In this document: positions 1 through 64,000 of the stretch, in pieces
How the letters are laid out: the number at the start of each line of letters is the position of its first letter
Numbering within the stretch: position 1 is the first letter of the stretch
Assembly: GCA_902728285.1 (NCBI GenBank)
Contig: CACVBU010000359.1
Span: 2,518,386-2,582,385, forward strand
DNA from: Clytia hemisphaerica
Lineage: Eukaryota > Cnidaria > Hydrozoa > Leptothecata > Clytiidae
Reading direction: 5' to 3'
Length of the DNA: 64,000 nt
The notes under the pieces: model-generated
The model's input: the letters and a program-made list of their open reading frames with translations, nothing else
Told to the model about the DNA's origin: nothing
Databases searched by the model: none
Program-made: the position numbers and the translations under genes

Positions 1-1490
1 TTTATGTTTAGTTTTCCTTCTTTCCTTCTGCAATCTCAATTCCTTGTACTTCTTCCAATTCTAAGGATTTTAAAAATAAAGAAATGCTGTTCAACGATAA
101 GGCAACCACGCCATGTACATACAAGCTTTCTAAAAGTTTAGATAGGAGAACAATAAGTTGAAGTTAAGCATTAAAAAAAACTATTGAAAAGAATACACAT
201 TAACTTACCAAGATCTCTATCACGCTCATGATTTGTACTCCTCTCCATTTAGATTTTCTTAAAGAAAGAAAAGTAAAATATTGAAGTACCTTCAGTGCAC
301 ACAGTACAAGCAAAATAATGAGTTATTATGCAGATGGAAATGATTTAATTTTAGAGATGTTTACTTAAACTTTGGGAAATCTTGATGTCAAGATAAACTT
401 TAAAGTTCTTTATTCAAAACTTTCTATTTATCTGTAAATATCACATCAAATCCATTATGATAATGTTTTCCCACTGATAATATAAAATTAGAATAATTAG
501 TAATAGTGAGCTCATCTGATATAATGTCATACACTGGTTATGGTTACTAAGATCTGATGATTCTTTTTCATTCTGAAAGACAAAAGATTATTTCAAAAAA
601 GCTATTTTTCAGAAAGTTCAAGCGTTCCAGTTCCTGGCGCAGAGGGAATCCCTGGGGAATCTTTCCGAAAGACTGTCTGCCCGCCTGCATGCATTTTTAA
701 CACCTGTTGCAAACAGTTGCAAACAGAATAGTTTTTTGATGGTCGTCCTATTGATTATAGGAATCAATTGATTGGTTATCAATTTGTCATTGAATGATCA
801 AGTGTAGTAATTTTTTCCTTATACAAAGTTAAATAAAAATAAAAATGGTAGAGTAGAGCTGCGAGCAGAGCTGCGTAGTTCATTTGTTTTGAAATTTTGC
901 TGCTTTGATCTTGATTGGTCAGTCATTTGAGGGCTATGCATGTTAGCCTCCACTGATGCAAATTACCCGACTTCGTGGTGTAAACTGCATTTAGTTGCCA
1001 ATACAAAAGAAGTTACATATGCTGAAAATATATTTGACAAGAACGAGAAGAACAAGAACGAGAATATCGGACAATCATGTTAGCAGCCTTTTTTAGGTGT
1101 TTAAAATCAAATTTTAAATAATAAATTTTAATGAGAAGAACTGAGAAGAAAAAAAGAAATTTCAGTGGATGCATTTGACAACAGGGGGGAATCATTATCA
1201 TTCAATAAGCACCCCTGAAAAGCTGCAAAAATGTAGTCAGAAAATCTATATAAATCTATCTCTATTTTTTCCATCATCAGATTATCAAAGGCAAAAAACA
1301 GTTGAGCTCCAGACCCTGGACTAGCAAAAATGGGAGTTTTTAAGAGCTGCTGCACAATCTTCCTTCATTTTAACAGTCAGACAATTTTTGGCTGATTATT
1401 GATGTGGTTTTCGGTCAGTTTGTTGTTTTATGTTCTGTTCATACATGTACCAGTACCTTCAAGCAACGTTGCAGCTGGTGGAAGGACCCT
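1..1490. other. A+T-rich intergenic DNA, no gene seen
   Basis: Open frames here are short and of low complexity, and I see no splice-linked coding pattern, RNA gene or clear inverted repeat. It is probably intergenic or deep intronic sequence. Confidence 0.5.
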
Positions 1491-2010
1491 GCCGCCCGAC
1501 GCACCGGACTGTCCGGTTATTCGTCCGGTGGCAAAAAGTATCCTTTCGCTACACCGGACGCAATAGACCTTTTTTCAAAGAGGACATCCTGTTGAATAAT
1601 TATGTAGTCCAGCCATGAAAACAATGATAGAGCCATGCATAATTACTGTATCATCATGCATATTGTAATAATTATGCATGATGGTTTTATCATTGTTTTT
1701 CTGCTGGACTACATAATTATTCAACAGGGTGGCCTCTTTGAAAAAAGGTCTATAAGTCCGGTGTCAGCTCAGTGTTGCATACAGGGAATTGGACGCCGGA
1801 CATTTATGAAACAAAAAATTAAGAAACACCGGACGCACCGGACTGGTCATGTCCGGTCGGTGTCTTGTACTCTTGATTGTCCGTCAAGAGTCTTGATTAT
1901 GATTGTCCGTCCAGTGGGAAAGAATATCCTTCTCCAACACCGGGCATCCGACTCCCTTAAGTCCAGTGTAGAGATTGTCTGGTGGTAAAAAAAGTCCGGT
2001 GCGTCCTATT
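1491..2010. repeat. Cluster of GTCCGGT-type motifs bounded by inverted GACGCACCGGAC
   Basis: The motif GACGCACCGGAC near 1499 recurs inverted as GTCCGGTGCGTC near 1996, and many further GTCCGG/CCGGAC copies lie between. The pattern suggests a transposon with ends rich in repeated binding motifs. A MITE (1564-1752) has landed inside it. No transposase frame is visible. Exact borders are uncertain. Confidence 0.5.
1564..1752. mobile_element. Palindromic MITE, family A copy 1
   Basis: About 190 bp that folds almost end to end. It starts AGACCTTTTTTCAAAGAGG and ends with the inverted form, flanked by TA on both sides. Inside are further inverted blocks (AATAATTATGTAGTCCAGC and its complement). 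A nearly identical copy lies at 45804-45985. TA flanks and a palindrome fit a mariner-like non-autonomous element. Confidence 0.8.
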
Positions 2011-2234
2011 TATCGAGCAGGGCAAGTGAAACAAGTACTGCAATCAAAAATTATACCAAAAGAATAAAACAAGGTGAAGCTAAATAAAGGTGAAAGCCAA
2101 CCAGAAAGCAGTGCAGTATACAACAGGAAAAATGTGTACTCTTCTCGCGATAACAGTCAGTCTACCATCTTCATTTGAGGAAGGATTACGTCATTTTCTA
2201 TTCGTTCAATTTTCTTATGTTTAAAAATGTTTAA

Positions 2235-2278
2235 ATGTGTTACATCTAAATTCAGTAACTAATTTAGATGTAACACAT
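2235..2278. repeat. Perfect 18-bp stem hairpin
   Basis: ATGTGTTACATCTAAATT (2235-2252) is followed by an 8-base spacer and its exact reverse complement (2261-2278). It abuts the left target duplication of the neighbouring transposon. Function unknown. Confidence 0.7.
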
Positions 2279-2284
2279 CTAAAG

Positions 2285-2560
2285 GGGAGAGGATAATTAC
2301 AAGGTCTCAAAAGAAGGTTGTCTACTGCTCATTCCGACATCGACTTATAACCTGACTGAAATTCGAGCCGTTACTAGCAACCCTGCGGGGCCCAAGGCGC
2401 CGAGTATGCACCCGGCACAGTGACAAGCCGTTACTAGCAACCCTGACCCTACCTAACTGTTAGTTAATCAATTCCAAACAACAAAACCCCTGGAAAATTT
2501 AAAATGTCGGAATGAGCAATAGACAACCTTCTTTTGAGACCTTGTAATTATCCTTTTCCC
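2285..2560. mobile_element. Non-autonomous hAT-like element with 8-bp target duplication
   Basis: Terminal inverted repeats of about 56 bp (2285-2340 and 2504-2560) are nearly identical. The element is flanked by an 8-bp direct repeat, ATCTAAAG, at 2277-2284 and 2561-2568. Eight-bp duplications are typical of the hAT superfamily. The core is G+C-rich, carries two direct copies of CCGTTACTAGCAACCCTG, and is shared with another element at about 13220-13327. No coding capacity. Confidence 0.85.
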
Positions 2561-2568
2561 ATCTAAAG

Positions 2569-3559
2569 CCACACGGGACGTGTTTTGATATATTACATTT
2601 AAATCATTTCCGAGTCTGGGCTGAAAAATTATGCATATGGCAAACATTACTTGAGCCTACGAAAAATGTTTTCTTCCTGATTTTGGCTGGAACTTTGCGG
2701 ATTTTCAGTATTTCCCTAAATTTGTGTTTTAGATTTTAGCATCCCCTCATGCATTTTTCAGCCTTATTAAGCTTTGAACCTAAGCATCTCTGAGCCTGTT
2801 TTCGGATTTTTGTATGCTTATAAAAAAAACTTGTATAAACTAAATTACTGTGGCAGTTTTGCTATGTTGCTTGACAAGATCTGTGATTTTGATGAGCTAG
2901 TATATTTTGAGTTGTTTAATCACTTGTGGTTCGAATCAGAAGCTGATAAATACTTCAAGTTTTTTTATTTACTTAACATTTATCTCCCTAGCGGGGCGCC
3001 ACATCATGTTTTTCATCTATTCATGATTAACATCGTTATCTCCGAAAAAATGCTTTTTTATCTCCGTAGTAAAACGCCACACATTTCAGCGATTCTACAA
3101 ATATCTCAAATTTGTCTCAGCTGCTCAAACCTTTAACCGACAAAATTCTGCAAAACGTGCAGAATAGGCATGAATGGGCGAGTCAAATTTTAAAATATTC
3201 AAAAGGATAGCACAGATGTGACAAATTTTGAATCCAACTTTTTTACCCGTATACAGCTCGGAAAATTAACCGCCTTCGGCGGTCGATAAATTGCTTAAAA
3301 TACGTAGAGCTAGGAAATAGAATTCAAAGTTAAATAAAAAATTGAAATCACGACACAAACAAATATAGTGAAAACTGAATCGCAATCCTGTCGAAATAGC
3401 ACAACCTAGCGGGTCATGTCAGCCCCGAAAGCTTGAGCAAAAGCAATGGAAAATTTAAAACCAGAACTACGAGAAGTACTAAAATCTATGAAAAGCTAGG
3501 ATTTCAAAATATTGTTATTTAACAAAACAATTTCATCAAACCTAAGGTTTGGTTTAGTG
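2569..3559. other. Intergenic, no supported gene
   Basis: One 120-codon open frame on + (2774-3136) has no recognisable domain and a low-complexity composition. It is more likely chance. A half-site resembling the ATAAG-type MITE ends occurs near 2815-2840. Confidence 0.4.
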
Positions 3560-3580
3560 TTCGTGTACCGCGAATACATG

Positions 3581-4354
3581 TTACGACTGCTCTAAAGCGA
3601 ACGAGATTTTTGTTCGAATCCAATTTTTAGTCTGTGAAGTGTGAGCATCAGTCTTTTTCGCTAGTAGATTAGCTAACGCTCCAAAGAAGTGTTCAGCCTC
3701 TAAACCCATTCCACCATTCATGGAAAATATTAATGGAGTAAATGATCCATGATCAACTTTGATAATTCGTTCGTTGTAGTTTCTCTTTTTTTCCCGTTCG
3801 TTTGACACAAAAGCGCTTTTGAGACTTTGGGCTGTGTATCTCAGACCATAGGCGTTGAATACCTTAACATCAAAAAATGCTCGTTGTCCACGAACCCAAA
3901 AGCCTCCAGCACTGATGTCAGCTCTCGCGTTGTCAGTCGTGAACGAACCTTTATTAAAACGTTCGCCAGTGATCGGCTCCAACATTGGTTCGATGGCGAC
4001 ATCATGTGTCACTTGATTCAACATTTGACCGATTGTATCCCTAAAAGTGTTGTGCCGCTGGTAGATGAACCCTCCTTTAGGGCAGGAAAGTGCATGATCG
4101 ACAGAGAACGACTTGCCACACGCACATGTCGATGGTAGGTGCTTCATGTTCCATCTGTATCGGAAAGCAATTGCGTCGAAGAACTCTCTTTTCGATAGGT
4201 TGAAATTTTCAGATTTCAGGGGTACAGTGGTCTTTGCTTGAGCAAGATCATTCGCTTTCAGCTCTTGATGTGTCTCTGTGGAGATTTTCGAGGATGATTG
4301 TTCTTCCTTTATTCCGTTTTCTCTTGATCTCAGACTTTGCTGCCCTGTTGTCAA
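3581..4354 (-). pseudogene. Zinc knuckle and restriction-like endonuclease part of the same retroelement
   Basis: The 257-codon frame contains CACGKSFSVDHALSC, a C-X-C-X7-H-X3-C metal-binding pattern of the kind found before the C-terminal nuclease of RLE-type retroelements. It is followed by ARADIS and AFFDVKVFN, where Asp and Asp-X-Lys fit a PD-(D/E)XK nuclease centre that nicks target DNA. The frame does not join the RT frame: reading from the 3' side of the insertion, the conserved segment is first in another frame and shifts near 4330. A short internal segment also seems deleted relative to the family. The stop at 3581 looks like the true C-terminus. Confidence 0.75.
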
Positions 4355-4405
4355 CTTCGTATACTGGCTTCTGTTCGATTATGTCTTGGGAGAACTTCAT
4401 AGTTA

Positions 4406-4849
4406 GCCCGGTTGTTCAAAAGTGGATTAGTAGTGGCCGATTAGCTTAATTCTCGATTAAATCTCGATTAGCGCCGATTAACGCAGAACCGTCGGTTGTT
4501 CGAAAAAAATTAGGCTTAAATCTGGATTAAATCCCGATTAAATTGGCCAAATTTTAATCCTGCTCTGACCCAGGATTAACGAGGATGATTAAGAGACTTT
4601 TTCCTACAAAAAAAGTGAAGTCGCTGCATTGAAATGAGAAATTTGAACAAAAAAAGATTTTCGAATGTTTTGAAAACATTCGAAAAGTGACGTCAAGATT
4701 AAGATTTTTGAAAACACAGGAAAAATGTCCACGATTAGTTAATCTGACGTTCGAACAACGGAAGTTAATCGCCGGGATTAACTAATCGAAATCTAATCGC
4801 GATTAGCGCAAATCGGGAGTTAATCTAATCGACTTTTGAACAACCGGGC
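4406..4849. mobile_element. Palindromic MITE inserted in the retroelement
   Basis: GCCCGGTTGTTCAAAAG at the left end recurs inverted as CTTTTGAACAACCGGGC at the right end. Inner sequence carries many GATTA/TAATC blocks on both arms. Removing it brings together the two halves of the retroelement. I see no clean target duplication. About 444 bp, no coding capacity. Confidence 0.85.
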
Positions 4850-5833
4850 CCTGGAGTTTTGGAATTCTTCCTTCGCCAGAGATGATAAGATGGGTATGGC
4901 TAATCCTCCCATACGCACCGGTAGTGACAAGAGTAGTCTTTCTTCGGCGCTGCACTGATGGTTTTCAGTAATTGAAGGAATGAAATGTTTGTCAATAACT
5001 TCATCGAGGGGCTTCAGGTATTCCTCAATTCCGGGCATCACACGTAGGTAGTAGGTGAACTTGCTAACATACCCACCAACAAATGCACAGTAGGCAAGGT
5101 GTGGTTCTGATCTTGCGATATCACTCAGTGTTTGGAGCTCAGCTTGCCATTTTCCTATCAGTTTCTTCATATATTCCTGTTGGCCACCCTCTTGACCAAT
5201 GAAACCGCCAAGATAATTGTGTCCATCAACCGTGATGTTGATTCCAGTGTCTTCGAATAGCGCATTTGCTTCTTCGAGCTTCTCCTCCTTCACTATCAAA
5301 TACGACTTGGAAGCTTTTGGGTTGTAACCTAGGAGAGGTACTAAGTCATTGACGTCATCCCACCACTTCTTCAGGGCTTGAAGCTTCCCAGTACCAGCGA
5401 GGTCGTCAGCATATACAGCATTTTTAACTCCTTGTGTCAACAAATCTACTTCTTGAAGGATCTCAAGCAGTGGCAACAATCCAATTGCATATGCTGGCAT
5501 TGCTGTAGGATCGCCTTGTGTGGTACCTTCTTGCGATGCAATCTCCTTTCCTCCCACGAGGAAAAGTCTTGATGGGCGGTGGTAGCAGTTGTGAATACAC
5601 AATATTTTGTTGTTGTGGAGCAGTGATCTTCTGTTAATGCTGTTGAAAGCAATCACTGCATCCACTAGTATCACTCCGTCTGTCTCATCTTCTTGGAAGA
5701 GTTGGTTGATTGCGTGAACTGCCGCTTCACAGCCAGCCTGCTGTCCAGCGCACACTTGAACACTATCAGTTGCTTTAAGGATAGCTGGCTTGATGGTGTT
5801 GATCAGAACTTTGCCGAAGATACGTCTCATCAC
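4820..5833 (-). pseudogene. Reverse transcriptase, truncated at both ends
   Basis: The open frame holds RT motifs: LVDAVIAFNS (first catalytic Asp, about residue 58), EGTTQGDP (about 102-109) and YADD (141-144, catalytic Asp pair). Conservation starts upstream of the first Met: RPIGIGEV is in frame just before it, so the N-terminus is missing. The last nine or so residues (from about ARLFKSRLD) are encoded by the terminal repeat of the inserted palindromic element, not by the retroelement. Thumb-region sequence such as LPVRMGGLAIP is intact up to the insertion. It is an inactive relic of the element at 3560-5868. Confidence 0.85.
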
Positions 5834-5868
5834 TTCTCCAATTCCAATTGGTCGTACCGAATCGTCCT

Positions 5869-7019
5869 TTGTATTTTATTTACATTGCATATAATATCAT
5901 CTTTCTGAATGAGAAATGATCAAAAGCAGTTTTTCCAGAGCGATCGTATTGTATCAGGATTGTATCATGTCCCATCAGTGAAATAAAAAAGCGATGCATG
6001 TGGCTTTGGGTCTTGGTGAAGTGGCAACGAATTTTTGATTTTTCATTCATATTGGAAAATACCAGATCTAAAACACTAAAACAATAAAACTCGTATCTCG
6101 TCCTAGCGAAATTTTTCCAAAGACAAATGGTTATAATATTCACAGATTTGCAGCCACTTTTGATTTAAAATAAAACAGGGGAAGAAGAACAGGAGTAATT
6201 ATCAGATGAAACTTCTTACATTTTCTTCCTACAGGAAAGTAACAAATGATACGCCAATCTTTGTGATTAATAATATAACGGATGTTACTACATTCTATTA
6301 TTATACATATTACTTCACTATATTACTTCATGTTACAAACATATAATTGCTGTTATAAAACAACCCCACCTCCACCCTTTTAGATGCTGTCAAAATTCTT
6401 GGATCTAATAAGCTAATGAATCATTCAAAATATAGTACGATAATAACGTCAAATGCAAGACGCCTTCTTTTTCCGCTACGTGATATTATGCCAGGCACCG
6501 AACATTAATGTTGAGTATTAGAAGCTTTCGTAATATGTTTGAAATCTTATATGAAGAAATTGAAGAAGGAAATCAAAAAATTGTTTATCTTGTTGTCGTG
6601 AGGAAGTAACACGCTAACCTTTTTAGATTTGAGTGTCTTACATAAGTACATCACTATAGCAAACACGCAAAAGTATATCGTGTTTACCAAGGCTTGTTTT
6701 TCGTTCTTCAGACTTGACTACTGACTACTGACTACTGCTGACTGTCAGTAATATGAAAATAAAACAAATCCCTCGGTCGTACTGCAAATAAAATGGTCAA
6801 AACAACAGTGCATTTATCATCATAGACGATGAATCTTACTTCAGGTGTGTTTCGTTCTTTCTTCTATTTCTGACATGAAAACTTATGATAAAGAACGCCA
6901 GTGTTGAACCATCAGTAACCCTGTGTATAGATACAAAAAGGGTAATAAGAGTTGGAACTTGTAACACGGAGGTAACTTGAAGTTTCGATTGCTATATACT
7001 ATAGTGCTATACTTAGTAT
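5869..7019. other. Intergenic, no gene seen
   Basis: A+T-rich sequence with only short frames. A small triplicate of GACTACT lies near 6717-6737. No promoter, RNA or transposon ends recognised. Confidence 0.45.
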
Positions 7020-7530
7020 ATACATGAACATATAAACGACTGGACGTCTATCTTTTATTGTCTCTTTGAAGCGAGCTTCGTTGCCGCCTGTATTTCGAAA
7101 TTGGTATGAAAAATCCGACAATATTCCGTCATATAATTTTATTTCTTTGAATTATTTAGGTAAAATGATTGATAGAGCTTGAACATTACTCCTAATGTAC
7201 AAAAAAATTATTTTCGAATTTTTTTACAAGTTTGCAATATATTTTATCAGCATTTTCAACTCTAAAATGCAGAATTTCAACTGTGTGTATACTTTTGAAT
7301 CCCTTTTGTCACTCAAATAATTTTTTTTATGACTTGAAAAAAATAGCTTGCCAAAGTTGAGAGTCTGTTTCATAAGAAAATCGAAATTAGAATGTGAGAC
7401 TCTCTAAAATTTTGGACACTTTTAAGTCAAAATTTAGAAATATTAGTCGGAGTTTTGACAAGCTGACGATGATTTTGCCTCTGTTATCTTTGTTATGATA
7501 TAGATAAACGACTTGAGCTTTTTAAGCTCT
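7020..7530. mobile_element. Partial copy of a long-arm inverted-repeat element
   Basis: This stretch is the near-exact reverse complement of 56400-56905, starting with ATGAACATATAAACGACTGG. The copy at 56237-56905 shows both ends, so this one appears to be half an element. No coding capacity seen. Confidence 0.75.
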
Positions 7531-9840
7531 TGCAGTAGAGAAAAATGAGATTTGCCTCATAACACAAAGGCTTTTAGTCTTCAAAAATTATCAAAGTGAA
7601 ACTCACCAAGAAACGGAATAAAAAACCCCGGTTTTTGATGAGGTGCGCACTAAGCTATGAACTGAAACCAAAAACTAAACGCACAGTAGTCACTTATACT
7701 GAGACAAACATAATTAGCGAGTTAGGTGATTTGTCTATATAATTAGGTTGACAGTAACTAGAAAAACCAAAAACAGATATTTTGTCAAAAATATTGGAGA
7801 ATTAATGTCCCTCATTCTGAGGTTAACCAGTTGTTGTCTTTATGCGATATTGTTGTCTGTTTTAGGAGCCAAAAATTGCACTTTTAGAATATTTTAAGAA
7901 CCATGCGCCCGAAAAGCGAGAACACGTCTTTAAAATGGCATTTTTCATAACTTCGTCTGCATATATTTTTACACGATTATGGTAAATAAACGGGGACCAA
8001 ATAGAATAAAAAATAACAGTCTAATAGGAGTGTGAACCTCTAACTTTGCTATATAGCGATCACATCGCGCAATGATGGAAAAATCAATTCCGATGTAGGC
8101 ACCAGGGAGAGCTCAGACTAAGCTAAAAATGAAAAATGTTTCTACATTGCGAAATGTTCCATCTCTATCTAATGGTTCTTTAACCACAAACATTAAGAGA
8201 AAGAAAGTCTGAAAAAAGAAAAATTTTTAAATTTTCGAAATCATATATGAAACATAACGGTCAGAAAGATAATGTACTGCCACGTACGAATTATTGAAAG
8301 ATGAACTATTGAAAATTTGGCAAAGAAAGGTATTTAAGGCTATATTTTCTTTGCCTTACTCAACCCTGGTTACCTTTATCCAAGTAACAACTGCCAGCAA
8401 ATTCATCAATCTCTCGCATACTGTTAGCCTTGTGAGCTAACAAAATGTTGTTCTGGGGGTGTGATAAATGTAAGAATTTGTAACTACGATTTTCTTATGT
8501 CTTTACTCTATGAACTCCGATATACTCTATCCAATATATTCCCTAGATCAAATTATCTCTAGGACCTGATAGCTATATCAAGAACCTTGCGCATAATGAT
8601 GCCCAAGGTGTGTTGATATTCGCTAGCATAGCTAACACATACCCAGAGCAACTTGTAAGACTTTTTTGGTTTTACTGAGGGACGTGATACAACCTTTCGT
8701 GAGCGCTATCAGAATCATCAAAAAACGAGCTGAGGGACGGGATACGAGTTCACAAAGTCATAATATCTAAGAAAGCTTTTTAAGTTTTTCAATGTATTTT
8801 GGGAATCTAAAATTATAATTTAGAGTCTTAATATTGTGGTTAAACTTAATACTTTATACTTATATTCTAAGGAAGGATCCAATAAGGCTGAAATTATAGT
8901 CTGAACCCCTCTCAAATCGAACTATATTTGACGCTCGCTAAGTCGATTTTCAAGGGGAATTTGATTTTCATTGAATATGGGAGCATCCAAATTATCAAAT
9001 AATGGAGCGGATTGAAGAGTAGAGCGTTGAATCGAAGAGCCTCGTTTTGAATAACTGACTAATAGGAGCTTGTAATATTTGAACCACTTCACTGAAGTTC
9101 AATAATAAGATCCAAAAATGGCTTAGTTCGGTTTAAATAACAGATTTGATTTGAAAGCAGATTTGTTTGTCAAAATCTAAATCATGCCTTTGTTATGACT
9201 GAAATTGCTCTGCAGAATTGATCAACACTTCTGTTAAAAATAATTTAAATCTATAATTTTGACTAAGACTTTTAAGTAATGATGACCACAGTCGGATGCG
9301 ACCAGAAGGCTCCTCTTTCGAATGTAGGAGAGGACGCCACTCTTTCTCCCTGGAATGCTCCGAAGCTTTACAAAAAGACATTCGAAACTCAATCCGGATT
9401 GTGTAATTTTCTTTGAAACAAAAATAGCATTTTTGAAATCGAAACAGAAATGCATCGTAACGGTTTTTAAATGAGGCAAGCCGACACGTTCAATAATTTT
9501 CAGAGCATGTGATATAGCAAAGCGGCAAGATCACGTGCTTGCTTTGGTGTTGATTTTCTGTCATCATTTAATTGACTTGGGAATTCAAGAACTCTTTTTC
9601 CAATGTTTTTGCTCTTGTAAAACTTATAATCTCAATTCGCAAAAAAATGCATAAATGCTATGAAATAGGCCAATGCAGATTCGTCCGAGGTTTTATGTTG
9701 GAATTTTTTTTCTGAAGACATATTGGATTTGCTGCAAGTTCTAAGAAAACAAAGCTAAATTTTTTGGTCCTCGACCGCAACCCATTACGCCTTTTTCCCC
9801 CGCCCGAATAAAAAAAATAAGTTCTCACTACAATCAAGGT
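7531..9840. other. Intergenic, no gene seen
   Basis: Only short frames. Near 8850-8960 lies a weak match to the element family of 9845-10065 and 24931-25263. Confidence 0.4.
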
Positions 9841-9844
9841 CATT

Positions 9845-10065
9845 TTATTTGAGAAAGAGGGAAATTCCCAGGAAGTTTTGAAACCATAATCGATTTGTAA
9901 GTGCCCTAAAGTTCGAAGGGTAGAGTTTTAACGCTGAGTTTTAACGCTAGATTTAAGACTAGGAGGATCCAAAAGTTCAAAAATAGTCCAATAATGCTCA
10001 GAATATAGCCTGGAAGTCTGCAAACCCCTCCCAAATTGAATTATTCGATTAAATAGTCCAAAATC
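9845..10065. mobile_element. Diverged copy of a dispersed repeat (family with 24931-25263)
   Basis: In inverted orientation this shares the sequence around AACGCTGAGTTTTAAC, GGATCC and TATAGCCTGGAA with 24931-25263 and 27770-28130. The ends are too eroded to define. Confidence 0.55.
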
Positions 10066-10664
10066 GACTTTCTCGCCAGAACTTTAAATCTTGAAAAACG
10101 TTAAAATAACCGGAATTCTCAATATATTTCAAGCATGATTGTAAAAGTGAATTGAAGTGTGAGAACACGCATTTGAAATCGTTATGGAGTAATAGCACTT
10201 TATGAGTTAAGCAAGAATTAGTGTCTAATATTAAACTGATTTTCCTAAAGTTTTGACAACCCATGGCCTAATGGTGAGATAGATATCGAATGATTGATTG
10301 GTCGAGAGGGAGATTGAGATATAGAGAATCTTTTAATAAGTTGTTTTAATGTTATTTCCTGAAAGTTTTTCCTATTAAATTCTGATTGCGATTGACCGCG
10401 TCAAAAATTCCAGAAATGCCACCATAATGTTTCTAATGTTCAAACATTGCGAAAGTCCCGGATCTTCCATAATGTGCAGCTCAAATGCTAAAATGCTGAC
10501 TCAACACAATGTAGGAGTGTTAAGAATATCTAAATATAGATAAACAGCATGATTGATAGGTCTCCCTCGTTGTTGTTTTGGCAGCAAACTGGATAATATT
10601 GGGTTTTGGTAATTAAGTTGCATTGACGTCGACCGGGAGATAATTATCAACTGGCAACAAGCAG
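10066..10664. other. Upstream region of the peptide-precursor gene
   Basis: No gene seen. Its last part presumably holds upstream control sequence for the gene whose TATA box is at 10665. CATTGACGTC (10621-10630) contains a TGACGTC core like a CRE/ATF site. That is suggestive only. Confidence 0.4.
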
Positions 10665-10672
10665 TATAAATA
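10665..10672 (+). promoter_or_regulatory. TATA box of the peptide-precursor gene
   Basis: TATAAATA stands about 31 bp before TTCAGAG (about 10695), which fits an initiator. Transcription probably starts near 10695, giving a leader of about 125 nt before the ATG. Confidence 0.75.
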
Positions 10673-10818
10673 GAGCCAGGAGTGTATGCAAAACTTCAGA
10701 GCAGTAACAGAAGCAGCAGAATAAATAAACAATCACATCTATAAATTAGCAAAAATATTGAACAATATTTATTTTTCATTTTGTAAATTTTTGGAAAAGC
10801 TATCCCAGAGACATAAGC

Positions 10819-11628
10819 ATGAAGGTGAATATGTTTTTCCATATTCAGGTTTTTTTTATCTGATACGGATAAAAACCTGCATTTCATACTTTTAGGCTTG
10901 TCTTTTTCTTTATCAAGGTTTCAAGATTTCAAGGGTTTCTGGAGCGTACTCTCGAGACAAAGAGCTAATCAAAACTTTTTTATTTCTAGATTAACACTGG
11001 AACATCAATCTTCATCCTCACATTAGCACTGAACTTTGTTTTTATCCAATCGGCACCCACTACAAAGTCACGTGACTCCGATGCTAATAACAAGACACGT
11101 GATCAAAAAGAGTTGGACTTCGAGAATTTTTTCAACAAAATGTCGGAAGAGGTAATGGAAAAAGCTGAAAATGAAATGGAGAAAATGAAAGAGATTGAAG
11201 ATGAATTTTTCAAGCAGTTCTTCCCTTCGTCGGCAGAGCAGGAAAAATCTTCTACCAGGAAGAAAAGATCAGTTAAAAGTGTAGGCAAACTAGACACAAG
11301 ATTTGAAGGAAATCATCTAAAACGTATTCAACGATCCACATCAAATACTAACGACCTTAAAGCTGAAAATATGGAAGCTGGGATTGTCCACCAAAAACGA
11401 AAAAGGCGATCAGTCTTTGACAATAAGGAACTTACTCATGAATCTGAACGTGTGCGAAGATCGTTAAGTGAGCGACGTATGAATACCATGTCACGTAGCT
11501 CATACAGACGTATGACGTTCATGAAACGTTCACGACGAGTCGTCTGTCACCGGCGTTGTTTGTGGCGAAAAATGTATTTCTTATGTCGTTATGGTGTTGA
11601 GTTGGATGAACCATGTGGATGTGAGTAG
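10819..11628 (+). CDS. Secreted cationic cysteine-containing peptide precursor
   Basis: Two exons: 10819-10824 (Met-Lys) and 10990-11628, joined across GTGAAT...TTTCTAG, give 214 residues. Residues 3-24 form a signal peptide ending ...FIQSA. An acidic Glu/Lys-rich stretch (about 54-80, probably helical) follows. Then come furin-like or dibasic sites at 92-95 (RKKR), 138-142 (KRKRR), 156-159 (RVRR) and 181-185 (KRSRR). Cutting at the last leaves a 29-residue Arg-rich peptide with cysteines at 188, 192, 201, 211 and 213. This layout is that of peptide hormones or of antimicrobial precursors such as Hydra arminins (acidic pro-part, basic C-terminus). No sequence family is recognised. Spacing C-X3-C-X8-C recalls an insulin A chain, but the double Cys and a B chain are absent. 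The stop overlaps a consensus donor, so an alternative C-terminus is possible. Function is inferred from architecture only. Confidence 0.82.
11621..11626 (+). promoter_or_regulatory. Possible splice donor overlapping the stop of the peptide gene
   Basis: GTGAGT at 11621-11626 overlaps the last codons TGT GAG TAG. A candidate acceptor, TTATTGCAG, follows near 11769-11777. Joining them would create GGA TAA and end the peptide at ...PCG with four cysteines and a C-terminal Gly, a usual amidation donor. Purely sequence-based. Confidence 0.35.
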
Positions 11629-11639
11629 AGGATCTCAGT

Positions 11640-12835
11640 AAAGTCGTTGTCATTGGTATGACAAATTTCCACTTTGATTTTCTGAAAGTAAGAAGTTCAG
11701 TCAAATCATTGAATGAAGAGCTATCCACAGCACCCAAGTTACGGTTATAAATCAATAACATTGTAACGTTATTGCAGAATGTGTCCAAGTCGACACAACC
11801 CGATCTCGTACCCAGAGCAACTTCCACAACTTTTTTATCTTAATGATTGACGTGGATATGGACGTGGGTACTACGTGCTGTTTTGTGCCCGTTGCGCGAC
11901 ATGGAAACAAAGAGACTGGATACAAGTCTGGCACAAACCGTCCCAAAGTAGGTTACGTAGTATCTAAGAGCTGGCAAAATGTAGTCGTATTTGTCGGCCG
12001 ATAAACTGTTATAATGTCGAATTTGAGTCATTTTGAAGAACTTAAGATGCTCAGAATAAATGCTTGCTTCAATATATAACCTATATATTATATATTCAAA
12101 TATATCTTATCAATATTTATTTCAAAATATATATTATAAATTAATTTTGAATTCAGGATCCAGCAAACCACGTAAAAATTCAAATTCAAAACATTAAACA
12201 TTTAATTTCTACATTACCATATTTGATTTATAGTTTATGCATTTATCATATCATAACCAAACCATGGTATATTCTCAGTATATTCACATGGTTAGATGAA
12301 CATTGTATTATTTTAGGCGACATACTTTTAAGCCCAATACAAAATTTTAAATAAAGAACTTTAATTGTGCTTCAATTCTACCGACAATCTCAGTTTTAAC
12401 GGGGATAACTAAAATCAGGGGTACCAAACCTCAACTGTCAGGATGCTCTCTTTCTCAGGTCACTGTTTCCGTGCGAAAAACGAAATCGTATCTGAAATCT
12501 TACTTTGGTGTCCTGCTCGCCCTAGGCGCTCGAGAAAGTGCACATTTCTTGATATTTTTAAACGGGAAAGAGGGCTAGAGATTGAGGAACTGGGTACTGT
12601 AATGGCTGATCACGAGCTGTGGAGGGAGGGTTTTTGTTTGTTTCCAAGAGTGATGATGATTGATCATGATGATAAATAAATCTACGGTCCACTGAAATGA
12701 CAGTCTTCTATCAGAGTCGGGAAAATCAATGAATGAGAGGATTTTTTATATTCAAACATAAGAAATCATAACATTTGAAAGTTGTATATTTTTTCAGGAC
12801 CATAACAGGGAGGGGGCACTGATATGGTCCGACCA
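11640..12835. other. 3' flank of the peptide gene, then gene-free DNA
   Basis: AATAAA at 12055-12060 is a candidate poly(A) signal, about 430 nt after the stop. Very A+T-rich stretches (12070-12150) follow. A 78-codon frame at 12443-12679 has no recognisable feature. Confidence 0.4.
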
Positions 12836-13041
12836 CGATATGTGCCGCCGCAAATTTGTTTTCCGTGGACGGACGGAAGTATCTTCGACGGTCAGAAGTA
12901 TCATCTTTTGACGGCCCATTTTCCCTTTCCTATCTTTCACCTTATCTGTTTTTTCTACTTTCTGAGACTTAGTTTCTCATTTCTGACTGAGTTTTCATAC
13001 CTGTCAATCATTTGTCCATCAATTTCGACCTGTCTAATTTT

Positions 13042-13126
13042 CGCACCGAGTGGGATTCGAACCACCACCAAAGAAAGACCTTCAGAATCGGAAGCCAGCG
13101 CTCTATCCGTTGAGCCATCGCCGCAC
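13042..13126 (-). repeat. tRNA-like sequence (SINE head or tRNA pseudogene)
   Basis: On - the sequence has a pol III A box (TGGCTCAACGGATAGAGCG) and an exact B box (GGTTCGAATCC). The acceptor ends GCGGCGA and TCGGTGC pair with one mismatch. The T stem does not close properly, and the anticodon arm has only a 4-bp CTTC/GAAG stem with a G where U33 should be, so it is not a functional tRNA. A SINE promoter unit is the best reading. Confidence 0.65.
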
Positions 13127-13219
13127 AGCAAACTCACGCAATTCATAACATATTATACCGAACTGGCAAAAGACGGGGGTAATGTTATTATAATATGGGT
13201 AAAAGTACCCCTTTTTTAA

Positions 13220-13327
13220 ACTGACTGAAATTCGAGCCGTTACTAGCAACCCTGCGGGGCCCAAAGCGCCGAGTATGCACCCGGCACAGTGACAAGCTGT
13301 TACTAGCAACCCTGACCCTACCTAATT
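13220..13327. repeat. G+C-rich module shared with 2353-2455
   Basis: Holds two direct copies of GTTACTAGCAACCCTG around CCCAAAGCGCCGAGTATGCA. The same module forms the core of the element at 2285-2560. It stands out from the A+T-rich background. Confidence 0.75.
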
Positions 13328-13473
13328 GATTGGTAATGACCCAATACCCCCTGAACCACGGAATGACGGATAGGAAAAATTAAAAATGATACTTCTGACC
13401 GTCAAAAGATGATACTTCTGACCGTCGAAGATACTTCCGTCCGTTCACGGAAAAAAATTTGCTGTGCCGCCCT

Positions 13474-14754
13474 TAAGGATAGGTTTTTTGACACTCTCGA
13501 AACGCACTGGAAGAGCGTATTTTTGATAGATTACACTACAAGGTATTATTTTACCTGCATATTCTCTAAGAGAGTGTTTTGGGACTGCTGAATTGCAAGT
13601 ATGACAGTAAAAACTGATTTACCATTATAGTTCTGACTCGCACCCATTTATTTGATTTGTTTTGCACACTGTGTCGACATCTCAGGTCAATTTTCAGGTG
13701 GCTTCAGCAAAATAAGATATGAAATCGTCAAACTACACTGTAAGGGTGAAAAACGTTCGGCAAAATGCACTGTAAGGGTTTCTTTTCACTGCTCAAGGGC
13801 TGCACTGTAATTTTGAAAACCGATTCTGAAAGCCATTTTTTTTCGCGGCACATGCCGTCGTTCAGACCATAACGAAGTTCAAAGCAATAATTCAGTAGAC
13901 ATATCAAAAATGTTTATCTAACGTCAACGACGTTTTCAAGGGGGTAAAAGCTATTCTTAAAGTTCCAGGGGTAAACGACTGATATATTAGTTCGTCCACC
14001 CTCACTTTGAGACATGAAAAGAATTTTTCCAAGGCTTCTTTTGTAAATTTTGCCATTTTCCAGAGGGTATCCACATATTTCTAAGAAATTTTTTTTGACT
14101 TGAAAAGGTTTATCCAACCCCTTGGATGGAATTTTTTTGGAACAGCCCAATTGGACAATTTCATTTCACCAATAATAACGGATAAGAGAGCAATTTGTCT
14201 CGAAAATCGAAATATTCTATTTCTAGACTCTTCATCAGGGAAAAAAGTATTAAAATTGTTGGGTTGTAAAAACTTAAGATTTTTTGAAGATAAAAATCCA
14301 ATTAGGGGATATGTTGGAAATGTTTAGAATAATACCTTATCGTTAAGACAATCAAAACAACTAAATGAGAATAATATTACTACTGATTTCAATATTCCTT
14401 ATCATGGAAACCATTTAACCCAGCTTTATTTATTCGTCCCGCTTATCACAGAACACAAAGGAGAAACAATAGATTTAAAACTTAATTATAAATTTGTTAA
14501 GTTTTTTGATATCACTCAAAACCTTGCAGTTTTTTATCTGATTTTGACAAAAGAAAATAAAACAAAATATGAAACAAATTACATACACGGGTGCTAAAGA
14601 ATGATTTTAAAAAGGTCCACCCCTTTTTGAAGACGCCTAGTCTTAGCAAAAAAGTCCTGAGAAGGGTTGATTTTCTTTGGAGCTAAAGCAGTAGCTGGTC
14701 AAAATAATAAGACTGATAATTAATTCTGCAAAGTCAACTGAAATTTGTTTTATT
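13474..14754. other. Gene-free stretch upstream of the mucin-like gene
   Basis: Short frames only. CACTGTAAGGGT occurs twice (near 13736 and 13770). I cannot place a promoter for the downstream gene. Confidence 0.4.
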
Positions 14755-17406
14755 ATGACATTAAAAATGGACTTTAAAATGGCTAGATTAATGTTTCTAG
14801 CATTTTTTATAATATACCAAGAAGAAAATGTTAAATGTAGATTTACAACGTTTAACCCTGTCAGATACATTTGCTTGTCCACCTCCACCTATATGGTCAA
14901 TTTGACAATAAGAACAGAGTTTTTGAACGACTGTAACTGCGACACCTTTCCTTTAACCTGTGCTATGGAAAATAATCTTCGTTCTTGGTCATTTCAAACA
15001 TTCTGTCAAGAAATCGATGCTTTATCCACTGGTCTACATTGCAATTGTACCAACATATTGAATACGTGTCGAATTTTTAATGACTATGGAGATTACAGTT
15101 TGGATGAATTCTTTCCTTCCACTAGTGGTTCTGGTAGTGGCGATGACAGTTCTCCTATTGAAGTCTCGACGTTAATCCTGGCAACACCATCTCAAGCATC
15201 GATTGGTGCATCTATTCAAAGTGAATCTACGTCGTCTCCCCTCCTTGCTCCTGCATCATCATCGACAGTTGCTCAAGACGCTTGGATACGAAATACATTG
15301 GCTCCAGTTAGCCGCTCGGACCAAATCATCCAAGGTCCAGGATCAACATATTTGGAAAGCTTTTGTGAAGTAATTAATGGTGATCTATATAACTATAGGA
15401 TGTCAAGATTCGATATTGTTGCAAGTAAATGTAATTGTGGAAATATGACTGATGTATGTACAATGCTTGATAAAGATGAGACCACATTTGCCGAAATCTG
15501 TACATCCACAATGCAATTCTTAGGTTCAATCTTCTATTATTGCACATGTGAGAAATTTCCTAGTACATGTGACTTTCTTGACCAAATCGGGAACACTAAT
15601 ATGTCAACTACTATCTTTCCATCGACTCTGGCAATCTCTAGCAGTCAACATTACCAAATATCATATTCTACTGGTCACGATTCAAGCAACGCCGACTTAG
15701 CTTCACCATCATTTTCCACATCTCGTGTTCATCAAAGTGAACCTTCAATCACCATTGTCATTCCTTCTTCAATAATTGTAGATTCTCCACTAACGCCTTC
15801 ACCAAGCCAAGGTAACATCATTGAAACTAAAACAGTAGCCACAATCTACTTTACAACAGCTACAATCAAACAAACATCACCGATTGACCAACAAATCAAT
15901 TCTCCAAGTCAATCAAACACCATTGGAGCCACACCAGTATCTTCAACAATGACACCTTCACCAAGCCAAGAAAATACTAGTGAAACTGAAATGACTGCAA
16001 CAATCCTCATTACAACAGTTACTATAAACCAAACGTCGTCGATTGACCAACAAATAATTGCGTCAAAACAATCAGACACCATTAGAGTCACACCGGTATC
16101 TCCATTAATAGAACCAACATCTTCCATAACCACCACAACACCACCTTTCCTATCAGAATACTGCATTGCTTTCAACATGGATTTGGCTAGACAAAGATTT
16201 CCAATGCCTCGAATTGATCCATCAACATGCAATTGTCAAGTGATGAACGAAGTTTGTGTAGGACTACAAAATTCGACAATAAACTTTCCATCTTTATGTG
16301 AGACAACAAAAATTAAAATCTTGAAAATTCGCTCCCCGCTCATGTGCGAATGTTTCAATTTTCCCAATACTTGTTTAGATCTTTTATCAGACCAATCAAC
16401 AAAAAATATCGTTCCATCAACCTCGATGATTGATTCCCAATCACCAAAATCAACTTTTCAAATCCCAGTAAGCTCTTTTCAAACTACTCTAGACCACCCA
16501 ACCATTTCCACGATTGTGCTTCAACCGGAACACACTACCCTTATACAGAATATCCATGCATCCTCGGTAACTCAATCACTTAGTACTACAAGTCTACCAC
16601 AACCATTAAATCAATTGCAAGAACTTTTAATGCAATTTTGTAATGTCTTCAATACAGACATTAGTAGAACAAGAATAAATGTTGATATTATTAAAGAATC
16701 AAATTGCAATTGCCAACATTTAAACAGTACATGTCAATCACTTCAAAGAAACGCTAATTTCACCATGGTCTGTTCAGAAACAGCAAAGACCTATTCAAAC
16801 TTCCCGTTGACTTGCCTGTGCACCAGTTTCAACAACACATGTCAATTTCTTGATGAACTCAATCAAACAGCAGCAGGTCTTAATAAGTCCTTAACTGCTG
16901 GAACATCAACACATGCCCAACCCACATTGTCTACAAGCAGTATTCCACTATCTAGCTCGCATAAACATCAAGTCCCGATAAGAACAGTCCCGAAATCAAC
17001 CAGCAGTCAAATTGCAATTTCTACACCTATGTTCATTTTGGAAACTATGGAGTCTTCGTCATCAAAAACACAATCCTCTGTTCAACCTTCAAGTTCACAA
17101 GAAAACATCCAGACCACTCAAAGTTCACCAGAAGTTATTGCCAGCGAAAGTTCTCCAAATGCTTATGTACCGTCAACGTCAATTACAAAAGGTCCTGAGC
17201 TATTCCTAAGCATTCAACCGAGGCAATCTATTAAGTCTTACCATGCCCTTATGGCAACAGCATCGATTGCAAACCTGGAAATAGCGAATTTAGAATCAAA
17301 CGTCTCTGACAACAAACAAACCAGCGCTGGTAAACCCCTCGCCCCAGGATTTATTATGTTGATATTACCATTAATTTTCACCATAATAAAACTGATCAAC
17401 ATTTAA
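14755..17406 (+). CDS. Ser/Thr-rich surface protein with four 8-cysteine modules
   Basis: An 883-residue protein in one uninterrupted exon. Met9 or an earlier Met precedes a hydrophobic signal segment (about 9-21). Four modules (about 40-105, 204-272, 470-540, 629-697) share the pattern C-X19-21-C-X-C-X6-C-X12-14-C-X11-15-C-X-C-X6-C. Each is itself two halves with a CxCx6C core, and many Asn-Xaa-Ser/Thr sites are present. Between modules are Ser/Thr/Pro linkers likely to be heavily O-glycosylated. One linker holds two 53-residue repeats starting TPSPSQ (347-399, 400-452). The C-terminus (about 864-883) is a hydrophobic tail after a short polar spacer, typical of GPI attachment; a single-pass anchor is the alternative. 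I do not recognise the cysteine module. The gene being a single exon next to split genes is notable and could reflect a retrocopy or a single large coding exon after an unseen leader exon. Confidence 0.8.
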   Translation: MTLKMDFKMARLMFLAFFIIYQEENVKCRFTTFNPVRYICLSTSTYMVNLTIRTEFLNDCNCDTFPLTCAMENNLRSWSFQTFCQEIDALSTGLHCNCTNILNTCRIFNDYGDYSLDEFFPSTSGSGSGDDSSPIEVSTLILATPSQASIGASIQSESTSSPLLAPASSSTVAQDAWIRNTLAPVSRSDQIIQGPGSTYLESFCEVINGDLYNYRMSRFDIVASKCNCGNMTDVCTMLDKDETTFAEICTSTMQFLGSIFYYCTCEKFPSTCDFLDQIGNTNMSTTIFPSTLAISSSQHYQISYSTGHDSSNADLASPSFSTSRVHQSEPSITIVIPSSIIVDSPLTPSPSQGNIIETKTVATIYFTTATIKQTSPIDQQINSPSQSNTIGATPVSSTMTPSPSQENTSETEMTATILITTVTINQTSSIDQQIIASKQSDTIRVTPVSPLIEPTSSITTTTPPFLSEYCIAFNMDLARQRFPMPRIDPSTCNCQVMNEVCVGLQNSTINFPSLCETTKIKILKIRSPLMCECFNFPNTCLDLLSDQSTKNIVPSTSMIDSQSPKSTFQIPVSSFQTTLDHPTISTIVLQPEHTTLIQNIHASSVTQSLSTTSLPQPLNQLQELLMQFCNVFNTDISRTRINVDIIKESNCNCQHLNSTCQSLQRNANFTMVCSETAKTYSNFPLTCLCTSFNNTCQFLDELNQTAAGLNKSLTAGTSTHAQPTLSTSSIPLSSSHKHQVPIRTVPKSTSSQIAISTPMFILETMESSSSKTQSSVQPSSSQENIQTTQSSPEVIASESSPNAYVPSTSITKGPELFLSIQPRQSIKSYHALMATASIANLEIANLESNVSDNKQTSAGKPLAPGFIMLILPLIFTIIKLINI

Positions 17407-18690
17407 AATGTTGACATTCGATTGAGGGAAAAACATTTGCACAAGTTTGAGTAAGATACCTTAAAATTTTACTTGTATTTATGATGATGGATTAATTAGA
17501 GTTACACGTAAATAGAGACTTATACGCATACGTAATTAGCCGTTTTTAAACCACACGCATTTAATTCCTGTGATAAACAAAGAGGGATGAATCTGTAGGG
17601 GTGATACAGTCACTTTCGGTCGGGACTGTGATATGAAATTTGTTGAATTTGTCGTTCTTAAGAAATTTGTCGTTCTTTTTAGATGGTCTGGAAACATTAT
17701 AGATTAATAGTCTCGTTATAAAACTTTTTTATTTATTTTTTGAATTGTGTATGTTATGTGAATTTAATCTAAGATTTTTCGAAATAATTGGTCTTTAACC
17801 AATTATCATTTTTGCTATTTTTAAACAGTCTGAGAAGCCAAAGCAAATTATAGCAGAAGAAAAATTGACATATATAGCTCTTTTTAAAATAGGTTTAATA
17901 ATTTTGTGTGTACTTTGAAAATTTATTGTAAAATTTAAAATATTAAACCAGTTGATTTTATGAAAATAATATAGTTGGTCAGTAAATTGTAAACAAACAT
18001 CACTGTATCTATTTTTAATGCATTCTTCTCCTCCAATCAGCTTCCACATTGTGACGTCATATAGATTTAACTAGTACCCAGTGACGACATAATTATAGTG
18101 TTAATGACTTTGAAAATAGGTTTTTTTAGCTAATTACCAACATATATCATATGCCTCCATGTGGTTTTTTGAATGACTTCCGTATTTGCGCAACCGCATT
18201 AAAACCGTTATCTTTCCTTATAAGGTTTTAATGGATTATAAATCATGCTGATAACGTTTTAGAAAATTGGACACCTTTCTGTCAAACTCGGGATATCAAC
18301 AATTAATTTTCTTTTCTATATATAACAATAGGGTAGGGCTTGACAAGAAGTTATAGTTTATTAGTGGTATCGGAAGAACCTATCGATTCAAGTTGATTGA
18401 ACTTAAAAAAATAGTTTCAGCCTTTAATCGATCATCTATTTATCAGTTAGGACCATTGAGTTTGAAATCACGAAGTAGCCGAAGGGAGTAGAAAGGAATC
18501 TTCAAACTTTTTCAAACAAGAAAAAGTGAAGCCTTAAGTTAAGTATATATAATATATATATGTAATGTCGCCTGACTGTCTTAAATGATAGTCAGCCTGT
18601 CCCAAGCCAGGATAAAGACAGAGGGACCCAGAGAGGACTAATTACCCTTTCATTGTAACATCGTCTCTCTAAGAGGAAAAAGAATTCGGC
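17407..18690. other. 3' flank and gene-free DNA
   Basis: Contains a dispersed repeat (17508-17695, separate entry). The rest shows only short frames and A+T-rich sequence. No clear AATAAA close to the stop of the preceding gene. Confidence 0.4.
17508..17695. mobile_element. Dispersed repeat, copy 1 (inverted copy at 38988-39225)
   Basis: Shares CGTAAATAGAGACT..., CACTTTCGGTCG, several TTTGTCGTTCTT motifs and the end GGTCTGGAAAC with the second copy in opposite orientation. The TTTGTCGTTCTT motif is repeated inside each copy. Ends GTTTCCAG/CTGGAAAC are visible in copy 2. Confidence 0.65.
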
Positions 18691-18696
18691 CACTCT

Positions 18697-19863
18697 TTGT
18701 TGTTTGTAGTTCTGACAGGAGAAAACATTTTATTTTTTCATACTATATATATCCCCATTATGTATTGGATTCCTAAAATGCATAAGAATCCTATTGGTTG
18801 CCGCTTCATCATTGCTTCCAAATCATGTAGTACCAAACCGCTGTCTCGTGCTGTATCCATGGTCTTCAAAGTTCTATACAAACATGTTGAGCAATTCCAT
18901 CATAAATCTCGTTTCTTTTCTAGTTTCAATAAGTTCTGGGTTGTACAAAATTCTTCGCCTGTTATTGGACATCTTAACAGAATCAATGCTAAGAAAAAAG
19001 CAAAACGAATTTCGACATTCGATTTTGCAACACTGTACACAACCCTTCCACACGATCTTCTCATTGAAATTTTAACCAAAATTATTAACTTTGTGTTTGA
19101 TTTAGGTTGTAGAAATAAACTTGGTTTTTCAAATACTTCAGCATACTGGACTACAAAAGGGAAGGATGATAGGTTCTTTACTAGTACTTCACTGTCTGAG
19201 TGTGTGTCCTTTCTGATAAAAAATTGCTTTTTCAAAGTTGGCAATTCTATTCTTAAACAGTGCATTGGAATTCCCATGGGAATAGATCCTGCTCCTTTTT
19301 GGGCAAATTTGTTTTTGTACCATTTTGAATCTGAGTATGTCAAAGGTCTCATTTCTGCTAGTTCGCCTAGTGCCTATAACTTCCACTCTGTAGGTAGATT
19401 TATTGATGATTTGTGTGCCTTAAATGACAGAGATGAGTTTCATAATTGCTACAAACAGATTTACCCTAAAGAACTAGATCTCAAAGTTGAGCACCATGGA
19501 AACCATGCATCGTTTTTAGATTTAGATATCACCGTTGAAAACAATATTTTTAGATATAAACTTTTTGATAAGAGAGATGCCTTTCCCTTCTTCATTGTAA
19601 GGATGCCACATGCCGACAGTAACATCCCATCGTGCATTTTTTATGGATCCGTCTTTTCAGAAATTTTACGGATAGCACGTAGCACACTCATGTTTGAAGA
19701 TCTGACTCCTAGAGTCACTGAGCTTTTCATTCGAATGCGAAACCAGGGTGCTTCAAACGCTTTCTTGAAGAAGCAAGTTGTCAAATGTTTTTCCAGGTTT
19801 CCTGACTGTTTTATGAAGTATGGGAAAACCGTCGAAGAATTTTTACATATTTTCAAATTGTGA
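18697..19863 (+). pseudogene. Penelope-like reverse transcriptase fragment
   Basis: The open frame carries YWIPKMHKNPIGCRFI (finger region with the PKxHK signature of Penelope-like RTs), STFDFATLYTTLP (first catalytic Asp), GIPMGIDPAPFWANLFLY, and RFIDDL in place of YxDD. FLDLDITV and the DKRDAFPF segment follow. The recognisable part starts about 25 residues into the frame, and no GIY-YIG or other nuclease is seen on either side, so it is a 5'-truncated copy or an endonuclease-lacking subfamily. The frame ends cleanly at ...FLHIFKL, as in relatives I remember, so the RT core itself is uninterrupted. Family placement is by memory; an unclassified RT group is the alternative. Confidence 0.8.
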
Positions 19864-20484
19864 AATTGTTTCTTGTGTATTGTATGTGTGATTGTTTTTT
19901 TTTTTTTTTTTTTTTTTTCTGTCTAAAGAATTGGCATTAGCATCGGAGGTATTCATTTCCTACTTTTCTTTGCCCTGTGCAGTTCTCCCGTCGCGGCACG
20001 CCGAACCGGGTTCTCGGCCAACTTACGATTCTATTCTTTTCAGATTTTGTGTTATTTTTTCTATTTTTATGTAAGATTGTGTTTGTTGTAGTGTCTGTTT
20101 GTTGTCTGTTATTTATTTGGAAGCTGCTGGTCAGTTCCTTTTTCTACTATGTTTTCCGAAGGCGACTGAGTGTGGGCCCTTAAACACGTGGAAAGTCACT
20201 ATGCCAGTCACAAGTCTGGGACTTCGGGTTTTGTTTTGTTTATGTATCTTTGGATTAGGTTTTTCTTTCACATACCACTATTTAAATTCCCTTTAACTTT
20301 TTGCTAAATTACCCTCTGTTTCGGAATGATTAAAAAATAAAAAATGCCAAAAAAATCGTAAATACACACAATTAACAAAAATATTCTTAACTTTTTTCGT
20401 TTTTATCAGTTTGAGTTATTTATATATCAATACTTTTCTTTTTCTAAAATGACAGATATTACATATCTTCACTATATATATAAG
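19864..20484. other. 3' part of the RT element and flank
   Basis: Starts with a T-rich tract (19896-19918) directly after the RT stop, then TCGCGGCACGCCG-containing sequence of higher G+C that probably still belongs to the element. No gene. Confidence 0.45.
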
Positions 20485-20778
20485 TACACGTTTTTTTTTT
20501 ATAAGGAACACGTTTATAAGGAACTCGAGGCTGAAAATGGTTCAAAAAATAAGGAATTGTTAAGGAACTGCTCAGGCTGAGAATAAGTGGATTTGAAAAT
20601 AATGTACCTTATTGGGACTAATTTGACCAAATTTTGATCTTTCAAGGGGCAAAAAGTTAAAAATTTCCTATGTATAAAGGAACTCGATAAGGAACTTTGA
20701 GACTGAAATTCTCTGTAAAAATAAGGAACTCCAGGCTCAGAGCAAAGTTAAGGTTCCTTATAAAAAAAAAACGTGTAG
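20485..20778. mobile_element. MITE, family B copy 1
   Basis: Ends are TACACGTTTTTTTTTTATAAGG and its inverse GGTTCCTTATAAAAAAAAAA with CGTGTA. Internally AAGGAACTCGAGGCTGA-like blocks repeat several times. Same terminal type as copies at 20965, 48163, 49371 and 63505. Confidence 0.75.
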
Positions 20779-20964
20779 CTTCATTTCCCGTCCATCCATG
20801 TGCAGCGACCTCAATGTAGGTACAAACTACTAAACTAAGAGATTGAATCTAATAATTTTGACCTTTATTGACGTGGAATGGTTCCACCATGATTTGAGAT
20901 TAAAAGCAAAAATCCTAACTATTGTAAGAAATTAAAGAGTATGATTTAGTTTTGATGTCTTGAT

Positions 20965-21337
20965 ACATGTTGTTTTTTATAAGCATAACACCTATAAACA
21001 TATGAAGGCTCAGATTTGCAGAATTCCTAAGCATTACATAAGCATATATGTCAGCCTGAAATATTTTTCAAGTTGTCATTTTTTATCTGTTTAAATAGGT
21101 TTGGTAGAGATCAAGTAAAAAAAGACATTCCACGGCTAGCTACATTCCATTGCTCCCAAACTTTGAACACATTTTTACAAAACTTCTGAAAATTCACTAA
21201 AAACTTGGCTCGGGGTGAATTATAAGCATGATTTATAAGCATATAATAAGCATAATCTATGCCTGAATGCTTTGAGAACTTAAGCATAAACGAGCCTGAC
21301 CAAGGGGCATACACTTGCTTATAAAAAAAAACATGTA
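20965..21337. mobile_element. MITE, family B copy 2
   Basis: TACATGTTGTTTTTTATAAGC at the left end pairs with GCTTATAAAAAAAAACATGTA at the right. Inner AAGCATAA motifs occur on both arms. No coding capacity. Confidence 0.7.
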
Positions 21338-22224
21338 ATTAATCGAGTCGGCTTTGTCTCAAAAATGCCAGAAAGCTTTTGTGGGATATTGTAGTATTCT
21401 TAAAAACTGATTAAATTTGAATAAATGGGTGTGGTCTTTTGTTCAAAGAAACGATATTTGATTGGGAGATACTTGTGCAAAGAAAAAAGATGCTGGGTGA
21501 TTGCACACAGTAAGTGTTCGTTTTTATCTTCTAAAGTCTATTCAGTGTTACAAAAACGACAAAAAATCAAAATATGGGTAAGGATTTCCCCCGTTTTTTA
21601 AGGGTCTCAAAAACCATGAGAACATCGCTCTCAGAGTCTCTCTAAGGGTCGCTTTCGGTGGTCCAGTCCGTATGCTTCAAACCGAGTACGTCCAAGGTAT
21701 TTGAAAGGGTTTCAAAACTGTGGCGATGAATTTGATGAATTATTAGAATTTATTTTATCAAGGGCATGGTTAACAGACAAAAGCTCAAGCTTACAGTGCA
21801 GTTTGAGAAATTACTAAGGAGAACCTCTTTTCGGTAATGATTTTCTATCTCCATAAGATTGTATATTGGAGGCTTTATAACTCGAACCCACACAGGGAAC
21901 ACATATTTGTTCGAGTTAAGGAAATTTCAGTAATGGAGTAAGGTTTACAAGGTATTCTAACTGAAGGGATTAGAAAACTCATTCGAGTTAAGGAGACATT
22001 CGAGTTACAGAGGTTCGAGTTAAGGAAATTTCTAATATAATACGTAAGCTGGACCATGTAGATATTTTTTAGAGAAATTCCAGCCATAACAATCGTAGGA
22101 AACCTATCTAGCACATAACTTATAAAGTTTATCAAAATATTCAAGGAATGATCGAATGACACTGGTCTTTAAGCTCCAAAATTATCATGTTTTTACTTTT
22201 TTTTGGAGATGAAGCAATGCTTTA
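21338..22224. other. Gene-free, with repeated TTCGAGTTA motifs
   Basis: TTCGAGTTAAGGAAATT and shorter TTCGAGTTA copies occur four times between 21910 and 22030. This resembles the eroded end of a Tc1/pogo-type element. No gene seen. Confidence 0.4.
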
Positions 22225-22326
22225 TCCCAGCTGGCACACAAAGTTGTTTCACTTGTTTCATCAAACGTTATATGGACGTTGTGAACGTTAGATAACCGTC
22301 GAAAAAACGTTGTGTGCCAGCTGGGA
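22225..22326. mobile_element. MITE, CCCAGCTGG family copy 1
   Basis: TCCCAGCTGGCACACAA at the left and TTGTGTGCCAGCTGGGA at the right, with repeated AACGTT/ACGTTG motifs between. Other copies: 31694-31776 and 52170-52306. Confidence 0.8.
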
Positions 22327-22698
22327 TGATGGTTTGGCTTGGAACAATTCCATTAAAAAATGCTGACGAGCGATCCACTGCATGAGGTTTTGGCATCTTT
22401 TCAATATAACGGTATATAAAACCACGAACGTTGTCTCTCAATGATGAGTCTTTTTAAAAGTATGTTTGCTGAAGGAAAAAGCAGTAGGAGTGGTACCCAT
22501 ACTTGATAAGATATTTAATTATTGACCCGTAAAAAATTGAATACTAGATATTCAGCAGCGATTGCGGGATGCAGATCAAATATTTTTTTCCTGGAATATA
22601 CAAGACTTGCAAGTTTATAAATGAGAGCAGAATTTAGAGCTTTTCCATTCTAATCAGCAGTAATGACTCTAGCTGAAAAGAACAATATAAAAACACTT

Positions 22699-22852
22699 AG
22701 ATCGTGTTCGCACGTGACGGTTCCGTTTCTCTCCGAAACGAAATGAAGCCATTCTATTGGTTAGAAGTGACGTAAAACTTGAATGAAGCCAATAGAATGG
22801 CTTCATTTCGTTTCGGAGCGAAACGGCACCGTCACGTGCAAACATGGTCTTA
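22699..22852. mobile_element. Palindromic MITE around AATGAAGCCATTCTATTGG
   Basis: Arms of about 60 bp match: GCACGTGACGGTTCCGTTTC on the left against GAAACGGCACCGTCACGTGC on the right, with AATGAAGCCATTCTATTGG inverted inside. About 150 bp, single copy in the window. Confidence 0.75.
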
Positions 22853-23640
22853 AAAGAGCGATATAATAAGGGACTTGGTTCGAGTTTGCATCGTAGGGGA
22901 GTCGGCCGAAGGAGCATAACAATTAAGAGGGGTAGTTGATAAAGCCGAGACTTAGATTTTCAAATTACATATTTTTCAAACATCTTGATGCAAGATGGAA
23001 TTAATTATCAAATATTATTTCTGGTTAAAACCTCAAAATTACTTTTAAAACTATATACAATAGGTTCCAGGTTACCCGTGGACTTCATTCAAACTCTAAA
23101 AAACTCAGTAAGCAAATAAATTAGCAAAAAATTATTCTTAAAATATCAAGTAATTTTTTTTGTTATCTTTTGCTTGAAAATCCAGCTTGGAGTATCTGAC
23201 CAGCTGATACTCAGCTTTTCAAATCGTGTGTCATTTAATGACACTTTATGAGTTAGCACAATCCAAAAATATGATTTCTTAAAATGAAAAGGCTAATTTC
23301 TGAGTAAAATCAGTCCGAAATAGAACTATCAGAGGGTCAAAATTAATTTTTTTCTACCAGCATAGTTACACCCTCTTAAAATATCTGGTGTGGGGCCAGA
23401 AATCAGGGCATGTTCATTATTTCCGATAGTCTGCAACTCTGGAAAGAATATTATAATCATAAAACTTATAAAAAAACTATTTACAATTCAGGTCAACTAC
23501 AACCCACCACACCCTTATATACAATGTCTTTGGTCCATGTTAAGAAGTTTATAAAACATCTGTTATGTCCAGTATTTATCAGTTGCCTTACCATAACCAT
23601 CATACTATAGTCACTGGTTTTAGCGAAGCGAGTCTAGATT
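22853..23640. other. Gene-free stretch
   Basis: Only a 66-codon frame of unremarkable composition (23410-23610). It probably holds the 3' end of the gene on -, but no clear AATAAA was found. Confidence 0.35.
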
Positions 23641-23770
23641 CGCATTTTAGGTGTTTCTTTCACCCAAGAATATTGCTTCAACACTCAAAGAGGCGATATT
23701 TTGACATTCTCGCCAACTGAGGATATTTTTCTCCAATCTTTTTACATACAAATGTTTCCATATTTTTGCT

Positions 23771-24535
23771 TTACTCGTCATTATCGTATTCTGTGTACAA
23801 ATTATTTGGTGCCAAGTGCCATTCATGTTCATTCAATTCCCCAGACTTGAATCCAGTTGCAACAAATTCATTTTGATCCCAACCCATCTCTTTTTGAAGT
23901 TTCACTGAATCTTGACTCTTATCAACCGCGTAGAAACATCTTGGAGCCGCTCGTACTTTACTGGCTTGAAATCTGCCTAGAAATTCAGGACAATTTTCGG
24001 CACCAAGGAGTTTCATAATGGGACCAATGATTTTTTGACCCATTTTATGAGGAAGAAGACGAGAGCATGGAACTCTGAAGTCACCTTCAGCAAGTTTGGG
24101 AATCATCAGATAAAGGTGAATGATATATTTTCTTTGAAGTTGATCGAATTTCACATGAGTGATATAAGCCAAACCTTTTTCATTGCCTTTCTCGATCAAT
24201 TTCTTTCGGTTATTGAGATAGAGAACTTCCAAGAAATTTTTTTGTTGGAAAGCTCTGGAAAGAGGAGCAGAAACACTTTCAGCTTTGAATCGATCAAACT
24301 TTTCAGCCTTACTTTCCCATCGAAATTTGTACCAATTAGGTGAACTCAAAATACAGATTTCAGAATGGCTTTTACGTTTACGGCGCTGCATCAACGGGCA
24401 GTCGTAACCAGAGTCACACTCAAAAGGCATCCATTTTGGACCATCGTTACGCGTGTAGATACGTTGGGCCGGCTCCGCATCCGCGCTAACGTAAACGGCT
24501 AGTGATAACAGTAATAATAGTCTTTGATGTAACAT
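23771..24535 (-). CDS. Secreted six-cysteine protein of unknown family
   Basis: 254 residues in one coding exon. Residues 1-18 are a strong signal peptide (Leu-rich, ending ...YVSA). Six cysteines at about 40, 46, 61, 157, 182 and 200 could form three disulfides. A very basic run, MQRRKRKS (about 49-56), could be a cleavage site between an N-terminal piece with CDSGYDC and the rest. The C-terminus is acidic (YTEYDNDE). The ATG lies nine bases after an acceptor (TTTTAG at 24545-24550), so an untranslated first exon is expected and a good candidate ends at 26080. I do not recognise the family; extracellular location is inferred from the signal peptide. Confidence 0.78.
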   Translation of the reverse strand: MLHQRLLLLLSLAVYVSADAEPAQRIYTRNDGPKWMPFECDSGYDCPLMQRRKRKSHSEICILSSPNWYKFRWESKAEKFDRFKAESVSAPLSRAFQQKNFLEVLYLNNRKKLIEKGNEKGLAYITHVKFDQLQRKYIIHLYLMIPKLAEGDFRVPCSRLLPHKMGQKIIGPIMKLLGAENCPEFLGRFQASKVRAAPRCFYAVDKSQDSVKLQKEMGWDQNEFVATGFKSGELNEHEWHLAPNNLYTEYDNDE

Positions 24536-24930
24536 CTCTCTCGTCTAAAATATAGAAAAAAAGATTATTCGATACAACCAGCAACATCAAGACAAAATGT
24601 CTGAAATAAATTTGATAAAAGCAACGATCAGCAAAACTTAAATTCAGTATTTTTGAAATTGTGAAATCTGAGAAAATAGAATCTAAATATATCCTGTGGT
24701 TAAAACTCACTGCTAGGATGTCCGGTAGTGAATAAAAATTTAAGTCACATGTGCAGAAAGATAGAAAGTAACTCAATTGATACCCCGCAGTGCAATAACC
24801 GCTAAATCTTATTTTTAGAGGAAATCACTGCCAATTTAGATCTTGATAATCTCCCAACGACCCCTGTGACATTTTACATAACGATACTTTTGTGACATTT
24901 ATTAAGGGAGGTCATTCATTTAAAGCTTGC

Positions 24931-25263
24931 GCTACAATCGGCGCCGAAATATATTGGCAATTTTGGGTATTTTAACGTTTTTCAGAATTTAAAGATCGGG
25001 CAGGAATTGCAGTTTTAGTACTTCCCCTTTGTTTAATTGGATTTTTCGATTTGGTAGGGGTTAAGTGGCTTCCAGGCTATATTCTCAGCCTTATTCGAAA
25101 AATTTTTAGCTTTTAGATCCTGAGAGCCTTAAATCTAATGTTAAAACTCAGAGTTAAAATTCTACTTTTAAACCGTACTTTAAAGCATCTAAAATTCCTT
25201 TGCGGTTTTAAAGTTTCGAGAGATTTTCCCTTTTGTGCCAAATATTTCGGCACCGATTGTAGA
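24931..25263. mobile_element. TIR element around CTACAATCGGCGCCGAAATA
   Basis: The left end CTACAATCGGCGCCGAAATA matches the inverted right end AAATATTTCGGCACCGATTGTAG. Diverged relatives are at 27770-28130 and 9845-10065. It lies in the proposed intron of the secreted-protein gene. Confidence 0.7.
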
Positions 25264-26079
25264 CCTGTATCTTAAACTTTTTTTAAGAGGTCACTTAGAT
25301 TTTTAAACGCATTCCTTGAAAACATCTGACTTCTCTTTGGTTTCTATCCAGTGATCAACCTCCTTAATATGTATTGGGTTAACTATTTATTGAATCTAGA
25401 AAAGTAGTATGAACCCTTGTTGCCACTCGTTTATATCTTCCAGAGAAACGGGGGAAATTTCCGAATTTTCCTCTTTTCTTAATATCTAGAACAAGATCTA
25501 ACACACATTCCAGACAAATGTTTTACTCAACAAAATTCAGATTATCTAATATGAAAAATGGGACAAAAAGCGAAAAAGGAAAACTGACATCTGATTTTAA
25601 CCACTATCAAGTCAACAACGGATGCACAGGCGGATACCAGTCGAGGCTTTTGTGTTTTAACCCATAATGTTATTCAGTGGTTTTAAAAAGTGTGGATAGA
25701 TGTCAAAAAAGTGTAAAATTCTGTCAAGGATTTTTCTTTGATTATTTTAAATCAACTTTGATGGGAAGTTCATTATCTAGATGTTAAAAACTATTTTTTT
25801 CAAATTTTTTAGTATGCTTTGTAAATTACTAAACATACTTTAAAAGAAAAACTGGTCGAAAACTGGTGAAAATCTCTGTGAATTTAGTTTTTCAAATGTT
25901 GCGCTAAAATTAGTCTCGCCAAAATTTAAATTTGTGTATTTTCCCTGCTTGATCAACTAAATTAGAAGTCTTATACTTATTTACTAAAATCACTTCTCTT
26001 AAAAAAAATCTTACTCGACACAGCGTTCCAACCGCCGAAATATGACAAAACATTCTAAAATTATAGAAAAAATTCTTAC

Positions 26080-26170
26080 CCTGATTCTCAATGCATTGAG
26101 CTTCGTATGCAAACAATAGCACTGGCAAAACTTCTTCTTCACAACTTGGGTCACAATTATTTTATTTCAA
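26080..26170 (-). other. Probable untranslated first exon of the 23771-24535 gene
   Basis: On -, a TATATATA box at 26206-26199 is followed about 30 bp later by a plausible start near 26170. After GAATCAG comes a consensus donor GTAAGA (26079-26074). Splicing to the acceptor at 24544 removes about 1.5 kb and places the ATG nine bases into exon 2. The first-exon ATG gives only a two-codon upstream frame. Confidence 0.55.
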
Positions 26171-26198
26171 ATGAAGTTTCAATTAGTTTTCAACGATG

Positions 26199-26206
26199 TA
26201 TATATA
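26199..26206 (-). promoter_or_regulatory. TATA box
   Basis: TATATATA, placed correctly for the proposed first exon of the secreted-protein gene on -. Confidence 0.5.
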
Positions 26207-27769
26207 CACAACCCCTCGCAACATGGGGTTTCAGAGTATGACATCGGTCTTCTTTGATAAGAATATCTTTATGACTCTCCAATCAATAAACTTTCTCTAG
26301 ACAACAACACACGAAAAACATGTATGCGATGGAGTGCTGATATGTACAAATAAGGTTTCCAAAAATGAGGATTTCACTCTCCCCGGAGAGGTCTTTCGAA
26401 CATAATTAAGATCATATGATACAAGCGTAAGAAAAAAATACCGCATAAATTATTAAACAATAGGGTAATTGTTACGCATCAACCAATAAATAAGGATTAC
26501 TTCGAGAATCGAATGCATAAATTATGTATAGTGAAAGCCGCATTTTTGAGAAAAACAACTTTGAATACAGTCTAGTGAACCGCATTCAAATCATTCTTTC
26601 ATTCAGAATTGAATATAATAGGAATGACTAATACAATGGAGTATTTTGAAGAGCCACGTATAAAACCGGCCGGTAAAATTACTGATACCTTGGGCTAGGA
26701 ATTTATAGTCTAACACTTTCTGATACAAAATATCTTTGTAGCAGGAGTACTCGAATTCCAAGCAGAAACAAAGAATTTTTCTAATTTAATTCATATATTG
26801 TTGCATTTACAGAGAAAATCTAACCTTGAAGAAGTGACCCCAAAAACTCAGATCTCAGATAAAATTAGAAAGCTGGTGTCCGATAATTAGGAGTGGGTTT
26901 CTTAGAAAGTATCAAACAATTCATATATTTAGCGTTTTAATTAGGTAAAGCTTTTACCGACATTTTCAAAAGTAGCTGCCTTTTTGGTTAAATGGAATGT
27001 TCTCACGTAGTCATATCCGTTTATACTAAATAGTCACGTCCAACTGAAGATGTTCTATAGACGTTTTACAATGTACTCGACATGAGAATGCAGGGGGTTT
27101 ACAGACTCCCTAATGTAACTGAGGTAATAAGAAGAAATAAATATTTCAAAAAGTTTGGTCTGAAAAAAACATAATTAAATTTTAAACTTGTTTTGATCAT
27201 GATACTGATGACGTCAATTCGAAAAATGTCTGAAAAATATTAAACGAGTGAGAACTTAGATATGTAAAATGACCTTTTTAGGAATTCGTATCTCTCCAAC
27301 ATGGTATATCTTTTTAACCGGCCGGTTTTGAAGTATCAAACAGAATATATAAGCAATCAGTTGAAAGGTTTCCCGGGTATATATGATACTTTGTAGTGCA
27401 GTCAGTGACCGGAAAGACTTTATTGAGTGAAAGAGCGGGTAAGATTTTCGCCCCGTTGGAAATTTCGGCCAAAATCTCTCTACAAATGCCGTACGGGAAC
27501 AAATTGACTAGGATATCATCCTCATTTGAAACTCAATGCAAAAAAAATTCCAACCATTCCAAATCCACTTTTTTGATCTGGGAACAATAGGACCTCATCT
27601 TGATTGATAGCAAAATTTTTTCTATTATCTTTAGATTTTTTGGTTCCATTAATACCAATTTAAGGGCCCTTATAATATTGGCGGACTTGAAGATGATATA
27701 TTCTTCATTCAACCTCATATGAATGTTTTGTGTAAGATGCAGTGCCTAGTGAACACCGGACATCAAAAC
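26207..27769. other. Gene-free stretch
   Basis: ACCGGCCGGT occurs near 26660 and 27320, possibly marking the ends of an old element. No coding or RNA signal. Confidence 0.35.
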
Positions 27770-28135
27770 TTTTTCGCTATTTTACTACAATCCGTGCCAT
27801 AATATATTTGCACTTTTGGCTAATTTACCATTTTTCGAAAATTGAAGTTCGAGCGAGAATGTCAATTTCCGGCCCTCAACTTGATTTCATCGATTATTTC
27901 GATCTGGGAGGGATTTATTGGTTTCTAGGCTATATTTCAAGCCCTACTGGACCCTTTTTAAACTTTTGGATCCTCAGATCCTAAGGTCCTAAGTCTTAAG
28001 TCTAGCGTTAAAACTCAGAGTTAAAACTCTACCCTTCGAACCTACTTTAGAGCACTTACAAATCGATTGTGGTTTCAAAACACCCCGGTGAATTTCCCTT
28101 TTGTGCCAAGTATTTTGTCCCTGATTGTATGTCTG
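27770..28135. mobile_element. Diverged relative of the 24931-25263 element
   Basis: Shares CAGAGTTAAAACTCTAC, CTAGGCTATATTTCA-type and TTTCCCTTTTGTGCCAA blocks in the same order as 24931-25263. The terminal repeats are eroded. Confidence 0.6.
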
Positions 28136-28721
28136 GTGTACAAAAATTATCCGTTGTTAAGTATTCGATTTCAACGAAAATTCCGCTCCGGACATTCCCA
28201 GTGCGCAGTGCATCGACAGGGTCTTTATTTCCCGTTTTTTATTTGAAAACTTTGATAGCTTATCAAGTTTTTGAGAAAACGCTATCCGGGTACAAATACA
28301 TTTTAACCAAAACAAAAAAAGACACTGTACTAATTTTAACTCACCAATCATTTTTCCCAAATAAATATGATACCAAAAGAATACAAAAGTTATACAAACC
28401 ATACAAATGTTTTTAAGAAAAAATAAATTAAAGATTTATCCTTATAGAAAAATAATACAAAATTTAATTTAGTGACAAACTCGACGTATTCGAGAAAGTA
28501 ATTGACAAACCGTCGTACAAATTAACCCTACGATTGTTTCACTGACGAAACTTTCCTTATGAAAAGAGGGGTAAACGTCTATATGTGACCAGACTAGCGC
28601 TCTTTAATGCATACAAAATTTAGATATTTTATAATTTCGACACAACAAATTTCGTGAATGCTAACTATGACAAAAGCTCAGCCTTGCTTAACATTTCTTA
28701 GATTGTAGATCAGAATACACC

Positions 28722-28920
28722 TTTTCGACCGTAGCCGCCAATTGCCGCGCGGGCATTTTTTGTCCGCTTTATCCCACTAGAACCGTCCCAGTCCTTTTTT
28801 CACACCTATAGACAATAGAAAAAGGTGTAAAAAAAGGATTGGATCGAGTTTAGGAGGATAATTAAATGATAAAGTAGCACGCGCCTGATCGCGCAACTAC
28901 GGTCGGAAAGGTGTATTAAA
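28722..28920. mobile_element. MITE, family C copy 1
   Basis: Left end has TACACCTTTTCGACCGTAGC, then CCGCCAATTGCCGCGCGGGC. The right end is the inverse of the outer part (GGTCGGAAAGGTGTA). A second copy with better-preserved arms is at 55623-55828. It lies directly beyond the stop of the 1262-residue gene. Confidence 0.75.
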
Positions 28921-28959
28921 AAGACATTTACAAGTATTATCACGAAATGTTTTTATGCC

Positions 28960-31900
28960 TTAGTACATTTCCAATCGGATCTTTCGAACCCAGGCTTTTG
29001 CCGGGTTATACCAATTATCACCAAGATAATACTTCACGTTGTGGAAGATCCTGGGAAAGTGATTGACCTTGATGTAAACTTGTTTTCCATTAAGCATAAT
29101 TGAATAATAGTATTTCTTGTCATGTGGGTTTTGGATTTGCTGTACAACTAATTGTGATGGATAGTTCAATGGTAATTGGGGGCTGTTATAACACCAATTA
29201 GCCACGTGATCGATGCCAGTGCAAACATGCAGTTTATTGGTATTTGAGTGGAACCAAATCCCAGGGATTCTATAAAAACAAAGATAAAAAATCAGCTTAG
29301 AAGAAAAGTTTCTTGTCCGTAGAAAAACCCTTCGTGGTCCTTTTGTGTTTTAACCACAACCCCCTTAATTTTAGGAGTCAAAATCTTGGCTAAACCCCGG
29401 TATCTCGAAAATTGGAAACAAAATAACACTTTTACACCGGGTTGTAGAGATTAAAAAACCGGAACACTGACAAAATATAAAGCTAGCCACCGTCACCGTT
29501 TGATTTTAAATACCGTTTTCCCGACTCTTTTCGTCCAATCCCGTAATACCGTACTAAAAAAGGACTAACCCCGTCACATCGTAAAAGTACAAACCCCCCT
29601 TTACTGAGGAATATGATTTATACCTTGAATACGTCCCTCTCTTATTCAATTAGATTTTTAAACAGAGTTCTTCCTGTTTTGAGTTTGCTTATACAGTTGA
29701 TTCTCGCTTATTCGAACTTCTATTATTCGAACTTCTATTATTCGAATCCTTCTATAATTCGAACTAATTCTCAGGCCCCGTCAAAGGTATGCGTTCCCCA
29801 TGACTTAATTCATGAAAAGATCTATTAAAACTAAAAAGGAGATAATGAAGCTACCTGTCACCAACGCGTGCACCATCTCGACCAATTGTTGCATGGAAAA
29901 TATTCGACCATCCATGAACTTTGCCGGTAGGTCGGATTTCCATTGCGAGCGACCAGCCTCTTTTTAATATTGGGACAGTACGGATGAGTCTGTTTCTTCG
30001 GACTGTACTGTAACCTGGAGGTAGTGAAAAAAACATGACAATCACATGTCAATACAAATGTTTTTGTAGTGTCTTATGTCTAATCTACCGTTGTCTCCGA
30101 GCGGATTCTGATACTTCGCGCATGGCATGTATTCACTCTAAAAGCGATGGCTCTGTAAGAGAATTTGCCCAGGTTGGTGTACCGCTTTGATCTTTTTCAT
30201 CCAGTTTTGGGATGAATATTGAATGTGCTTTCAAGCAGTCATTGGCTAAAACAAAACAATCGCACCAAAATCAAGTGCTAATCATAAACATTAGAACCAA
30301 GTCTTTCTTTAGATTACGCTTTCGTTTTAAAGCAAAAAGACAACGCAGTTTGGATTGTTTTGGCTAATCAGCCAGATCAAATCGTTACACTCGCCGTATC
30401 GTTTTAGAGCAGAGCGTGGTATGCGCAAAATTCGGGATTTAATTTTATCATTTTCTCCACAAGATTTACAATATATGTTTTGAAATAAAATTCTTCTTTT
30501 CACTCAGTTGGGAAGTGGCAGAGGGAACAGGCAACCACCCTAATAGCAGCAGTCAAATTTTGGGAAGCTTCAATAGGTAGTGCTTTCCTTTAAAATCTCA
30601 CGATAAAAGATTTTAACCAAAGAAAGATAAATTATTGAACAATTTTTGAATGAGCGCAAAATTGTAAAGTCAGTTATTTATAAATTATAATCTATTTAAA
30701 TCAAAAAATGGTGTTCTTACCCAAATTGTGAGGATGCATTTCCAGTTTAACATTTTTAATCATGGCATTAGCGTTTTTGTGCCAATTATCGCTACCGTAA
30801 TATTTGACGTTGGTGAATACCCTGGGATCGGTGTTGACCACGTTACGAATCAAAACACCATCCACAAAGACTTGATAGTAATATTTGAAATCTTTTGGAC
30901 TCTGAACATTTTGAATAACTACAAGTGTGTCTTTATTGATCGGTAGTGATTTACTCCTGGTGCAATAATCTTTATTACCAGAAACAGCGGAACAAATGTG
31001 GAGGTCGGTAGTTCCGGACCAAAACCATAAAGCGGGCACACGATCACCATATGCAGAATTATCACTTCCAATGCTTGCGTGAAAGATATTACACCATCCA
31101 CTGCACTTTCCTATAGGATAGATAGAATAAAAGCAGACATTTGTACGTTAAAACATACTCTCATACCTAATAGCCAGGGAGTTAAAATTAGCGGGGTGAG
31201 GGGGCTGAAAAAATCTCAAAACTTAATAAGCGGGGCGGGGTTAGAATAAAAGCGTCCTGGGTGGAAAATTTTTGAAAAGGAGGCTAATTCAATAGAATAA
31301 GGGCAAAAGAGGAAACTTTTAAAAATATTTTCCCAAAAATTGATAAACGGTGGGGGGGGGGTTAGAATAAAAATATCCTGGGTGGAAAATTTTCGAAAAA
31401 TTAATTAGGTAACCGGGAGTAGTCATGCTAAAAGAATTTTGCTAAGGACAACTTAGACTACACTCTTAGGATTGACAATTAGTCACATGATCAAAACTCT
31501 ATGCCAAACAAATCCCGCTACGTGCGAAAGCTCTTCTTATTAACAATAGAAAAGAAACCAAAAATCGTGATTGTCTAAAGTAAAAGCTTGTTCTACTACA
31601 TTGTTTCCTCATATATAACCCAATACCAGGTTTGTGCATATTTTTGGTACTATACACAATACAAAATACTTTTACATTTAGTACCAAGCAGCATCCCAGC
31701 TGGCACACAGTGTTGTTTCAATATTCATCTAACGTTCTATGGACGTTGTGATCTAAACGTTGTGTGCCAGCTGGGATACTATTAACTTTTGTTATGCGCA
31801 GATATGTAATTTTTGCGCAGATATGTAATTTTTGCGCAGATATGTAATTATTTTGCGCAGATATGTAATTTCTGCGCAAATATGTAATTATTTTGCGCAA

Positions 31901-34900
31901 CTATGTAATTTCGAGCTGCGCAGATATGTAATTATATTTCTGCGCAGATATGTAAAACACGACCTTTTGGACTTAGTTATTTTTTGAAAAACTGACTCGA
32001 TTTTAACATAAATTTTTCTAATACAAGAAGTAATATCTTGGACTTTGTTCTTGGACTATGCCAAAGATTTGGCAATTGTTGTTTTTATTATAAGCATCAT
32101 CTTTATAAGAAACAAGTCAATATCTTTTTATCAAAGTGATATTGGCTTTCGGCGATTGGTTCTATCAAAGCAACTAGGGGACTGTGCTAAATGAGAAAAA
32201 TTTTGTTTTTCTTATAAGCATCTACTTTATAAGAACACAATTCATAACGCTTAAACCAATGATTATTAGCTTTCGGCGTTTGGTTCTTTCAAAGCAAATA
32301 TAGGATTGTGCTTAAGCTAGAAACATTTATTTTTCTTATAAGCATCAACTTTATAAGAAAACAATTCATAACTTCTAAACCAATGATTATTAGCTTTCGG
32401 CGTTTGGTTCTTTCAAAGCAAATATAGGATTGTGCTTAAGCTAGAAACATTTATTTTTCTTATAAGCATCAACTTTATAAGAAAACAATTCATAACTTCT
32501 AAACCAATGATTATTAGCTTTTGGCATTTGGTTCTTTCAAAGTAAATATAGGATTGTGCTTAAGCTAGAAAATTTTATTTTTCTTACAAGCATCAACTTT
32601 ATAAGAACACAATTCATAACTTCTAAACCAATGATTATTAGCTTTCGGCGTTTGGTTCTTTCAAAGCAAATATTGGATTGTGCTTAAGCTAGAAACATTT
32701 GTTTTTCTTATGAGCATCAACTTTATAAGAACACAATTCATAACTTCTAAACCAATGATTATTAGCTTTCGGCGTTTGGTTCTTTCAAAGCAAATATTGG
32801 ATTGTGCTTAAGCTAGAAATATTTATTTTTCTTATGAGCATCAACTTTATAAGAACACAATTCATAACTTCTAAACCAATGATTATTAGCTTTCGGCGTT
32901 TGGTTCTTTCAAAGTAAATATAGGATTGTGCTTAAGCTAGAAAATGTTAGTTTTCTTATAAGCATCAACTTTATAAGAACACAATTCATAACTCTTAAAC
33001 ACTATTTGTTAGCTTTTGTTTGATAAATCAAATCTCTGAAAGCCTATTCCACTTAGAAAAATATCCTTGTTCTTATAAAATTCTTATAAACTAATGTTAG
33101 ATTTAGGAAAATTGCCTATTTCTTTCGATAGAGCCGTTGCAGAATGCCAATTCCACTTAGAAAAAAATTTAAATTTGTCTCCTTTTAGATGGCTTAAAGT
33201 CGCATATTTTGCCTTAGTTTAATTTGTAAGGGGAAAATAAGAAAGACTTGTAATTTTTTTTAATATCTTTAACAATCAGTGTCAAATTGTCCTGAATGAC
33301 ATTCTTCAGAATTTAAGTTCGAGCGAGAATCATACCTTCAATAATCCCACTCTATTTCATTGGATAATCCAATCAAATATAATGACTTTGCTCGTAGATG
33401 GAACCATGAAAAGGAAAAGGGAGTTTTTATCATGAATTATTCCATGCGTTGGTAAAGACAACCAATAGAATTTTACTTTATCTCACTGTAATGCGTAAAG
33501 AAATGCAATCCATATCTACAAAATCAATAAAGTTTACATAGGTGCGACTATCTCGAGTCGAGGTTCTATCGAAGATCTCAGTATAGGTATTGTACTTTTT
33601 TATTAGGTTGTACCGATAAGATAAATAGAAAATCCGAATCTAGAGCTTACCTTGCTATAGATGGGTTCACTTTTTTTTTAAGAATTTGGATACTCTTATT
33701 TTTTTGAGGTTTCAGCCTAAAGATATTCTTAACATGTTGTCCCTTGTTAACTTTGTAAAAACTACCGTATTTCTTCGAATAAACGTCCTGGGCCTCTTTT
33801 TTATTTTAAGACTTTCAGGAGGGGTGTTTATTCGAGGGGTGTTAAAGAAAGGGGTGTTAATTGAAAAATTTAAAACCTCCTATTGAGGGGAGTCTTTTCC
33901 CTCAGAGAAGGAGCGTGTATTCGAAGGAATACGGTAATTACCGAAAGGTATATAATATGCTACAAAGAGTTATTTGATTCTCATAAAGCTGATGCTTATA
34001 AGAAAAATAAATATAGTCATATTATGCGTCATCCCTTGTTTACTTGCAAAAACTAATAAACGAAAGATATATTACCCTCTATCAAGAGTTATTGCTTTGA
34101 TTCTTGTAAAGTAGTTGCTTATAAGAAAAATAATTATTTTCATTTTAGGTGCTATTCCATGTTTACTTTGAAAGAACCAATCACCGAAAGCTAAAACTTA
34201 GTGGTTGAAAAGTTATAGATCATTTTCTTATAAAGATGATGCTTATAAGAAAAATAATTTTTTCCATTTTAGGCGCTATTCTATGTTTGCTTTGAAAGAA
34301 CCAATCACCGAAAGCTAAAACTTAGTGGTTGAAAAGTTATAGATCATTTTCTTATAAAGATGATGCTTATAAGAAAAATAATTACTTTCATTTTAGGCGC
34401 TATTCTATGTTTGCTTTGAAAGAACCAATCACCGAAAGTTAAAACTTAGTGGTTGAAAAGTTATAGATCATTTTCTTATAAAGATGAATATAAGAAAAAT
34501 AATTTTTTCCATTTTAGGCGCTATTCCATGTTAGCTTTGAAAGAACCAATCACCGAAAGTTAAAACTTATTCGTTGAAAAGTTATAGATTATTTTCTTAT
34601 AAAGGTGATGCTTATAAGAAAAATAATTTTTTCAATTTTAGGGGCTATTCCATGTTAGCTTTGAAAGAACCAATCACCGAAAGTTAAAACTTATTCGTTG
34701 AAAAGTTATAGATTATTTTCTTATAAAGATGATGCTTATAAGAAAAATAATTTTTTCAATTTTAAGCGCTATTCCATGTTAGCTTTGAAAGAACCAATCA
34801 CAGAAAGTTAAAACTTATTCGTTGAAAAGTTATAGATCAGTTTCTTATAACGATGATTCTTATAATAGTAGATGCTCATAATAAGATATTACTACTTGTA

Positions 34901-37900
34901 TTTGATAGAAATTAGCTAAAATACCTAAGTCCAAAAAAGGTAAAAGTAATGGTAAAAGCTATCAATGGGGTACCATTGATTTTATAGATCGTGTTTTACA
35001 TATCTGCGCAGAAATTTAATTACATATCTGCGCAGCTCGAAATTACATAGTTGCGCAAAATAATTACATATTTGCGCAAAAATTACATATCTGCGCAAAA
35101 TAATTACATAATTGCGCAGAAATTACATATCTGCGCAAAAATTACATATCTGCGCACAACAACTTTTTCTAATTCCAACTACCATGCTCCAATCTGCAGT
35201 TTGAGCTTAAAATATCAAAAAGTAGAATGTTATTTTGGATCTTATTCTTTAATCTGAAGAAGATTTCTCGGCTCAGAGGGACAAACATGTATATACATAC
35301 CTAATGGCCTGATTTGTAAGGATAGAGTCCATCCTCGATTCAAGGTCGGTTTAGTGAATAACAATGTATTCCTCTTGACTGGGCTAAATCCTGGAAGGGA
35401 ATGGAGAAAAAACTTATTTCCTTTGAAAAAAAATCACGAAAAATAGAATTGGAACAAAGCACGTCAGTAGCAAACTCTCAAATATAATACTGATTGTGCA
35501 TGATTTCGTGTACGAATTAAACAGAACGACGAAAGTAATTTTTGAATCCACTCGCAGAATTAATAAGGGCTAAAGATTTACTTATATTTTGTTTATTTCT
35601 ACAATTCTACAAATTAGATTTCGATTTAACTTTGATGGGATGTTTACAAATCGCATGTATTTCAAAGGCCTAAGAGAAAACCTAATTAAAGATGCGTGGG
35701 TTCTTAGAGCAGGACCTCCATAAAATGCTAAGAGCACTATCAAACAATCGGCCCGGGGGAGTTTGGCAGATTGACCGACGGGTATGTGTGGCGGTAAAGG
35801 TTTTGTTTTTCAAGAAAGTATAAATGAGTGGAAATTTCAGTAAATCAAGGAAAAATTGCAAATTTTAAAGCCAACTTTCTCCCCGCAAATACCATCAGTT
35901 GGTAAACCCACTGCCCCAGAGAAAAACGGGCGCGATTCAGGAGAGATGGATCTAACTATAACGAACCTTGGTTATGCGGAAACATTTCCAAATTGATGTT
36001 TCTCAAATGTGCATTTGAAGGTTCATACCATAGGTCACCAACAAAATATTTCACATTGTTAAAGACAGCTGGTTGGTTATTGACTATATCCAAGATCTTG
36101 CTACTGTCCACGAAGATTTGATAATAATATTTCAAATCGACTTTCTGGATTTGCTGAACAGTAATTTGTGTGTATTGGCTCAAAGGTAGTTGACCAGTTT
36201 TCACACACCTGTTTGAATTCCCGTTGACTGCCGAACAAATCCAAAGTGCGTGCTGAGTGCTGTGGTGAAACCAAATTCCTTAAGAATAGAAAACAAGAAG
36301 AGCTATAAAAAGAACCAGTTGTAAAATTTCATGTAAACTTTTGGAACACAAAAAAACATGGATTAATGCTACTCAAACAAGACTGAGTCAAAAATTGTTT
36401 TCTATGGGAGGATTGGGACTGGGGTCCAGGCTTTTGTGTTTAAGGGATTGGGGGGCTCAACCGAATTATTTCAGGTTGAAGCCTAAAAGTAGTTGAGCCC
36501 AACTGGAAATCAAGGCAATCAATCACACCTCTTGGTTGGAAAATTAACCCGCTACTTTAGAGCATTAGCGTGGGCGGCCGCCAATCCACCATCAGAATAT
36601 CAGATAACGTGGTTTCCTAGTTTTCCAGTCTGAAAGCGTTTTTTTTTTCTTTCTATTGTTTCTAACCTGCATTGGAGAATTAGTTGTTTTGCTTACTTTT
36701 TGATCATGTGATTCAATTTTGAACCAATGGATAACGTTTTCATAAACCGAACAAATCAATATTTTGTTATCGACAAAGTAAAAAAAGCTAACAAAAAGTC
36801 ACATTAGGCTTGCTGTCCAAGGTTTTATGCAGATTATGTTTGTACTAAAAATAAGCATGTAAGTACCAGGTATACGGTCTCCATATTTGCCATGGTCTCC
36901 ACCGATGGTTCCATGAAGAACACTTCTCCATCCTGGCAAAACACTGATGGGTTTGATTTCAAATGTTAGCGAGTATCCACGTAATAAAGTTGATCGAGTC
37001 ATAAACTCGCGATTCTTCTTAATTGTAATGTGATCTGAAAATGGAGGTAAGTGGGTAAGTAAGTACACTAAAGCCCCTTCTCACAGACCCGGTAGGACTT
37101 TTTTTCAGCCTGCGGGGCTAAAAATGGATTTAAACTCAATGGAGATTGATACCGGGAGTATTTTTATGGCTGGTGATTTAAATTCTTTGTTTTTTTGTCA
37201 GAAAATGGGAAAATAGCGTAATATTTTGCACTGAGGATTGGAGGATAATTTTCCACTGGGGACCATATTCTAGCCTATTTTTCCAGTGGAAAGAGTTCCC
37301 AGTGATTCTGTGAGATAGGGAGTGTTAGAATACAAATGACCTTATCCTATTCTGCAGAGTGGCTATTCTGAAAGACTGAGGTTATAGTTACACAAAGAAA
37401 AAGTCTTTAAAGCTCGCTATCTATCAATTGACAAAAATTAGTGTCAACATCAGGTCATCCATCTGATTTGATATCGAAATCTATAATATCTTCGGGCATT
37501 AAACGTGATCTAAATTTACAATGCCAGTTACGCTGAAGGCAATGAAATAATTCTTACTTTTAGGGACAGTAGGATTTGTATTTTTAGGAACACAATATTT
37601 CAAGGCTCCACCAAGATTAAGATTTGGTATAGACGGCCCATCGAATAATTTGAAGACTGCTTTGAGTGGATTGTCTTGAATGGGGTTCGGAATTTTGGCT
37701 AATTGTGCAGCCATTTCTGAGCAACCGTTTCTTGCCTAAATGTAAGAAAACATCGATAATACTTTAAACTTTTTAATTTTATAAAGAACGCCTGTATAAG
37801 TGTATGTCAATGACTGTCATCAATTAGGATATTTACTCCACCTATGAATAAACCTACGAATAAACCTACGAATGAACCTATGAATAAACCTATGAATAAA

Positions 37901-40900
37901 CCTACGAATAAACCTACGAATAAACCTATGAATAAACCTACGAATAAACAAGTTCTTCAATAAATATTACCAAGATCGAACAAATTTGTGTTCTCAATTT
38001 CACCATTATATTTCATATCTGTTCATATTCGTATTTTGGCGCGATTTCCTAAGAAACTGGATGTTTTAGAATCCAAGAAGCCTTAGAATGCTCTTATAGG
38101 ATTAAAGCTGTTCGTAATATTGGCTATCGCAGTATGTTCTTAGACGATTTGCTCTTATAAAAACATGTACAACAGAAAAATTCTTACATATTGGCAAACA
38201 TCAGCTTTACTGGAGATACATTTCAAGACAGTAGTAGCAGGGTTCATCATGCATAGATTGTCAACCATTCCAGTGCAGCCTGCTTCAAAGTTGTCTGCAA
38301 CACTGGTTAATGCTTGGATGTCTGGAACCACACCCAAATTGAAAGCTGTCTTCAAGCTTAATCCTCCTGAAGAAGTAGAAATAAATAGAAATTGTTCGGA
38401 TTCATTATATTCATTGCGTAATGTTTTAGACGGAAATCCCAAAAAAATCTACGGGCGTTTGCAACTGGTTTTAATGTTTAAATTCAAAATTAGTGACAAA
38501 ACCTGGTCTTGTTCGGGTGCTTCCGTGTAAATCATTACTCTAAGATTATCACGAATTCCAAAAGAAATTTAGGGAAAAAATCTAAACCACGCCTATCTAA
38601 CCCGTGAAGTCAAAAATCTTCAAATTTGAAGTTTTACTTTATGTTTCCTTTATTAAAATCTATATTGATTTACATAAAAGATGTATCAAAGAAATACAAG
38701 GGAGAAATGAACAACTTTTACGAGGCTCTCACCTTCGACACATTGGCTTCCTAAGTTAGCTTTCAATTTTGCGTTTCCTTGTAATTTCACTTCGAAGTTT
38801 GGGAAAGTTTTGAACGGGATACCATTAATCTTGAAAACGATTTCAACTCCAATTTGGAATGTGGCTGATGGAAAATAAGGTTAAATATAAAGCTAAAAAC
38901 AGTCTCTTCGTGGCTATAGGTACTCGTGCTGGCCCACATGATGTAGTAAAACTACAACGCTAGTATTAGGAGACTGTTTAAATCTAACGTTTCCAGATCA
39001 TCTAAAAAGAACGACAAATGACTATTAAAAAGCGACAAAAAGAACGACAAATTTTTAAAGAACGACAAATTTCATATTCGCCGTCCACAACCTCGACCGA
39101 AAGTGACTGTACCACCCCTAGAGATTCATTCCTCTTTGATTGTCACGGGAATTAACTGCATGTGGTTGAAAAGAACGGCAAATTACGCATGCGTATTAGT
39201 CTCTATTTGGGTGAGCTGGAAACATGAACTAACTCTTAGCTTGTTCATAATTACATTTCCTAGATGACCATTCAAGGAACTAAATCCTTAAGAACAAATA
39301 ATCTGAGCAGATGGACGATTGGAAGCGAATTACATCCGGTAGTTATAATACTCTTGGGCCGAGTTAGCGATTGTATCAAACCTAACTTAAACACCCCCTT
39401 CTCAGATACCCAATGGGAACCCTCTCCACTGAAAAAAATTCGCCAAAATATCATTCCCGGTTGAAAATTATCCTCTAATTTTTGTCCCCACTGAAAAAAA
39501 AAATCAAATAAACCGATCCTCACGGCAAAATATTTATTTTCCCCATCCCCTCAGAAATTTCTGACTTAAAAACAAAATAATTGAAATCTCCATTCATTAA
39601 GAATGTTAAAATATCAATCCCTATAGTGTTTCAGTCCATATTTCTATCCCCACTGGCTGAAAAAATTCTACCGAGTTTGTGAGAAGGGGGTGTACTTAAT
39701 GGATTTTTTGTTGGAAACTTGAAAATAAAAATGTTCATCCAACCTGTAACTTGTGCTGTCGCATCGAGACTAAGAATTGGTTTCAATTTCAAATTATTGA
39801 GATTCTGTGACGCCCTGGCAAATACTCGGGGTCGACCAGTCGATGGATCATATTCGATCGTTAAATGATCTAAAGCTAACTTGGCAGCTTCTTGTAATGT
39901 CAAGGCTGCTGTAAATGTTCCACTTGCTTGAGCATTTAGCTTAAATTCAGCAACTGGTTGAGCCTGGAAGAATATGCCGATGAACAAAGAACGTTACGTT
40001 ATATGAGAGCAGTTTATAAAAACGCGAAAATGTCAAAGCAAAATGAGAATAATATTAGCCTCGAAATATAAAGAAATCAATTACGTCTGACGTTTAAGTT
40101 TGATTTCCAGTTGGATGTACGATTAAAAGTGGATAATTTCAGTTTCAACCAAAAAATAACCCACAACTCTACATAACTCAGTATATGACGATCGAAGCTT
40201 TGAATACCGTAGAATATCTATCCTTAGGGAAGTTACACCCAATTACTCCGATAGAAATAAAAAGGAATATACATTCAAAAATATTTCTAAGATTTTTGGG
40301 AATTTCACCCGAAGGTGAAAAAAAGTTAAAAACACGTGCTTACAGTGACTTCAATGATGACAGGCACTGGAACATTTCCAATGACAATTGTAATGATCTT
40401 TTTGAAAATTCGGACTGGTCGTTTTATCAAATCAATACGCTTCTTGTAATTTTTTTTGTAGTTCCTGAGAAAGAGAATTTGCATGGATTGTTGGTTTTTC
40501 GGATTACTTTGCTCTGATTTTGCAACAAAATCATGTGAATGAATTCGGTTTCGATGGGGGCTTTAATCATTGACGATATGTGACTTGCTGTTGAAATTTG
40601 ACGTAACATGACAGTCCTAACTAAGAGGTGATTCTCTCGGCAAACTAAAATAAAACGCCGTTTTTCATTAATTCTTTTCCATGTTTCTTTAAAGACTAGC
40701 TGACGTGCCATTTCCATTGCCAGTGTAAAAGTTTGGCGACTTTAATGCGAGGTTTCAACGCGAATATTGAATCTCTCAAACAAGAGTAGCAAAGAAGCAA
40801 AATATTGTACTTACTTATTTAACTTGAGTTCAATCTTTGGCATGAGATCAATACCTCCATAAAATTTGATTTGAATCTTTCCAGTATTGAAGTAAGCTTT

Positions 40901-43900
40901 GAAGCCAAATCCGACATGTGCGTTCGACACACCGCTAACGGTTACCGCTCCTGTAAAACAGAAAGTAAAGATTAGTTAGATGGCATGATTAGATATAGCA
41001 CAAAACATCAACAACGTCAAAGTAACGTCTAAAATAACGTCAGAATATCGAGTTTACTTTAGTCGGGTAATTCGGGAGATTCAAATTCGGAAGTCAAAAA
41101 TCGTGAAATTTTCTGGATTTGTTTTCGCGTTTTGAAAAAAACTTCGCATCCGGGTGTATTTAGTCCCGCGGGTCATGGTTTCATGCAAGGCAAAAAATCC
41201 CGAGAAACGTAAGAATTTAAGATTACAAAAATCATCCCATTGAAACTTTACAAGCTTCCACGAAGCTTTAAGTTTTGAAACATACCTAGAAAAAAGGCGG
41301 CTAATAATTAATTACTACCTCACGAAGTATTCACAATTTATCTCAAAATAAAGCAATAAAGAAAAAAAAATTCAGTCTTGTTCAAGTAAATACAAAATCC
41401 GACATACCATATTTCTTAGAGTATGTTTGTCTTCGATCAAATCGTAAACATGTAGATGAAGGGCCACCAAAAGCGATATGGCACGTCTCCTTTTGTTTAC
41501 ACGAAGCAGCACTGTTGATAAGATCTCTTGTACAGCCACTGATTAAGCTGCTAATTTGTGGGAAAGCACAATTCAAGAAGGTGAAGGTATCTTTAGCATA
41601 TCTTCCCATCTGATTGGCTACACCTTTCCAATCTAAATTAAATAAGTATATTTGATATGAAAAGTAAGGTTAAACAAAGCTTGTAACTTAAGCCCGACAA
41701 GTCAGCAGTTAAAGTGGTTGCAAGTTAGTATACTAAGTTAGAGTTAAAAGTTGTATATCAGGAGGCAGGAGGGAATATTATAGGATGAACATCTAAAATA
41801 GAACCAAAAGGTGCCGAGCGTTAAAAATTTTGAATTGTGTGCAATTCTTTTCCATATTTTTTATTAAGTCGACCTAGTATCTACAGTAGTGGAATGCTTT
41901 TTTGAAGAAATTTAGACGCGTTATTCATGATATTCATCATTGCAATGTCTTCTGCCATTACGTCATGGACCTATTAGCTGATTAGTTGTAATTGACGTAA
42001 AATCACCCATACGTCACTTACAACCAATCAGCTGTTGGGTCCGTGGAAGACATTACAATGGTGTATATCATGAATTCCAACAACTTACCAACTTTCTTGA
42101 ACTCTTTGTCAACGGTCCTTATTACTTTTTTCACATGTTTAAATTTGCCAACTGCTACTTTCGCTCCTTTCGATACAACACGAATTCCTTTATTAAAAAT
42201 TCCGGTCGGGTTTGGGAATCCTGGAATGTTTGGTACACCTGGCAGTCTTGGTGGTGGGATGCTTGGGATAGGTGGAATACCAGGAATGTGTGGAATCCGT
42301 GGGATTCTTGGAATCGGAATTCTTGGAATTCTTGGTACTGGAATTCTTGGAATTCTTGGTGCAGGAATTCTTGGAATTCTTGGTGCTGGAATTCTTGGTG
42401 CAGGAATTCTTGGAGCAGGAATTCTTGGGGCAGGAATTCTTGGTGCAGGAATTCTTGGAGCAGGGATTCTTGGGAGTGGTATTCGGATGCGCGGTGCCGG
42501 AATGCGTGGTGCCGGAATGCGTGGTGGCGGGATTCGAACTCCAGGAATGAATAACGGGTCTGATTGTTCATCTGTAAAGAACCATAAATGTAGAATAAGA
42601 AAAATTAAAAATGTTGTGGTCTTAACTAAGACAGTCAGGCAAGGTCTAAAAATGAAGAGATTTTAAAGATTTTTACGTTGATCTTTATGCATGTAGTATT
42701 TTTATAATTCATGCGTTCACTTTAAGAATGAGAAGATCCAGCGTGTTCTATTCTGTTTCGGATATGAAAATAGCAAAATGCTGAAATGAAAATCTCCTGA
42801 GCTGCTTTATATGAGAATCGAAGTTGGGAAGAGAAAAATTTCTTGGGGAAACCAGATAATGTCTGAGAGTCCTGTAGTAACTGTTAGCAAAATAAGACAG
42901 ATCAGTGATATTTTACCTTCAAAAATTACTTCATCATCCAAATCATCTTCGTCGTTTTCATCTTCTTCGTCTTCTTCATCCTCGTCTTCTGTATTTCTAT
43001 TTTCTTCTTGTGGGACGCCTATTTTCCTACTCCCTTGTTGTGCATCTTTGTGTTGAGGCGCCACTTCCGTCAAATCTTTTAAGTCTTCATCTTCTTCATT
43101 TTCTACGTCATCCCCGTCTTCTGTATTTTCATTTTCTCCTTGTGGGACGTCACCGGGTATTTCATAATTACCGACTACACCACCGGGTATTTCATTACTC
43201 CCTTGTTGTGCATCATGGTGTTGAGTCGCCACTTCCGTCAGATCTCTCAAGGGTTCATCTTCGACATCAGAGTACAATTCTTCATTCTCTTCTTCGCCTA
43301 CAAGAAATTTCGAAACAAAATCTAGTTATCACGAGATTGCGAACATTTTAGAAAAAAGCTATTCAATATTTGGATGAGCATCAAAAGTTTTGTTTGAATC
43401 GAAAAAACTGGCCTTAGAGGAAAAGATTTTTTTAAGTTTTGGGCCTACGTGGAGTGCGAAATTCATTCCCTAGCCTCTTTTTAGAAAATTAAAAAAAACG
43501 TTTAATCAAGGAGAAAGAGCATGTGTGAAGGATTTTTGAGTTTTTGAGGCTACCCATAAGTAGGAGGAAAATTCTTAACTTCCAAACAGCTGGCTCTTCT
43601 GCTCTGAGATTTAAAAATTATGCTACTTGGTTGTAAATGAACACAAACAAGACAGGTTGCATCTTACTAAATTATAGATAAATCAAAGACCACATTTAAG
43701 AAATTAACCCTGATTGACGTTACGTGGGTTATATACGCAGTCAGTCCCACAGATCCACAGACGGTTCTTGATTGAAGTTCGGAGTGAACCAAACAATTAC
43801 AATGAGGAGCTGGTTTATTGCTTAAAATTGCTTTAAGTCAAATACCTTCTTTATCATTGTCAACAAGAGCTTCTTCATCCTCCTCCTCGTCATCAACTTT

Positions 43901-46900
43901 ATTGAGTTGAATAGGAGTCAATTCATATTTTTCGTCTAGCTGCTCTTCCTCGTCTTTGGAACCTGGGAATCAAATTTGGTGCCATAATGTTTACAGAAAG
44001 GTTATAAGAGAACTCAAAAAACATGGAAGCTGGCAGGGAGTGTTCAAATTAAAATACTCAGATCAAAAGCAGAAACAAGAAGAAGGTCGTTTCCGACCCA
44101 AAAAAGCCACGCAAACGCATATCGGTCTATTCTTTAGACTAGTAAACCACGTCGTTGTATTTCGCTGCAGATTAAACTTTCAATGGGATCTATTTTTTTT
44201 AAATGTTTTCTGAATACAACGACTAGTTCCAAGAGGCGCTTTTTACTAAATAAACGGTGGAGTGCTCTTTATACCGCGGCGGAGTGCTCACTTAAAACAG
44301 CGCACTCACTCTCACGGATTAGAATAAAAAAGTAAACAAAACTCAGTACTTTTTATGCTTTAACCCTATTAGCCCCAGGGGGGGTAGAATCTACCACGCC
44401 GGATTTCTTTTGTTTATATCTCGGAGAAAAATTTTTTAAACGACTTGAAACTTTTTGACTTTTAATAAAATCTTATTAAGAGTACTTGTGCAAAAGTTTA
44501 GGGTCATAGGTTGTCCAGATCAGGTTTTATGACTTTATTGTGAAACATGACATAAAACCCAGCTAAAATCGCTTAAAACTCAAGATTTAAAGTGCTGATA
44601 ACTTCTAAACTATTTATTCAATCATTTTCAAATTTTGACACGTGATAGGCATTGATAATACAAATTTAAAAAATTAAAAGAAACTTTTTGAAAATGATGA
44701 TGTCATCATTTATGACGTCATCAAATTTTGAAAATTTTACTCATCTTCAGCATAGATTTTAAGAAAAACTCTTCATGGAAATTGCAAAACCGGCAATTAT
44801 GTTAAAGAACAGTCTTTTACCTTTCAGAATCTTTAAACAGAATTGAAATCTCTTTATTGTTTCGACTGTAATAGATTTTTTTGTAAACCATATGTTTGGG
44901 CTTTTTTCCTACAGGTGGAAATTTTGTAATGACGTCATCAGTTTTCGAATGACGTCATCAAATTTTTTTTTCTTCCTGGAAAATTGTATCATCATGGAGA
45001 GCATCTGTACCAAATTTCATGGCCATAGCTCTTCTAGATCAAAAATAATCGAGGGTGGTAGATTCTACCCCCCCCTGGGGATACAAAAGTCAAAAAAGCT
45101 TGGGGCTAATAGGGTTAAAAGCCTTTATTATTATTTATTTATTTTTTTTAAATGAGACTTTTCTTGAAAAACTAAGATTCACTCGAATTAAAACAAACTC
45201 ACATCCTGATTATTTTTTTATTTTAATGTATTATAAAAGAAGGTGAGTACAATGGAATATCAGTCAATTTAGGGTTGTTTTTTTTTGAAAAAATTGAAAG
45301 TTCTTTCTTCCAACAACAAGACACAAGGAGTTATTCACAAAAAGTATGATATTTTTGTCTGAATAAAAAGAATATGAACTGGACTGTACCTATCAGCTAT
45401 AGGTACCCCAAAACAAAAATATTCATATAAGGGGAAAAATCTTTTTCAAAAGAAAACGACATCAAAAATATAAAATATCAGGCCACTGCAGGCATAAGAA
45501 AACTTTCTTTTTGTGGAAGCTAAAAAGAAAAATACTTTCAAAAAAGCAAGAGCTTTTACAAAACATAAAATTATATGTATTTGTTCATATTAACCTCTAA
45601 TTTTGCTATAAAAATTATAAATATATTACCTACAACATAAAATTACCAAGTAGATATTTTTTTTAATTGGCAAATTGGCAAAAATCCAATCAAAATTTTC
45701 ATAAATTTTGTAAGTATATAAACAGTAAGTTTTGAAAGACTTTAACAGTAGGTATAAATTTCAATCTGAACTTGTTCAACAACACCAGGGGACAACAAAA
45801 AATAGACCTTTTTTCAAAGAGGACGTCCTGTTGAATAATTATGTAGTCCAGCCATAAAAACAATGATAGAGCCATGCATAATTACTGTATCATGCATATT
45901 GTAATAATTATGCATGGTTTTATCATTGTTTTTCTGCTGGACTACATAATTATTCAACAGGGTGGCCTCTTTGAAAAAAGGTCTATTACAAGGTAGAGGT
46001 CTGCCTGGGGGGAGGGGGCACTGCCCTTGACGACCAACAGGGACGTGCCGCGCCTGGAGTTTGAAAAGTGGACCCTGTGAGATATGAATGTTTGGTAAAT
46101 TTGGGACCCTTTCAGAAAGATAAATGATGCGGTCGAAAAAAATCGGTAAAGTGGCAAAAATGACTTAAAGTAGAAGAAAAATTCATATATTTTCTAATTT
46201 CCACCCTAAAAATTGTCTAAAATGACCAAAAATCGACCCAGTCAGGTCTACTATCTTGAAAATTAGTACAAATTTGGGACCATATCTCTAGAGTCTGAAA
46301 AAGGGACCCTGATCAGGGGCATGTCCCCGTACTTAATTCAGGGGCCGCAGCAGCGGGGGGCCACCCGGGCCTTGGCCCAACCACATTTTTTCAAAGCAAA
46401 AAGAAAATTTACTGATTCAGCTAAATTCTGCGTAAAAACCTTTAAAAAGACCTGTTTTAGGCAATCTAGAATGGCTAATTTTCAAAAATTTCTCCCCTCG
46501 GCGCCAACCATGGTGGCACCTTAGACACTAAACCGTGGCCCTACCATTTTCAAATTGGAGCCGCGACCCCTGTAATTTTGTTGCCTAAGTGCCCCCCTGA
46601 AAGTCTGCCAGTAGTGAAAACTCAAAACATCCTCGTACATCTAACATTTAGAGTCAAGGTGAAATCCAGTTAAACGACAGACATCCGAAAACACAGAAAA
46701 CCAGTCATCTCAATGTAAAATGTTGTTAATTTCATTCACAAATAGAACCAAGATGTGTCTCAGTGGTCAGCTTGTCAGAAAATTGTTTCCGTATAAAAAG
46801 CATTCAATTTTTAAATTCCAAATTATCACTTTTCATCATTTCGACACCATATATTTATTGCACCACCAAAAATGTTGTATAAATACCATACTTTTCATCT

Positions 46901-48999
46901 TAATTTTTGAGGATTTCTGTAGCCATTCCAAAGTTACATTCTCTGGGATAAGGTTATCAAGTTCAACTTGTACTATAGAAAAAAGCATTGGTCTGTTACC
47001 CAATGAATGTGAGCATATTAACGTGAACATTCCCTGCAAAAAGTATATCCTGCATGCAGTCATAGTCATGGAATCTGTGTTCAGCTGTGTTATAGTGTCA
47101 TAATAAATATTGCACTTGTACTATAGATTTACCAACGTACCAAGCCAACAAAATTTCAAAGATCCCAGTGTTAAAAGATGTCATGAATGTTTATAACCAT
47201 ACATAATCAAAAAATCTTTCAATCACAACAATCACATGAAAAAGTGAAAGTATAATCCATATTATGAGTTTGTTTGTTTTTTGAATATATCAACGTCCCA
47301 ACCAAGCCAAAAACAATGTATGAATAAAGTATCTCAGATAGAGAATGCCAAGACAGGTTAAATCTGTGTTTATAAACATTAAAGCATTAAAAAACTTCTC
47401 TTCTCAGTTTAGCAAAAAAGTTGGAGAAGTCCTCGCCACGTTTTTCTGTTTTTGTGTTTATAATTTTTTTCTCATCCATAACTCCGAGAAACTCAAATAT
47501 TGCGCTGAGAATAGAAGAAAAAATAAGCCGTGTCCATTCATTTTATCTTCCCTCTTTTTCGAGGGAACGTTGCCTGAGATTAGATTGAAGCAAAATCCCG
47601 TATTGCACCACTTGGAACTAGTCTGTCTTTCCAATCCACTCTCCCGCGGCAATTTCTATTTTTTATAAGAACTCTTTATTATAAGCACTATTCCCGCGTT
47701 CCTGTGTCCAAGGAAAGACAGACGCTTGCTAGTCTATCTATTCTTACATTATATACAACAAGAACCGCTGAAAAAATTGGCTTTTATAAAGCCCAAATCC
47801 CGTAGATTCATGATATTCAAGACATAATATTTCATATGAAATCATCTAAACTTGTTGGTGCGTTTGTCACTTGCTTTAACTAATTCAACTGGTAAAGATT
47901 CGGTCTTTTTCGGATGTTTCCGTATAAAACATTACGCCATAGATATCATGAATAGAAGAACATTGTCTGATGTGAATATGATTAATTGATATGTAAATAT
48001 CTGAATTACCTGGTCCAGTAACTACAATATTCTCAATAGTTTCATCTTCTTCATCGTCCGCATCTGCTGACTCATCATTCAAAAGCAAAGGAGAATCTTT
48101 GCCGTCCAAAGGTGCAATCTCGTCATTCACTTTGAAGTTGACTTCACCTGCAGTTAAAACGTTACATGTTTTTTATAAGAACAAACTATGTAAGAACAAG
48201 GCTTCGGTGGCCAAATTACCAAAGAACAGATTAAGAATCTCTTATAGACTTGGCGGACTCTAAAACACCCGATTTCTTAAGAAAGTAATCACAAAATAAA
48301 ATTTTTGGTAAAATTAAAATTTTAAGAACATTCTTAGGCTTCAACCCGAACTGAATATTCCATAACTAATTTTCGATGTTCTTATAAAAACGTGTACGAA
48401 AAGCGCTAATTACTTTTAAAATGTAACTGCAGATATTTTTGATCCGTATTTTCTTATAGTCACTCTGCATTTTTCTTATAAAAACGTTTCATAGCTTACC
48501 GTTAGAAAAAAAAATTTTCGTATCATAATTCTATTAGAGTCAAACTGAGGTATTATTGGTTTAAGAGTATCTATTATTACTAAAATTTGAACCCTAATTT
48601 GCCTAAAACTTATCCATTTTAGACTCGATTTAACCAATAATTTGCCTATAATTAGTCAATGTCAAGCTAAGCATTGTTCTAATAAAAAATAATGATTAAT
48701 CAACGAATTAATCATCAATTTGATCCGAAACGGTTTCTTTCTCGACAATATTTTACTTATCTAATACCCTTCTGGGAATACTTTTATCAATCTCACAGAC
48801 CCGGTAGGATCCATGTCTCATTGGAAAATTTGGCCGAAATTTCATCCAAGGTGAGAAAATTATCCCAGCCCGCTTTGGATAAAACTTCTTTCGGGACACA
48901 AGAACAGAGGTGGTCTAAGTAAATAAGGAAATAATAAGAAGATAGCTTACCTGTCACTAGAGCACAGCATGCCAGAAGGCAAAGAAGAAGTATCTGCAT
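28960..48999 (-). CDS. Large modular secreted protein: acidic repeats, Pro/Arg repeat, three ConA-like repeats
   Basis: Rebuilt from 18 coding exons on - (high to low): 48999-48951, 48147-48010, 43962-43846, 43297-42917, 42571-42089, 41632-41408, 40950-40815, 40464-40344, 39963-39744, 38864-38733, 38366-38188, 37735-37558, 37034-36867, 36278-35967, 35390-35301, 31110-30721, 30014-29855, 29269-28960. Every junction has GT/AG ends and matching phase (mostly phase 1), giving 1262 residues with no internal stop. Order: signal peptide 1-16; acidic Asp/Glu-rich 17-228; Pro/Arg repeat 229-353 and a basic tail to 389; beta-rich core with cysteines 390-786; three ~155-residue concanavalin A-like repeats 787-946, 947-1106 and 1107-1262. 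Such repeats occur in cnidarian extracellular and skeletal-matrix proteins. A secreted structural, adhesive or matrix role is inferred. The ATG exon has an acceptor at 49011, so a 5' untranslated exon exists (candidate ending at 50096). Confidence 0.9.
29600..29790. repeat. TTATTCGAACTTC direct repeats in an intron
   Basis: CTTATTCGAACTTC, then two more ATTATTCGAA copies, between 29705 and 29765. This resembles the terminal part of pogo/Tigger-type elements. Only one end is visible. Confidence 0.45.
31694..31776. mobile_element. MITE, CCCAGCTGG family copy 2
   Basis: TCCCAGCTGGCACACA and TGTGTGCCAGCTGGGA close an 83-bp palindrome. It sits 18 bp left of the foldback element. Confidence 0.8.
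31795..35157. mobile_element. Foldback-type element with tandem-repeat arms
   Basis: The outer 160 bp on each side (31795-31955, 34997-35157) hold about eight short units built on GCGCAGATATGTAATT, inverted between sides. Next come about eight units of roughly 124 bp on each arm (about 32085-33010 and 33970-34880). The right units are the reverse complement of the left ones. A spacer of about 960 bp, holding a nested MITE, separates the arms and has no long open frame. Such arms are typical of Foldback/Galileo-like elements. It lies in a 4.2 kb intron of the large secreted gene. No clean target duplication was found. Confidence 0.85.
33763..33936. mobile_element. MITE nested in the foldback spacer
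   Basis: ACCGTATTTCTTCGAATAAACG on the left is matched inverted by CGTGTATTCGAAGGAATACGGT on the right, flanked by TA. Inner GGGGTGTTTATTCGAGGGGTG-like sequence repeats the theme. Confidence 0.75.
37068..37332. mobile_element. TIR element, family D copy
   Basis: CCCCTTCTCACAGACCCGGT at the left, with inverted TCTGTGAGATAGGG at the right. Family members at 39390-39693, 48793 (partial), 56984-57167 and 62934-63207. Internal CCCACTGAAAAA or CCACTGGAAA-type sequence is characteristic. Confidence 0.6.
37841..37949. repeat. 12-bp tandem repeat, about nine copies
   Basis: Units of AACCTACGAATA or AACCTATGAATA. It lies inside an intron of the gene on -. The + strand is open and would read Asn-Lys-Pro-Thr/Met repeats, but nothing supports translation. 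Confidence 0.85.
38988..39225. mobile_element. Dispersed repeat, copy 2 (inverted relative to 17508-17695)
   Basis: Starts GTTTCCAG and ends CTGGAAAC. Carries AAAGAACGACAAAT three times and CGACCGAAAGTGACTGTA, matching copy 1. Confidence 0.65.
39390..39693. mobile_element. TIR element, family D copy
   Basis: ACACCCCCTTCTCAGATACC at the left and GTTTGTGAGAAGGGGGTGT at the right form the ends. It lies in an intron of the large gene. Confidence 0.7.
41931..42077. mobile_element. Palindromic MITE 10 bp inside a splice donor (family E copy 1)
   Basis: Arms CATTGCAATGTCTTC and GAAGACATTACAATG within longer matches, ending near TCATGAATT. The element ends 10 bp downstream of the donor of the Pro/Arg-repeat exon. 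A second copy lies at 52914-53062. Confidence 0.8.
42089..42571 (-). other. Pro/Arg-rich pentapeptide-repeat exon
   Basis: In the spliced frame this reads as many tandem RIPAP units, then RIPRIPxP units, then IPPIPSIPPP and a basic Lys/Val tail. A 15-bp DNA unit underlies it. Because the unit is a multiple of three and stop-free, several frames on both strands stay open; the antisense Gly/Ile/Leu frame is a shadow. Only the RIPAP frame joins its neighbours in phase 1 on both sides. Confidence 0.88.
44360..45118. mobile_element. piggyBac-like non-autonomous element
   Basis: TTAA at both borders, with ends CCCTATTAGCCCCAGG and TTGGGGCTAATAGGG. Just inside, GGGGGGTAGAATCTACCAC is matched by GTGGTAGATTCTACCCCCC. 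TTAA duplications with CCC...GGG ends are the piggyBac signature. Internal ATGACGTCATCA motifs recur. No transposase. It lies in the 4 kb second intron of the large gene. Confidence 0.85.
45804..45985. mobile_element. Palindromic MITE, family A copy 2
   Basis: Nearly identical to 1564-1752, including TA flanks and the AATAATTATGTAGTCCAGC arms. It differs by a few small indels in the centre. Confidence 0.85.
46005..46600. mobile_element. Probable TIR element with GGGACCCT motifs
   Basis: Near 46000 CTGGGGGGAGGGGGCACT is matched by AGTGCCCCCCTG near 46590, each next to TCTGCC (possible duplication). Internally GGGACCCTTTCAG and GGGACCCTGA resemble the element at 57266-57617. Confidence 0.5.
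48163..48399. mobile_element. MITE, family B copy 3
   Basis: TACATGTTTTTTATAAGAAC on the left, GTTCTTATAAAAACGTGTA on the right. In the first intron between coding exons of the large gene. Confidence 0.75.
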
Positions 49000-49010
49000 G
49001 GTGAATTTGT
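48951..49010 (-). other. Signal-peptide exon of the large secreted gene
   Basis: TCTTTCAG precedes a short leader and ATG at 48999. The 16 codons MQILLLCLLACCALVT form a hydrophobic signal sequence, and the exon ends in a phase 1 donor, GTAAGC. Signal peptide on its own small exon is a common arrangement. Confidence 0.88.
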
Positions 49011-50096
49011 CTGAAAGAGAGAAAAGCAAACAAAATTGAAAGTAATCTGTTGAATCCAAAACTTATATTTTGTCTTGGATGTTGATTAGCTAATGAAGGT
49101 AAAAACTGGGGCATCAGTGGACATCACACATGTATCAAAAAAAAGTCAAACAAAATGACTTCAAAATCAGAACATGTTTTAAAAAAAAACTCTTTGCTTG
49201 CCTCACACAATCTCCTCTTTGAATATGTGAACAAATTTACAAAATTACCATCTACTTTAAGTCGAATTTTTATTCCCAAGTGCAATTACGAATGCTTTTT
49301 TTTGTGTCGTCCAATACTTAGGACATAACAGCCGTGATAACATGACTCAACATTTTTCTTTTATTGTCCTTTACACGTTTTTTTATAAGAACAAACTATA
49401 TCAGAACAAGTCTTCGATGGCCAAAATATTAAGAACAAGTTTTAAGACCATTTTAAGGCCTTGTGTATTCTAAAAAGCCCAAATTGCTTAAAAATATTTA
49501 AAAAAGGTGAAATTAAGAACATTTGTTCTCATAAAACAACGTGTACTTACTCCACTTTTCCCTGATAAATACGAAAGCAGCCGGCGAGGCGACCTTTTTT
49601 CCGATATGTTCTGAGAGTATGTTTCAGCTAGAAATTTTGATCTGTTATGATAAGATCTTCAAAAATCAATCAGCTAGAGTTATGATGTGTTCTGACGAGA
49701 CAGGGGTATAATCAAGCTCATCGAACGTGTTCTTGTTGTCTAGGTAACCCTGGAAAGTTTCAGAACACATCTTTCGTGGAAAAAACAAATATCTTACAAG
49801 TATATTTTGGGAAAATGTTTTTCCTAGATTTTAGAACACATCCAACCATAAAGTAGTAATAAGTTTAGGGAGACAAATAGTGCGATAAAGGCTTCCTAGA
49901 AATCAGAACACATCATTTGTATATAAGAAAATTGAAGGTCATAACATTTGGTCTGCTAGAAGATAAGAACACATATTTCCAAAAAATCTCTCCGCCGGCT
50001 GCTTCTGTAAATAGTGTTCAAGCTTGAGTTCCATTAAAATCTTAAAATTTCAAGGAACAAGCTCATCAAAAAAGAAAATAATTTAAAAATCTTACC
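49011..50096 (-). other. 5' untranslated intron and candidate leader exon end of the large gene
   Basis: A consensus donor GTAAGA (50095-50090 on -) after CAAAG is the nearest good partner for the acceptor before the signal-peptide exon. The transcription start was not located; no TATA box is obvious. Confidence 0.4.
49371..49547. mobile_element. MITE, family B copy 4
   Basis: TTACACGTTTTTTTATAAGA on the left and TCTCATAAAACAACGTGTA on the right. Internal AAGAACAAG motifs match copy 3. Confidence 0.75.
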
Positions 50097-50741
50097 TTTG
50101 TGTGTGTCATGTGTCTCACTCATGAGAATGATGGTCTTTCCTTAATCATTTCCATATTTACTTCCCCATTTACTTCCGCTCAAGAAAACAACAAAACATC
50201 AGATCTCCTAACCAATCATATTCTCGATCCAGGCCCATCTTTTGCATTGCAGGGATGGGTATTGTTTGAATTTGAACACGAGGCACATTATTTGCGTGAC
50301 TTATTTTACGTTCGTTCTTTTAGCAAAATGTTCCTCTTTGGTAATTTTTCTTCTTTTGCTCTCTTGAGTGATTATGTGATTATTTTCCACTTGAGTCACG
50401 ATTTTACACTTGTTTTTTTTATAAGAACCCGTAAATTTTGGCTGATATCTTTTTTTCACTTACGACTTGAAAGCTCTCCTTGCGGTTAGGCTTAATTTGT
50501 TCGCTTAAGGTCTAAGAATTGATATATTCTTAGCAAATTTGAAAATGTGAATTGAAACTGGCGTTGTTTTTGGCGAAAATTGAGGCTGGTGTTCTTATAA
50601 AATCTAGTATAATATCAAGATTGTTTTGTACCTTCGTGAAAAGGATTAGCAATTTACTACCGAAAATTTTCTTCCGCTTTTCTAATTTAGAAGAGATTGT
50701 TAAGTTAGAGCCAATTATTATAGGATTCCATCGAGTACCGA
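50097..50741. other. Probable promoter region, no gene
   Basis: A 129-codon frame on + (50100-50489) begins in the proposed leader exon and has no recognised domain. I take it as chance. Single half-sites like the family B ends appear near 50407. Confidence 0.35.
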
Positions 50742-51530
50742 GTGTGTGTGTTAAAAAACGCCCCTATTATCCAATTTTTGACGTACATTTTTCTATTCAG
50801 TTGAGCTGCTTGAGTTTTTGTGTGAGTTTTACACATTTCATTTCCAAACTTTTCTTGAAGTTTCACAGAGTTACCTCAAATTAATTTAAAGTTATAAAAT
50901 TTTAAAGAATATTCTCGCAAGATCACTACTTTAAGAAGTAAATTGACGTCAAAAAAAACATCGAAGCCTTGTTTCAGAGTAATGTGCAGCCATTTTATTT
51001 TTAGCAAGATGAAATTTAATCAATTCGTTTCATTTTTCATCATTTAATCAATCCATATATATCCTACAAGTTCTGCTACTTCTTTACCTTTTTGCAAAAT
51101 ACCTTATTGGAGTGCAAAAGGTGATTATGCCTGTTCTATTTTGAATCATTGACAAGTGATGAGTCTTTTTTTTTTGTCCATGTAACTGACATTAAAAATG
51201 GCTTAAAAGAAACAAGTTAGAATTGGTTAAATATCGATCCTGGAACAAAAATTAACCTGCAAAATGAAAAAACGATGCCATTTTGATGTTTTAAAAGGCG
51301 AAATGTACTTCGGTTTTTTGTTCCATACGAGAAAAATCGACTTGAAAAATTGACGTAAGTCAGAGAAATTGTGAAAAAGTCATCTTCAATGAACATACAA
51401 ATGTATAATTTCCAACAAGGGTGGAAGAGTAAATTTCAAATCTTCCCTGAAAATTTCATACATCTATGTTCGATATAATTGTCTAGGTCAAAAATTCAAA
51501 AATAGGGGCGTTTTTTTAAAACACACCCGG
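50742..51530. mobile_element. Inverted-repeat pair around AACGCCCCTATT
   Basis: GTGTTAAAAAACGCCCCTATT (from about 50747) is matched inverted at 51500-51526, with the match extending over about 38 bp. It interleaves with the next element. Coding capacity about 110 codons, nothing recognised. Confidence 0.65.
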
Positions 51531-51805
51531 TGTAACAGCGCTCAAGGTACCGACCCTGCGGATGAAATCTCACTGTAAATACCGCTCCGCCACTGCCTCG
51601 GGCTTAGGTCCGTTTCCCAAATTGATCCCTTCGACCTTGTATAGACGATAGGGTCGTGTAAGTTAAAACAAAAGGCATGGAAAACTTACCCTATACGATC
51701 TTCTAGAAAGAAAAACAGCGCCAATAATAGCTTGCATAAATCAACAATTCCAGATATTTAACCAATTTTAACTTGTTTCTTTTAAGCCATTTTTAATGTC
51801 AGTGT
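51183..51805. mobile_element. TIR element with about 50-bp ends
   Basis: ACTGACATTAAAAATGGCTT and the following AAAAGAAACAAGTTAGAATT on the left recur inverted at 51750-51805. No coding capacity. It overlaps the inverted-repeat pair of 50742-51530. Confidence 0.75.
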
Positions 51806-52169
51806 AAATAGAATCGAAATAGAGTCGATATCTTCCGTTGATAGCCCAGTAATCTAGGACTTTTAAACAGTCTTCCGATTATTTCACGGGGTCCAGGCTA
51901 TCTATGAACCGAACGGAACAATGGAAGGAGCTGAGATTCGAACGGAATGGAACGGACCGGAACGGAACCCATTCGGCTATTGCATCATGTCTTTACGGGT
52001 GGCTCTTCATGCTACAAACTAAGACAATTGTAAAATCTATAGCATTTTTATCACCCTATATCGTCGACACGTTGGGAGCACTTTCATTACTGAAAGATTG
52101 GACAAAAAACGGTCCCCAGCGAGATGGATTCTGAAAAAACACAGGAAAGGTGAAATTTCTATAGCTATT

Positions 52170-52306
52170 CCCAACCCAGCTGGCCACAACGTTGTCTCAA
52201 CGTTCATCTAACATTGTATGGACAACATTATGGATATATTGACAACGTTGTTTGGACGTTATGATCATTAGATAAACGTTGAAACAACGTTGTGTGCAAG
52301 CTGGGA
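52170..52306. mobile_element. MITE, CCCAGCTGG family copy 3
   Basis: CCCAGCTGGCCACAACGTTG and inverted CAACGTTGTGTGCAAGCTGGG. The copy is longer than the others because of extra ACGTTG/CAACGT blocks. Confidence 0.75.
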
Positions 52307-52913
52307 ATAGTTTATTTATGAAAATCGCAGTCCATTAAATTCAAAAAATCTCCTTTAGTTCTTTGTTTCTTCATTGGCAGCCCTCATGTATCAGACCTGC
52401 ATTTGAAAAAATTGCCGAAAAAATTGTTCCCGTGATTGGATTCACTGAAATTCCTCATTGCAAAGTTAAAGCAGTTTTAAGAATCACTACTGATAATACC
52501 TAAACTATGAATTGAATAGAATTGGAAATCAACAAATTTCAACATAAATCTAATTTAAATTTAATCATAGATTTTATAATTTCTATTTAGCACCTTTATT
52601 TTGTTGCTACTTAGTCACTGAGACAGTTGGGTACAATTCATACAATCATTTTCAACACAAGAGGTAAAGGGAAACGCCCTTTTTACTATTTGAAACAACA
52701 CGAAGAAGAGAAAAGATTCGAAAAATTGATAAAAAAACAATAACGTTGCAAGCCGGAAATAGTAGCTTGGGAAAGAGGGGCTTCCAAGAATCCGGTATTC
52801 CGTTATTAGGAGGAAAATGGGCCGGTATTGGTACTTTTCGAAACATTTTTTAACTGTATTAGAGAAATTTTAGGCCGATTCACCGGTATTTCATCAAAAA
52901 TTTTCCTGTATTA

Positions 52914-53062
52914 CTGATATGCACCATTGCAATGTCTTTTGACATTACCTCACGGACCCAACAACTGATTGGTTGTTAGCGCCGTAAAATCAGTCAATTC
53001 ATCACTTCAACAAATCAGCTGCTGGGTCCGTGGAAGACATTGCAATGGTGCATATCATGAAT
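52914..53062. mobile_element. Palindromic MITE, family E copy 2
   Basis: GATATGCACCATTGCAATGTC at the left, GACATTGCAATGGTGCATAT at the right, with CTCACGGACCCA/TGGGTCCGTGG just inside. Related to 41931-42077. Confidence 0.8.
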
Positions 53063-53204
53063 TCTGGTATTTTGTACGGAAGCCATCCACTATCGTTGGA
53101 TTTTAGTTTACAGTAAAAGATGTTCAATCATAAACGTACTTTGCATGAGATTAATGGCTACCCTGAGTATTAGCTTTTCACGGTATCAAATGGCTGGATA
53201 GTTA

Positions 53205-54498
53205 TCGACCTCGTGTGTAGACGATGTTATCGTCCGTTACAGTGATAATAAAGGAGGGGAAATATGACGGTATGGCCAACGGATTAGAATAGGTGGATTA
53301 ACTTCTCTCGTTGCTCCCAAGAGAGATCCATTGTCTTCTCATTGTTACAAGAAAAATCTGTAAATGACTCTGCGCACTCCTCGTTTAGTTTTTTCATTGT
53401 TTTTATAAGAACAATTTTCCAATTCATACAGTTTCGAAAACGAATTTGTCCTATGATTCGATCAATTTTGATGATTTTGCAAATATTTTAAATCCTGCAC
53501 TTAAGTTTTAGCATCAACAAACGCTAGACCAGTTTTAATGTAAATTTTTAATCTTTTGTCAATGGCAATCTTCAGATAAGTGAAAATTAACGTATGGTCT
53601 ATAACTAAGAAACTGTACTGGAGCCTTATCCGAGTGCTTGCCTAGCAGACGAATAAGACGCAGTGAGTGAGTGAGTCTAGACTACGAAAGGGACGGGCTA
53701 GAGGAACCTAGGGGAGTAGAACCTAATCCTATTTGCAGACAGGAACGGGAGACTATGCAGTTACAATAAACTAATATTTAATAATGACAACGCTCTACAA
53801 TCGTGTTATAAATAAGAAAAGGATACTTACAAACCTATGTCCTGAGCAGGTCCGCCGCCGATCGCTGCCGAAACAACACTAAAGTTTAGGAGGGCTGGAC
53901 AGCAATTGCTAAGTTGCTGCCCAGTGGAGCGTGGAAGGCGTAGTTGGGCGTTAGAAGGGCGCTAGATACGATCAGTAAAGGTATAGCCGAAGGAACTTTA
54001 GTACAAAACTATCGATGGGTCACGAATGGGTTGCATACTGGTGAAAGAAGACTGTATTTAGAATTAGGAAAATAAATTTCAAATTATTTGGCTAATTTCT
54101 GCATTGGATAGAAAGGGCTAAAAAAGTGCATTTTCTTATTTAAAATGTACCACGTGATACGTAATGACCAATGAAAATGTTGAAAGTAATGATTTTTTAC
54201 AACTTTTTTACAACTTATCAAGTTTTAATTGCTAGCAAACTCGTAAAAAAGTTTGATAACCTAACGAGGAGTGTTTTCTATGAGTTCTTAATCCACCTAT
54301 TCTAATCCGTTGGTATGGCGTTATGGTGGTATACGGAAAAAAAAATCGCCGGGAGAGTTTTGAAGATTTCTACTGGCAACTCTACCGACTGTAAACTCTT
54401 TTCGGCAAAAAACCTGTTTGCGAATTTTCTTCAGCTTTGGGCTTATTTCTTAGATACTGATTTGTCTTAGACTAAATCATAGTCGACCTCGTGTGTAG
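53205..54498. repeat. 16-bp direct repeat flanking the 1.0 kb element at a distance
   Basis: TCGACCTCGTGTGTAG occurs at 53205-53220 and 54483-54498, outside the terminal repeats and the 7-bp duplication. Its meaning is unknown. Confidence 0.6.
53277..54312. mobile_element. 1.0 kb TIR element with 7-bp duplication
   Basis: CAACGGATTAGAATAGGTGG on the left is matched by CCACCTATTCTAATCCGTTG on the right. GTATGGC flanks both sides (53270-53276, 54313-54319). The interior has a G+C-richer part (53640-54000) and no transposase frame. Confidence 0.8.
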
Positions 54499-55620
54499 TA
54501 TTGCTGATGGTCAAAAGTTTAAAAATCTGCCAAATTTGTGACGTCTTTATATTAACTGTACAATTACTGTAATGTTTAATGTGGCTTTTGATAGTAACCG
54601 AATAGAATTTAAAGATACAAATACTTAAGTCACTTTTAGTTTGCAATTAAAATCATTCCAGGAGGGAGAAGGAGAAAGGAGAAAGGAAAATAATTTTGTT
54701 AATGCCAAAAAGTTAAATCAATGCAGTTTCTTTTACGTCAAAGAAAATTTAGTTGAGGTGTCTGTCAACTTGCTGCAAAACAGCAAATGTCACACAAAAT
54801 ACAACAATTTTAATAAATTGTACATCCCAGTCTCATGGTTGAGCCGGTGACAGCTCTTTCAAAGGAAGAATGTCCAAAAGTCTTCCATGGTAGGGAAATT
54901 ACACTAAGATTTCATCAAAATTTGGAAAAATTTAACAAATCTTTGTCAACATTTAAAAATACGATATACTCTCTCTAATACGACTTTCAAGGGGGCGGAT
55001 GTTTTTTTCAACTAATAAAATAAAGATTCGCAGTGCAGGGAGTATTAATACCACTTTCAATCTGAGAGACCGATGTTTGAATTATAGAAAGATTCGAATT
55101 ACAGAAGTTTGAATTGGAGAAAATTAACTGTAACTTATATTTTAAACTGTATTTAAACTTCGTCGCTCTAGATCATCTTTCATCAAACAGTAGCGCACCT
55201 ATGAACTTTCGGTCAGGGGCGAAATTCTAAACTTTTTTCGGATAAATGACATTATATTGCTGATAAGGTGAATAAATGCTTTTAAAATTCGAAAATCGTA
55301 TTTTTCATGCAAAAAGCCACAATTATCATTGTTCTATTCTTGAAAAAAGATGGCATCTTCGGGGGGACACGAAGTTAACATGCACGTGAAATTCAAATTT
55401 CAGGAGTTAGTCCGACTAAAAGGAGGAGACAAAGGCCTTCTTCATAACTTGAGTACGTAAGCTCAATCAGTAATTGCTCGCTTTAAAGAGATCTCTTATC
55501 ATGAAAGGACCAAATAGGCTAAGGTTTCTGTCGTGGAACCAAAAAGAATTGCCTGAATTATAGAGAGATTCTCGAGAGTTATAAAGATTCAAGTTATATA
55601 GAAACTCTAATTCTCGTATT
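54320..55620. other. Gene-free stretch
   Basis: Short frames only. AATTATAGAAAGATTCGAATT-like motifs near 55080-55130 and 55560-55620 resemble eroded Tc1/pogo ends. No gene recognised. Confidence 0.4.
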
Positions 55621-55622
55621 CC

Positions 55623-55828
55623 CTCAATACACATTTTTAACCGTAGCCGCCAATTGCCGCGCGGGCATTTTTTTTCAATTTTATCACCCTAAACTCGATC
55701 CAATCCTTTTTTACACCTTTTTCGATTTTTTATAGGTGCGAAAAAAGACTGGGAGGGTTTTAGGGTGGTAAAACGGACAAAAAAATGCCCGTGCGGCAAT
55801 TGGCGGCTACGGTGGAAAAGGTGTATTC
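55623..55828. mobile_element. MITE, family C copy 2
   Basis: Arms ACCGTAGCCGCCAATTGCCG and CGGCAATTGGCGGCTACGGT match, with the inner TTTTACACCTTTTTC and TAGGTGCGAAAAAAG parts also folding back. Copy 1 is at 28722-28920. Confidence 0.82.
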
Positions 55829-56236
55829 TCGTATTTGTTCAATAGTTTGTCAGTCACACTGTTGACATGGTGATTCAACAAACAAAAAAAAACAGTTGTA
55901 AAAATACAATATACATAGAACCTGCAAAATTGCTTCATCCTAAAATAGCGATGACCAGAAAATGCTTTCTTTTGGTTTCGAAAAACATTTCGGTTAAATG
56001 AGGGAAAGTTGATCAATTAATTAAAAGTACTTAGGCTATAAAACGATTAATTTCTATGAGGCTAAATTGATGGTAATTATGTCTTGAACAGGAATAATTC
56101 ATTATTGCAATGGTCTTTTTGGTTTTATTGTGTAAGAATAGAGTGTAGGTTGAGTAGGATAATATTGCAATTGGGATTCCGTAACGAAAATGTATTCTTT
56201 TATAGGCAAGGAAAGGAATAATACATACTCCCATGA

Positions 56237-56905
56237 ACATATAAACGACTGGACATCCATCTCCTTTGTCTTTTTGTAGAAAAGGCTGCTAGCTTCGTTG
56301 CCGCCTCGTTAAAATCATAAAATGAAACAATAGATTTTGATGATATACCACTTGGGAGTACCTTGCTAACAACGTCAAAACTTCGACAAAAGTCTCTGTT
56401 ATTCTACTCTTCTCAAGTCTTTTATTTATATCATAACAAAGATAACAGAGGCAAAATCATCGTCAGCTTGTCAAAACTCCGGCTAATATTTCTAAATTTT
56501 GACTTAACAGTGTCTAATAATTTTAGAGAGTGTCACACATTCTAATTTTGATATTCTTATGACACAGGCTCTAAACTTTGGCAAGCTATTTTTTTCAAGT
56601 CATAAAAAAAATTATTGGAGTGACAAAAGGGATTCAAAAGTATACACGCAGTTGAAATTCTGCATTTTAGAGTTGAAAATGTTGATAAAATATATTACAA
56701 ACTTGTGAAAAAATTCGAAAATAATTTTTTTGTGCATTAGGAGTAATGTTCAAGCTCTATCGATCCTTTTACCTAAATAATTCAAAGAAATAAAATTATG
56801 ACGGAATAATGTCGGATTTTTCATACCAATATTGAAATACAGGCGGCAACGAAGCTCGCTTCAAAGAGACTATAAAAGATAGAGGTCCAGTCGTTTATAT
56901 GTTCA
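56237..56905. mobile_element. TIR element related to 7020-7530
   Basis: Left end ATGAACATATAAACGACTGG is matched by CCAGTCGTTTATATGTTCAT at the right, with GCTTCGTTGCCGCC just inside both ends. About 670 bp, no transposase. Confidence 0.8.
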
Positions 56906-56983
56906 TGATACTCCACATTGACTTCGATCTTTCCCTATAGTTTACAAGCAAAATGAGAACAATAAAAAAAAATTTAGTCGATA

Positions 56984-57167
56984 ATCAGATGCACCCCTGT
57001 AACACAGACCCGTGGAACCCCAGCCCAACTGAAAAATTTTTGTCCCGGTTAGGAAAATACCCTGGAATTTCAGCCCCACTTGGAAATCTAATAGGGATTT
57101 CAATAGGAATTTTCATCCCGACTGAATAAAAAATCTCTATCGAGGCTGTGAGACAGGGGTGTTCAGA
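56984..57167. mobile_element. TIR element, family D copy
   Basis: CACCCCTGTAACACAGACCC on the left and TGTGAGACAGGGGTG on the right. Internal TAGGGATTTCAATAGGAATT recurs in the 62934-63207 copy. Confidence 0.7.
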
Positions 57168-57265
57168 TTGCAGCCTGTCAAAACACTCAAACAAGAACTC
57201 CGTAATCAATCCACCCAATCCCTGCCCTACAAGAAAATACCAAACCACGCCATTTTGGCAGTCGT

Positions 57266-57617
57266 CCCGGGGGGGGTACTAGGTTTGCGAGGTGACGGGT
57301 ATGTCCGAGCCGAAAATCGAAAATCGACCCTTTGAGAGACAAAATTATGGTGATTTTGGGACCCTTTGAGAGACTTTTTCCTAAATTTTGGTCCATTTTT
57401 TCCAAATTTTGGTTTCATTTTCACCAAATTTTGGTCAAGATTTTTGGAAATCGTGACCCTTTGAGAGAGAAATTTTAGATTTTCGTAATTTTGGGACCCT
57501 TTCAGAGACTAACTTTTGAATTTGTACCCCTTTGAGAGACTTTTGAGGAATGAGAAAAGGTACCCTTATGGCTCGCACATACGCGGCACCCATTTTGCCT
57601 AAGTACCCCCCCCCCGG
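57266..57617. mobile_element. hAT-like non-autonomous element with 8-bp duplication
   Basis: CCCGGGGGGGGTACT and inverted AGTACCCCCCCCCCGG form the ends. GCAGTCGT flanks both sides (57258-57265, 57618-57625). Inside, GGGACCCTTTGAGAGAC is repeated several times. Similar G-run/GGTACT elements are familiar to me from cnidarian genomes. Confidence 0.82.
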
Positions 57618-57676
57618 GCAGTCGTACATCAAAATTTACATATTTAAACTAAAATGCCTCTCTCAGTTTCAATGAA

Positions 57677-58318
57677 TACCTTATCGGGGGAAAAAATGAG
57701 AAGGTGACGAAATTTTCCCTCGACGAATTTTTTCCCCGATATTTTATCACCCGACCAAAACTTTTACCCGATTCTCTCTTTCCCCTACCCAAAACTTTTA
57801 CCCGGTTTTTTAAAAATTAAGATTTTCACGCGATTTTTTTATTTCAACAGAAAAAAGGATTTCTATCGTAGTTTTCCATTGTAAATGTTTCAAGGGATGT
57901 TTCTTAACAGAACAAATAAAATGACTTTCTTTTCAATTCAAACGAGTTCTTTTGCCTAATAAACACAACAAGCTAAGTTAAAACTACAATAGTTTGATAA
58001 AAAATTATAATAGTAACACAATGTCGTCGGTCATCCGGTCAAGTCTTTGAAAAATCCAAATATTAACAAAGTTTTTATGAAGATGTCCCTCATTTCTGGG
58101 CATCTTTGGCAGCAAGAAAAGGTAGTTGTTTGCAGGAGTAATTCAATGTTGTAACAAAACTATTGGTAAAATTGGTAAAATTTGGTCGGGTGAAAGTGAC
58201 GAATTTGAAATTTTGGTCGGGGGAAAGTAACGAAAATGCCTCTAGGTGACGAAATTTTTCCCCGACGAAAAAAGAACCCGACTAAATAAAACCCCGACAT
58301 TTTTTCCCCGATAAGGTA
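57677..58318. mobile_element. TIR element around CCTTATCGGGG
   Basis: TACCTTATCGGGGGAAAAAA on the left and TTTTTTCCCCGATAAGGTA on the right. Multiple CCCCGA, CCCGAC and TCGGGTG blocks fold within both arms. No coding capacity. Confidence 0.8.
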
Positions 58319-58802
58319 TCAGATATTCTTAAAATGAGTTACATGATTGCTGATGGATCCTATCAACCCTTTAATTTTATTGATTTCAGTAAATAATAAT
58401 CTCCAATGAATAGACTTCCCCACTAAAAGACATTATGTTGAGGTGGTCAGTTTAAATTGTCAAAAACACAAACTCGATCCCAGCTTTTTATGATTCTAAC
58501 GTCCATCAGTAAGATCGAAAAGTGGTGCAAGTGGCTCTGGGTGTGAGATTGTAAAAATTAAACTTTGCCCCTTGGTTATTGGTGTTTTGAGAGAGAATTC
58601 GGATGGAAACATTCTACACTTTTTCTCCAAATATTTAACCAAGTACCCTTTGATTCACACCGGACATTTAGGATATTCTTTCTATTTGCGCTAAACCTTG
58701 GAGGTCGATTGCTGAAGTGGAGCGCGTCACCTAGTCTTAGATCCCAGTAACCTACCGTTTGGATCAGATTAAACAATCTATGCTCAATTTAAAAGTTGAC
58801 AG

Positions 58803-58872
58803 TGACCGGGGATCAAACCCAAAACCCTTTGGATTTGAAGGCAAATACTTAACAAGTAAGCTATCTGGCCAT
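58803..58872 (-). repeat. tRNA-like sequence (SINE head)
   Basis: On - GGCCAGATAGCTTACTTG and GGGTTTGATCCCCGGTCAC give A-box-like and B-box (GGTTTGATCC) signals with about 40 bp between. Arms pair imperfectly. A tRNA-derived SINE is likely, with its body extending to lower coordinates. Confidence 0.55.
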
Positions 58873-59619
58873 TTTTCGTTAATTGCAATGACCCTAGTGA
58901 CATGAACTGTTTATTGACTTCTTTGGTCGGTTGACAAAGCACGATATTAAAACCCCAAGAAAAAGCAAATATGAAGTAATATCGGTGAAAAGCTAATTTT
59001 TCAAATTAATGGTTATTTTCATGGATAAATTCATTTGAGGTTGATTTTATTTGAAACTTTGATCGTTGCGTAGAACGCGTACCTCAATATCAGCGCGAGT
59101 GCAACAAAACACAATAATCGTCTTCTGTTCGAAATTTGTTATATCACGTTATAATCTTATCTATTTTTTAAGAGACATTCCAAATAGCGTCGCGTTTTTG
59201 CCCTCAATAACTGCTTTCATTCTATTTGACTTTATTTTAGGAGTATTAGGGGTATTTCCAACCCCGATAATGCCCCCTTGTTTATTAAATTTAGATATAT
59301 GCTGTATACAATCAATTCTGTAAAAGAAATGCGAAAAACACTTGTACCAGAATAGACTTTCGCTTCTGGAGTGGAATATTTTATTTTATTCTCGAAATGC
59401 TTCCTAAAAGAGCTTTTCAAGTTCTTCAAAATTTCTCCCGCTTCCAAACCAATTTGATGAAACTTAGTGAATTTATTTACGGTTCCGAAAGACATGTCAA
59501 GAGAAAGTCGTTCTGTAAATTACTAATTTGAAAGATTTTCGCGTGCTAATAAAAATGGTAGCTATTTCCGAACTCATCACACGTCTTTCAAGCTCTCTAG
59601 TATATTCTCTAGTTTAATT
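58873..59619. other. Gene-free stretch before the minisatellite
   Basis: Short frames only, A+T-rich. Nothing recognised. Confidence 0.4.
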
Positions 59620-60253
59620 TATGCTGTGAGGGTACGGCAAGAGTAATATATTTTATGCTGTGAGGGTGCAGCAAGAGTAATATATTTTAAGCCGTGAGGG
59701 TGCGGCAAGAGTAATACATTTCATGCCGTGAGGGTGCGGCAAGAGTAATATATTTTATGCCGTGAGGGTGCAGCAAGAGTAATATATTTTAAGCCGTGAG
59801 GGTGCGGCAAGAGTAATACATTTCATGCCGTGAGGGTGCGGCAAGAGTAATATATTTCATGCCGTGAGGGTGCAGCAAGAGTAATATATTTTATGCCGTG
59901 AGGGTGCGGCAAGAGTAATATATTTTATGCCGTGAGGGTGCGGCAAGAGTAATATATTTTATGCTGTGAGGGTGCAGCAAGAGTAATATATTTTATACCG
60001 TGAGGGTGCGGCAAGAGTAATATATTTTATACTGTGAGGGTGAAGCAAGAGTAATATATTTTATGCCGTGAGGGTACGGCAAGAGTAATATATTTTATGC
60101 CGTGAGGGTACGGCAAGAGTAATATATTTTACGCCGTGAGGGTGCGGCAAGAGTAATATATTTTATGCTGTGAGGGTGCGGCAAGAGTAATATATTTCAT
60201 GCCGTGAGGGTGCGGCAAGAGTAATATATTTTATGCTGTGAGGGTGCAGCAAG
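59620..60253. repeat. 34-bp minisatellite, about 18.6 copies
   Basis: Unit ATGCCGTGAGGGTGCGGCAA followed by GAGTAATATATTTT. Copies differ at few sites. TGCCG and CGGCA within each unit can pair as a 5-bp stem around TGAGGGTG. Degenerate units continue to about 60290. Confidence 0.92.
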
Positions 60254-60584
60254 GATTTATGAGTAATGCTGTGAGGTTGCAGTAAGAGATGGCAATGCGA
60301 GGGTGCATTGATGAGTATTTCAGTAGAAAGCTTCTATGTAAATAAAGACTCCTTTCGGGCACTTACAAAACGAAAACCTTTGTCGAGTATACCGAACGGA
60401 TTTTTCGAGCTCTACGACAGCCCAGCTAAAATTTGAGACAGCCTGGGCACCCAATTTTGACCACCGGGGTCTGGAGGTTTTTGTCCGGGGGGACTTGATC
60501 AATCCGTTGTCTAAGTCAACAAGATAGCATGAAGATAACGGCTTCTGCTCAAAGTAAGTGAATTTGATATAAAAATTTTAAAAG

Positions 60585-61060
60585 AAATGCCTAAGAGGAC
60601 CTCAATTTTTTAATATCGGTTATTGCTGTAAAGTAGGTGGTATTTATTCCATGTTGAAAGTAATATTTTAATTGGATTGATCCCACAGGGATTGGTAAAA
60701 GGAAAGTAGTTTTTTTTTATCAATAGGAAAGTAGGGTATTTTTTCAAAATTAGGTTTATTTAGGACCTCAAGTATATTGACATTGATAACTGCTGTCTAA
60801 CTTTTATCGATAACTTCAATTTTGACGGTAGGCAAAGTACCATTTTATTTCTCTATATCCCAGAGGAATTGGTGTATGAAAAAGATGTATAATTTCGTAG
60901 AATTAGGTCGTTTTAGGACCTCGAGTATCGGGAATTATTGTAAAGAATATGGTGTTTATTTAATTTTGACAGTAGGCAAAAGTAACATTTTATTTCAAAG
61001 GAAAGTAGTGTTTTTTATCAAGGTGTATAATTTCGTAGATTAAGTTCCGTAGAATAATTT
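60585..61060. repeat. Diverged direct repeats of about 160 bp, roughly three copies
   Basis: Each copy holds AGGACCTC, a TTTTGACRGTAGGCAAA-like block, and TGTATAATTTCGTAGA in order (copies near 60590, 60765 and 60915). Borders are unclear. No gene. Confidence 0.55.
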
Positions 61061-62376
61061 TTCGTACAGTATTTATTTTTTTATCGTATTCCAGGTTGCC
61101 ACGGGCCTATTTCCCACGAGAGCCTTGAAACGCCTAACTACTAAACTAAATAAAAGGGTACAAGCCTGTCTCAACAAATTATCTCATTTTCACTTTCTTC
61201 ATTTTCTTAGATTTAGCTTTTAAGGCCTTTAACAGTACTTGCGTTTTTTCTAAAGGATTAGTAAATAAATAAGGTTATTTTCGGTTCCAACGATTAGAAA
61301 ATAAGCATTAATTTACTTTCGAGTCCAGCCCCCTCACTACATTCCTGAGCCAGGCCGGGAATCTTCATTAGGGTTGTAAAGTTTTATATCAGACATAAAT
61401 TTAGGTAATTGGGTATTTGACTGCTGTCATGCGAGGTCGGACCAATCTGTACAAAAACTAATATGAGTTACAGAGGCTAATATCATGACACTCTTGTCTC
61501 GGTGCCTCGGATGAATTTTTTCCCGCGGTGGGAATGAAAAATGCTATCAAACCTAATGGGGATAAGAAAATCTATTATTTCAATTAGTTTTGGAGTGCAA
61601 ATTTTTCCATTGCTGAATTTCAAATAGGGATTAAATCAAACTTAATCTCTCAGCGCGGGGCTAAAATTGTTTCTCCCTCACTTAGAAATTTCTTAAGGCT
61701 TTACTCTTTCTTGCTTGAAAAAGGTAGAAAATTCCTCTCAGGCCCCTTCAGAGCTTCAAACTCAATGACTGAGGACTTCAAATAGTTGCTATGTAGATAA
61801 AGTGACCCTTCGTAAAAATTCGTTCCTCTAGATACTCATAAGGAGACATAATGGTCCGTAGGTACAAATTAATTCAAGCCACATCTTAGGGCGCAGAAAA
61901 AACCTGATCTTCAATAATTAAGTAGTCAATCACAGTGAATGACGTTATTTGGCCTTATAGAATGTAAACAAAGTCACCGAGGGCCAAAACAAAAATGACG
62001 TCATTCAATAAATTACCAAATCTCGACCAAATCACTGATCTTCAACAACAGTTAGTTCCGCGTAGGAAAACTGTATTTTTTTGGCGTAAATTTAAGAACT
62101 AAACTGGACCACAAAAATTAGGTGATCTTTTTCAAGAAAGCTCATTTTATTAATCTTCTAACAAACCAAAATAGCGAGGTCAAACCTTTTACGTCACCAA
62201 AAGAAGAATGTAGTAGTTGTCGATTTTAAATTTGGCTGATTTTTGTATCTTTGAGGTTCAAATTACATCAATGTTTGATGAGACTGTCAAACCAATCAAA
62301 GAACAGATAACAGGCGTTCAAATTAGAAATTATTTTAAAAATGGTGCTTTGATAAAAATCATCCTTAGACAATCTT
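61061..62376. other. Gene-free stretch
   Basis: Contains CCCGCGGTGGGAATGAAAAA and CGGGGCTAAAATTG-type sequence (61520-61680) related in style to family D elements. No gene or RNA seen. Confidence 0.4.
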
Positions 62377-62387
62377 AACAGTATTCC

Positions 62388-62874
62388 TAGACTAGTAAAC
62401 TAGTCGGTTATTACTTATAACCTTATAATAAAACTGTCAATCAAATAATGTAAACACTAATTAAATATTCAGCGCGCGTGAGAGAAAAGGAAAATAACCG
62501 ACTAGAAGCTACTTCCAATGCCTTTTTTTCTTCACCTAAAATCGTAAGGAGAGACATACATATTTCTGTATGTCTGAACCGTGCGGGATTGCATTTATTT
62601 TTCTTTATGGTAATTGTGTTTTTGGAAATACTCATTTATTTATATGTTCCCATGTTTAATGTTACTATGAAATATCATTTAGTCAAAAAAGTTGGACGGA
62701 TTCTCAAAAACCTAAAAAATGTTGTAAAATTAAACAACGTTTTTTGAGGGAAGAAGCTTCTAGTCGTTGAAATTCAGAAAAGACACGCAACCTCACCTCT
62801 TCGATTCTTTTTTTTTTGGGGGGCTTGAACCTTTTGTATATGGGTCTGTTTTCAACGACTAGTTTACTAGTCTA
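62388..62874. mobile_element. Mutator-like MITE with 9-bp duplication
   Basis: TAGACTAGTAAACTAGTCG and CGACTAGTTTACTAGTCTA form the ends. CAGTATTCC flanks both sides (62379-62387, 62875-62883). Nine-bp duplications fit Mutator-like elements. An inner pair (GACTAGAAGCT / AGCTTCTAGTC) folds inside. The 89-codon frame at 62478-62747 has one hydrophobic segment and no transposase similarity that I see. Confidence 0.82.
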
Positions 62875-62933
62875 CAGTATTCCTGGTTAGGATTCAAATC
62901 CAACCTAAATTAAACACGTAATACACCCCTGCA

Positions 62934-63207
62934 TCACAAACCTGCTGGAACCGCAGCCTCATTGGAAAATTTAGCAAAAATTTCGCTCCCGGTTGGAAAA
63001 TACTCTAGAATTTCATCTCCACTGGGAGATTGACTTTGATTTCATTCCCACCCGAAATCGAATGTTTAAAAGTTGCACTCCAAAACCATCCCAATGGATT
63101 TTTTAACCTTGGATCAATAGAATTTCTATCCCCATTAGAATTTCAATAGGAATTTTTATCCCCACTGAGGAAACAAGTTCCACTGGGGCTTTGAGACTGG
63201 GGGTGTC
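62934..63207. mobile_element. TIR element, family D copy
   Basis: CACCCCTGCATCACAAACCT on the left and GGCTTTGAGACTGGGGGTGT on the right. Internal TTTCAATAGGAATTTTTATC matches the 56984 copy. Confidence 0.7.
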
Positions 63208-63504
63208 GTAATGAAAAAGTCAAGAAAAAATATGGTGTTTTTATGACAGTCTTGAGTAGGGGATACCTGGTAATTTACAAGTAAAAATGCTCTAAAAATG
63301 CCCTGAAATTAGTATCTTTGGTTCAGTTGCCAAATTGTGATAATCTTCTTCGTATATTCTCAATTTCTTGGCTATATTTTCATGAATATTCTAATAGAGT
63401 ACATTCTTATAAATAAAGCGCTTAGATTGCTCATTTTAAAGTCTAAGTCTGAATAAGTTAGAACGAACACCAGAATTTCATTGCAATATCATCATCGAAA
63501 TTGT

Positions 63505-63739
63505 ATACAGGTTTTTTATAAGAGCATCCAAAATTCTTGAAGCCTTTATTTAGATATTCTTAACTTTTGGAGTTTTAAGTCTAAAAATGTTTTGAAAATG
63601 TTTTTGAGTATTTTTGGGTCATTTAGTAGGAAACTGGGTGTAGTTCGCAAAGCCTTAAAACGTTCTTAACTTGTTCTTAATATTTTGGTACTCGAAGCCT
63701 TATGTTTTCATATAGTATGCTTATAAAAAAAACGTGTAG
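63505..63739. mobile_element. MITE, family B copy 5
   Basis: TACAGGTTTTTTATAAGAGC on the left, GCTTATAAAAAAAACGTGTA on the right, with inner CTTAAAACGTTCTTAA-type sequence. Confidence 0.75.
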
Positions 63740-64000
63740 AGAACATATACAGCAAAGGGAATTGTGGGAGTTCTTCGTTCTGATTCTTTAATAACGATAT
63801 TATGATATTGCTGAAAAGATTTGCAACTCATCGTGAGAAGCATAAACCAAATTGGATTGAATTAAAAAGTTGGAAATTTATTTCGTAATGATCAGAACAT
63901 TTGGGAAAGCCAATAATAAGCAGTTATTGGACAAAGTCGAATCTAATATGCAAAAATAATATATTTTCTCGTAGCCCAATATTTTTCATATTGGATGAGA
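63740..64000. other. Gene-free end of window
   Basis: A+T-rich sequence with no recognised feature. Confidence 0.4.

Follow-up and report, generated by a model that had tools for sequence, protein, structure and literature searches.

A predicted secreted protein with a new architecture of Sweet Tooth domains, an orphan core and a tail-swapped paralog

The window analysed here, a stretch of 64,000 nucleotides, holds a gene whose product arranges a known domain family in a new way: a likely signal peptide, an acidic head, a stalk of RIPxP repeats and an orphan core stand in front of three predicted Sweet Tooth (SWT) domains. Comparison with the only paralog found in the same genome shows that the predicted head, stalk and core are one conserved unit, which in the paralog is joined to a different tail.

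Results

Gene model

A gene of 18 exons encoding 1262 residues had been claimed in the original prediction. It was recovered by a dynamic programming splice search, which used generic weights for splice sites and a table of codon use derived from the window, once two boundaries had been set by hand, and its front half recurs in the paralog described below. The gene runs on the minus strand from 48999 to 28960 and comprises 18 exons, 3789 nt and 1262 residues with one stop (Table 1). Between the ATG at 48999 and the stop at 28960, the search gave 17 exons at an intron penalty of 6, 23 at 4 and 28 at 2, with weak exons added at penalties 4 and 2. Owing to a weak donor, exon 9 was too long in the 17-exon chain, which also lacked exon 13. 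The end of exon 9 was set by hand to 39744, at an in-phase donor (ACAG/GTTGGA), and exon 13 was placed by its acceptor (TTTTCAG/AT), its donor (CCTG/GTACTT) and its likeness to SWT domains 2 and 3. Its product (...RSTLLRGYSLTFEIKPI...) supplies the first part of repeat 1, which was absent before. Exon 1 ends at a donor ACAG/GTAAGC, and exon 1 of the paralog is likewise 49 nt long; in both genes the N terminus is hydrophobic and, by eye, typical of a signal peptide. The first poly(A)-like hexamer lies 351 bases past the stop codon.

The best chain from any ATG scored 204 on the minus strand versus 11.7 on the plus strand of the region. The highest score among 12 dinucleotide shuffles was 14.1, and four scans covering two adjoining stretches did not exceed 9.1, but this control is generous because seven of the eight minus-strand segments that trained the codon table lie inside the gene itself (one of these seven was read in the wrong frame). 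Matching exon phases by themselves prove little; the gene model is tested more strongly by the paralog.

Most of the 4.2-kb intron 15 is taken up by a probable inserted element with two internal 124-bp minisatellites, which are mutually inverted. Elsewhere in the window, a 903-residue open frame at 14695-17406 (plus strand) is Ser/Thr rich with repeated Cys-rich blocks, and no Pfam family was found at E<=0.1 in the 282 residues of it that were scanned. Two further frames were also without a Pfam match at E<=0.1: one of 254 residues with a hydrophobic start (23771-24544, minus strand) and one of 212 residues that has basic sites resembling cleavage sites and is rich in Cys at its end (10990-11628, plus strand). 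Reverse-transcriptase-like fragments were recognised by eye at 4820-5875 (minus strand) and 18673-19863 (plus strand), the second being Penelope-like.

Table 1. Positions of the predicted exons, the intron 15 element and the paralog
Feature	Position	Strand	Description
Exon 1	48951..48999	-	Start codon and likely signal peptide, residues 1-17; hydrophobic stretch MQILLLCLLACCALVTG (by eye)
Exon 2	48010..48147	-	Acidic block part 1, residues 17-63; splice search
Exon 3	43846..43962	-	Acidic block part 2, residues 63-102; splice search
Exon 4	42917..43297	-	Acidic block part 3, residues 102-229; splice search
Exon 5	42089..42571	-	RIPxP repeats (17 PRI motifs) and basic linker, residues 229-390
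Exon 6	41408..41632	-	Core, 5 of 12 cysteines, residues 390-465; paralog exon 51% identical
Exon 7	40815..40950	-	Core, residues 465-510; 136 nt, as in paralog
Exon 8	40344..40464	-	Core, residues 510-550; 121 nt, as in paralog
Exon 9	39744..39963	-	Core, residues 551-624; 3' end hand-set; paralog exon also 220 nt, unforced
Exon 10	38733..38864	-	Core, residues 624-668; 132 nt, as in paralog
Exon 11	38188..38366	-	Core, cysteine-rich end, residues 668-727
Exon 12	37558..37735	-	Core end, residues 728-787
Exon 13	36867..37034	-	SWT domain 1 first part, residues 787-843; hand-set
Exon 14	35967..36278	-	SWT domain 1 remainder, residues 843-947; splice search
Exon 15	35301..35390	-	SWT domain 2 first part, residues 947-977; splice search
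Exon 16	30721..31110	-	SWT domain 2 remainder, residues 977-1107; splice search
Exon 17	29855..30014	-	SWT domain 3 first part, residues 1107-1160; splice search
Exon 18	28960..29269	-	SWT domain 3 remainder and stop, residues 1160-1262; splice search
Probable inserted element, intron 15	31789..35162		177-bp inverted ends, 96% complementary
Paralog gene (loci L043, L044)	C419:1236485-1244461		Two FAM3/ILEI domains after shared core

A paralog that conserves head, stalk and core

The same genome (G000; 417 Mb, 951 contigs) was searched with the core, residues 390-786, as the query. All 13 candidates were matches; seven are exons of the window gene and six lie at C419:1238262-1241420, where they are 51-69% identical to the window core and mark the sole other core locus found in this genome. 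The 50 kb around this locus present the same order, beginning with a start that resembles a signal peptide (MKLLLFCLLLFVAASRG) and continuing with one acidic exon, one exon made of RIPTP/RIPVP repeats and then the core. The splice search, which was not trained on this locus, gave 14 exons at penalties 6 and 8 and 15 at 4, and exons 1 to 8 measured 49, 243, 423, 234, 136, 121, 220 and 132 nt. Five lengths (49, 136, 121, 220 and 132 nt) are equal in both paralogs, and the splice phases agree all the way from the stalk exon through the 132-nt one. The start of the ninth exon, overextended by the search, was corrected by hand before the two genes were compared, and one of the tail acceptors is weak. 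The acidic block occupies one exon in the paralog versus three in the window gene, and window exons 11 and 12 are a single exon there (the match at 1241115-1241420 covers both).

The front parts of the two paralogs are 61% identical over aligned columns, and the cores are 61% identical with 12 of 12 cysteines kept. Over 388 codons of the core, dN amounts to 0.34, whereas dS, at about 1.8, is saturated and becomes infinite in two of the seven exons. The ratio is about 0.18; as judged from these codons, with dS saturated, the core is under purifying selection. Because the paralog conserves order, exon lengths, phases and core, a joining of unrelated open frames is strongly disfavoured, and the architecture of the window gene is well supported. 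The repetitive element in intron 15 could be taken to mean that the window gene is a non-functional relic, but a frame open through 18 exons, together with the low dN/dS of the core (saturation of dS included) and its complete set of cysteines, makes this reading extremely improbable.

An orphan core

The original prediction regarded the middle part of the protein (residues 390-786) as unrecognised, and within the collections searched (Pfam, NCBIfam, PHROGs, PDB, and viral and prokaryote contigs) this held; that the core is beta rich is the earlier reader's judgement of the sequence. At E<=1, Pfam gave no family in the N terminus of the window protein, an overlong core stretch or SWT domains 2 and 3, and the core had no match in NCBIfam or PHROGs. 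In viral contigs 75 stretches, and in prokaryote contigs 85, fit the search pattern and none was confirmed as a core relative; distant relatives could escape these scans because each consists of two short peptide patterns. Three results were set aside: DUF1997 in the corrected core (12.5 of 27 bits in Pfam) and weak matches to PDB sequences (E of 0.42 or worse) were taken as chance, and a fold of the cysteine-rich end predicted from three rows was too poor for use (pLDDT 50.2). The core is a candidate new fold.

The tail of the window gene

The three tail repeats are, as judged from their sequence, Sweet Tooth domains of the Hydra kind. The profile used was alignment A1, with 23 paralogous SWT domains and three window exons, and the Hydra side consisted of peptides alone. 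Of the 22 distinct SWT peptides published for Hydra, ten fit this profile at P<0.01 (shuffling) and seven missed P<0.05, the fitting peptides not being independent since several cover the same site; none of 12 control PPOD peptides fit at P<0.01. The tail is like the SWT proteins of the Hydra cuticle, whose published peptides fall on fitting positions.

An AlphaFold model of one paralogous SWT domain, 46-49% identical to the window exons, had a pLDDT of 93.6. The modelled domain is a laminin-G/ConA-like sandwich, a jelly roll of the LG type, and the structure matches were LG/ConA-like and pentraxin. Among the chains listed (neurexin, agrin, SHBG and laminin), identity to this domain was 2 to 14%. 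No Pfam model reached its cut-off on the SWT domains; of the relevant ones Laminin_G_3 came closest (14.2 of 27.6 bits, on a single paralogous SWT domain), and the SWT profile had no match among PDB sequences at E<=1. The predicted fold is therefore like that of laminin-G/LNS, pentraxin and ConA-like domains, at low identity and below the Pfam cut-off. The repeats had originally been called ConA-like; this is borne out and can now be sharpened by the match to Hydra Sweet Tooth and by the model of the paralogous domain. An unpublished prediction of a lectin- or pentraxin-like beta sandwich is mentioned for the SWT domain in the available text of PMC3531485.

According to the same text, 22 Hydra proteins carry two tandem SWT copies, some proteins carry more, a Hydra receptor kinase also bears SWT domains, and the study of the Hydra cuticle saw SWT proteins that were "not further analysed" (PMC3531485). 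The Hydra SWT proteins as defined there (PMC3531485) consist of SWT domains only, whereas in the window gene the SWT domains come after 786 residues of a different make-up, with residues 18-786 taken up by other modules. Sweet Tooth is named only in the reference lists in the available portions of PMC12549020 and PMC4179610. No named protein with the same module order was found in the literature searched (titles and abstract openings).

SWT domains also form a dense array at C240:655722-666350 (loci L002-L008), with many domains in single open frames. The types alternate and are nearly identical, which suggests recent duplication.

SWT arrays without a core exist, the one on C240 being a run of SWT domains, and only two core loci were found in the genome. 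On these grounds the window could hold two neighbouring genes, with the core at the end of one and an ordinary SWT array as the other. We consider this very unlikely, since exon 12 leads into exon 13 through a good donor, with no stop, over 523 bp and in matched phase, and since the paralog also runs in phase from its core into a tail domain. The original prediction of one secreted modular gene accordingly stands in part: front half and core are supported by the paralog, and for the join of the core to the SWT domains the evidence consists of the splice phase, the 523-bp intron and the core-to-ILEI order of the paralog.

The tail of the paralog

The paralog tail gave two matches to PF15711 (ILEI, FAM3 domain) of 54.9 and 61.2 bits (cut-off, 27; positions 1-89/90); three exons of the paralog, when scanned singly with Pfam, were below the cut-off or silent. 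The second module, which was the one searched against the PDB, matched FAM3A, FAM3C and FAM3B and, weakly, POMGnT1, and its Arg-Gly, Asp and aromatic-Arg align with FAM3A and FAM3C. ILEI gave 18 exon-level matches in the genome at E<=0.1, 12 of them above the cut-off, and two of the 18 are the paralog. No ILEI domain was found in the window gene (Pfam at E<=1; N terminus, core and SWT domains 2 and 3). Since the tail consists of two FAM3/ILEI domains in the paralog versus three SWT domains in the window gene, the tail is a swapped module. FAM3 proteins are not known to have an acidic head, stalk or core. The likeness to FAM3/ILEI proteins and to the POMGnT1 stem is confined to the paralog tail, in whose place the window gene has SWT domains. 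FAM3C, FAM3A and the domain of nematode Fam3L2 bind GlcNAc-resin in vitro, whereas the Fam3L1 domain does not (PMC9802357, available text).

The mitochondrial contig of the genome

The sole COX1 match in the genome lies on a 14.6-kb contig, C900, with three in-frame TGA codons. Read with code 4, the order on one strand is cox2, atp6, cox3, nad2, nad5, nad6, nad3, nad4L, nad1, nad4, cob and cox1; the open frames other than cox1 were recognised by eye, and both contig ends are cut inside genes. Rfam placed the small rRNA on the same strand, between nad5 and nad6, and the large rRNA on the opposite strand, at the far end; it also identified two tRNAs, one next to cox3-nad2 and the other next to cox2-atp6. 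In the first 10 kb of the contig ARAGORN detected no tRNA, whereas Rfam detected one there, truncated by the edge of the piece. GFP, tried as a lineage marker, gave no match in the genome, but its control gave none either, so this negative carries no weight. The gene blocks agree with those printed for the siphonophore Physalia, and, in the available parts of the same two papers, the presence of two tRNA genes only is a medusozoan trait and hydroidolinan hydrozoans are without polB and orf314 (PMC4655093, PMC3519871). The mitochondrial contig, by its gene content and order, points to a medusozoan and not to a coral, and comparisons with coral and octocoral skeletons (PMC11959691, PMC7853314) were therefore dropped.

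Charge distribution

The acidic head (residues 18-228) holds 84 D+E versus 12 K+R in 211 residues and has a net charge of -72. The rest of the mature chain carries +80, so that its 1245 residues are near neutral at +8. The stalk is made of Arg, Pro and Ile in RIPxP repeats, and the core and the three SWT domains are basic. In the paralog, the parts covered by the charge count carry -41 and +65, with 45 D+E in 80 residues, and its stalk exon has the same number of PRI motifs (17) as that of the window gene. No N-glycosylation motif is present in residues 18-228, 229-350, 390-786 or 787-1262.

Heads so rich in Asp and Glu might belong to mineral-associated acidic proteins comparable to the Asp-rich skeletal proteins of stony corals, in which the head would bind calcium and steer crystal growth, in a statolith or a hydrocoral skeleton, and the tails would anchor to the matrix. 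However, only 211 of the 1245 mature residues lie in the acidic part and the whole chain is near neutral. Most medusozoans are not known to have a carbonate skeleton. D/E-rich proteins do occur in the skeletons of corals and red coral (PMC7853314), but the mitochondrial contig points to a medusozoan (PMC4655093, PMC3519871), and on balance we hold a mineral function to be unlikely.

The SAARP and CARP proteins of stony corals are secreted and have long acidic stretches. With the window gene these proteins, whose names appear in the available text of PMC7853314, have a D/E-rich stretch in common, whereas tail, stalk and host lineage differ.

Discussion

The window gene probably encodes a secreted structural protein of a medusozoan outer coat, that is, of a cuticle, glycocalyx or perisarc. 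A matrix or adhesive role, as originally proposed, is plausible. The SWT tails would attach to coat glycans that are anionic or contain amino sugars, and the acidic heads may pair either with calcium or with basic parts (stalk, core or tails) of neighbouring molecules. Such pairing would give rise to an ionic network sensitive to salt, comparable to the fraction of the Hydra cuticle that salt extracts. The core might act as a disulphide-held scaffold, which is a guess because the core has no known fold, and the two paralogs could place the same scaffold on different glycans. An SWT domain alone is no proof of a coat role, since the Hydra receptor kinase has SWT domains too, and the FAM3-like tail need not bind sugar, as Fam3L1 did not.

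The same architecture and charge pattern would also suit a secreted adhesive, mucus or perisarc glue, in which charge segregation makes the protein condense as it is secreted and surface sugars are held by the SWT tails, and hydroid exoskeletons hold chitin-protein and glycosaminoglycans (PMC5316283). We think it improbable that the protein is such a glue, and prefer the structural coat protein.

More tentatively, the window gene and its paralog may be the founding pair of an undescribed family of medusozoan coat proteins, with a head-stalk-core unit, a sugar-binding tail that can be exchanged between three SWT and two FAM3 domains, and a charge-segregated, near-neutral chain capable of ionic self-assembly. 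The SWT domain is now tied to a larger structural architecture, with a confident LG/ConA-like model for the domain type, and a pair of paralogs with differing tails makes the idea of glycan docking directly testable by tail comparison.
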